Assembly: GCA_020849075.1 (NCBI GenBank) | Contig: JADLGZ010000010.1 | Location: 1 to 34,598, forward strand | From: Fimbriimonadaceae bacterium | Lineage (GTDB): Bacteria; Armatimonadota; Fimbriimonadia; Fimbriimonadales; Fimbriimonadaceae | Direction: 5' to 3' | Length of the DNA: 34,598 nucleotides | In this document: piece by piece, positions 1 to 34,598 of the stretch | How positions within the stretch are numbered: position 1 is the stretch's first letter | Layout: each line of letters begins with the position of its first letter | Made by a program: the position numbers and the translations under genes | The notes under the pieces: generated by a model | What the model was told of the DNA's origin: nothing | What the model saw: only the letters and a program-made list of their open reading frames with translations | The model's database searches: none

Positions 1-2
1 CC

Positions 3-1439
<1,437 letters not shown>

Positions 1440-1470
1440 GCTCCGTAGCGGAAACTTTACATTGCCAGTT

Positions 1471-1507
1471 GGGCTGCTGAATCTCATTCAGCAGCCCTCT
1501 TGATTTT
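1471..1507 (+). terminator. Rho-independent terminator after atpD
   Basis: A 12-bp perfect stem (GGGCTGCTGAAT / ATTCAGCAGCCC) with a 3-nt loop lies about 30 bases after the atpD stop and is followed by a T-rich run (TCTTGATTTT). It should end the ATP synthase transcript before the next gene. Confidence 0.85.
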
Positions 1508-1590
1508 CGTAGATTTGAACGTCGCAATATCGTTATTTCACGTATTTTTGCGTGGCCGCTTTTGTTAGGCCGGACGACACAATGGTACTC

Positions 1591-2613
1591 ATGAAACAAC
1601 TTCCTGTCTTCGCTATCATGTTCGCACTCACTCTCGGGAATGCCCACGCCGCGACGGTGCAAGTCAAGGTTCTCGCAACCGTGGATTACTGCGTGATCGC
1701 GGGCGGGCTTGCCTCCGTACCCGACAATGCCCCGGTCGAAATGACCTTCAATGTTGATACGACAAATTTCCTTGACAGCACCAACTTTCCAACCCGCGGT
1801 TACGCGGTAGACCTCGCGTCGTTCAACCTCAATGTTGGCGGCGTCAGTGTGCCCATCGTTAACCCTCAAAGTCCTCAGTGTTGGTTTGTTCTTCGCGATA
1901 ATGACCCGGCAGTGGATGGCTTTTTCATAAGCCGAGGGGGCGTGGAGCTCCCATTCAATTGGCAAGTCACCATTCCTGGCCTCGCGGCAGTGCATGAACT
2001 GGACTTCTCACGAGGTTTTAACGACGCCACGCCGTTCTCGTCGCTTGATATCTTAGGTGAGCTCGGAATCTACGACTTTTCGAACATGGGCTCCTACCAG
2101 TTCACCATTGGTCGGTTTGGTAATCCCGGCGCCGAGTTTGTATACCAATCCACCGAGTTTTCACTAGTTCAATCGAACATTGACCTCACCGGCAACTTGG
2201 TTCTTCAGGACACGGGCGTGTTTGCCGCCAACCGCACTATTGGCTATCAAGTGATGCAAGGGACGGTAAATCTTGGCTCCGGCACGGTGGTCGCCGGTTC
2301 AAGCTCAACTGCCTTCACCATCCCGGTCCCCGCCAGTGCAACAGGCAGCGCAACCATCGTGTGGGATGGCAGTTCCTTCCTGCGACGTAACACCGATATT
2401 TCGCTGACCGGTAGCAATGTCGCCGTTGGAAACGCCAGTCTCCAGAACGGCGATACCAACAATTCGGGCGAAGTGGATGCCGCCGACATTGATGCGATCA
2501 TCGCCGCCTTTGGTGATCAGACTGTCGGTGATACCGACCTCGATGTAAGTGGAGAAGTCGATGCTGCCGATATTGACATCGCGATTGCCAATCTTGGCGG
2601 CCAGAACGACTAG
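1591..2613 (+). CDS. Secreted protein with C-terminal dockerin-type repeats
   Basis: The 340-aa product starts with a classical signal peptide (MKQLPVFAIMFALTLGNAHA, cleavage expected after AHA), so the ATG at 1591 is preferred to the GTG at 1552. The middle is a beta-rich extracellular region that I cannot assign to a family. The C-terminus has two calcium-loop repeats of dockerin type I pattern, GDTNNSGEVDAADIDAIIAA and DTDLDVSGEVDAADIDIAIA, with alternating Asp/Asn ligands. Dockerin-type modules bind cohesins in cellulosomes, but in many non-cellulosomal bacteria they sit at the ends of unrelated exported proteins. The gene lies between the atpD terminator and tRNA-Val and looks like ordinary chromosomal DNA. 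The export and dockerin calls are firm; the molecular role is unknown. Confidence 0.8.
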   Translation: MKQLPVFAIMFALTLGNAHAATVQVKVLATVDYCVIAGGLASVPDNAPVEMTFNVDTTNFLDSTNFPTRGYAVDLASFNLNVGGVSVPIVNPQSPQCWFVLRDNDPAVDGFFISRGGVELPFNWQVTIPGLAAVHELDFSRGFNDATPFSSLDILGELGIYDFSNMGSYQFTIGRFGNPGAEFVYQSTEFSLVQSNIDLTGNLVLQDTGVFAANRTIGYQVMQGTVNLGSGTVVAGSSSTAFTIPVPASATGSATIVWDGSSFLRRNTDISLTGSNVAVGNASLQNGDTNNSGEVDAADIDAIIAAFGDQTVGDTDLDVSGEVDAADIDIAIANLGGQND

Positions 2614-2652
2614 GTCCCGGATAGAGCGATTGGGGTATCTTTCACTTCACCC

Positions 2653-2728
2653 GGTCGGTTAGCTCAGTTGGTAGAGCACTACAATGACACTGTAGGGGTC
2701 ACAGGTTCAAGTCCTGTACCGACCACCA
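2653..2728 (+). tRNA. tRNA-Val (anticodon GAC), CCA encoded
   Basis: All four arms fold. The acceptor GGTCGGT pairs perfectly with ACCGACC, the D stem is GCTC/GAGC, the anticodon stem is CTACA/TGTAG with loop ATGACAC (anticodon GAC, valine), the variable loop is GGGTC, and the T arm is ACAGG-TTCAAGT-CCTGT. The length is 76 nt including CCA. It is the integration target of the downstream elements, whose sequence supplies its present 3' half, so the gene remains complete. Confidence 0.97.
2684..2728 (+). repeat. attachment core, copy 1 (45-bp direct repeat in the tRNA 3' part)
   Basis: This segment runs from the anticodon loop to the CCA end of tRNA-Val and recurs perfectly at 14115-14159 and 25335-25379. 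Identity begins exactly at the first base of the anticodon loop (the preceding base differs), which suggests strand exchange in the anticodon loop, a known integration sublocation of tyrosine recombinases. It is the left boundary of element 1. Confidence 0.93.
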
Positions 2729-2787
2729 CTCCTTTTGAACTTGAGGTCCTCTTTTTAGGGGGAGTGCATGAGACTCACTAGGGCTTG

Positions 2788-2817
2788 GTCTCTCCATTCG
2801 TCTCTCCACAGTCTCTC
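2788..2817 (+). promoter_or_regulatory. Three phased GTCTCTC heptamers, putative integrase arm sites (element 1 left)
   Basis: GTCTCTC begins at 2788, 2800 and 2811, about one helical turn apart and on one face of the DNA, 60 bp after the attachment core. The same array occurs 59-60 bp after the other two cores. By analogy with lambda-type systems these would be arm-type sites for the integrase N-terminal domain; that function is inferred. Confidence 0.6.
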
Positions 2818-2908
2818 TTTTCACGTATTTTGATTCTCGGTTGAGCCTTGACTCAAGAATCGCTGATTGCCCTCATTTCCACCGACCACTAAACTCCACC
2901 ATTTCAAC

Positions 2909-3160
2909 ATGGAAGTGGGTTCGGGGCAAAAACTTGCTTATACGATTGACGAAGCAGCAGAGCTGCTCTCCCTATCACGGGCCAAGCTTTATCGACTTAT
3001 CGACACGTGCGAAATTGGCTCGGTCCTGATCGGTCGCTCCCGCCGTATCACGCACTCGCAGTTGGAGGAATTCCTTCGCCGCCTTGAAGCGCAGGATGTT
3101 GCTGCATCGTTGCACCTGCGGCAGCCGATTCGCCAATTTAGGCGCACCCAAGGAGCATAG
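2909..3160 (+). CDS. Excisionase-family DNA-binding protein (element 1)
   Basis: This 83-aa protein has the helix-turn-helix pattern of the excisionase/HTH_17 family: YTIDEAAELLSLSRAKLYRL is the recognition region and IGRSRRITHSQLEEFL the wing and following helix. Such proteins act as recombination directionality factors that bend att DNA and favour excision, and some also regulate int. The ATG at 2909 aligns with the homologues at 14345 and 25567; a further start exists at 2867. It ends 4 bp before int, a spacing kept in all three elements, so the two are probably co-translated. Confidence 0.82.
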   Translation: MEVGSGQKLAYTIDEAAELLSLSRAKLYRLIDTCEIGSVLIGRSRRITHSQLEEFLRRLEAQDVAASLHLRQPIRQFRRTQGA

Positions 3161-3164
3161 CTGC

Positions 3165-4310
3165 ATGAAAGGAAGAGCCGATGACAACGACGGCTCATGC
3201 CGTGAAATCTTGACAGGTCGCCATGCTGGAAAATGGCGCGTACAATTCCGTTACCTAGATGAGACCGGCGTAAGGCGCCGGCTCTCAAAACTGTTTCAAA
3301 CCAAGACTGAGGGCAAGAAGTACTTGCAATGCCTTCGCCGCGGAGGGCGAGTCCAAGAAGCGGCGCAGACTCATGAACTAACATTTGGAGAGTGGTTTGA
3401 GTGGCTAGCGGAAAACGACTGGCCAGAAACGCTCGCTAGTGTCACCATCGCACAGCGTAGAGCCCGATTCAGGAAGTACTCCGCAAAGGTCTTTGGAAAC
3501 CAGCCTCTTAGCGGCATCGACGCATTGAAGGTCCGCGCCTTCTATCGCGAGCTACGAGGAGCGGGTGCAAGCGATTCGCTCATCATTTCGGTGAAGAGCG
3601 ATCTCGTCAGAGCATTCAACCAAGCAATCAACCCGTATCAGCAAGTCCCTCACACACTCGCAAATCCGTTCAGGCTTTCAGTGTCACAGCCTAAGCCGAG
3701 AGCGGCAGTTGCCCTCTCTGTTGAGCAGGTGAAGAATGCTATCAGTAGCCCATCACTGAGCCCTAGCCAGCAGGCACTTCTTGGGCTGCTCTTGCTGGCC
3801 GGGCTTCGTCTCGGCGAAGTGATGGCTATCACCAGGCAGCAGCTACGTCTTGATGATAACCTTATCGCGGTTGATAGGGCCGTTAAAGTTGAGTTTGGCG
3901 GAAAGCAGAGCGTTGGACTTCCAAAGAAGGACAAGACTCGAAACGCCGTGATGTGTCAGACACTCCAAGCATTATTTGAATCCTTCATCGAAGGCATGGA
4001 GCCTGAAACACTTCTTTGGCCAGCGGTTAGTGACAATAAGCCAAGGATGAAGAAGCGATTCTACGAGTTTTGGAAGGAGGCAGCGAAGTCAGCTGGGTTG
4101 CCGCCAGAAATGTCTCCCCACGACTGCAGGCTGACTCACATAAACCTCATCGAGAAACTCATGCCACTGGTATCGCCAACGACCTTAAAGGAGCATGTCG
4201 GTCACTCAGCGACGGGCGTCACCGAAGCCAACTATACGAGGCCGCTTAGTGCTTCGCAGGAAATCCTAAGGCGCGAGCTGGATCGAGTTTTCGGAGAAAT
4301 GTCCCAATAG
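3165..4310 (+). CDS. Tyrosine recombinase integrase (element 1)
   Basis: This 381-aa integrase has an N-terminal arm-binding type region (about 1-60), a SAM-like core-binding domain (about 70-180) and a catalytic domain. Catalytic residues are visible: R215 in GLRLGEV, Lys in LPKKDKT (about 254-257), HDCR at 319-322, H347 in HVGHSA and the nucleophile Y357 in EANYTR. The ATG at 3165 is chosen because AAGGAG lies 9 bases upstream and the length then equals Int3. It should catalyse site-specific recombination at the tRNA-Val core. It is clearly more diverged from Int2 and Int3 than they are from each other. Confidence 0.95.
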   Translation: MKGRADDNDGSCREILTGRHAGKWRVQFRYLDETGVRRRLSKLFQTKTEGKKYLQCLRRGGRVQEAAQTHELTFGEWFEWLAENDWPETLASVTIAQRRARFRKYSAKVFGNQPLSGIDALKVRAFYRELRGAGASDSLIISVKSDLVRAFNQAINPYQQVPHTLANPFRLSVSQPKPRAAVALSVEQVKNAISSPSLSPSQQALLGLLLLAGLRLGEVMAITRQQLRLDDNLIAVDRAVKVEFGGKQSVGLPKKDKTRNAVMCQTLQALFESFIEGMEPETLLWPAVSDNKPRMKKRFYEFWKEAAKSAGLPPEMSPHDCRLTHINLIEKLMPLVSPTTLKEHVGHSATGVTEANYTRPLSASQEILRRELDRVFGEMSQ

Positions 4311-4333
4311 CCCAGCTGCAGCTGGGCTTTTTC
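4310..4333 (+). terminator. Terminator after int (element 1)
   Basis: The perfect palindrome GCCCAGCTGCAGCTGGGC begins at the last base of the int stop codon and is followed by TTTTT. It isolates the xis-int transcript from the Rhs operon. All three int genes end in a hairpin of this kind. Confidence 0.85.
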
Positions 4334-4357
4334 TTATATTTTCTTGGTAGACAGCGA

Positions 4358-4385
4358 ACCGTTTGCCCTGCTTGAGACATATACT
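4358..4385 (+). promoter_or_regulatory. Putative promoter of the NifU-like/Rhs operon (element 1)
   Basis: A consensus-like -10 TATACT at 4380-4385 lies 25 bases before the ATG at 4410. A weak -35 (ACCGTT) sits 16 bp upstream. The block from here to the ATG is almost identical in element 2 at the same spacing. No clear Shine-Dalgarno precedes the ATG. Confidence 0.55.
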
Positions 4386-4409
4386 GGTAAGAGTTCTGTG
4401 TTTTCACCG

Positions 4410-4760
4410 ATGGCACTGAGTCACATTAATAACCCACGCAATGTTGGGCCGCTCGAGGGAGCGACCCACTATGGCGTTGCCGGTGTGCCAGGTGACGGAC
4501 CATTTGTTCAAATGTGGTTCATCGTAAACAGTGGCCAAATCGAACGCGGAACTTACAAGACCTACGGATGCCCAACCTCCATCGCCAGCGCGAGCATGAT
4601 TGCTGAGTTGGTGGCCGGAAAATCCGTAGAAACCGCACTCTCCTTAACCGAGGCTGACATTCGAGCTTTGCTTGCCTTTGTGCCCGAAGGAAAGGAAGAC
4701 TGCCCCCCAAGAGCGGTGCGCGCGCTCCAAAACGCGTTTGAGGAAAAGACTGATGACTGA
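4410..4760 (+). CDS. NifU/IscU-like scaffold protein with degenerate ligand set (element 1)
   Basis: This 116-aa protein follows the NifU N-terminal / IscU fold: HINNPRNVG at the start, YKTYGCPTSIASASM around C54, and KEDCPPRAVRALQNA around C98. In IscU the cluster ligands are three Cys, an Asp and a His. Here the first Cys position is P27 (VPGDG instead of xCGD), Asp D29 is kept, C54 and C98 are kept, and the His before the last Cys is D97. The protein may therefore bind a metal or cluster differently, or act as a structural adaptor. It starts at the ATG conserved in both copies and overlaps the next gene by 8 bp. Its place in an Rhs operon rather than an isc/suf/nif cluster is unusual. Confidence 0.8.
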   Translation: MALSHINNPRNVGPLEGATHYGVAGVPGDGPFVQMWFIVNSGQIERGTYKTYGCPTSIASASMIAELVAGKSVETALSLTEADIRALLAFVPEGKEDCPPRAVRALQNAFEEKTDD

Positions 4761-4983
4761 ACTGCCCTTTAGCCCGGCCCGTGGCCCTGTTCAAGATTGT
4801 GATTCATGCGGTGACCCGAAGGGCGGCGTTTGCGTATTTGGATCGAACAATTCGCACTCACTGATGATGCCTCCTGGCGCTCCTGGCAGTGGTCCCTGGT
4901 GTCCCGCACCAAATCTTAGTAATGCAAGTGACATGGACAGTTGGAAGTGTCATTACGTCCGCCTCCTCCTTTCAAATCCATGA
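4753..4983 (+). CDS. Small Cys-rich protein between NifU-like and Rhs genes (element 1)
   Basis: I do not recognise this 76-aa protein. It starts inside the 3' end of the NifU-like gene (8-bp overlap) and its stop overlaps the Rhs start as ATGA, so it is translationally chained on both sides. It shares with the element 2 copy the pattern LPFS, DCxSC, GGxCV, SLMMPPG, GxxCP and KC: five conserved cysteines in a protein that is otherwise quite diverged. There is no signal peptide or membrane segment. It could be a metal- or cluster-binding partner, a small tip or adaptor, or a chaperone for the Rhs protein; none of these can be shown from sequence. Confidence 0.7.
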   Translation: MTELPFSPARGPVQDCDSCGDPKGGVCVFGSNNSHSLMMPPGAPGSGPWCPAPNLSNASDMDSWKCHYVRLLLSNP

Positions 4984-7900
4984 TACGCCCTGAAGTTTGG
5001 CCTTGGGAAATTGATGCAGCATCAGGCGGCTGCAAGATTGATCCTGTTGCTCACCACCCTCACCGGCCAATCCCCGATCCTGCAACTGGCCACCTCGTGG
5101 CCGACCCTGATATCGTTCTCAAAGCCAAGGGTTTCGATCTTGAGATCAGCTTCTTTTACAGCACCGCGTCTCAACCTGGAGGCGTAATGTGGGGGAACCG
5201 GCGATCTGCGAGTGTCAATATGCAGATCAAAATTGACCAAGTCAATGGCAACGTGAATGTCATTCGTGGCGATGGGAAGGTTTACGGCTTCAGCGGGATT
5301 TGGGCGCCAAGTACACCAACTTCGATGACGCCAAATCCGACGCTGTACAGCGGAACCGAACTCTTATGGGACGGGAGCCAGTTCATAGAGACGTTCCCAG
5401 ATGGCAAGACTGTAACTTATGGAGAAGAGCTCCAGGCCGACACTTACTACGCAGTTAGTGAGATTGAAGACCTATCGGGAAATGTGCACGCATACACCTA
5501 CGACGGCATCAATTTGATCCGTATCGAGGTGCCAGGCGGAAACCGCGTCACGTTCCATTACGATGGCGACGGGCATGTCGAAATGGTCCAGGACTGGGGC
5601 GACCGCCGATGGTTGATGACCTACGATGAGTTTGACCAGCTCGAAACTTATACACTGCCAACGGGCTGTCAGACGCAATACTTTTACCCTGGCGACAACG
5701 GTCTAGTCAATGCCATTATGGACCCTCGGGGATATGTGTCGAGTTACACGTTCAATGACTTTGACCGTGTAGAAACGATGTCTCTCGGTACAGCTACGTG
5801 GACCTATACGTATTACCAGTATGCTGGCGGCCCCTTAGGCTCCCGCGTTGAGTCCCCTACCGGAGCGATTACAACCTACCTGCTTGATAGCGTCGGCTTT
5901 ACAATCGCCAAGGAAGTGCCGGAGGGCTACATTATTTCCTATGCCTACGATGCGACTGGGAACAAGATTATCGAGGAGATGCCTTACGGTCACGTCCTTA
6001 GCCTCACCTACAACGCATCCAATTTGCCCCTTACGAGCCGAGACCCTCTCGGCAATGTGACGACCTACAATTACGACGTCAATAACAATCTGGTCAGCCT
6101 CATGAATGCGCTTGGCGAGGTGACGACAATGACCTATGATGGGCAACGTCGCATGACGAGCCGAATGGACGCCCTGGGCAGAGTCACATCGAATGTTTGG
6201 AATACCGATGGCACCCTCAAGGCGCAAGTTGATGGGCGCGGACTTCGTACAACGTACGCCTATGACGCAGTAGGAAATCTAGCCAGCACGCTATACGCGG
6301 ACCACTCGGTGTCGACCTATACCTACGATGTTCTCAATAGGCGGATTTCTGCCAAGGACCCATTAGGGCGCGTGACTACAACGGCCTACGATGCGGTCGA
6401 CCACATTGTCTCGATCATGAACGCGGCCGGTGAGATATCGACTTTTATCTATGATTCCTGCTTCCTGCAACAGAAAGTGAACCCTCTAGGTTATCGCACG
6501 ACTTACACCTACGAGCGGTACGGAAAGGTCCGAACGGTTAAGAACGCCCTTGGGCAAGTCACGACGACCAACTACGACAATATGGGTTACCCTGTCACCA
6601 TTCAGAACGCTCTGGGTTACGTGACCACCATGATCTACAATGCCGCAAATCAAAGGCTTGCGGTTCAAGACGCCAATGGTAACCGAGTGACAACGGCATA
6701 TGATTTCGGTGGCAGGCCAGTCAATTTCATCAACGGAGAAGGCATCATAACAAGTACGGTTTATGATGCTCGTGGCCCGATCGCTTCAGAAGATGCCCTA
6801 GGCCGGCGAACGACGATGATTATGGATGCGCTGGGGAGGCGTATCGCAACGCAAACTCCCATGAACTTCCGAACTACCACGATCTACGATCAGGCAGGGC
6901 AGGTTCGGGCAACTCAGGATGCAAGAGGATTCCTAACCACAAATTGCTATGACCTGGCGGGCAATCTTGTAACCGTCTGTGATGCAAGAGGTTTTATTAC
7001 AACGCGGGTCTACGAAGATACCAGTAATCGAGTGAGAGTTAGTCAAGATAAGACGGGCGCTCGCACGACTTTCACTTACGATGTCTCGGGCCAACCCATC
7101 GCACTTCAGAATGCGAGGGGGTTTCGCACGACTCTTACGTTCGACCTCGCAGGTCGAACGAGGAGCATCCAGAATCCGTTTGGCTGGCGGACAACGTACA
7201 GCTACGATGCGGCCGGCCAAAACGTCGAGGTCAAAAACGTCAGCAGTTTTAGCCACACGACGATTTATGATGCCCTTGGGCGAGTCACGGCAACGCAAAC
7301 ACCACTCAATATTCGGACAACATATTCATACGATGCTGTTGGACACCAGATCGATACGCAAGACGCAGACGGGTTCCGATGGAGTACGATTTACGACCCA
7401 GCAGGACGCGCAATTGCCAGCCAAACGCCACTGAACAATCGCACGACAACCACTTATGACAAAGCCAATCGCCCAATCGAAGTGAGGAACCCACGGGGCT
7501 ATGTAACAACGAGCACGTACGATTTGGCGTCAAGAGTCATTTCCCAACAAAACCCGCTTGGTCATCTAAAGCAATTTGGCTATGATGCTGACGGGCGCAA
7601 TGTGACGATCGCCAACGCCATCGGCGGCATTATCACAATGGTGTACGACGAGGTCAGCCATCTTCTTGAAATTGCTAATGAGTTGAATCACAGGACAACC
7701 TATACTTACGACCCGGTCGGCAATGTGTCCACCAGGCGCTTCGCCAATGGGGATAGAACCACTTACTTGTACGATCCCGTTGGGCGGCAGATAGGCAGAC
7801 ACTACGCCGATAATGCACGTGTGACCTTAACATACGACGCCGTCGGGAACTTGGTGGAGCAAGCTGAAAACATTGGTTCAGGTTCCGCTCAAATGACCTA

Positions 7901-9653
7901 CGATTCCATCAATCGGATGGACTACCGTCAGGACCAGTACGACATGGCCTTGCAGTACTTCTATGAGCGTACCGGAGAGCTAGCCCAAATTTTCGACCCG
8001 GGCACTAGCAGTTATGTGTCTTCTTGGACCCGCGACCCAGATGGCCGCATCGTAAGATACGAGAACTCCAATGGAGATCCGATAGAGCCAAGCTATGATG
8101 GCAGGGGCCACAAAATCGCAATCTCTTATTACTCAGGCCACTTGCAGGAGTTTGCATTTGATAGCGATGGCCGTAATGTTGGTATCAAGGATACGGTAGG
8201 GTCCGAAGTCCAGCGCTTCACCTATACGTTCGATGGTAATGGTAATCGAACGGGGACACAAGATAAGAATGGCTCGACTTCGGCCTATGCCTATGATGCG
8301 CTCGACCGCATTGAGTCCGATACGACAACGGGGACGGACGCGCACACATACACCTATGTGTTTGATTCGCGAAGTAATTTGACTCACCATACCGAAGACA
8401 CGGTCATTACTACTATGACCTACGATGCGGCAAGTCGAATTCAGACGATGCAGATCGCCGCAGCTTCGGGAAGCTATGTTCATGACTTGAATGGAAACAT
8501 GGTGCAGAGCGGCGCCACAGTCATGACCTATGACAAGGAAAATCGTCTTCGAACAATTCCTGATAAGAACATCGGGGGAGCCATAGTAACCTTCACATAC
8601 GACGCCTTTAGCCGTCTGCGGGAAGAAAACTTTGGCGGTGACATCAATGAGGTCTATTGGCTCGATGATATTAGTATAGGTGAGCGATCTGACTCCACAC
8701 CAGTTGGCCAGTTTTCGAATATATACATGTCGCTTGACGGAGTCATCATGGGCGACACTGGAAATCCGTTCATTGCCCCAGAATGGTCCGACTATCTGGT
8801 CGACTTCCTTGGGTCTATTACTGGCGAAGTGGATGCAGGCGGAGGTGTTTCTGGAACCAGACGTTACAAGCCATTTGGCCCGCGCTTATCTGGTGCCGCC
8901 GTGGCTCGTCAAACATTTGGGTTTACGGGAAACACGGGTTCAAGACATACCGCCATAGCCTTGGCTGAACAATATAATCGGTTCCGAATTTACACGTCAT
9001 GGCTTAAGCAGTGGACGACACGAGATCCGATTTGGCCAAGCGAGTTGCCGTACTCTTATGTACAAGGTAATCCGACAAGTTGGCTAGACCCATACGGGCT
9101 TGCGCGAAATGGAGATATGCCTTCGCCTCCTAATCGACCCTTGATACCCACGGACGAAAACCCCGAAGATAATATAAACACGGGTTTTGATCCATGTCTT
9201 TCGATCGTGTTTCCGCTTGGGACATGGGGACCAGCCGCCATAACGCTAAAAATAAGGTTCTGTCAGCAACTTTATGACACAACTTGTTGTTTAGGTCCGG
9301 CGGCTTCAAAGTGTACTAAGATTCAGGCCTCTGTAGCGGCCGAACTACCTTTATCCCCAGCCGATCTGTTCGACAATCTTAGTGACCAAGTTAGTCAGGC
9401 AATTGAAGCGATCCTTGGTATAGCTGCAGGATTTGGAAATCTTACCGTTGGACAAGTCCCGATTAAGGGGTGCCCTGCTCCCCGACAAGACGTGACCGTG
9501 GAAGTATGTATTGGAGGGTGCATTTTTATTCAAACCCTAAAGGGCTGTTTTGCTATTCCACCTGGCAAGCTATACTTAGAGTCAAAGACTGGTTACTGTG
9601 GGATATTAAGTGCGGAGATAGAAGGCTCAATTTCGATCGAAAACTGTGAGTAA
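4980..9653 (+). CDS. Rhs/YD-repeat polymorphic toxin (element 1)
   Basis: The 1557-aa protein has an N-terminal region conserved with element 2 (PEVWPWEIDA, CKIDPVAHHPHRPIPDP) and several dozen YD repeats (TTTYDAxG types) from about residue 140 to 1280, which should form the hollow Rhs cocoon. The Rhs core follows (WTTRDPIWPSELPYSY, GNPTSWLDPYGL), after which a variable tip of about 190 residues with 11 cysteines begins. I recognise no enzymatic motif in the tip. The ATG at 4980 is chosen because it overlaps the upstream stop and aligns with the second copy. No PAAR domain, signal peptide or membrane segment is visible, so the export route is unclear. The downstream gene overlaps and is the probable immunity gene. 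Confidence 0.93.
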   Translation: MIRPEVWPWEIDAASGGCKIDPVAHHPHRPIPDPATGHLVADPDIVLKAKGFDLEISFFYSTASQPGGVMWGNRRSASVNMQIKIDQVNGNVNVIRGDGKVYGFSGIWAPSTPTSMTPNPTLYSGTELLWDGSQFIETFPDGKTVTYGEELQADTYYAVSEIEDLSGNVHAYTYDGINLIRIEVPGGNRVTFHYDGDGHVEMVQDWGDRRWLMTYDEFDQLETYTLPTGCQTQYFYPGDNGLVNAIMDPRGYVSSYTFNDFDRVETMSLGTATWTYTYYQYAGGPLGSRVESPTGAITTYLLDSVGFTIAKEVPEGYIISYAYDATGNKIIEEMPYGHVLSLTYNASNLPLTSRDPLGNVTTYNYDVNNNLVSLMNALGEVTTMTYDGQRRMTSRMDALGRVTSNVWNTDGTLKAQVDGRGLRTTYAYDAVGNLASTLYADHSVSTYTYDVLNRRISAKDPLGRVTTTAYDAVDHIVSIMNAAGEISTFIYDSCFLQQKVNPLGYRTTYTYERYGKVRTVKNALGQVTTTNYDNMGYPVTIQNALGYVTTMIYNAANQRLAVQDANGNRVTTAYDFGGRPVNFINGEGIITSTVYDARGPIASEDALGRRTTMIMDALGRRIATQTPMNFRTTTIYDQAGQVRATQDARGFLTTNCYDLAGNLVTVCDARGFITTRVYEDTSNRVRVSQDKTGARTTFTYDVSGQPIALQNARGFRTTLTFDLAGRTRSIQNPFGWRTTYSYDAAGQNVEVKNVSSFSHTTIYDALGRVTATQTPLNIRTTYSYDAVGHQIDTQDADGFRWSTIYDPAGRAIASQTPLNNRTTTTYDKANRPIEVRNPRGYVTTSTYDLASRVISQQNPLGHLKQFGYDADGRNVTIANAIGGIITMVYDEVSHLLEIANELNHRTTYTYDPVGNVSTRRFANGDRTTYLYDPVGRQIGRHYADNARVTLTYDAVGNLVEQAENIGSGSAQMTYDSINRMDYRQDQYDMALQYFYERTGELAQIFDPGTSSYVSSWTRDPDGRIVRYENSNGDPIEPSYDGRGHKIAISYYSGHLQEFAFDSDGRNVGIKDTVGSEVQRFTYTFDGNGNRTGTQDKNGSTSAYAYDALDRIESDTTTGTDAHTYTYVFDSRSNLTHHTEDTVITTMTYDAASRIQTMQIAAASGSYVHDLNGNMVQSGATVMTYDKENRLRTIPDKNIGGAIVTFTYDAFSRLREENFGGDINEVYWLDDISIGERSDSTPVGQFSNIYMSLDGVIMGDTGNPFIAPEWSDYLVDFLGSITGEVDAGGGVSGTRRYKPFGPRLSGAAVARQTFGFTGNTGSRHTAIALAEQYNRFRIYTSWLKQWTTRDPIWPSELPYSYVQGNPTSWLDPYGLARNGDMPSPPNRPLIPTDENPEDNINTGFDPCLSIVFPLGTWGPAAITLKIRFCQQLYDTTCCLGPAASKCTKIQASVAAELPLSPADLFDNLSDQVSQAIEAILGIAAGFGNLTVGQVPIKGCPAPRQDVTVEVCIGGCIFIQTLKGCFAIPPGKLYLESKTGYCGILSAEIEGSISIENCE

Positions 9654-10119
9654 CGAAGTGACATATAACAGGTCTGCCGATGCCCTAAGAAAAGAAGCCG
9701 CAAAGTTCCGTATTGGCTTTGTTTTGATTGGATTGGCAGCTTTCAGCCTTTCAGGGTGGAGCATTGTCTCACGTGCACCTGAAGTCTTCTTCTTTGCTTG
9801 TGTACTCGTGCTATTCTTTTTTGGATTGTTTAGGTATCGGCCCAGCTTTCCAGCAAAGATTGTTACGCACCAAGATTGGGTTACCTTTGTGATGCCGGAC
9901 GGGAAAACTGTCGAATTCAGATCTGGCGATGAAGTGCATGTAAAAAAGCCGTTGGGCAGACCATCAGTTTCAATTGGGCCCTTCCAGTTGGTTAGGGGAG
10001 AGACCAAAGTGACATTAGATGAAGGCTACGAGGGATTTTCAGGCCTGGTTCGTGACCTGTATCGACTCTTTCCCGAGTGCAAAGAAAAGTTAGCGTATTG
10101 GACCGCGATTCCAGAATAA
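9646..10119 (+). CDS. Putative membrane immunity protein for the element 1 Rhs toxin
   Basis: The 157-aa product starts at a GTG that overlaps the Rhs stop by 8 bp. Two hydrophobic segments (about 23-41 and 47-62) form a hairpin near the N-terminus and a soluble domain follows. It resembles no family I know. Position immediately after a variable toxin tip, overlap with it, and the same arrangement at the other three toxins in this window support an immunity role. The membrane location suggests protection at or across the inner membrane. Confidence 0.65.
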   Translation: MSNEVTYNRSADALRKEAAKFRIGFVLIGLAAFSLSGWSIVSRAPEVFFFACVLVLFFFGLFRYRPSFPAKIVTHQDWVTFVMPDGKTVEFRSGDEVHVKKPLGRPSVSIGPFQLVRGETKVTLDEGYEGFSGLVRDLYRLFPECKEKLAYWTAIPE

Positions 10120-10140
10120 GAACCTAAGAAAGTCTACGCT

Positions 10141-10665
10141 TTAGTTGGTTAACATTTCGCATTTGCGCGGGATCCGTCCGATTCCGTAGCAATCGACAAG
10201 TCGGTCTGGCTCTACAGTGTGTTCCCAAACCTGCACGCTTTCTAAACCTTTCAAAAGACCTTCCATTCCTCCGATTCTGATTCGCCAACAATCCAGCGGA
10301 TATGGGTGGTATGGCCACGAAGCAGGAGCGGTAAGTACGAGCCATCCCCCCGGCTTCAGCACGCGGCGCATTTGCTCGACGGCAATCCACGGTGTCTCCA
10401 TGTGTTCGAGGGCCTGCCCGGAAAGCACGATATCAAACTCGCGACCGAGGGAAACAAGATCATATGCACTGACGACTCTATCGACATTAGGTCCCGCCGT
10501 CATGTCAGTTCCAAAGTAGGAGAGCCCCAGGGATTCAACGATGGGTCGGTAAGTCCCGTTTACGTCGTAAGAACCCACGTCCAAGAGTTCGCCTTCGCCA
10601 TGCTGGTTTTCAGCAACGATCTTTGTTAGCAACTCACCTATGGTCCGATAACTCGACTCATGCAT
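10141..10665 (-). CDS. Class I SAM-dependent methyltransferase
   Basis: The 174-aa protein shows a Rossmann methyltransferase pattern: motif I LLDVGSYDVNG, an acidic residue at the end of strand 2 (YFGTDM), SGQALEHM after strand 4 (FDIVLSGQ) and RRVLKPGGWLVLTAP as post-motif. This is the Methyltransf_11/type 12 style often found with glycan or nucleotide-sugar genes. The ATG at 10665 is preferred to the GTG at 10680. It is divergent from the gene starting at 10707. Its substrate is probably a sugar or a surface glycan, from the neighbouring glycosyltransferases. Confidence 0.8.
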   Translation of the reverse strand: MHESSYRTIGELLTKIVAENQHGEGELLDVGSYDVNGTYRPIVESLGLSYFGTDMTAGPNVDRVVSAYDLVSLGREFDIVLSGQALEHMETPWIAVEQMRRVLKPGGWLVLTAPASWPYHPYPLDCWRIRIGGMEGLLKGLESVQVWEHTVEPDRLVDCYGIGRIPRKCEMLTN

Positions 10666-10706
10666 TTCGACAGTGTACACTTGACGCTCCTAGGTACTCT
10701 GCTCAA

Positions 10707-11336
10707 ATGGTGCCAACGGTCAAGATATTCGTGCTCTCACACGATCTAGCCACGCTTCGGCTGGTGCCCTTGTCAAGGGAGTTCGAAACCATCCATCTTG
10801 GATCTCTAGCCGTCGGCGAATATCAATCCAACCAACTCGGTGAGTGCCGTGCTTTCTTTCAGAACTTCAGCGGCGTGGATGCTGATTTCATTGGATTTGC
10901 AAACGCCAGGTGGGATCAGAAGTATTTTCAGTTGCACACCAGGTTGCATTCGCTCGTCGAGCAGACCCGCCGATTAGCTGCTCCTGGCTGGGTGCTTGCG
11001 CCGTGGCCCGCGCACAGTTGGATTGATGTTACTTTGCATCACCATCCAACCATGAAGCCTTTACTTGATGAGCTTCTCATCACAATGGACATCACGAAAA
11101 ATAACCATCGACTGTCTCTTTGGGCAAATGACTTCGTATGCCATCGCAGTGTGTTCTTGGACTGGCACAGGTTTTGGCAAACAGCCTTCGGCCATTTCTA
11201 TAGCAAGTATGGCCTTGAATTGCCCTTTGGGAAAGAAGGCACAGATGAGTCCAGGCACGCAGCTTTCTTCTTTGAACGAATCACTACCGCTTATTTTGCG
11301 AATCGGCTCGATGTGAGAATCGCTCCCTTCGAATAG
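10707..11336 (+). CDS. Conserved-looking protein in the glycosyltransferase group
   Basis: This 209-aa protein is not confidently recognised. It begins KIFVLSHDLATLRLVPLS and contains QSNQLGECRAFF and ADFIGFANARWDQKYF, which loosely recall DUF4422-type polysaccharide-biosynthesis proteins (a peptide-like start, an N-x-G-E-x-R element, then an aromatic R-W motif). It has a His-rich stretch (TLHHHPTM) and no signal peptide. The ATG at 10707 is chosen over the TTG at 10623 because the homologous-looking fold starts there. Its position upstream of two glycosyltransferase-type genes supports a role in glycan synthesis. Confidence 0.6.
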   Translation: MVPTVKIFVLSHDLATLRLVPLSREFETIHLGSLAVGEYQSNQLGECRAFFQNFSGVDADFIGFANARWDQKYFQLHTRLHSLVEQTRRLAAPGWVLAPWPAHSWIDVTLHHHPTMKPLLDELLITMDITKNNHRLSLWANDFVCHRSVFLDWHRFWQTAFGHFYSKYGLELPFGKEGTDESRHAAFFFERITTAYFANRLDVRIAPFE

Positions 11337-11380
11337 CATCACGGTTCACTTTCATGAGGCAAAATGAGTGAGGAGCGACG

Positions 11381-12184
11381 ATGACATCTGTAGTAGTAGT
11401 TACCTATCTTTCTGCCAGCACGATTGAAGTTTGCCTCGCCTCTTTACTCGACCATACGCCAGGTGAGTTTGAAATTATTGTCGTTGACAACGCGAGCTCA
11501 GATGGAACCCTAGTCATTACTGAGAGAATGGCTTTGCGAGATGAGCGGATTTCGGTTTATAGGAATACGGAGAACCTGGGTTACAGCAGAGCGCTCAACG
11601 TTGGGTTGAAAGCGGCCAAAGGTGATGTCCTCGTCTGCCTCAACCCAGATACCGAGGTCTTTGTAGGGTGGCTATCGCCCATTCTAAATGCGATTGCTTT
11701 GCCAGACGTCGGCGCAGTAGGGCCAGTGAGCGATGTTGTTGGTGGCCAGCAATGCCTTAGCCACTACCTGGACCGCTCCGTTGGTCCTTATCCAGACATG
11801 GTCAGGTGGCTAAAGCGGCACTTCGCCGGCGAAACAGTCGAAACGAAGCTGCTCATTGGATTCTGCATGGCGTTCTCGCGGAAAGTTATGGAGCGCGTCG
11901 GATTGATGGATGAGGACCTCATCTTGGGGGCTGATGACATGGACTACTCATGGCGTTTGCGGCTTGCCGGTTATCGGTTGCTCGTGGTCAAAGATTCATT
12001 CGTTCGTCACATCTGTGGAGTTAGCTTTGGGCAACTCGAGAGTACAAAGAAGGCTCAGATGGTCCGTGAAAGCGACCTAGCCCTCAAACGAAAGCTCGTC
12101 GCTCACTATGGCGATATCTCCAATTTATCATCCGATTACCTGTTTGGATGCGACATCTTTGAGCATGTATTGAGGGAAGCGTAA
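11381..12184 (+). CDS. Family 2 glycosyltransferase (GT-A fold)
   Basis: The 267-aa protein has the GT2 signatures VVVVTYLSASTIEVCLASLL at the N-terminus, VVDNASSDGT (nucleotide binding), NLGYSRALNVGL, the metal-binding-type NPDTEV and the acceptor-side GFCMAFSRKVMERVG with GADDMDYSWRLRLAGY. It should transfer a sugar from a nucleotide-sugar to a glycan or protein acceptor in the cytoplasm. It is co-linear over its whole length with the C-terminal half of the fusion protein at 28961-30568, including the SVSF/GVSF segment and C-terminal tail. A GAGGAGCG sequence precedes the ATG. Confidence 0.9.
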   Translation: MTSVVVVTYLSASTIEVCLASLLDHTPGEFEIIVVDNASSDGTLVITERMALRDERISVYRNTENLGYSRALNVGLKAAKGDVLVCLNPDTEVFVGWLSPILNAIALPDVGAVGPVSDVVGGQQCLSHYLDRSVGPYPDMVRWLKRHFAGETVETKLLIGFCMAFSRKVMERVGLMDEDLILGADDMDYSWRLRLAGYRLLVVKDSFVRHICGVSFGQLESTKKAQMVRESDLALKRKLVAHYGDISNLSSDYLFGCDIFEHVLREA

Positions 12185-12185
12185 G

Positions 12186-12893
12186 TTGCACGCTGCGATA
12201 ATCTGTCATGACGACTCGCTCTACTTAGGCGCAGTCATTGAGGCTCTTGAGGGTCTCCCGGCGACGGTGTTTGTCAATGAAGTTGCTTGGGGGAATGCTG
12301 AGCCGGGCGATTGGGTTGAGACGGCCCGCATCGCGCAAGCGTGCGGTGCTTCCGTGATTACAGGATGCTGGGCAACTGAAGAAGCCCACCGATTGGCCGT
12401 TATCCAATGGGCGCAACAGCAGGGCATCCAGCATTTGTTGATTCCCGATTCCGATGAAATCCTAAGCCCTGATTTGTTGGATTCCCTGCGAAAGATTGCT
12501 TCGACAGACCTAAGCGATGCTGTGTATTGCACGATGGACACGTATTGGAAGAGTCCGGAGTACGTGATTGAGCCGCGTGAACGCCTGATGCCGGCAATCA
12601 TGGTGAATCCGCTTTCAGCGGGGTATCACGGGATTCGGCAATTCTCTGGCACTCGCCCATTGATGTTGAGCCACGAGCACGGCGTCTTGCACCACTTGAG
12701 CTACGCTGGCCCGGAAAGCCGCATTGCCCGAAAGGTAAGTACCTGGAGCCATAAGGATGAGCTAGTCGCGGATTGGTGGAAGGACATTTGGTTGCGGTGG
12801 GATGGCGAACGGAGACTGCGAAATCTGCACCCTACAGTCCCTGTCGCGTACGGCGAAGCGATCCGGCGGCCGATAGGCAAATCTCGACTTTAG
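12186..12893 (+). CDS. Glycosyltransferase-like protein, probably with altered C-terminus
   Basis: The 235-aa product starts at a TTG one base after the preceding stop. It matches residues 1-230 of the 1002-aa protein at 30542 along its length: AAIICHDDSLYL versus AAYCVHDDNTYL, an IPDSDE acidic motif versus TIDSDE, TYWKSPEYVIEPRE versus TYWKDAEHVVRPRE, VLHHLSYAG and STWSHKDE. The DSDE element suggests a metal-dependent GT-A-like fold. Homology fades after NLHPT near 12840. The last about 20 codons read across a junction with the opposing gene, so the native C-terminus may be lost. It is probably co-transcribed with the GT2 gene upstream. Confidence 0.72.
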   Translation: MHAAIICHDDSLYLGAVIEALEGLPATVFVNEVAWGNAEPGDWVETARIAQACGASVITGCWATEEAHRLAVIQWAQQQGIQHLLIPDSDEILSPDLLDSLRKIASTDLSDAVYCTMDTYWKSPEYVIEPRERLMPAIMVNPLSAGYHGIRQFSGTRPLMLSHEHGVLHHLSYAGPESRIARKVSTWSHKDELVADWWKDIWLRWDGERRLRNLHPTVPVAYGEAIRRPIGKSRL

Positions 12894-13997
12894 GGCGTGA
12901 GCGAATCCTTGTCTTATCAATGAGGCATTATCAAATGGTTCGCTCCCGTTTAGACCAGCAGATTCAAATACCGCCTCTAGCTTTCCACTCCCTCGAACGG
13001 GTAGTTCATGATCTATTCCTTGTTCTGATCGATCACAAAGGCATAGAACATTGGCACCTGATTGAATGGCCTCTTTAACAAGCGTATCTGATTCGGATAG
13101 CTCCGTAATCATCACGATCCGGTCGGATGAGCACCAATCGACTGTTGTGGCGCCGGATTGTTCTGCATAGATGATTCTATTTTCAATTTCTCCTTTCTCA
13201 CGAAGTTGCTCTACAATGTGGGTGACGAATCCAAGCGAAAGGACACGTGCCTCGGACGCTAGCTTTCGTAGCTCACCTGAAGGCGGGTTCATGAGCCACT
13301 TAGTGAGGCCCGTTGCTTCTTCTTCATATCCTCCACAAAACCACTCCTGCGTTGGAACTTCCTTCGGAAATCTAGCGGGCCATACCTTCCTAAACCACAG
13401 CTCTGCGTCGTAGAGTCCCTTGGCATCAATACCCAGCTTTCCAAGTGCCCAAACGAGCACCGAAGGGTGCTTGTTAATCTGTTGAGCGAGCTCAACCGCC
13501 GAGAAGGCGAAGACCTCTCTAAACTCGCCCTCACCTTTCTTTCCTTCCAGCCACGAAACTATGTCCGGCCATTGTCCCAGTTGAACCGCTACGAAGGAAC
13601 AGACCTTTCGTCGAGCGGCATCAATCTTCTCGACCCTGGAGTTAAAGTCACCATTGAACTTGCCTGTTGCATCGTCCTTCTTTGCCGAAAACTCCACAAA
13701 GTGATCGCCTGCCGGGATTCCACATACCGACGAGTCTTTAGGGATGTGGAGGTACCCGTCTACGCCGCGAAAGAAGATTGTTTTTCCACCACCCATGCCG
13801 TTGATGGTTACCCCATCCGTCGTGGCAGCCAAGCGGGCAAAAAGAAGCGATACAAACGCCTTGTCCGCCATGTGCTCAGCGTGGTAGATCAAATCGGCTT
13901 CAGTTATCTCTAATACAGGCACGAGCAAAGAATACCGTTCAAGGATGCGGCAGGCAGCGCATGTAGAAATAGGGCTATTGGACCAAATGTCACGCAC
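12762..13997 (-). CDS. Truncated STAND-like (NTPase/defence-type) N-terminal region
   Basis: The 411-aa frame begins with a GTG near the right att site. Its middle shows a pattern I associate with the N-terminal part of very large STAND-type proteins: HFVEFSAKKDDATGKFNGDF, then FVAVQLGQWPDIVSWL, an EFREVFAFSAVELAQQI segment, VLVWALGKLGI and TGLTKWLMNPP. In those proteins a P-loop NTPase and repeats follow and the total is well over 1000 aa; here neither is present. The last 43 or so codons overlap the opposing glycosyltransferase-like gene and are probably read-through past a junction. I treat it as a 3'-truncated remnant. The assignment comes from memory of the motif pattern and is moderate. 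Confidence 0.5.
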   Translation of the reverse strand: MRDIWSNSPISTCAACRILERYSLLVPVLEITEADLIYHAEHMADKAFVSLLFARLAATTDGVTINGMGGGKTIFFRGVDGYLHIPKDSSVCGIPAGDHFVEFSAKKDDATGKFNGDFNSRVEKIDAARRKVCSFVAVQLGQWPDIVSWLEGKKGEGEFREVFAFSAVELAQQINKHPSVLVWALGKLGIDAKGLYDAELWFRKVWPARFPKEVPTQEWFCGGYEEEATGLTKWLMNPPSGELRKLASEARVLSLGFVTHIVEQLREKGEIENRIIYAEQSGATTVDWCSSDRIVMITELSESDTLVKEAIQSGANVLCLCDRSEQGIDHELPVRGSGKLEAVFESAGLNGSEPFDNASLIRQGFAHALKSRFAYRPPDRFAVRDRDCRVQISQSPFAIPPQPNVLPPIRD

Positions 13998-14020
13998 CTA
14001 AGCTTAACAACCCATTTGAG

Positions 14021-14038
14021 GTCTCTCTAAAGTCTCTC
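14021..14038 (+). promoter_or_regulatory. Two phased GTCTCTC heptamers left of attachment core 2
   Basis: GTCTCTC begins at 14021 and 14032, 11 bp apart; the second ends 77 bases before the core. The same pair with the same distances lies before core 3. They are putative integrase arm sites at the right end of element 1. Confidence 0.58.
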
Positions 14039-14114
14039 AATTGGAGGAGCGGAAAGGAGCAAGCCTGATACAGTGGTAGACTCGACTCGAGTGGTCAGTA
14101 CCGGATGAATTCCT

Positions 14115-14159
14115 ATGACACTGTAGGGGTCACAGGTTCAAGTCCTGTACCGACCACCA
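14115..14159 (+). repeat. attachment core, copy 2 (element 1 / element 2 junction)
   Basis: A perfect 45-bp copy of the tRNA-Val segment from the anticodon loop to CCA, without the tRNA 5' half. It is the right end of element 1 and the left end of element 2. The bases before it (GAATTCCT) match copy 3 and differ from the real tRNA, as expected of an element-derived end. Confidence 0.93.
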
Positions 14160-14217
14160 TTATTTTGAGCCCAAATAGCTTGGTTTCGAATCACTGTTGG
14201 CAATTCACTCCGGCGAG

Positions 14218-14248
14218 GTCTCTCAGTTAGTCTCTCAAATGGTCTCTC
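14218..14248 (+). promoter_or_regulatory. Three phased GTCTCTC heptamers right of attachment core 2
   Basis: GTCTCTC begins at 14218, 14230 and 14242, each 12 bp apart, 59 bp after the core. The arrangement matches that after cores 1 and 3. These are putative arm-type integrase sites at the left end of element 2. Confidence 0.6.
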
Positions 14249-14344
14249 AATTGCACCTCAGAAAGTTGAGGGGCGGTTGAGCAGAAACTCAATCCTAAGG
14301 CATATCGCCCTCACTGTAAGGTATGGCCATTACAGCATTTGCCC

Positions 14345-14584
14345 ATGGATCAAGCAAAGCTGTGCTACACCGTTGATGAAGCAGCCAGCCTTCTTTCGAT
14401 AAGCCGTGCTCAGGTGTACCGCTTAATTGATAGGGCCGACATCGCCTCAATAAAGGTCGGACGGTCTCGGCGGATTACACATGCTCAACTGATTGAGTTC
14501 TTGAAGAGGCTTGAGGCAAAGGACAAATCGACTTTGCTCACCTGGCATGCGATTCGCACGACACCGCAAACTCGGCAACGCTAG
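14345..14584 (+). CDS. Excisionase-family DNA-binding protein (element 2)
   Basis: The 79-aa protein has the same HTH_17/excisionase layout as its two paralogues: YTVDEAASLLSISRAQVYRL followed by VGRSRRITHAQLIEFLKRLE. The ATG at 14345 aligns with the element 3 start; a TTG at 14339 would add two residues. It ends 4 bp before int. The differing recognition-helix residues (SISRAQV versus SLSRAKL in element 1) suggest some divergence in DNA contacts. Confidence 0.82.
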   Translation: MDQAKLCYTVDEAASLLSISRAQVYRLIDRADIASIKVGRSRRITHAQLIEFLKRLEAKDKSTLLTWHAIRTTPQTRQR

Positions 14585-14588
14585 GGGT

Positions 14589-15728
14589 ATGAGACATCGA
14601 GCCGATAATAATGACGGCTCATGCCGTGAAATCTTAACAGGTAAGCACGCTGGTAAGTGGCGCGTCCAATTCACCCTCCGGACCGACACCGGGAGAAAAA
14701 GTCGCTTGTCCCGGATCTTTCGCACCAAGAGTGAGGCAAAGTCGTTTCTTCACCAGCTCTTGAGAGGCGAACGCATTGAGACTACCTTTGCCAGTAAGGA
14801 AACGACAATGGGAGACTGGTTTGAGTGGCTAGCCGAAAACGATTGGCCCGAGTCCATTGCTGAGGTCACCATAGCTCAACGAAGAGCACGGTTCAAAAAG
14901 TATGCCCAGGCACACTTTGGACGGATGCCTTTGTCCTCAATCGATGCCGTGCGCGTTAGAGCCTTTTATCAGGAACTTAGAGCGCAAGGAGCGAGTGCGT
15001 CGCTGCTTGCTTCCGTAAAGAGTGACCTTGTCCGAGCATTTGGGCAGGCCATCACTCCTTACCAGAAGATTCCAACCTCTAACGCGAATCCGTTCCGGCT
15101 ATCTCTGCCAGCTCCCGAGCGACGAGCAGCTGTTGCCTTATCGGTTGATGAAGTAAGGGCCGCGATACATTCGCAACGACTTGACTCAAGCCAACGAGCT
15201 CTACTCGGACTCCTGCTATTGGCAGGGCTTCGACTAGGTGAGGTCATGGCCATGACTAAGCAGCAGCTAATGATCGATGAGAACCTAATTGCGGTCGATA
15301 GGGCCGTCAAGGTCGAATTCGGTGGCAAGCAAAGCATTGGACTTCCTAAGAAGGACAAGACCCGCAATGCAGTGATGTGCCAAACGCTGAAGTCGATCTT
15401 ACTCCCATTTATTGCAGACCTTGGGCCAGAGGTACTCCTGTGGCCCGCGGCTAGTGAGAATAAACCTCGAATGAAGAAACGGTTCTACGAATTCTGGAAG
15501 GCGACCGCGGCCGCAGCTGGTCTACCCAAGGAGATGTCGCCCCACGACTGTAGACTGACGCACATCAATCTTATTGAGAAACTCATGCCAAAGGTGTCGG
15601 CAACGACTTTCAAAGAACACGTTGGGCATTCAGCAACTGGCGTTACTGAGGCGAACTATACGAGACCCATCTCGGCCTCTCAGGAAATCCTCAGGTCAGA
15701 ACTTGATCGAGTGTTTGGTTGTAACTGA
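14589..15728 (+). CDS. Tyrosine recombinase integrase (element 2)
   Basis: The 379-aa protein is closely related to Int3 over its whole length, and less closely to Int1. The catalytic set is intact: Arg in AGLRLGEV, Lys in LPKKDKTRN, HDCR in SPHDCRLTH, His in EHVGHSA and Tyr in TEANYTRP. The ATG at 14589 gives the N-terminus MRHRADNNDGSCREIL shared with Int3; the TTG at 14511 lies inside xis and is rejected. The enzyme is expected to recombine the tRNA-Val core, and the presence of three active-looking integrases on one target allows excision of single or joined elements. Confidence 0.95.
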   Translation: MRHRADNNDGSCREILTGKHAGKWRVQFTLRTDTGRKSRLSRIFRTKSEAKSFLHQLLRGERIETTFASKETTMGDWFEWLAENDWPESIAEVTIAQRRARFKKYAQAHFGRMPLSSIDAVRVRAFYQELRAQGASASLLASVKSDLVRAFGQAITPYQKIPTSNANPFRLSLPAPERRAAVALSVDEVRAAIHSQRLDSSQRALLGLLLLAGLRLGEVMAMTKQQLMIDENLIAVDRAVKVEFGGKQSIGLPKKDKTRNAVMCQTLKSILLPFIADLGPEVLLWPAASENKPRMKKRFYEFWKATAAAAGLPKEMSPHDCRLTHINLIEKLMPKVSATTFKEHVGHSATGVTEANYTRPISASQEILRSELDRVFGCN

Positions 15729-15733
15729 TTCAT

Positions 15734-15766
15734 TGAGCCCGGCACTCCGCCGGGCTCATTTTCTTT
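15734..15766 (+). terminator. Terminator after int (element 2)
   Basis: A 10-bp perfect stem (TGAGCCCGGC / GCCGGGCTCA) with a 5-nt loop is followed by TTTTCTTT, six bases after the int stop. Confidence 0.85.
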
Positions 15767-15847
15767 CAAGAAATACTTGCAACAATGATTCAGGATAAGA
15801 TTAAGTGCTGAGTTCTGGCCGGCAGACTCAGATTGAAGGAGAACTAC

Positions 15848-16015
15848 ATGAACGACGATTCGCAATCCAATGGGCCGAACGAGCCCCGGCCTGACCAAGA
15901 CCAGCCGAAACCTAAAAACCGTGGGTTGCCTAAAGTTACTTATACCTACGACGCCGTAGGATTTTTGGTAAAGATCACTCCTGCCACGCCGGATTCCGCA
16001 AGCACTGAAGATTAA
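15848..16015 (+). CDS. 55-aa peptide carrying a single YD motif
   Basis: The frame starts at an ATG preceded by GAAGGAG at a good distance. The N-terminal half is polar and Pro/Gln-rich (ending RPDQDQPKPKNRG) and the C-terminal half contains one YD-repeat unit, VTYTYDAVGFLVKI. It is not in frame with, or adjacent to, a full Rhs gene. It may be a remnant of an Rhs protein, a displaced tip cassette or a real small protein that pairs with Rhs strands. The good ribosome site argues for translation. Function unknown. Confidence 0.5.
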   Translation: MNDDSQSNGPNEPRPDQDQPKPKNRGLPKVTYTYDAVGFLVKITPATPDSASTED

Positions 16016-16229
16016 TCCATGTGATGGGTTGAAAACTTCTGCGCTCTTCGCCTTGCTCTCGATATATTACGGAGCCCGCTTCGTGGCCGGGATCTGCGTG
16101 GTATCGCTTCGTGGCTCCCCAGTGAGGATGATCCAGCAATAACCTCGTATGGGGCTTATCCCGTCAAGGACGTAGGCCCTACTCACGTGGCCATCTACCG
16201 CTGTATCTGGCATTCCCGACAGGGGCTTT

Positions 16230-16733
16230 TCACCATGAGCCCATGACTTCGGGTTTTAGAGTATGCCGTTCGACGCGAACCCCAAGGGCACTGCCTTCGT
16301 AGGGAGCAAGGTAATTGAAGGCGTAATTGTGCCACCGTTTATCCTCACTAACCTTAAACCGGGCTGGGTTAAGCAGTGACCATCGCGTTTCACGAACTTT
16401 CTTCCAGGCGATACGAAGTGCCTGGACCTTGCTAGGCGCCGCAGGCTGGACAGTAGACGAACCCCGGATCTTCCGCAGATAGGGCGGCTCAAGGTTGATG
16501 CTTATTTCCCAATCAGGATACGACTTTGAGTTGACGATCACCACGCTTTCCTTTGGTTCGATGACAATTTGATCACCGTTAACCTGGGGGACTGCGTCAA
16601 GGTTTCGGTCTAGTGCCGTCCATATTTCGGCTTCCCTGTCAGGAGCCGGGGAGGTTCCACTTTGCGCGGCCGTCGGGTTGCAGCCAACCACGGACGCTCC
16701 CAAAAGGACTACCAGATAAAGCCCCAATCGCAT
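16230..16733 (-). CDS. Putative lipoprotein immunity protein for the zincin-type toxin
   Basis: The 167-aa product begins with a lipoprotein signal, MRLGLYLVVLLGASVVGC, with lipobox VVGC and lipidated Cys at 18. The ATG at 16733 is used because the signal starts there; the longer frame from 16766 would bury it. It overlaps the 3' end of the toxin gene by 25 bp on the same strand. The mature part is not recognised. Lipid anchoring places it in the periplasm or on a membrane, where it would meet an exported toxin. The immunity role is inferred from overlap and order. Confidence 0.65.
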   Translation of the reverse strand: MRLGLYLVVLLGASVVGCNPTAAQSGTSPAPDREAEIWTALDRNLDAVPQVNGDQIVIEPKESVVIVNSKSYPDWEISINLEPPYLRKIRGSSTVQPAAPSKVQALRIAWKKVRETRWSLLNPARFKVSEDKRWHNYAFNYLAPYEGSALGVRVERHTLKPEVMGSW

Positions 16734-18682
16734 ACACCGCACTCCTTTGGCAAGGCAACGCCACAATTGTACTCAAACTTGACGTTCCAGCATGCACTTT
16801 TTATGACAATACAGTAGTCGTCAAAGCACTTTTTGTATTTAGCTCCTGTGAATTTGGAACAGTCGTTTTTTTGCCCTTCAATCAAACACTTCAAGGAGAG
16901 AATGTTTGCACGGCACTCGGACTCGTTCACAAACTGCTTCGGTAATGGCGGCACGTAAAACCCATGCTCGTGGCAACCTAGCCCACCCTTTTTATTGCGC
17001 CAGTCTATATGATCGCGCTCGTGCTTCTTTATACAATTGTAGATCCCAATAGGCCAGTCCTTCTTAGTATTGTAAACGCACGCATGCATTACCCCATCGC
17101 AGCACACTAGGCCGCCATATTGATTCTTGCTGACGAGGCCCTTGTGCTCAGCGTATCGGCAGGGTCCCCCGGGCCACGAACCGCACTCGTGTGGAGTGGG
17201 CCAGTCACTTGCGCATGGTGCTAAGCCAGTGGGATCAATGTACGTTGTAGGATTGCCCATCGCGTACGCGTATGGGGGTTCGCCGCCGATCCATTCTGCC
17301 TCCCGAACCCTGGTCGTGAATTGGGCGAGGCCGGTCATGTAGGGGCGATGTCCGGGCTGGTATTGGGTAAACGGTTGCGGACCCGATACCTGCGGCGTTG
17401 GCCGCGGTGGTCCAGACGCTTTCGGAACTTGGTTAGTTGGTGGTTTCATTTGACGCTCTCGGTTTTGACGTTTGATTTCTTGGATTCTCTTGATTTCTTC
17501 CAACTGGCTTACTCTTGGTAACGGATTCTCAAGTGAAAATGGTCCCAAGGATTGGCCGTCTGGCGTGCTGAAGGTGATCTGTTGACCGCTTGCCACTCTT
17601 TGCATCTCATAAGTCGCGCCGTTGGGGATAGCTTCCTTGGCGATTACGCGGGCGACCTCGCATTTCAGAGCTACGGAACAGCCTGGGAGCCAATTTGGCC
17701 GCTTGTCTTGCTTCGTTATCTTGCCGCGCGGAGGTATCAGGTCACCCTCCAGATCGATTGGATCGCCGCTGTATTCGAAGGCAAGCAGCAAGCAGGCATC
17801 GATTGACTTGCGCACTGACTCCTTACTTCTGTAGCCGTTTTCAAGCACCGCTTTCGCCATGCCTGCGGCTAGTAAGGCAAGCTCTGGATCGTACTGGCGA
17901 ACAATTTCGCTGGCGCTTGTGGCTGGAAGTGGCAAATTGGTTGTGGGCATTGTCGTCAAAACGATGTCTGCCGCAAGTGCCAACGCCATAAAGACCCCTT
18001 CCCGCCTCGTTTCTGGCCGATAGCCTGCTTCCATTGCCCTGCCCAACGAGGCCATGCTCTCCTCATGTGCGACGTGAATCACGTCAACATCAAAGCCCTT
18101 TTCCGCAATGATTTCGTTCACCCATAGATCAAGAACGAAGGATTGGACAAAGCAAAGCTGGTTCATGCGCGGTCCATCCTTAACCTCGCGAAAGACCCGT
18201 TCATCCTCTCCTTGCTCAACGAATTCGATCCATGCGTGTCCCAGCTCATGCGCAAGGTGCGTCTCATGCACTCGTGCCGCGTCGATAAAGAGAAGGACGA
18301 AGTCAGGGTGGCCGATCGTATTGATGTAGTGGCACTCGAGCGCACCTTTGTCGCGCCTCAACTCGGGAGTTGTGTCGAAGATCGCCAACTCCTTTGGCGT
18401 GCATGCCATTACCTGGTCGATAAACTGCACGAGCTTATCGCTGAGGTTTCTAATGCTGACAACGGGATACAGGTCATCGTCAGAGGGGCCTTGTTCTCGA
18501 ATTCGGCCGATGGTATTTACGGTCGGAGCGTGCCCATGTTGTTCGACAACGAACTCGATGGCGTGCTTGTTCGTGAGCTTTGCACCCAAAGCGGGAAGGC
18601 TGTGGGTGTACCGCCTCATCACGACATCGCCGGTTGGCGAAGCGACCATCAACGCATCTCTTTGTATGTTGCTGGCTTGCAC
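16709..18682 (-). CDS. Zincin-domain protein with Rhs hinge and Cys-rich zincin-like toxin tip
   Basis: The protein is 657 aa from the GTG at 18682; an ATG at 18649 is equally plausible and fits better a TATACT -10 at 18697-18692. The N-terminal domain holds a zincin motif, HELGH at 145-149. A Pro/Gln-rich linker follows (about 400-455), then a minimal Rhs hinge without any YD barrel: FTTRVREAEW, PPYAYAMGNPTTYIDPTGL. The last about 185 residues form a tip with 17 cysteines and a second HExxH, CIKKHERDHIDW, plus a downstream Glu in NESECRANI that could be the third zinc ligand (gluzincin-like). It probably delivers a metallopeptidase toxin whose partner is the overlapping lipoprotein gene. The peptidase substrates are unknown. 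Confidence 0.75.
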   Translation of the reverse strand: MQASNIQRDALMVASPTGDVVMRRYTHSLPALGAKLTNKHAIEFVVEQHGHAPTVNTIGRIREQGPSDDDLYPVVSIRNLSDKLVQFIDQVMACTPKELAIFDTTPELRRDKGALECHYINTIGHPDFVLLFIDAARVHETHLAHELGHAWIEFVEQGEDERVFREVKDGPRMNQLCFVQSFVLDLWVNEIIAEKGFDVDVIHVAHEESMASLGRAMEAGYRPETRREGVFMALALAADIVLTTMPTTNLPLPATSASEIVRQYDPELALLAAGMAKAVLENGYRSKESVRKSIDACLLLAFEYSGDPIDLEGDLIPPRGKITKQDKRPNWLPGCSVALKCEVARVIAKEAIPNGATYEMQRVASGQQITFSTPDGQSLGPFSLENPLPRVSQLEEIKRIQEIKRQNRERQMKPPTNQVPKASGPPRPTPQVSGPQPFTQYQPGHRPYMTGLAQFTTRVREAEWIGGEPPYAYAMGNPTTYIDPTGLAPCASDWPTPHECGSWPGGPCRYAEHKGLVSKNQYGGLVCCDGVMHACVYNTKKDWPIGIYNCIKKHERDHIDWRNKKGGLGCHEHGFYVPPLPKQFVNESECRANILSLKCLIEGQKNDCSKFTGAKYKKCFDDYCIVIKSACWNVKFEYNCGVALPKECGVCDWGFIW

Positions 18683-18869
18683 CCTAGACCTAGTATATGG
18701 AATTTTTTGGCGGGCAGAGAAGTTTTTTGCGTTTGGTGCTGCTCATCGTACGGGCGTAGAACCATTGCCGTCTCACAAATCGAGCAGGTTTGAACTTAGT
18801 TCATCCCCCCTCACTTCCCTGATGCGAGCACGGAAGAGACTTCGTTTCACAATCTTTAAAAATCATCGA

Positions 18870-18897
18870 ACCTTTTGCCTTGCTTGCGACATATACT
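18870..18897 (+). promoter_or_regulatory. Putative promoter of the NifU-like/Rhs operon (element 2)
   Basis: The -10 TATACT at 18892-18897 is 25 bases before the ATG at 18922, exactly as in element 1, and the surrounding block is nearly identical between elements although the genes beyond are diverged. The -35 is weak (ACCTTT, 16-bp spacer). Confidence 0.55.
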
Positions 18898-18921
18898 GGT
18901 AAGAGTTCTGTGTTTTCACCG

Positions 18922-19263
18922 ATGGCACTGAGTCACATTAACAACCCTCGCAACGTGGGGCAGCTTGAAGGAGCGACCCATTACGGCGTTGCCGGCGTGC
19001 CGGGTGATGGACCTTTCGTCCAAATGTGGTTCATCGTAAACGGTGACCAAATCGAGCGCGGGACTTACAAGACCTACGGATGCCCAACCTCCATTGCCAG
19101 TGCGAGCATGATCGCTGAGCTAGTGGCCGGAAAGTCCGTAGCAACGGCGCTCTCCTTGACCGAGGCAGACATTCGAGCTTTGCTTGCATACGTGCCCGAG
19201 GGAAAGGGCGACTGCCCGCCAAGAGCAATACAGGCGTTACAGAACGCATTGGAGAAGTTATGA
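18922..19263 (+). CDS. NifU/IscU-like scaffold protein with degenerate ligand set (element 2)
   Basis: This 113-aa protein is a near copy of the element 1 protein. It shows the same substitutions at cluster-ligand positions: VPGDG in place of the first Cys motif, YGCPTSIAS with Cys kept, and KGDCPPRA with Cys kept but Asp in place of His. Keeping both the losses and the remaining ligands in two diverged elements suggests selection for this altered site, not decay. Its stop overlaps the ATG of the next gene as ATGA. No isc, suf or nif partner genes are nearby. Confidence 0.8.
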   Translation: MALSHINNPRNVGQLEGATHYGVAGVPGDGPFVQMWFIVNGDQIERGTYKTYGCPTSIASASMIAELVAGKSVATALSLTEADIRALLAYVPEGKGDCPPRAIQALQNALEKL

Positions 19264-19487
19264 CGACAATGGGATCTTTGCCGTTTAGTCTAGGGAGTGA
19301 TTGCCCTAGCTGCGATCAGCCTACTACAGGCGGGATGTGTGTTGTAAGCGCAACCCGAGCCTATAGTTTGATGATGCCGCCTGGGCTTGGCAATAATGGC
19401 GGATTCTGCCCAGTACAAAACATGGCAGCCGATGTTGATAGTTCGGAAAAGAAGTGCGAGCATGCCCCGCCTCCGCCGCCCATTTAG
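19260..19487 (+). CDS. Small Cys-rich protein between NifU-like and Rhs genes (element 2)
   Basis: The 75-aa protein overlaps the upstream stop by 4 bp and ends 17 bases before the Rhs ATG. It keeps all five cysteines of the element 1 copy (DCPSC, GMCV, FCP, KCE) and the SLMMPPG segment, and ends in a polyproline tail (HAPPPPPI). Low overall similarity with strict cysteine conservation points to metal binding or disulfides. I do not recognise the family. Confidence 0.7.
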   Translation: MTTMGSLPFSLGSDCPSCDQPTTGGMCVVSATRAYSLMMPPGLGNNGGFCPVQNMAADVDSSEKKCEHAPPPPPI

Positions 19488-19504
19488 AGTTAGAGAAGAT
19501 AAAG

Positions 19505-22500
19505 ATGGACCGTCCAGAACTTTGGCCCTGGGAAGTTGACGCAGCCGCTGGTGGCTGCAAGATTGATCCCGTTGCGCATCATCCCCACAGACCGATTCCC
19601 GACCCGGTAACGGGACACCTAGTGGTGGACCCTGAGATCGTTCTAAAAGCTCGAGGTTTCAATCTCGAGATTAGCTTCTTCTACAACACTGCATCTCAAT
19701 TTGCACCTGGATGCTGGGGCAAGCTGAGGTCCGCGAGCGTTAATGTTCGGCTATTGGAAGGGAGTAATGAAGTTTGGTTGATTCGGGGAGATGGAAAGTC
19801 TTACCGATTTACCGGTTCATGGGCACCTACAGTGGTCACCACGATGACTGCTGACGCAGATATGTACAGCGGCACTCAGCTAGTCTGGGATGGCGCACAA
19901 TTTGTGGAGACGTTCGCCGATGGCAAAACAATCACATATGGTGAAGCACTTCCCGACAGCTACTTTGGCGCCACTGAAATCGCGGACGCATCGGGCAATA
20001 TCCAGACCTACACATATAGCTCTGGCAACCTTGAGAGCATTGAGGTGCCGGGTGGAAACAAAGTCACGTTTCTCTACGATGGCTCACTAGTCGAGACGGT
20101 TCAAGACTGGGGCGGCCGGCGATGGACTTTTACTTATGACGGTGATAGCCAGCTGGAGACCTTTACAATTCCAACTGGATGTCAGACTCAATATAGCAAC
20201 CCATCGACCGATGGATTGATCGATGCAATCACCGATCCTCGCGGATATACAACTAGCTACACGTTTTACGGAGATGGGAGAGTTGAGACCATGTCCCTGG
20301 GAGCCGCGGTCTGGACATACACCTATAGCACTGGTTATGGAACGTACGGCGGATCGGCCGTCGAGTCACCGACCGGTGCCTTAACAACGTATTTATTCGA
20401 CGTTAACGGCGTGATCGCCGAAAAGCAAGTGCCCGAGGGTTACTCAATTCAGTACGTGTATGACGTCAATGGCAACATTGCTCGTGAGATCATGCCCTAC
20501 GGCGACGTAGTCTCGATGACCTACAACGCCTTCAACCAACCTCTCACAAGCAAAGACCCGCTCGGTAACACCACCACATTCAAGTACGACACGGACAATA
20601 ACTTGGTGAGTGTTATGAATGCTCTGGGTCAGATTACAACCATGGCCTACGATGGTGACCGACGCATGGTCAGCCGGATGGACGCCCTGGGCCGCGTTAC
20701 CACCAATGTCTGGAATGGCGATGGCACTCTGCGAGCGCAAGTTGATGGTCGGGGGTTACGCACTACGTATGCGTATGATGCTGTCGGCAACCTTGCCAGC
20801 ACGCTTTACTCAGATGGCTCTGTTGCAACCTACACCTACGACACGCTGAATCGCAGAGTCGCGGTCAAAGACCCGCTTGGGCGCATTACGACGACGGCCT
20901 ACGATGCGGCAGACAATGTAGTATCGGTGATAAATGCCGCTAACGAAGTCACGACATACATCTACAGCACCTGCTTGCTCCAAGCCGTCGTAAACCCTCT
21001 TGGCCACCGGACAAGCTACACCTATGAACGATACGGCAAGGTTCGTACAGTCACCAACGCGCTGAACCAGGTGACGACAACCAATTACGACAATATGGGT
21101 TATCCGGTCACGATCCAGAATGCTCTGGGCTTCGTGACAACGATGGTCTATAACGCCGCTAAGCAGCTCCTCTCGGTGCAGGATGCCAATGGCAATCGCA
21201 CAACAACCAACTATGATGCCGGTGGCCGGCCCGTAACGTACATCAACGGCGCGGACATTATCACGACGACAGTTTATGATGCTCGGGGCCCCGTTGCGAC
21301 CGTCGATGGCTTAGGTAGAAGGACCACTATGGTCTTTGATGCAGTGGGCCGACAGATTGCAACACAGAGCCCAATGAACTTCCGCACGACGACCATTTAT
21401 GACGCGGCAGGGCAAGTTTGGGCAGTTGAAGACGCGCTGGGCTACCGAACGACGAACAGCTATGATCTCGCCGGCAACTTAGTTACGGTCATTGACGCCA
21501 GAGGTTTTGTCACGACCCAGATTTACGAGACCACGTCAAACCGTGTGCGGGCAACACAGGACGCGACCGGGGCCAGGACGACTTACAGCTATGATATAGG
21601 TGGCCAAGTGGTGACCACGATGAACGCACGTGGGTACGTTACAACAACCACGTATGATGCGGTGGGGCGGGTGAAGGAAGTGCGAGATGCGCTGGGCTAT
21701 CGAACGACCTATAGCTACGATGCGGCGGGCCAGAATACGGCCGTCAAAAACGCTCGTAACAACACTTTCACGACCATTTATGACGCATTGGGCCGGGTGG
21801 CGGCGAGCCAGACACCGCTGAATATCCGCACCACGAATATTTATGATGCAGCTGGTCAACAGATCGCAACGCAAGATGGCGATGGCCACCGATGGACAAC
21901 GATTTACGATCCCGGTGGAAGGGTCTGGGCAACTCAGACTCCTTTGAACTATCGGACCACGACGACTTATGACGGCGCAGACAGGCCTTTCTTGAGCCAG
22001 AATCCGCGTGGCTATGTCACGACCACCGTGTATGACGCGGCGAATCGCGTGATCTCGATCATGAATGCGCTTGGCCATGTCAAGCAATTCGGATACGACC
22101 TCGATAGCCGCAATGTCACGATCGTGAACCCTGCGGGCGGCACAATAACGATGGCCTATGACAATGCCGGGCAGATGATTGGTATAGCCAATGAACTGAA
22201 CCAGCGCACAACATACACCTATGACCCCATCGGTAATGTTGCGACCAGGAAGTTCGCCAACGCCGATGTGACGTCCTACACGTACGATCAAGTTGGCAGA
22301 GAATCAAAACGCGAGTACATGGATGGCTCTAAGGTGACGTTTGCATACGACACCGTCGGGAATCTCACCACCATGATGGACGCGCTTGGTACGGCAACCT
22401 ATACCTACGATGCGGTGGACCAAACCCTTCTAGAAGTGGACGAGTCAGCTCGCAAGCAACAGTTTACGTATGACGCGGTAGGGAATCGTACACAACTAAC

Positions 22501-24247
22501 CTTCACTGACATAGGTCACTTTTACACGTGGGCATACGACAACGATGATCGACAAATCCAAACGATCGACCCACTAGATAACGAGGTCAACACCCAGTTT
22601 AATGCCAGGGGATTACGCACAACCGTTACCTATCAAGGTGGACGAAACCAAGTTTTCACATATGACAATGCAGGGCGGAATGTTGAAATCTTAAACAACT
22701 CAAACCTAAAGGTCGAGATGTTCACGTACACGTACGATGAGAATAGTAATGTCTTTACCTGGAAGCATGCTACCAACGTAGCGACGTACACCTATGACGC
22801 CATAGACAGGCTAACCGCCGATACGACGACGGGATCAAATGCTCATACATATGGATACAGCTATGATTCGCGCGGCAATATCCTGACGAATAACGAGTCG
22901 GGGACGATTACAACGCACTCTTACGATGCTGCTAGCAGATTGTCGGTGTCTCTTGAGGGCTCCATTCCCACGACCTACGTTTACGACGTGAATGGGAATC
23001 CAGTTCAGATCGAGAAGGGTTCTGACCAGGTCTCAATGGCATATGACTTTGAGAACCAGATGTCGTATTGGGAGGACAACATTGGGAACACAACCTACTT
23101 CGCCTATGATCCTTTCATGCACTTGAAAGAAGACAACAACGTTGCTACTACAGCACGGTGGCACATGTGGCTCGAGGATATGATTGTTCGGACCTTCGAT
23201 ACAGGTGGAGGTACGCGTGCTTACACGACGAACGATGGCGTAATCGTTGGCGAGGTTGACGACCTAACTGGTACGCCTGCGACTACCTACTATCTGACCG
23301 ACCTCTTGGGTTCGGTGACGGGCACTCACTTTACCGGGACCTTCCCGACCACGAGCCGCCGATTTACTCCGTATGGCAGGCTAATGACAGGCACCGCCCT
23401 CACGCCATACGTTCCTGCATGGATAGGGGGGCATGGCTACTACAACAATGACCTGCCATGGGCAGAGTACATGGCTTGGCACCGGTTTGTCTCGACGAGA
23501 ACGAGCCAATGGACCACGAGAGACCTGCTTTGGCCCGATGAGTTGCCGTATGGGTATGCCTGGGGAAATCCAACAACTTGGAGTGATCCAAACGGGCTTG
23601 GACCTTGTACCTTGCAAATTCCCAGGAATAGCATTGCGGATACGCCGTGTAGCGATAAAGCCGGAAGGTCTGCTTGGAACACATATATCTACAAGTACTG
23701 CAAGTGCGCAAAAACCCGCGAAACAAAGCTCCGATGTGACGAACTCTCACGAGAGTATTACAAGAAATGCAAGGGACAACCCGGGGCGGGCCCGTTTGCA
23801 CCTGGTCCCTCAGGAATTGTTCCGCTAGACGTTCAAAAGTGCTTTGTATACCAATGCGAGTGGAAGCCTGGGCACTATGCAGGGCTCGCGCCTGGGCATC
23901 TCTTTATTTGTGCCTCTATTACGGGCAAGGGTCGGAGGAGAAAATGCTCGGCAGGCTTAAGTCCATTCAGCAACACAGCACCGGGATGGACGCCGGGGTA
24001 TGTTAGTGATACAGACTACGACTGTCCTCCTACTAATGAACCTGAGATAAAATGCCGCCTAGTATGGGCCGGTTCCGGAGATGATTTGCAGTGCAGATAT
24101 GCTGGAGCCCTATGTGATTGCATTGATCGATTACCGCCAAAACAGGATTATAATTTCTGGACCAGAAACTGCACCCACTTTGTGGGAGAATTAGATGAGT
24201 GCGCCAAAGCGGCCGCAATGAAGTCATGGGCAAAAGGAAAGCAGTAG
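19505..24247 (+). CDS. Rhs/YD-repeat polymorphic toxin with papain/NlpC-like tip (element 2)
   Basis: The 1580-aa protein parallels the element 1 Rhs in every domain: N-terminus PELWPWEVDAAAGGCKIDPV, dozens of YD repeats, and core TTRDLLWPDELPYGYAWGNP with hinge SDPNGL. The tip of about 220 residues is unrelated to that of element 1 and holds 17 cysteines. It contains an upstream His block, GHYAGLAPGHLFICAS, and a downstream NFWTRNCTHFVGELDEC. The His-then-Cys order and the NCTHF context suggest a circularly permuted papain-like/NlpC-P60 fold (peptidase, amidase or acyltransferase); this is an inference from motifs. The ATG at 19505 is chosen for alignment with the first copy and a GAGAAGATAAAG leader. 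The overlapping downstream gene is the likely immunity gene. Confidence 0.93.
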   Translation: MDRPELWPWEVDAAAGGCKIDPVAHHPHRPIPDPVTGHLVVDPEIVLKARGFNLEISFFYNTASQFAPGCWGKLRSASVNVRLLEGSNEVWLIRGDGKSYRFTGSWAPTVVTTMTADADMYSGTQLVWDGAQFVETFADGKTITYGEALPDSYFGATEIADASGNIQTYTYSSGNLESIEVPGGNKVTFLYDGSLVETVQDWGGRRWTFTYDGDSQLETFTIPTGCQTQYSNPSTDGLIDAITDPRGYTTSYTFYGDGRVETMSLGAAVWTYTYSTGYGTYGGSAVESPTGALTTYLFDVNGVIAEKQVPEGYSIQYVYDVNGNIAREIMPYGDVVSMTYNAFNQPLTSKDPLGNTTTFKYDTDNNLVSVMNALGQITTMAYDGDRRMVSRMDALGRVTTNVWNGDGTLRAQVDGRGLRTTYAYDAVGNLASTLYSDGSVATYTYDTLNRRVAVKDPLGRITTTAYDAADNVVSVINAANEVTTYIYSTCLLQAVVNPLGHRTSYTYERYGKVRTVTNALNQVTTTNYDNMGYPVTIQNALGFVTTMVYNAAKQLLSVQDANGNRTTTNYDAGGRPVTYINGADIITTTVYDARGPVATVDGLGRRTTMVFDAVGRQIATQSPMNFRTTTIYDAAGQVWAVEDALGYRTTNSYDLAGNLVTVIDARGFVTTQIYETTSNRVRATQDATGARTTYSYDIGGQVVTTMNARGYVTTTTYDAVGRVKEVRDALGYRTTYSYDAAGQNTAVKNARNNTFTTIYDALGRVAASQTPLNIRTTNIYDAAGQQIATQDGDGHRWTTIYDPGGRVWATQTPLNYRTTTTYDGADRPFLSQNPRGYVTTTVYDAANRVISIMNALGHVKQFGYDLDSRNVTIVNPAGGTITMAYDNAGQMIGIANELNQRTTYTYDPIGNVATRKFANADVTSYTYDQVGRESKREYMDGSKVTFAYDTVGNLTTMMDALGTATYTYDAVDQTLLEVDESARKQQFTYDAVGNRTQLTFTDIGHFYTWAYDNDDRQIQTIDPLDNEVNTQFNARGLRTTVTYQGGRNQVFTYDNAGRNVEILNNSNLKVEMFTYTYDENSNVFTWKHATNVATYTYDAIDRLTADTTTGSNAHTYGYSYDSRGNILTNNESGTITTHSYDAASRLSVSLEGSIPTTYVYDVNGNPVQIEKGSDQVSMAYDFENQMSYWEDNIGNTTYFAYDPFMHLKEDNNVATTARWHMWLEDMIVRTFDTGGGTRAYTTNDGVIVGEVDDLTGTPATTYYLTDLLGSVTGTHFTGTFPTTSRRFTPYGRLMTGTALTPYVPAWIGGHGYYNNDLPWAEYMAWHRFVSTRTSQWTTRDLLWPDELPYGYAWGNPTTWSDPNGLGPCTLQIPRNSIADTPCSDKAGRSAWNTYIYKYCKCAKTRETKLRCDELSREYYKKCKGQPGAGPFAPGPSGIVPLDVQKCFVYQCEWKPGHYAGLAPGHLFICASITGKGRRRKCSAGLSPFSNTAPGWTPGYVSDTDYDCPPTNEPEIKCRLVWAGSGDDLQCRYAGALCDCIDRLPPKQDYNFWTRNCTHFVGELDECAKAAAMKSWAKGKQ

Positions 24248-24633
24248 CAATAGTTCTGAAAAGCCTTGTGGCTTTTTCGGCAATATGTGTTGCCGGTAAA
24301 CTCTATTTTGATCGGGTAAGTGAAGAGTTGAAACACAATCAGCTCCGTACTGGTTCGCAGATTGTTAGTGAGGCATACAGTGGTAAGGCCCTTGATCTTA
24401 GTAGCAATCCGGTGGCGAGAAAGTTAGTACGTATTGCGGAAGATTATGGTGAGGTTCAATCGTTCGATATAGTCGAGGCGGGCGCGGTGCCGTACAAAGA
24501 CGTAGCCACATTTATCATTAGTGTGCGCCGACAGCAAGGCTTTACGACAGAACGCGTAACATTACGGGGTCAAAAAACTGCAGAAGTAAAGGTCATGAGT
24601 ATTCACCGGGAAAAGAGCACCCCAGAGAATTAA
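24226..24633 (+). CDS. Putative membrane-anchored immunity protein for the element 2 Rhs toxin
   Basis: The 135-aa product starts inside the Rhs 3' end (22-bp overlap). After a basic start (MGKRK) a single membrane segment, about residues 7-24, is followed by a soluble domain with no recognised family. A basic N-terminus with one membrane segment suggests an N-in orientation with the soluble domain in the periplasm. The ATG at 24226 is chosen over an upstream start at 24199 that would put charged residues before the segment. Immunity is inferred from order and overlap. Confidence 0.65.
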   Translation: MGKRKAVAIVLKSLVAFSAICVAGKLYFDRVSEELKHNQLRTGSQIVSEAYSGKALDLSSNPVARKLVRIAEDYGEVQSFDIVEAGAVPYKDVATFIISVRRQQGFTTERVTLRGQKTAEVKVMSIHREKSTPEN

Positions 24634-24738
24634 AGCAAAAAAGACTGTCTTGTTCACAAGATTTCGTTTCTACAAATTGGTGGGCTCCCCAGGGAACCAA
24701 CCGTTGGGTGGCACGGATCCCAATTGCGGGTAGAATTC

Positions 24739-25110
24739 ATGCCCGACTCTTTGGAGTCGGGCAAGATTTACGTCTCGATGGAGCACGGCGTCGCAATACA
24801 CATGTGCTGCTGCGGCTGTGGAAACAGAGTCGTAACACCAATAGCCCCATCGGAATGGCAGCTAACGTACAACGGCAAGGTTGTCAGCCTCACTCCTTCC
24901 ATAGGAAACTGGAGCTTCCCATGCCGCTCTCACTATTGGCTCACGCCAAAGGGCATCCGATGGGCCGAACAGTGGAGCGACGATCAGATCGCAAGGAATC
25001 GCGCGGAGTCAGCTCCGGTTGATGGAGACAATCCCCTACTTGCAGGGGAATCAGACCACGCCAGCCATCCAACTTGGTGGCAGCGTCTAATAAAGTTCTT
25101 TGGCCTTTGA
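24739..25110 (+). CDS. DUF6527-like zinc-binding-type protein, orphan
   Basis: The 123-aa protein reads SMEHGVAIHMCCCGCGNRVV, then PSEWQLTYNGKVVSLTPSIG, NWSFPCRSHYWLTPKGIRWA. This matches my memory of the DUF6527 family: a Cys cluster, a SLxPSIGNW block and CxSHYWI. Those proteins occur beside ThiF-type E1, E2-like and multi-ubiquitin-like proteins in bacterial ubiquitin-like conjugation or defence loci. None of those partners is visible here, so it is an orphan or a remnant. It sits in the last slot before the right att site. The ATG at 24739 is used; a TTG at 24724 would add five residues. Confidence 0.68.
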   Translation: MPDSLESGKIYVSMEHGVAIHMCCCGCGNRVVTPIAPSEWQLTYNGKVVSLTPSIGNWSFPCRSHYWLTPKGIRWAEQWSDDQIARNRAESAPVDGDNPLLAGESDHASHPTWWQRLIKFFGL

Positions 25111-25240
25111 CCATTGTACGCGAATCAGACATGAGGCCCCTAAACTGTATGCAACCACGGAAGGTGCGGGGCCTTCCTTTTTGAGATCAATGCATTTGTT
25201 TGCTGGGCGTACTCTTGACCCGGGGGGAAGTAGTTTATTG

Positions 25241-25258
25241 GTCTCTCCAAGGTCTCTC
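25241..25258 (+). promoter_or_regulatory. Two phased GTCTCTC heptamers left of attachment core 3
   Basis: GTCTCTC begins at 25241 and 25252, 11 bp apart, and the second ends 77 bases before the core, identical in geometry to the pair before core 2. Confidence 0.58.
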
Positions 25259-25334
25259 AATTGGGAGAGCAATACTGAGAATATCTGAGACAGTGGTAGA
25301 CTCCAAAAAAGTTGGCGGAGCTTGCAGAATTCCT

Positions 25335-25379
25335 ATGACACTGTAGGGGTCACAGGTTCAAGTCCTGTACCGACCACCA
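25335..25379 (+). repeat. attachment core, copy 3 (element 2 / element 3 junction)
   Basis: The third perfect 45-bp copy of the tRNA-Val 3' part. It closes element 2 and opens element 3. Only tRNA 3' sequence is present, so this is not a functional tRNA gene. Confidence 0.93.
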
Positions 25380-25438
25380 TCCTTTTTGAACCTAAAGAGC
25401 TTGCTTCCGAAGCACTTTTGCGAATTCACTCCGGCGAG

Positions 25439-25469
25439 GTCTCTCAGTTAGTCTCTCAAATGGTCTCTC
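25439..25469 (+). promoter_or_regulatory. Three phased GTCTCTC heptamers right of attachment core 3
   Basis: GTCTCTC begins at 25439, 25451 and 25463, spaced 12 bp, 60 bp after the core. The geometry equals that at element 2. Confidence 0.6.
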
Positions 25470-25566
25470 AATTGCGCCCCCAGAAAGTTGAGGGCCGGTT
25501 GAGCGGCGACTCAATTCTAAGGCAGATCATCCTGACGCCAAGGAATGGCCATTACAGCATTGGCCT

Positions 25567-25806
25567 ATGGATCAAGCAAAGCTGTGCTACACCGTTGAGG
25601 AAGCAGCCAACCTTCTTTCGATAAGCCGCGCGCAGGTGTATCGACTCATTGATAAGGCCGAACTCGGCTCCGTAGCAGTTGGGAGGTCGCGGAGGATCAC
25701 CCATGCCCAATTGCTGAATTTTCTTACAGGGCTTGAGGCAAAAGACAATTCGTCCTTGCCCACGTGGCAAGCGATTCGCATGAAGCGGCAACACGAGCAA
25801 CGCTGA
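25567..25806 (+). CDS. Excisionase-family DNA-binding protein (element 3)
   Basis: The 79-aa protein is very similar to the element 2 protein (MDQAKLCYTVEEAANLLSIS, then AVGRSRRITHAQLLNFL). It ends 4 bp before int3. It is probably the directionality factor for this element. Near identity of the helix-turn-helix with that of element 2 suggests that each could act on the other's ends. Confidence 0.82.
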   Translation: MDQAKLCYTVEEAANLLSISRAQVYRLIDKAELGSVAVGRSRRITHAQLLNFLTGLEAKDNSSLPTWQAIRMKRQHEQR

Positions 25807-25810
25807 ACGC

Positions 25811-26956
25811 ATGGGACATCGAGCCGACAATAATGACGGCTCATGCCGTGAAATCTTAACAGGAAAGCACGCCGGCAAATGGCGGGTCCAATTTACACTC
25901 CGCACTGACACAGGTAGAAAGAATCGCTTATCCCGGATTTTTCGCACCAAGACTGAGGCAAAGTCGTTTCTTCACCAGCTATTGAGAGGTGAACGTATTG
26001 AGTCGACCTTGGTCTGCAAGGAAACAACCATGGGAGACTGGTTTGAGTGGCTTGCCGAGAATGATTGGCCCGAGTCGATTGCTTCAGTTACCATAGCTCA
26101 ACGAAGAGCAAGGTTTAGGAAGTATGCCCAGGCACACTTTGGGCGGATGCCCTTGTCCGCAATCGATGCGGTGCGCGTTAGAGCCTTTTATCAAGAGCTA
26201 AGGGCGCAAGGAGCAAGCGCTTCGCTGGTTGCTTCTGTGAAGAGTGACCTTGTCAGAGCATTTGGGCAAGCCATCACTCCTTACCACAAGGTGCCATCAT
26301 CTCACGCCAACCCGTTCCGTCTCTCCTTACCTGCCTCCCAGCGCCGAGTGGCGATTGCCTTGTCGGTCGATGAAGTAAGAGCAGCAATTCAAGCACCATT
26401 GCTCGACGGGAGTCAACGCGCCCTACTCGGGCTCCTTCTACTGGCGGGCCTTCGACTGGGTGAGGTCATGGCTGTGACTAAGCAGCAACTAAGGATTGAT
26501 GAAAATCTTATTGCTGTCGATAGGGCCGTCAAGGTCGAATTCGGTGGCAAGCAAAGCATTGGACTTCCTAAGAAGGATAAGGTCCGCAATGCAGTAATGT
26601 GCCAAACACTGAAGTCAATCTTACTTCCATATATTGCGGACCTCGAACCGGAGGCACTTCTGTGGCCCGCATCATGTGAGAACAAGCCACGAATGAAAAA
26701 GCGCTTCTATGAGTTCTGGAAGGCTACCGCAGCCTTAGCTGGCCTACCTGCAGAAATGTCGCCCCACGACTGCCGGCTGACACATGTAAACCTAATAGAG
26801 AAGCTGATGCCAACGGTTTCAGTGACCACACTTAAAGAGCATGTGGGCCATGCAGCGACGGGCGTAACTGAAGCCAACTATACCCGACCGATCTCTGCCT
26901 CGCAGAGAATCCTAATCATTGAACTTGACCGCGTATTTGGCATTGCCAATTCCTGA
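25811..26956 (+). CDS. Tyrosine recombinase integrase (element 3)
   Basis: The 381-aa protein begins MGHRADNNDGSCREIL and carries the complete catalytic set: AGLRLGEV (Arg), LPKKDKVRN (Lys), SPHDCRLTH (His and Arg), EHVGHAATG (His) and TEANYTRP (Tyr). It is much closer to Int2 than to Int1, at both protein and DNA level, and even the preceding xis and att-flanking DNA follow this pattern. It is expected to act on the tRNA-Val core. Confidence 0.95.
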   Translation: MGHRADNNDGSCREILTGKHAGKWRVQFTLRTDTGRKNRLSRIFRTKTEAKSFLHQLLRGERIESTLVCKETTMGDWFEWLAENDWPESIASVTIAQRRARFRKYAQAHFGRMPLSAIDAVRVRAFYQELRAQGASASLVASVKSDLVRAFGQAITPYHKVPSSHANPFRLSLPASQRRVAIALSVDEVRAAIQAPLLDGSQRALLGLLLLAGLRLGEVMAVTKQQLRIDENLIAVDRAVKVEFGGKQSIGLPKKDKVRNAVMCQTLKSILLPYIADLEPEALLWPASCENKPRMKKRFYEFWKATAALAGLPAEMSPHDCRLTHVNLIEKLMPTVSVTTLKEHVGHAATGVTEANYTRPISASQRILIIELDRVFGIANS

Positions 26957-26984
26957 GCCCAGCACATTGCTGGGCTATTTTTTT
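26956..26984 (+). terminator. Terminator after int (element 3)
   Basis: A 9-bp perfect stem (AGCCCAGCA / TGCTGGGCT) with a 3-nt loop, starting at the int stop, is followed by ATTTTTTT. Confidence 0.85.
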
Positions 26985-27166
26985 CAGATCCTGGCACCTC
27001 GTTTCGAAAGAGGCGCTGGCCCGGAATGAAAACCCATAGATCAAGAACCCCTAGCGTAATGTTGCCTCGCCGGTGAAAACGAATGCCTGTCCCGCCTTGC
27101 GTTTCCCAAATTTTGGCACGACTTTCCAAAATATTTTGGCGTCCTAACGTTCATCCCAGCATGAAG

Positions 27167-27194
27167 TTATATGCAGACACATGTCTAGTATGAT
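27167..27194 (+). promoter_or_regulatory. Possible promoter before the HD-domain unit
   Basis: TATGAT at 27189-27194 with a weak TTATAT at 27167-27172 (16-bp spacer) lies in the gene-free stretch of about 260 bases between the int terminator and the ATG at 27246. Nothing else is recognisable in that stretch. The call is weak. Confidence 0.3.
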
Positions 27195-27245
27195 AAGATG
27201 CGAATGCCTGCACACTAGGTAGCATGCTGGAGACCGTTACACAAA

Positions 27246-27539
27246 ATGAACCCAAACCTTACCGAACGCACCCTACTTCCCACACCCTTGGCTAATGAGA
27301 TGATTTGCTTTATGGGCATTTCAAATGTCGACCTCTTGGATCGAATTGAGCAGTCCGGGCTACTTTCCGACCCGAACACGTATGCCGCCCGTAAGTTGGA
27401 ATTCGACTCTATCAACTTCCTCGCCTTTAGGAATGGCAAAGACTCAATCCGCATCTTCCTTTCAAGGGAGTGGCTAAACGATGTAGAAGTAATGCGGCCC
27501 GAAAGTATCTCATGGCAAGGAGATAACCAGGGAGGCTAA
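27246..27539 (+). CDS. 97-aa protein paired with HD-domain protein
   Basis: This small protein is not recognised. It is soluble, with a moderately acidic centre (ISNVDLLDRIEQSGLLSDPN) and an IRIFLSREWL beta/helix segment near the end. Its stop overlaps the start of the HD-domain gene as TAATG, so the two are translationally coupled and probably work together. A regulator, inhibitor or specificity partner of the HD enzyme is plausible but not shown. Confidence 0.65.
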   Translation: MNPNLTERTLLPTPLANEMICFMGISNVDLLDRIEQSGLLSDPNTYAARKLEFDSINFLAFRNGKDSIRIFLSREWLNDVEVMRPESISWQGDNQGG

Positions 27540-28918
27540 TGCGCGCTCATCTCTATCGAGACCTGATTCATGGGCAGATTCGATTTCCAAGGGTCGAGCT
27601 AGGCCCATCCCCGCAGGATTCTTCAGGTGCAATCGGGTATCTCGTTCCCGGACTAAGGAACACGCCGGCTTTTCAGCGTCTCAGGTCAATCCGCCAAAAC
27701 GGATTGACCAATTTTGTTTTTGCTACCATGGAGCACTCGCGATTTGTCCATAGCATGGGTACTTATTGGATGTGCAATCGAATGTACGACGCCATTGTTC
27801 GCAACTCGGGCTTGAAAGTCGACGAACGGGATCGCACTTTAGTTGCCATCGCTGGACTACTTCACGATATCGGGCACGGCCCATTTTCGCACTCATTTGA
27901 GAAGTCGGTGGAAGGCTTCGATCATGAGGCCATGTCAATCAAGTTGCTCAGAGAGTACGAGCCAATTGCTTCCCTACTCAATGAAGTTGATGATGAGTTC
28001 CTTGAGGACATGATCCCGTATATTGACAAGTCAGCACGAACTGTGGATAAGTGGTCCTACCGCATAGTATCGAGTCAACTAGATGCAGACAGGCTTGACT
28101 ACATGCTTAGAGATTCAAGACTTGCTGGCCTCGATGGGCACGGATTTGATCTTGAACGACTTCTAGACATGCTTACGACTGAGAACGGCAGGATTGCAAT
28201 CGACGATCGGGCTACTCCTACCATTGAAGCTTATCTAGTGATGAGGCTCCACTTGCACGAGATGGTTTACTTCCACAAGGGTGTCAGAGCATCTCAGTCA
28301 CTGTTAGTGAGCATTTTTAAGAGATGTTTTGATCTAATTCGAAGCGGAAGCTTGCAGCATTTAGATTCCCTTCCCAGTGTTGCATCCCACATCTTTCAAT
28401 GCGTTGCTCGAGCTGAGGAAGTCCCAATTGACGCTTATGTTCGTTTTGGCGAGCACCATTGCTGGGTGGCTTTTGACACCTGGGCAACCGAAGCACAAGA
28501 CCACATCTTGCAAGACCTTGCTCAAAGGATCGTTAGCCGCAGGCCATTTAAAGCGATCACCCTTTTGCCAATGGCAAGCGAGGAATCAGAACGGCAGCAA
28601 ATGAATAAAGCAGTTTCTAGGGTCGCGAAGGAGCTGAATAGGTCAGAGGACGAGGTGCGACGTTATTATTGCTTGATCGACGAGCCTCAAACACTAGCCT
28701 ATAAAACATTTGACCCTGACGGGAAAAAGCCTGAAGAAGAGATTTGGTTCAGGGGCCGGGACACCACCATCAAGCGGCTCAGCGAGTACAAGGACAATTC
28801 GATTTTCGAAGCCACAAAAATACCTCGGATCAGCCAATTCTTCATTTTTCCCGAGGAGGGGAGGCGTATCGCGCAGGACACCTTCTCATACAAGGAATAT
28901 GCTGGCCCATCACACTAG
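27539..28918 (+). CDS. HD-domain phosphohydrolase, SAMHD1/dGTPase-like
   Basis: The 459-aa protein has the HD-domain metal and active-site motifs typical of dNTP triphosphohydrolases: MEHSRFVHSMGT (H71), LLHDIGHGPFSHSFE (H109, D110) and SSQLDADRLDYMLRDS (D184). The FQRLRSIRQNGL segment before the first His is also typical. Enzymes of this family split dNTPs into deoxynucleosides and triphosphate, and some protect bacteria from phages by emptying the dNTP pool. The C-terminal region (about 330-459) is not assigned. The gene overlaps the 97-aa gene upstream. A role in defence is inferred from family and location on a mobile element. Confidence 0.85.
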   Translation: MRAHLYRDLIHGQIRFPRVELGPSPQDSSGAIGYLVPGLRNTPAFQRLRSIRQNGLTNFVFATMEHSRFVHSMGTYWMCNRMYDAIVRNSGLKVDERDRTLVAIAGLLHDIGHGPFSHSFEKSVEGFDHEAMSIKLLREYEPIASLLNEVDDEFLEDMIPYIDKSARTVDKWSYRIVSSQLDADRLDYMLRDSRLAGLDGHGFDLERLLDMLTTENGRIAIDDRATPTIEAYLVMRLHLHEMVYFHKGVRASQSLLVSIFKRCFDLIRSGSLQHLDSLPSVASHIFQCVARAEEVPIDAYVRFGEHHCWVAFDTWATEAQDHILQDLAQRIVSRRPFKAITLLPMASEESERQQMNKAVSRVAKELNRSEDEVRRYYCLIDEPQTLAYKTFDPDGKKPEEEIWFRGRDTTIKRLSEYKDNSIFEATKIPRISQFFIFPEEGRRIAQDTFSYKEYAGPSH

Positions 28919-28960
28919 ACCTACCCTGTTTTCAGGGATCTCCGCAGACCTTAGGAATAC

Positions 28961-30568
28961 CTAAGGCAAGAGGACGGCATCGAAAACCGGGTGATCCCAT
29001 ATTAGAACTGAGGACAGTCCTCGAATGCCGCCGTAAAAGTCGGATAGCTTTTGACGGAGCTGGAGGTCACTTGCCCTGATCTGGTTCTCTGCAGTGCTCG
29101 TGGAGATTGCGGAGAAGCTGACGCCATGACGGTGTTCTACGAACACATCGAGTACGATTAAGAGCTTATACCCGAGTGTACGTAGTCTCCAACTTAACTC
29201 CAAATCGTCGGCTCCGAGAAACATTGCTTCGTCAAGGAGACCGCACTCCTTTAGCGTTTCGCGTTTTAGCCCGATACAGAAGCCAATGAGCATTGCGGTC
29301 TCTTCGACCTGTCTATGAAACTGTTCACATAATTCAGCATTATCTTGTGCGCTGGCTTCGTGATCGTATCGAGCTGAAAAGGACTGCCTGCCCATTACGC
29401 GGTCGGAGATTGGTCCTACAGCACCACAACCTGGGATATCAAGAGCTTCCTTAAAGGCTTCTTTCCAATCGCCAATGAAAGTCACATCTGGATTAGCTAA
29501 GACTATGTACTCTCCTGAAGAAAAGCGTATGCCAGCATTGGCAGCCTTAGCGTAACCCAGATTCGAATTCATTCGGCGAAGGTGAATTTGCGGCCACGTA
29601 AGTCGAATCGCCTCAATCTTTTCGCAAGTGCCGTCGCTGCTATCGTTATCGACGACGATGACTTCATCCGACGGCGAAAGATCACGTAATACGCTCAGAA
29701 GGCACTCTTCGATTGTCGACTCGGACTGAAAAGTTACGATGACGACGGACACCCTGCTTATGGCTCCATCGCTAAGTGGCACCCTTGATCTAAGGAGGAG
29801 TTCGCGCTTCTCGGGTTGTCGGTCCAAATCTGGTTGCATCTCAGCGAATGCCAAGACCTGGTATGTGGATAGCTCCCGCGCCGCAACCTCACTTTCTACA
29901 CCCAAGTCACTAGCCGCCCTTACAATTGCATCACATTCAGATGAGCCCAGCATTGTCCTACCTTCACCCTTCACGGTAAAGCCGCATCTCCAAAGGGCTT
30001 TCCGGAGCGAGGCGGGAGTGAAAAACCTTCGGTGAGTGCGGTCAAGCAATCCACTATCCCCATATTCAAACTCACCGTTCAGAAGTTCAAGGACAACAGT
30101 CCAGTGGCCGATGTTTGGCACGCTTGCAATCAAGTGCGCACCGATCTTCAAGTGCGGCTTCAGGCGTACCAGCACACTTTCTGGATCGACAAGGTGCTCT
30201 AGGGTGTCTCCAAAGATGAGGCAGTCAAAGTAATCACGGGGAAGTAGCGAATAGTCTAGCGCTTCAACATCGCCCTTGATCACATGCGTCAGTTTCTTTT
30301 TGGCGACGGTGGCGGCACTTTCATCTAGTTCGATTCCCCAAAACTCGCACCTTCTAGACTGAATGAGCTGGGCACCCAATTCGCCATTTGCGCAGCCCAC
30401 TTCCAAGATGCAGCGAGCTGTTTTGGGCACAACGTCTAGGATTGCCTGATTCACACCATCGTAATAATCTCTCGGTTTCAAGTCCTTACATCTTACGCGC
30501 CTATAGCAATTCTTGGCACAGCATGGGTTAGAATTCGATTTGTGATCTGCGCCGCCTATTGTGTTCAC
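28961..30568 (-). CDS. Fused SAM methyltransferase - family 2 glycosyltransferase
   Basis: The protein is 535 aa from the GTG at 30568; a TTG at 30481 would give a start just before LKPRDYYDGVN and avoid overlap with the divergent gene. The N-terminal half is a class I methyltransferase (CILEVGCANGELG, FWGIELD, FDCLIFGDTLEHL, VPNIGHW, RTHRRFFTPASL). The C-terminal half from about residue 270 is a GT2 domain (VSVVIVTFQSESTIEECLLS, VVDNDSSDGT, LANPDVTF, GFCIGLKRETL, GADDLELSWRLR) co-linear with the separate GT2 at 11381. It probably modifies sugars and transfers them to a surface glycan or glycoprotein. Confidence 0.88.
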   Translation of the reverse strand: MNTIGGADHKSNSNPCCAKNCYRRVRCKDLKPRDYYDGVNQAILDVVPKTARCILEVGCANGELGAQLIQSRRCEFWGIELDESAATVAKKKLTHVIKGDVEALDYSLLPRDYFDCLIFGDTLEHLVDPESVLVRLKPHLKIGAHLIASVPNIGHWTVVLELLNGEFEYGDSGLLDRTHRRFFTPASLRKALWRCGFTVKGEGRTMLGSSECDAIVRAASDLGVESEVAARELSTYQVLAFAEMQPDLDRQPEKRELLLRSRVPLSDGAISRVSVVIVTFQSESTIEECLLSVLRDLSPSDEVIVVDNDSSDGTCEKIEAIRLTWPQIHLRRMNSNLGYAKAANAGIRFSSGEYIVLANPDVTFIGDWKEAFKEALDIPGCGAVGPISDRVMGRQSFSARYDHEASAQDNAELCEQFHRQVEETAMLIGFCIGLKRETLKECGLLDEAMFLGADDLELSWRLRTLGYKLLIVLDVFVEHRHGVSFSAISTSTAENQIRASDLQLRQKLSDFYGGIRGLSSVLIWDHPVFDAVLLP

Positions 30569-33550
30569 GATGACAACACGTACTTGAGGGCGTCGTTGGG
30601 CTCAGTCGAAGCTGTCGCTCGATTTGTGTTCATAAGTAAAGTTGATTGGACTGGTAAGGAAGGCGACTGGAAGAAGACCATTCAGATCGCTGAGGAAGCT
30701 GGAGCAGAAGTAGTCATTGGCGAATGGGACGACGAGACATCCCACCGGAGAGCAGCCCTTCAACACCTTCGGGACCTCAGTCATAGTCATGCGATCACAA
30801 TCGATTCAGACGAAGTGATCGAGCCTTTGCTACTGGATCACCTGATCAGAATTGCCGAAAGCGACCTGGCTGACCGAGTTCACATTAGATGGGACACATA
30901 CTGGAAAGACGCTGAGCATGTCGTCCGTCCGCGGGAGCCCTTCTCTCCCTGCATCATGATTGCCCTCAACAAAGTTGATCACCAGTTCATCCGTGAGTAC
31001 ACAGGCGGCAGGCAACTCTTCCTGAACGAAAGCTTCGGTATCGTTCACCATCTTAGCTATGCCGGTGGAGACGAGCGTATTTGGAAGAAGATTAACACTT
31101 GGAGCCACAGGGATGAGATAACTCCCAATTGGTGGCAACGAGTTTGGAAGGCATGGGACCAAAATCCGCTCCTTCAGAACTTACACCCTACTCATCCCGA
31201 GAACTACAGGTTTGTCGAGCACATACACTTGCCAGAAATCCTGAAAACGCATGGGCTAGCGTCGGTAGCCAAATCAGAGAACATCCCTAATGCCAGCAAG
31301 TGCGACATCGTCATTCCAACTTTTGGTCAGCAAGAACTCTTGGACGACTGTCTTGCCAGCCTGCGTGACTGTGACAATAACATCTCCGATATTATCGTCG
31401 TAGACGACGGCTCGCCAGAGCCCATCACCGTGCCGGATGGCGTCATCCTCATTCGACTGGAGGAGAACCAGGGGTTTGCTGCAGCTTGCAACGCAGGCTT
31501 CGAACGAAGCAACGCTGAGCTGATAGTTTTTCTCAACAGTGACACGGTCGTGTCTCCCATAGCCCTGGCGCACTTGCTTGCATCGCTGGAGGCATCAGGA
31601 TCGATCGGTGCGGCCGGACCCTTCACTAACTATTCAAGCCACTTCCAGCAAGTGCCTCCAACCTACACTTCTATGGAGACACTGGGATTATTCGCCCAAG
31701 ACTTCGCTCGCCATGGGCGAGAAGACATCGAGGTCGATATGCTGGTCGGGTTCTGCTTTGCAGCAAAGCGAAGTGTTCTGAATGAGGTCGGCACCTTTGA
31801 TACTGGCTTTGGCATCGGGACTTTCGAAGACAACGACCTAAGCTACCGCATTCTCAGAGCCGGCTACCGCCTCGTGCTGAGTGCCAAGTCTTTCATTCAC
31901 CACGTTGGATCGAAATCCCTGCGGTCCACGAACCATAACCTTAACCAGCTTCTCAGTAGGAATGAGCAGTACTACCGGACCAAGTGGCAGAGCGATATTG
32001 AATCTGGCTTTGCCACGCACCTAAGTGGGATTTCGACTGAACGTATCCGCTTTAACCAAGAGCGAAAACCCGAGAAACGAATAGCGAACGCCCAGAGCCT
32101 TGCTGAGGCCGCAGACATCTCACTTTGCATGATTGTTCGCGACGAAGAGCAGAACATCAGAGCTTGCCTTGAAAGCGTGAAGCCGTTTGTTCGGGAAATG
32201 CTCGTGCTGGATACTGGTTCGAAGGACACGACCCCTGAAATTGCTGAGCAATGCGGCGCTATCGTCAGATCAATCGACTGGCCCGATAGCTTTGCTAAAG
32301 CAAGAACTGAGTCCATGAGAGATGCGAAGGGCAAATGGATTCTATGGGTCGATGCGGACGACACGATGCCCTTAACATCTGGGGAAACCATCATGAATGC
32401 TGTCCTCTCAGCACCAGAAGAAGTAATGGGCTTTATCGTCAAAGTCCGCTTTTTGGAGTCACAAGGATCTGCAACCGAAGTAGACCACGTCAAGGTCTTT
32501 CGCAATTATCCTGACCTCGAATGGGAAGGTTACATCCACGAGCAAATCATTGCATCCCTTCGGGCAGCAAACCCGAAGGGAATCTTGGCGTGGACTAGCA
32601 CCCACGTGCTTCATTCCGGCTATGACAATTCAGATGAGGGTCAAGAAAAGAAGAGGCGGCGTGACAAACATCTGTTAAGGTTGGACCTCAAGGAACGGCC
32701 CCGTCATCCATTTGCCCTATTCAATCTTGGGATGACGGCTCACTATCTGAGGCGCCATAGGGTCGCTTGCGGTTGGTTCAGGCGATGCACCGGTGTCAGC
32801 GGCGATTCAGAATCACACCTTAGAAAGGCCTATGCTTTGTGGGTTGGCTCGCTGAAGGAGTTGGGCAAAGTAGATGCTGCAGCCAAACTTTGCGATGAAG
32901 CCCTGCGTCGCATACCGAACGACCCAGAGCTTTTGTTCCTGCTGGGTCAGCTAATGGCCACCAAGGGTGATCATCAGTCAGCCATCCAGTACTACCAGGC
33001 CTCACTGAAGGGCAATACTAATGGTGTCTTCACGAGCGTTGATCCTGGCATCAGGGGATGGAAGGCACTCCACAACGTCGCCCTTTCTCATATCGCACTC
33101 GGAGATTGGCCCTCGGCAAAATCAGCCTGGCTTGCAGCACTTAATGGCGAGGGCCGCCTTGAGGCCGCCGCGCCTCTTTTTAAGTTTGCGATCGACTTCG
33201 GAGACCTACAGATTGTTCGCACCGTGATGGATTGGGTTAGGAAGCATCAGGGCGAGGCGGGCCTGCTGCCGGGCATGCTCGGGGAGTTATCGCAAGCAGT
33301 TGGTATTGAGCCAACTCAGCTTTGGCAAGGGTTGGTACATGAAAATCCTCACAACGATGAAGCCCGTCGCCTTCTAGCTTTGTCCCTCCTAAACTCGAGC
33401 CGAGAACAAGAGGCCGTTCCTCATCTCGATCTCTTACAACGGCGAGGTCATCGACAAGGAGCAGATTTGCTATCCGCTCTTGCAAGAAATCAAGGTGACA
33501 TTGAACTCGCGGAGCGATGGCAACTCAGAGCGCGCGAGCTGCAATCGTAG
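30542..33550 (+). CDS. Large multi-domain glycosyltransferase with TPR tail
   Basis: The 1002-aa protein has four parts. Residues 1-230 match the separate protein at 12186 (HDDNTYL, TIDSDE, VHHLSYAG, NTWSHRDE). About 253-500 is a GT2 domain (CDIVIPTFGQQELLDDCLAS, VVDDGSPEP, FLNSDTVV, GFCFAAKRSVL, FEDNDLSYRI). About 523-715 is a second GT2 of the CMIVRDEE type (LDTGSKDTT, WVDADDTM, FRNYPDLEWEGYIHEQI). From about 720 to the end are TPR-like helices (FALFNLGMTAHYLR, PELLFLLGQLMATKGDHQSA). GTG is the start. It probably builds a repeated or branched glycan. Protein O-glycosylation is possible given the TPR tail. Confidence 0.9.
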   Translation: MICAAYCVHDDNTYLRASLGSVEAVARFVFISKVDWTGKEGDWKKTIQIAEEAGAEVVIGEWDDETSHRRAALQHLRDLSHSHAITIDSDEVIEPLLLDHLIRIAESDLADRVHIRWDTYWKDAEHVVRPREPFSPCIMIALNKVDHQFIREYTGGRQLFLNESFGIVHHLSYAGGDERIWKKINTWSHRDEITPNWWQRVWKAWDQNPLLQNLHPTHPENYRFVEHIHLPEILKTHGLASVAKSENIPNASKCDIVIPTFGQQELLDDCLASLRDCDNNISDIIVVDDGSPEPITVPDGVILIRLEENQGFAAACNAGFERSNAELIVFLNSDTVVSPIALAHLLASLEASGSIGAAGPFTNYSSHFQQVPPTYTSMETLGLFAQDFARHGREDIEVDMLVGFCFAAKRSVLNEVGTFDTGFGIGTFEDNDLSYRILRAGYRLVLSAKSFIHHVGSKSLRSTNHNLNQLLSRNEQYYRTKWQSDIESGFATHLSGISTERIRFNQERKPEKRIANAQSLAEAADISLCMIVRDEEQNIRACLESVKPFVREMLVLDTGSKDTTPEIAEQCGAIVRSIDWPDSFAKARTESMRDAKGKWILWVDADDTMPLTSGETIMNAVLSAPEEVMGFIVKVRFLESQGSATEVDHVKVFRNYPDLEWEGYIHEQIIASLRAANPKGILAWTSTHVLHSGYDNSDEGQEKKRRRDKHLLRLDLKERPRHPFALFNLGMTAHYLRRHRVACGWFRRCTGVSGDSESHLRKAYALWVGSLKELGKVDAAAKLCDEALRRIPNDPELLFLLGQLMATKGDHQSAIQYYQASLKGNTNGVFTSVDPGIRGWKALHNVALSHIALGDWPSAKSAWLAALNGEGRLEAAAPLFKFAIDFGDLQIVRTVMDWVRKHQGEAGLLPGMLGELSQAVGIEPTQLWQGLVHENPHNDEARRLLALSLLNSSREQEAVPHLDLLQRRGHRQGADLLSALARNQGDIELAERWQLRARELQS

Positions 33551-33583
33551 TTGCTATTACACAGCGTGCAAACTTCTGCGCAA

Positions 33584-33934
33584 CTACTTCACTCGCCTAT
33601 ACCTAATGTTTAGGTGTAACTCCCCCTCAGTTGCAACAACCGAGGCCGAGTCATCGCTGGCCCACGGGTATAGCTCATACTCTCTTGTTCTTCCTTGGCT
33701 TGTCACGCTCAGGCGGTAAACCGGCTTTGTTGGATATAGCCTTTCACTTCTCAATATCTCGCGCCCATCAAGTCTTAGGACCTGGGAAGTGTCGCTTCTC
33801 GCAATCAACACCGGATTTCCGACAAAGAAGAACCCATACACGACCAAAATCAAAATCGCGAGGCCCAAGAATATGAAAACGAATTTTCCGCGTGAATTCA
33901 CAGCAGGTACCCCTGATTCCACAGTGCCCCGCAT
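33584..33934 (-). CDS. Putative membrane-anchored immunity protein for the element 3 Rhs toxin
   Basis: The 116-aa product starts at an ATG within the Rhs 3' end (37-bp overlap). One strong membrane segment, about residues 18-38 (FVFIFLGLAILILVVYGFFF), is followed by a soluble domain of beta character that I do not recognise. A TTG at 33946 would add four residues. Gene order, overlap and topology match the other three toxin/immunity pairs here. Confidence 0.65.
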   Translation of the reverse strand: MRGTVESGVPAVNSRGKFVFIFLGLAILILVVYGFFFVGNPVLIARSDTSQVLRLDGREILRSERLYPTKPVYRLSVTSQGRTREYELYPWASDDSASVVATEGELHLNIRYRRVK

Positions 33935-34598
33935 GTTCTGTGGCAATCGACTCTTGGAACTTGTGATCCAGCCCAGAATCCATATCCATTGTTTGTAAGG
34001 TCCTTAGTGGAGTCCTTCAGGCCTTCGACGCTACGCCATGACTGAGGCTCATGTAGGTAAACAAGGCGAGCACACTTTGGCCCGCACCTATGTACAGCTA
34101 GGCAGCTTCCAACGCAATGTCTCATCGCGTTGTTAAAGCCCTGCGAGCCGTTATATGCTTCTCCTACCGAGTCGTAAAGTTTGTTCAAGCAGGATATGCA
34201 GTTACATAGCCAGTCCGTAACATTATCCTTCGTCGTCCAAATTGGCGTAAAGTCAGGGGTCCATGAAGGGTCAATGGTTTGTCTGCCGGTTGGATCGACA
34301 AACAATGTTGGCTCGTTTTCAACATAACAAAAGGCCATCTCTCGTGGCCAAAGAGGATCAACAGTCATCCAGCGAGAGAGATTAGTTCGGTAGTAGCGAG
34401 CTCGCACATAAAGCCGGGAAGCAAGGTCGGCATAGTAGCCCAGTGTGCCAACAAAGCCCCAAGGACTTGGATTCGATCCAGACGAAGTTCTTACTTCTCC
34501 AAACGGCCAAAACTCAGTCGAAGATGTCAGTGTCCCCGCGGAGTTTCTCGTCTGCACAACGCTTCCTAAGGGATCAGAAACATACCGAGTGATCACCG
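33898..34598 (-). CDS. Rhs toxin, C-terminal part only (5' end outside window)
   Basis: The frame runs off the right edge of the window, so only about 232 C-terminal residues are visible. They show the end of the Rhs core (YVSDPLGSVVQT, ARYYRTNLSRWMTVDPLWPR) and the hinge VDPTGR. A tip of about 130 residues with 9 cysteines follows. The tip pattern FNNAMRHCVGSC, then a spaced HE (VYLHEPQSW), then D...DLTNNGYGF recalls the DUF6973-type domain seen at the ends of other polymorphic toxins (RH, HE, then D and NN). The activity of that family is not known to me. Confidence 0.88.
   Translation of the reverse strand, partial: VITRYVSDPLGSVVQTRNSAGTLTSSTEFWPFGEVRTSSGSNPSPWGFVGTLGYYADLASRLYVRARYYRTNLSRWMTVDPLWPREMAFCYVENEPTLFVDPTGRQTIDPSWTPDFTPIWTTKDNVTDWLCNCISCLNKLYDSVGEAYNGSQGFNNAMRHCVGSCLAVHRCGPKCARLVYLHEPQSWRSVEGLKDSTKDLTNNGYGFWAGSQVPRVDCHRTCGALWNQGYLL

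Follow-up and report, generated by a model that had tools for sequence, protein, structure and literature searches.

A cluster-ligand-poor IscU-fold protein is linked to a small cysteine-rich protein and an Rhs protein in Armatimonadota

What is a protein with the fold of an Fe-S cluster scaffold doing at the head of an Rhs operon? This question is raised by a 34,598-nucleotide stretch of a Fimbriimonadaceae genome (G000; the whole stretch is called the window here), in which, as the initial annotation had stated, two elements carry the same three genes in the same order. Both copies are intact, and so is a third, which lies at one end of the genome's contig C97. In copy 1, a NifU/IscU-fold accessory gene (4398..4760, plus strand, as are all triad genes below; Pfam NifU_N, E = 2.7e-21) is followed by the gene of a small Cys/Gly/Pro-rich protein with five Cys (4753..4983) and by an Rhs/YD-repeat gene (4980..9653; RHS_repeat, 1.1e-82; Rhs_assc_core, 2.1e-12), whose 1557-aa product has shell and tip fused. 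Copy 2 consists of a NifU/IscU-fold gene (18910..19263; NifU_N, 6.5e-22) that is 91% identical to that of copy 1, a small five-Cys gene (19260..19487) and an Rhs/YD-repeat gene (19505..24247; RHS_repeat, 1.3e-89) for a protein of 1580 aa, in which the Rhs_assc_core match lies under the curated cut-off (22.1 vs 32.5 bits). The Pfam scan placed about 19 RHS repeats in each of the two large proteins.

The gene starts needed a correction: the NifU-like genes had been taken to begin at ATG 4410 and ATG 18922, but the GTG codons at 4398 and 18910 are likelier, since relatives align from there (MFSPAVLDH...) and the copies share a VFSPMALSH leader. With ATG 4410 internal, the protein read from the GTG at 4398 is probably 120 aa long. 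The start-stop overlaps described earlier hold at both junctions of copy 1 and at the NifU/small-protein junction of copy 2, but not at the Rhs ATG of copy 2, which lies 17 nt past the small gene. The near-identical block noticed upstream (GAACC...TATACTGGTAAGAGTTCT; 4357..4397, plus strand, as the promoter/leader of copy 1) recurs in all three copies of this genome and in a genome of the same genus (G039). A further, more distant IscU/SufU-like gene is found on contig C4 of the window's genome. Two additional Rhs sequences were observed there as well: a fragment on the window's right edge (33901-34596, minus strand), after which comes a small ORF encoding a strongly hydrophobic segment, and a gene on contig C167 (L202) with no recognised NifU-like or small gene upstream.

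To see how far this arrangement extends, we searched 85 genomes in the family, 113 in the order and 291 in the phylum and retrieved 100 loci; linkage was scored as an Rhs gene at most 800 bp away on the same strand, and NifU-like genes followed by 800 bp or more of sequence were counted. The results showed that 68 of 77 degenerate NifU-like genes in Armatimonadota had such a neighbour, in contrast to none of 19 canonical SufU/IscU genes. The check suggested at the outset, namely a search for NifU-like genes close upstream of Rhs genes, therefore found the pair in dozens of genomes, accompanied by the small Cys protein, and neither of the outcomes feared at that stage (a NifU-like gene confined to the two elements, or one dispersed without a link to Rhs) was seen. 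Three of the nine exceptions (L126-L128) had overlapping Rhs sequence, or Rhs sequence some 2 kb downstream, while degenerate NifU-like genes without an adjacent Rhs gene were found at six loci (L051, L060, L071, L130, L140, and L144). Among the 85 family genomes, 40 had both the NifU-like gene and an Rhs N-terminus of the triad type, two only the former, none only the latter and 43 neither (Fisher p = 3e-22, phylogeny ignored); one of the two NifU-only genomes (G081) did have a linked Rhs gene in the separate locus search. The triad loci come from 20 genera within the family and from additional families in the phylum. Comparisons among four copies of the NifU-like gene gave dN/dS values of 0.06-0.10 (about 0.07), indicating purifying selection, and this, together with the recurrence of the arrangement across the phylum, argues that the triad is a product of neither chance nor decay.

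We then considered whether the first protein could still build Fe-S clusters. Its AlphaFold (AF2) model has the IscU fold (pLDDT 93.5), with IscU (7c8m) as the best PDB match in Foldseek (TM 0.85). The triad copies are separated from 25 canonical IscU/SufU sequences by a single branch with 99% SH-aLRT support, and the score against the NCBIfam equivalog NifU_clost (78 bits) stays below its cut-off of 188. In IscU residue numbering, the position of Cys37 is occupied by Asp in 35 and by Glu in 25 of 80 copies (a rare Cys is present in L050) and that of Asp39 by Pro in 66 of 80; both ligands have been lost in nearly all copies, and the Cys106 equivalent is present in 36 of 80. The middle Cys (the Cys63 equivalent, Cys58 of the triad protein, flanked by Gly/Pro) is kept in 80 of 80 copies, and 77 of 80 retain the LPPVK-region Lys. 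In the window, both copies still have the middle Cys and the third Cys but not the Cys37 and Asp39 equivalents. A new loop, G-x-P-G-x-G-[PN]-[YF], stands in place of the cluster loop. The triad protein thus resembles IscU/NifU/SufU scaffolds in fold, family, middle Cys and LPPVK-region Lys, but differs from them in its replaced Cys37/Asp39 equivalents, in a third Cys kept in under half of the copies, and in having the G-x-P-G-x-G-P-Y motif and a genetic linkage to Rhs. Judged by its sequence, it forms a separate branch of the IscU family that is poor in cluster ligands. Because the first cluster Cys and the Asp are lost, canonical Fe-S scaffolding is unlikely, and the loss of ligands across the 80 copies speaks against such a function. 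Of the interpretation offered at first, the coupling of the three genes has hence proved general, whereas Fe-S cluster loading is not supported. This appears to be an unusual case in which the fold of an Fe-S scaffold, its cluster site lost, has been recruited to a toxin operon.

The second gene of the triad encodes a small protein with at least three Cys in 60 of the 64 linked loci having a candidate ORF, most often five. Those under 130 aa contain 6.6% Cys, 18.5% Gly and 14.6% Pro, and they follow a loose pattern (LPF, a Gly-rich stretch, C..C, GGxC, LPxP, and CP near the C-terminus). No confident structural model was obtained: the protein of copy 1 is predicted to be disordered, with a pLDDT of 42.6. 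Since these proteins are short and of low complexity, their homology is uncertain, and their unity rests on position, composition and the loose motif. In other families and classes of the phylum, a Cys/Pro/Gly-rich extension forms the N-terminus of the Rhs protein itself (L129, L131, L134, L147, and apparently L141), which speaks for the Rhs N-terminus as the place where the small protein acts. Six small proteins (L053, L058, L059, L070, L077, and L090) are extended by a Hint/intein-like domain, with weak but consistent matches; five of the six end in an HN motif, usually with a short tail. Hint/intein-like domains are likewise found in polymorphic toxins, but here the domain is in a separate small protein rather than in the toxin chain, and the window copies are without it. 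At two loci (L204 and L205), Rhs units have a small Cys/Gly-rich ORF but no NifU-like gene just upstream.

The third protein has the architecture of a polymorphic toxin. Behind the core, the C-terminal tips vary between copies and loci: the tip of copy 1 (9099..9650, after DPYG) has 184 aa with 11 Cys and no Pfam match, and that of copy 2 (23597..24244) has 216 aa with 17 Cys. The Cys-rich tip reported for the window proved to be a general feature, with Cys making up 6.8% of 12 tips but 0.6% of the shells. Pfam matches of the tips are weak at best, a few being metallopeptidase-like or phosphodiester-glycosidase-like, so the case for toxicity rests on architecture. Each window tip gene is overlapped by a candidate immunity gene on the same strand, that of copy 1 (9646..10119, GTG start) coding for a putative membrane protein, proposed from its position and hydrophobic segments and without a Pfam match, and that of copy 2 (24226..24633) for a protein with an N-terminal hydrophobic segment. 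Among the ORFs after tips, a list that includes further Rhs pieces, 11 of 21 encode a strongly hydrophobic segment close to the N-terminus; such ORFs are consistent with immunity to toxins that would act outside the cytoplasm. In 24 of 52 loci the Rhs protein is split: the shell terminates behind ...VWDGxDYLGE, and cap and tip follow in another ORF that often overlaps it (TAATG/TGATG), with up to three such cassettes in tandem. Split loci include L049, L058, L043, L035, L078, L046, L065, L069, and L070, L035 being split at a different point. A split shell with tandem tips would permit quick toxin exchange. TcB/TcC of the Tc toxins offer a possible parallel, which we use as a lead only: they resemble the many relatives with an Rhs shell protein and separate C-terminal variable-domain proteins, but in the triad the split follows VWDGxDYL and the cassettes stand in tandem behind the shell, while the window Rhs proteins are fused.

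Rhs cages are chiefly known from T6SS cargo and from Sec-exported proteins. The T6SS sheath protein TssC/VipB was detected in 0 of 85 family genomes (an E. coli control was positive), by which delivery through a T6SS was rejected, and none of the three triad proteins of either window copy had a Pfam match to PAAR. A contractile-sheath route (eCIS or phage-tail-like) was also rejected: Phage_sheath_1 was found in 8 of 61 genomes with no pattern relative to the triad, and neither the window's genome nor most of the sampled triad genomes had it. By eye, a signal peptide could be made out neither at MIRPEVWPWEID nor in the small protein. As outlined in two accounts of T6SS Rhs effectors, their operons run from an Eag chaperone through PAAR/Rhs to an immunity gene (PMC7773334, PMC8636562). 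Set against these outlines, the triad similarly has a small upstream accessory gene, an Rhs cage with a core motif, a variable tip and a small downstream gene; unlike them, its accessory has the IscU fold, a separate Cys/Gly-rich protein takes the place of the N-terminal domain, and on the triad side there is no sheath gene in the 85 genomes and no PAAR match. The Bdellovibrio pair Bd0108/Bd0109, a small protein and a YD protein, was rejected as a parallel, being described as Sec-exported and tied to pili, with no NifU mentioned in the sections of that paper dealing with the pair (PMC3818213). No paper linking NifU/IscU with Rhs was found in the open-access literature. We file the triad with the Rhs polymorphic-toxin systems, as neither a T6SS effector operon nor an Fe-S assembly system. 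It points to a route of Rhs toxin loading or export that does without the usual injection machine, as far as the missing T6SS sheath in 85 genomes of one family goes, and its two conserved accessory proteins may serve as handles on how Rhs proteins leave cells without T6SS or Sec export.

Taken together, we tentatively favour, as a reading that may well be right, a polymorphic Rhs toxin operon with an IscU-fold chaperone or adaptor, a detached cap, a caged tip and adjacent immunity. The small Cys/Gly/Pro-rich protein would be an N-terminal cap or plug that has become detached from the Rhs cage, and the IscU-fold protein its dedicated cytoplasmic chaperone or adaptor, which may use its invariant Cys58 and its GxPGxGPY and PxGK loops to hold the thiol-rich, flexible cap until the cap docks on the cage for export. 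The tip, rich in Cys and enclosed by the cage, would then act outside the cytoplasm, on competitors, and the adjacent, often membrane-anchored protein would give immunity. It is also possible, if a little less probable, that a cluster-dead IscU-fold chaperone of a detached Cys-rich cap defines a T6SS-independent mode of Rhs export in Armatimonadota, with interchangeable tandem tip cassettes.

The kept cysteines could be read in two other ways. The NifU-like protein might supply the five-Cys protein with zinc, in a SufU-like manner, or with an unusual Fe site; the five-Cys protein would then be a metal-pinned cage tip comparable to a PAAR tip. Its solved relatives do include zinc-dependent SufU besides the best-scoring IscU-type scaffolds, an invariant Cys and a near-invariant Lys remain, and the small protein has Cys-x2-Cys pairs, as does the fused Rhs N-terminus of L141 and L147; but the middle Cys is the only canonical ligand always kept, the Cys37/Asp39 equivalents being replaced, the five Cys are spaced in widely different ways, and His makes up only 0.9% of the small proteins, so that we consider metal loading unlikely. 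Alternatively, the NifU-like Cys, by a transient mixed disulfide or persulfide, might keep cap and tip reduced in the cytoplasm until export, as would fit its invariance between flanking Gly/Pro and the Cys-rich nature of cap and tips. We regard this as doubtful too, since there is no thioredoxin-like motif and the invariant Cys may be structural or a mere inheritance from IscU.

Covariation with the Rhs protein bears on the chaperone/adaptor reading. Distances between NifU-like proteins and between Rhs N-termini were correlated (Mantel r = 0.54, reached in 0 of 2000 permutations), and the nearest neighbour was shared in 25 of 45 cases; at one locus (L203, in G061), three tandem full-length Rhs genes stand behind a single NifU-like gene. 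That the NifU-like protein is instead a regulator or an immunity/antitoxin partner would suit its place as first gene of the operon, behind the conserved upstream block, but this is very unlikely given its covariation with the Rhs N-terminus, the sharing of one NifU-like gene by tandem Rhs units and tip cassettes, and the separate candidate immunity genes that follow the tips.

The window units ride on mobile DNA. A tRNA-Val (gac) gene (2653..2728, plus strand; ARAGORN, Rfam) is the integration site, exact 45-bp copies of its 3' end (att, plus strand) mark the boundary between islands 1 and 2 (14115..14159) and the right end of island 2 (25335..25379), and each island has a tyrosine integrase on the plus strand (3084..4310, Phage_integrase 3.8e-12; 14511..15728, 6.1e-10); a third tyrosine integrase (25811-26956) lies 3' of the last att repeat. 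Judging from these boundaries, both window triads are cargo of two tandem tRNA-Val integrative islands, which is why the triad is repeated in the window. That the linkage reflects only shared ancestry or hitch-hiking on such islands, without functional coupling, is nonetheless highly improbable, because across genera and classes the genes keep their order even where protein identity has fallen to 26-50%, only two other triad loci have a related integrase nearby, the dN/dS is about 0.07, and the two genes co-occur across genomes at the p value given above, itself without phylogenetic correction. With so few related integrases elsewhere, the islands are a local vehicle and not part of the system.

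A pattern scan of other records, made with an alignment (A2) tighter than the over-diverse A1, gave hosts among Armatimonadetes, Fimbriimonadaceae and Chthonomonas and one MAG labelled as a methanogen, most likely mislabelled; viral contigs had no match to the A2 patterns. A plasmid or phage reservoir was rejected, as the matches listed were mostly annotated as ordinary IscU/NifU. Since some copies lack an adjacent Rhs gene (the six loci above and a Planctomyces plasmid), the NifU-like protein may have another or a wider function. Two of these six loci, L051 and L060, form a NifU-like sub-branch (GESDxPGEGPY, SPGCPSS) with no neighbouring Rhs gene. On the plasmid of Planctomyces sp. SH-PL62 (L208, 7977-8339), a degenerate NifU-like gene of the triad type (PGQGPF) sits among glycosyltransferase genes without an adjacent Rhs gene, the Rhs gene there being about 8 kb upstream. 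At L157 (G150, 396-1280, minus strand), a single ORF fuses an N-terminal Rhs fragment with the latter half of a NifU-like protein, possibly as a chimera or as a copy in decay.

What the first reader, a model, noticed from the sequence alone, without database searches (positions are those of the whole stretch)
4410..4760. NifU-like proteins lack the first ligand Cys and the ligand His but keep Asp and two Cys
Both copies have P27-G28-D29 where IscU has Cys-Gly-Asp, and Asp at 97 where IscU has His, while D29, C54 and C98 remain. Identical changes in two elements that differ elsewhere argue for selection on an altered site. The protein may bind a different metal, hold a cluster shared with a partner, or be purely structural.
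Basis: partly seen in the sequence, partly recalled or inferred. Interest (0 to 1): 0.7.

Follow-up and report, generated by a model that had tools for sequence, protein, structure and literature searches.

The report
Dead IscU-fold partner of RHS operons
Two mobile elements, and many other places across the bacterial phylum Armatimonadota, carry a relative of the iron-sulfur scaffold IscU that has lost its cluster-binding site and almost always sits just ahead of a small cysteine-rich protein and a giant RHS protein, so it appears to have been repurposed as a helper of RHS systems.

Summary
The NifU-like genes exist, but the ligand reading is off by two residues. Phmmer, profile alignment and one homologue that keeps Cys at this position put D29 under IscU Cys37 and P31 under Asp39. 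So Cys37->Asp, Asp39->Pro and His105->Asp changed; Cys63 (C54) and Cys106 (C98) remain. The fold is IscU (AF2 pLDDT 89; Z 19.8).

The altered site is not peculiar to the two elements. It defines a clade (support 99/94) across Armatimonadota that includes a Planctomyces plasmid protein. In 48 representatives G28, G30 and C54 are invariant; 29 is Asp/Glu in 38; 31 is Pro in 41, never Asp; the His-Cys pair is lost variably. dN/dS is 0.05-0.10.

In 40 of 47 testable loci an RHS gene follows within 2 kb, usually after a small Cys/Gly/Pro-rich ORF; 0 of 17 canonical paralogues do. In at least one locus a five-Cys segment is fused to the RHS N-terminus. A GT2-GT2-TPR gene precedes 22 of 52. SufU, not this protein, adjoins a cysteine desulfurase in the three genomes checked.

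Best explanation: an ex-scaffold accessory (chaperone/adaptor) of an RHS polymorphic system, here mobile cargo at tRNA-Val. The biochemical step is inferred.

The parts
4398..4760 (+).
   Evidence: PF01592 E 2.7e-21; homologue starts
4753..4983 (+). small Cys-rich protein, 76 aa, overlaps NifU* and RHS genes
4980..9653 (+). RHS protein 1, 1557 aa, with variable C-terminal tip
   Evidence: RHS_repeat 1.1e-82
18910..19263 (+). NifU* copy 2 (91% identical)
19260..19487 (+). small Cys-rich protein, copy 2, 75 aa
19505..24247 (+). RHS protein 2, 1580 aa
   Evidence: RHS_repeat 2.1e-89
2653..2728 (+). tRNA-Val, integration site; 3' end 2684-2728 is the left att copy
2909..3160 (+). excisionase-like HTH_17 gene, element 1
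   Evidence: PF12728 E 1.5e-11
3165..4310 (+). tyrosine integrase, element 1
   Evidence: PF00589 E 3.3e-12
14115..14159 (+). att repeat between elements 1 and 2 (45 bp, perfect)
14345..14584 (+). excisionase-like gene, element 2 (by similarity to element 1, read from sequence)
14589..15728 (+). tyrosine integrase, element 2
   Evidence: phmmer match to integrase 1
25335..25379 (+). att repeat at the right end of element 2

Best explanation
The protein (here NifU*) belongs to a clade of IscU/NifU-fold proteins that gave up Fe-S scaffolding: it lost Cys37, Asp39 and the LPPVK chaperone motif, and in part the His-Cys pair. It now serves as a dedicated cytoplasmic accessory of an RHS polymorphic system, made from one translationally coupled operon, nifU* - small Cys-rich gene - rhs. 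Shown: fold, register, clade, site conservation, purifying selection, synteny with RHS, separation from the SufU-desulfurase pair, and mobile-element cargo status of the window copies. Inferred: NifU* binds the small Cys/Gly/Pro-rich protein (in some loci apparently the N-terminal segment of the RHS protein itself) through the surface around the conserved PG[DE]GP[YF] loop and invariant C54, and keeps it reduced, folded or delivery-competent until it joins the RHS shell; a chaperone/adaptor role, not cluster assembly.
For: IscU fold: AF2 pLDDT 89.2, pTM 0.84; Foldseek E 9e-12; VIA Z 19.8 to A. fulgidus IscU. Register and ligand loss. Clade monophyly 99/94 with a Planctomyces plasmid member. 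Conservation in 48 representatives. dN/dS 0.05-0.10. RHS within 2 kb downstream in 40/47 loci versus 0/17 canonical NifU_N loci; three contig-end loci (L035, L098, L124) also run into RHS by Pfam. Small ORF between them. A five-Cys segment fused to the RHS N-terminus in L103, Cys-rich RHS N-termini in L123 and L129. Cysteine desulfurase adjoins canonical SufU in G022, G001, G011 and is far from NifU*. Two near-complete genomes without RHS hits (G014, G019) also lack NifU*. Scores below the NCBIfam equivalog cut-offs for NifU, IscU and SufU.
Against: No binding or chaperone data exist; the adaptor step is inference. RHS also occurs without NifU* (G007, G013). Several loci pair NifU* with glycosyltransferase genes and no RHS directly downstream (L105, L113, L122 and the Planctomyces plasmid), so the partner could be the glycosylation machinery. 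HC is kept in 13/48, and one member (L059) keeps Cys29, Cys54, His97 and Cys98, so some members might still bind metal.
Confidence: 0.55

Rival explanations
1. NifU* still holds a metal or cluster, bridged between its remaining ligands (D29, C54, D97, C98) and the cysteines of the small protein, and delivers it to the small protein or RHS.
For: Acidic residue at 29 in 38/48, C54 in 48/48, HC or DC kept in 17/48; small proteins have mostly five Cys; L059 keeps four possible ligands.
Against: Ligand pair 97-98 is YY, HL, RS, PM and others in many members that keep the same operon; no desulfurase in the neighbourhood; Asp39 and LPPVK, linked to cluster turnover and transfer, are gone.
Confidence: 0.17
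2. NifU* is an accessory of the neighbouring GT2-TPR / GT / methyltransferase machinery that modifies the RHS or the small protein, and its link to RHS is through glycosylation of a shared substrate.
For: GT2-GT2-TPR gene directly upstream in 22/52 loci (Pfam); GT1/GT9/methyltransferase neighbours in deeper members; GT-methyltransferase-GT2-TPR upstream in the Planctomyces plasmid with RHS five genes away.
Against: More than half of the loci, including the window elements, have no GT directly upstream (recombinases or others instead), while RHS is nearly constant.
Confidence: 0.18
3. NifU* is a sulfur carrier: C54 takes a persulfide from a desulfurase encoded elsewhere and passes it to the Cys-rich protein.
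For: C54 = IscU Cys63 is invariant; in IscU, Cys63 can receive sulfur from IscS (PMC2854127).
Against: Cys37, proposed there as the most likely first sulfur acceptor, is gone; no desulfurase adjacent.
Confidence: 0.06
4. Decaying scaffold paralogue with no function, carried along with RHS.
For: Variable loss at 97-98.
Against: dN/dS 0.05-0.10; clade-wide motif; conserved synteny at deep divergence.
Confidence: 0.02

Closest known systems
IscU / NifU N-domain Fe-S scaffold (PF01592; PDB 4eb5, 3lvl, 7c8m)
   Same: Fold (Z 18-20), 33-36% identity, Cys63 and, in the window copies, Cys106
   Different: Cys37->Asp, Asp39->Pro, His105->Asp, LPPVK->VPEGK; not next to a desulfurase; below equivalog cut-offs
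SufU zinc-dependent sulfurtransferase (6jzv, 5xt5)
   Same: Same superfamily fold (Z about 14)
   Different: A separate clade; the genomes searched have their own SufU, which keeps CGD and in the three genomes checked adjoins a desulfurase
RHS polymorphic toxin systems (WapA, T6SS Rhs)
   Same: YD repeats, DUF6531-like N-terminus, conserved core end DPxGL followed by a variable C-terminus, orphan core-tip cassettes
   Different: No PAAR hit in Pfam; a NifU* and a separate Cys-rich protein precede RHS; a contractile sheath is found in only 6 of 31 family genomes
Rhs accessory chaperones of the T6SS (effector-associated accessory protein, PMC4524185, abstract only)
   Same: Small gene next to rhs, presumed helper of the RHS N-terminus (analogy only)
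   Different: IscU fold; no known link in the papers searched

Membership tests
IscU/NifU Fe-S scaffold | NifU_N / IscU fold | tested here: met
   PF01592 E 2.7e-21; AF2 + VIA Z 19.8
IscU/NifU Fe-S scaffold | ligand Cys37 | tested here: not met
   Asp29 in the window; Asp/Glu in 38/48, Cys in 1/48
IscU/NifU Fe-S scaffold | Asp39 | tested here: not met
   Pro31; Pro 41/48, never Asp
IscU/NifU Fe-S scaffold | Cys63 | tested here: met
   C54, 48/48
IscU/NifU Fe-S scaffold | His105-Cys106 pair | tested here: not met
   Asp97-Cys98 in the window; HC in 13/48
IscU/NifU Fe-S scaffold | LPPVK chaperone motif | tested here: not met
   VPEGK here, [LIV]PEGK in most members
IscU/NifU Fe-S scaffold | cysteine desulfurase in the neighbourhood | tested here: not met
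   adjoins SufU, not NifU*, in G001, G011 and G022; no desulfurase hit near NifU* in G009
IscU/NifU Fe-S scaffold | binds or assembles a cluster | not testable with these tools
   needs purified protein
IscU/NifU/SufU equivalogs (NCBIfam) | curated score cut-off | tested here: not met
   78 vs 187.9 bits (NifU_clost), 57 vs 192 (iscU), 37 vs 92.5 (SufU)
RHS polymorphic toxin system (the operon) | RHS repeats and conserved core with variable C-terminal tip | tested here: met
   RHS_repeat 1.1e-82 and 2.1e-89; 59-83% identity over the first 900 columns vs 18-26% at the C-terminus
RHS polymorphic toxin system (the operon) | toxic tip with cognate immunity gene | not tested
   no Pfam family hit for the adjacent 157-aa and 144-aa ORFs
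T6SS Rhs effector | N-terminal PAAR and contractile sheath genes | tested here: inconclusive
   no PAAR hit in the Pfam scans of the RHS proteins; sheath in 6/31 family genomes, none found in the incomplete window genome

The most novel reading that the evidence does not exclude
An Fe-S scaffold fold has been exapted as a specific maturation factor for RHS systems: NifU* delivers or templates something (a metal, a persulfide, or a defined thiol/disulfide state) on a small Cys-rich protein that then plugs or caps the RHS shell.
Probability: 0.2. Interest if true: 0.85.

Novelty: new variant of a known kind. Interest (0 to 1): 0.6.

Why it matters
Annotation pipelines would be expected to call these proteins Fe-S cluster assembly scaffolds (the Planctomyces plasmid member is so annotated), while sequence, tree and context say they are not. 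A phylum-wide pairing of an ex-IscU protein with RHS genes points to an undescribed accessory for RHS systems that lack an obvious secretion signal. It gives a directly testable case of how a metallocluster scaffold loses its cluster and gains a new role: deeper members sampled often have Asn or Pro at 39 with the Cys of the HC pair kept, while later clades often lose the pair.

Tried and rejected
Single-protein scan of viral contigs found nothing; plasmid and phage tblastn rows shown were annotated or unannotated IscU/NifU/SufU-type hits, and of these only the Planctomyces plasmid protein was read. The idea that RHS delivery depends on a contractile system was tested and not supported (6/31 genomes). 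The idea that the ~290-aa downstream genes are a new conserved component was rejected: they are split-off RHS core plus tip cassettes. The idea that the 97-98 Asp-Cys is the selected new site was rejected at family level. Literature searches for NifU/IscU with RHS found no prior report, but only open-access papers are held. A whole-genome search beyond Armatimonadota was not possible with the genome tool.

Full report
What is there. The window (contig C10 of a 78% complete genome whose relatives are named Chthonomonas/Fimbriimonadaceae, phylum Armatimonadota) holds two tandem integrative elements at a tRNA-Val gene. A perfect 45-bp copy of the tRNA 3' end occurs at 2684-2728, 14115-14159 and 25335-25379. 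Each element has an excisionase-like HTH gene, a tyrosine integrase, a NifU_N gene, a 75-76 aa Cys-rich gene and a 1557-1580 aa RHS gene. In both copies the NifU* and small genes overlap, and in element 1 the small gene and RHS overlap by ATGA, which suggests translational coupling (read directly). Homologues start with [MV]FS, so the true start is probably GTG 4398.

Observation check. The evidence is for D29-G30-P31 over Cys37-Gly38-Asp39: phmmer to solved IscUs is ungapped there, hhalign of 20 homologues against canonical IscUs gives the same register, and homologue L059 has Cys at exactly position 29. The changes are therefore Cys37->Asp, Asp39->Pro and His105->Asp, with Cys63 and Cys106 retained. 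LPPVK, a motif recognised by chaperone proteins (PMC3789972), is VPEGK here.

Structure. AF2 on an alignment of nine own and related sequences gives pLDDT 89.2 and pTM 0.84. Foldseek and VIA-align place it on IscU (query TM 0.81-0.87 for the best IscU chains; Z 19.8, rmsd 2.3 over 119 residues to 4eb5), with SufU lower (Z about 14).

Homologues outside the elements. Searches of relatives and of 251 genomes of the phylum gave 61 loci with the altered motif, 48 after clustering at 80% identity. G28, G30 and C54 are invariant. Position 29 is Asp 22, Glu 16, Gly 3, Arg 3, Gln 2, Cys 1, His 1. Position 31 is Pro 41, Asn 4, never Asp. Positions 97-98 are HC 13, YY 7, DC 4, YC 4, HL 4 and others. In the tree these form one clade (99/94), sister to canonical IscU/NifU and apart from SufU. 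A Planctomyces plasmid protein (PGQGPFM) is inside it. Among the three copies of this genome and one of a congener dN/dS is 0.05-0.10. The site is thus an inherited, selected clade feature, not something that arose in the two elements.

Neighbourhood. With at least 2.5 kb downstream sequence, 40 of 47 loci have an RHS ORF starting within 2 kb on the same strand; none of 17 canonical NifU_N loci do, though 15 of those controls had only about 1.5 kb of flank or less. Three further loci at contig ends run into RHS by Pfam. Between them usually lies a 68-108 aa protein rich in Gly, Pro and Cys, often with an N-terminal [LV]PF motif and a C-terminal CP. Among 27 short ones, 26 have an odd Cys number, mostly five; these were picked by eye and are related, so this is a lead only. 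Three versions carry a Hint-like insert (L097 by eye; L049 and L109 by weak, sub-threshold Pfam hits). In L103 a five-Cys segment is fused to the RHS N-terminus, and L123 and L129 have Cys-rich RHS N-termini. This suggests that the small protein corresponds to an N-terminal segment of the RHS protein. A GT2-GT2-TPR gene is directly upstream in 22 of 52 loci. Some deeper members sit by other sugar-modifying genes. In the Planctomyces plasmid a GT-methyltransferase-GT2-TPR gene and a second GT precede NifU*, with RHS five genes away.

Not the housekeeping scaffold. Relatives encode SufU with the CGD motif. In G001, G011 and G022 a cysteine desulfurase adjoins SufU, and no desulfurase hit lies near NifU*. 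NifU* scores fall far below the equivalog cut-offs for NifU, IscU and SufU.

Mechanism. Shown: fold, site, clade, selection, synteny, cargo status. Inferred: NifU* is a cytoplasmic helper of the RHS operon that binds the small Cys-rich protein or RHS N-terminus via the PG[DE]GP loop/C54 face. Loss of Asp39 is compatible with a permanently structured protein, since D39V does this in human ISCU, though D39A has opposite effects in the human and E. coli proteins (PMC3789972). A metal role cannot be the common function because many members keep only one Cys of the site. A glycosyltransferase-linked role is the main rival. Contractile sheath genes are found in only 6 of 31 family genomes, so the export route of these RHS proteins is open.

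Verdict. The larger finding is the phylum-wide NifU*-small-RHS operon, for which the open-access literature searched gave no earlier report.

Noticed in passing
L043:957-4453 (-), L046:1442-2446 (-), L107, L051, L053: The ~290-aa ORFs after the RHS gene in many loci are split-off RHS core plus variable Cys-rich tip cassettes, in tandem arrays in some loci.
   Followed up: partly
window 33898-34596 (-): Orphan RHS core-tip cassette at the right edge of the window.
   Followed up: no
window 16709-18682 (-): 657-aa protein with HELGH motif whose C-terminus is an RHS-type core end (NPTTYIDPTGL) plus Cys-rich tip; no Pfam hit.
   Followed up: no
L097:9816-10412 (+), L049, L109: The small protein between NifU* and RHS carries a Hint / pretoxin-HINT-like insert in three loci (two by weak Pfam hits, one by eye).
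   Followed up: partly
small proteins listed: Cys count is odd in 26 of 27 short versions (mostly five), suggesting disulfide pairs plus one free Cys or a four-Cys site plus one; not corrected for ancestry.
   Followed up: partly
window 25335-26956: Third att copy followed by another tyrosine integrase (25811-26956): possibly a third tandem element whose right end was not sought.
   Followed up: no
window 10141-12893: Methyltransferase-like (by eye) and GT2 genes between RHS 1 and the end of element 1, echoing the sugar-modifying neighbours of NifU* elsewhere.
   Followed up: no
L059:7983-8345 (+): One NifU* keeps Cys at 29 plus C54, H97 and C98 (all ligands but Asp39): a candidate that may still bind metal.
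   Followed up: no
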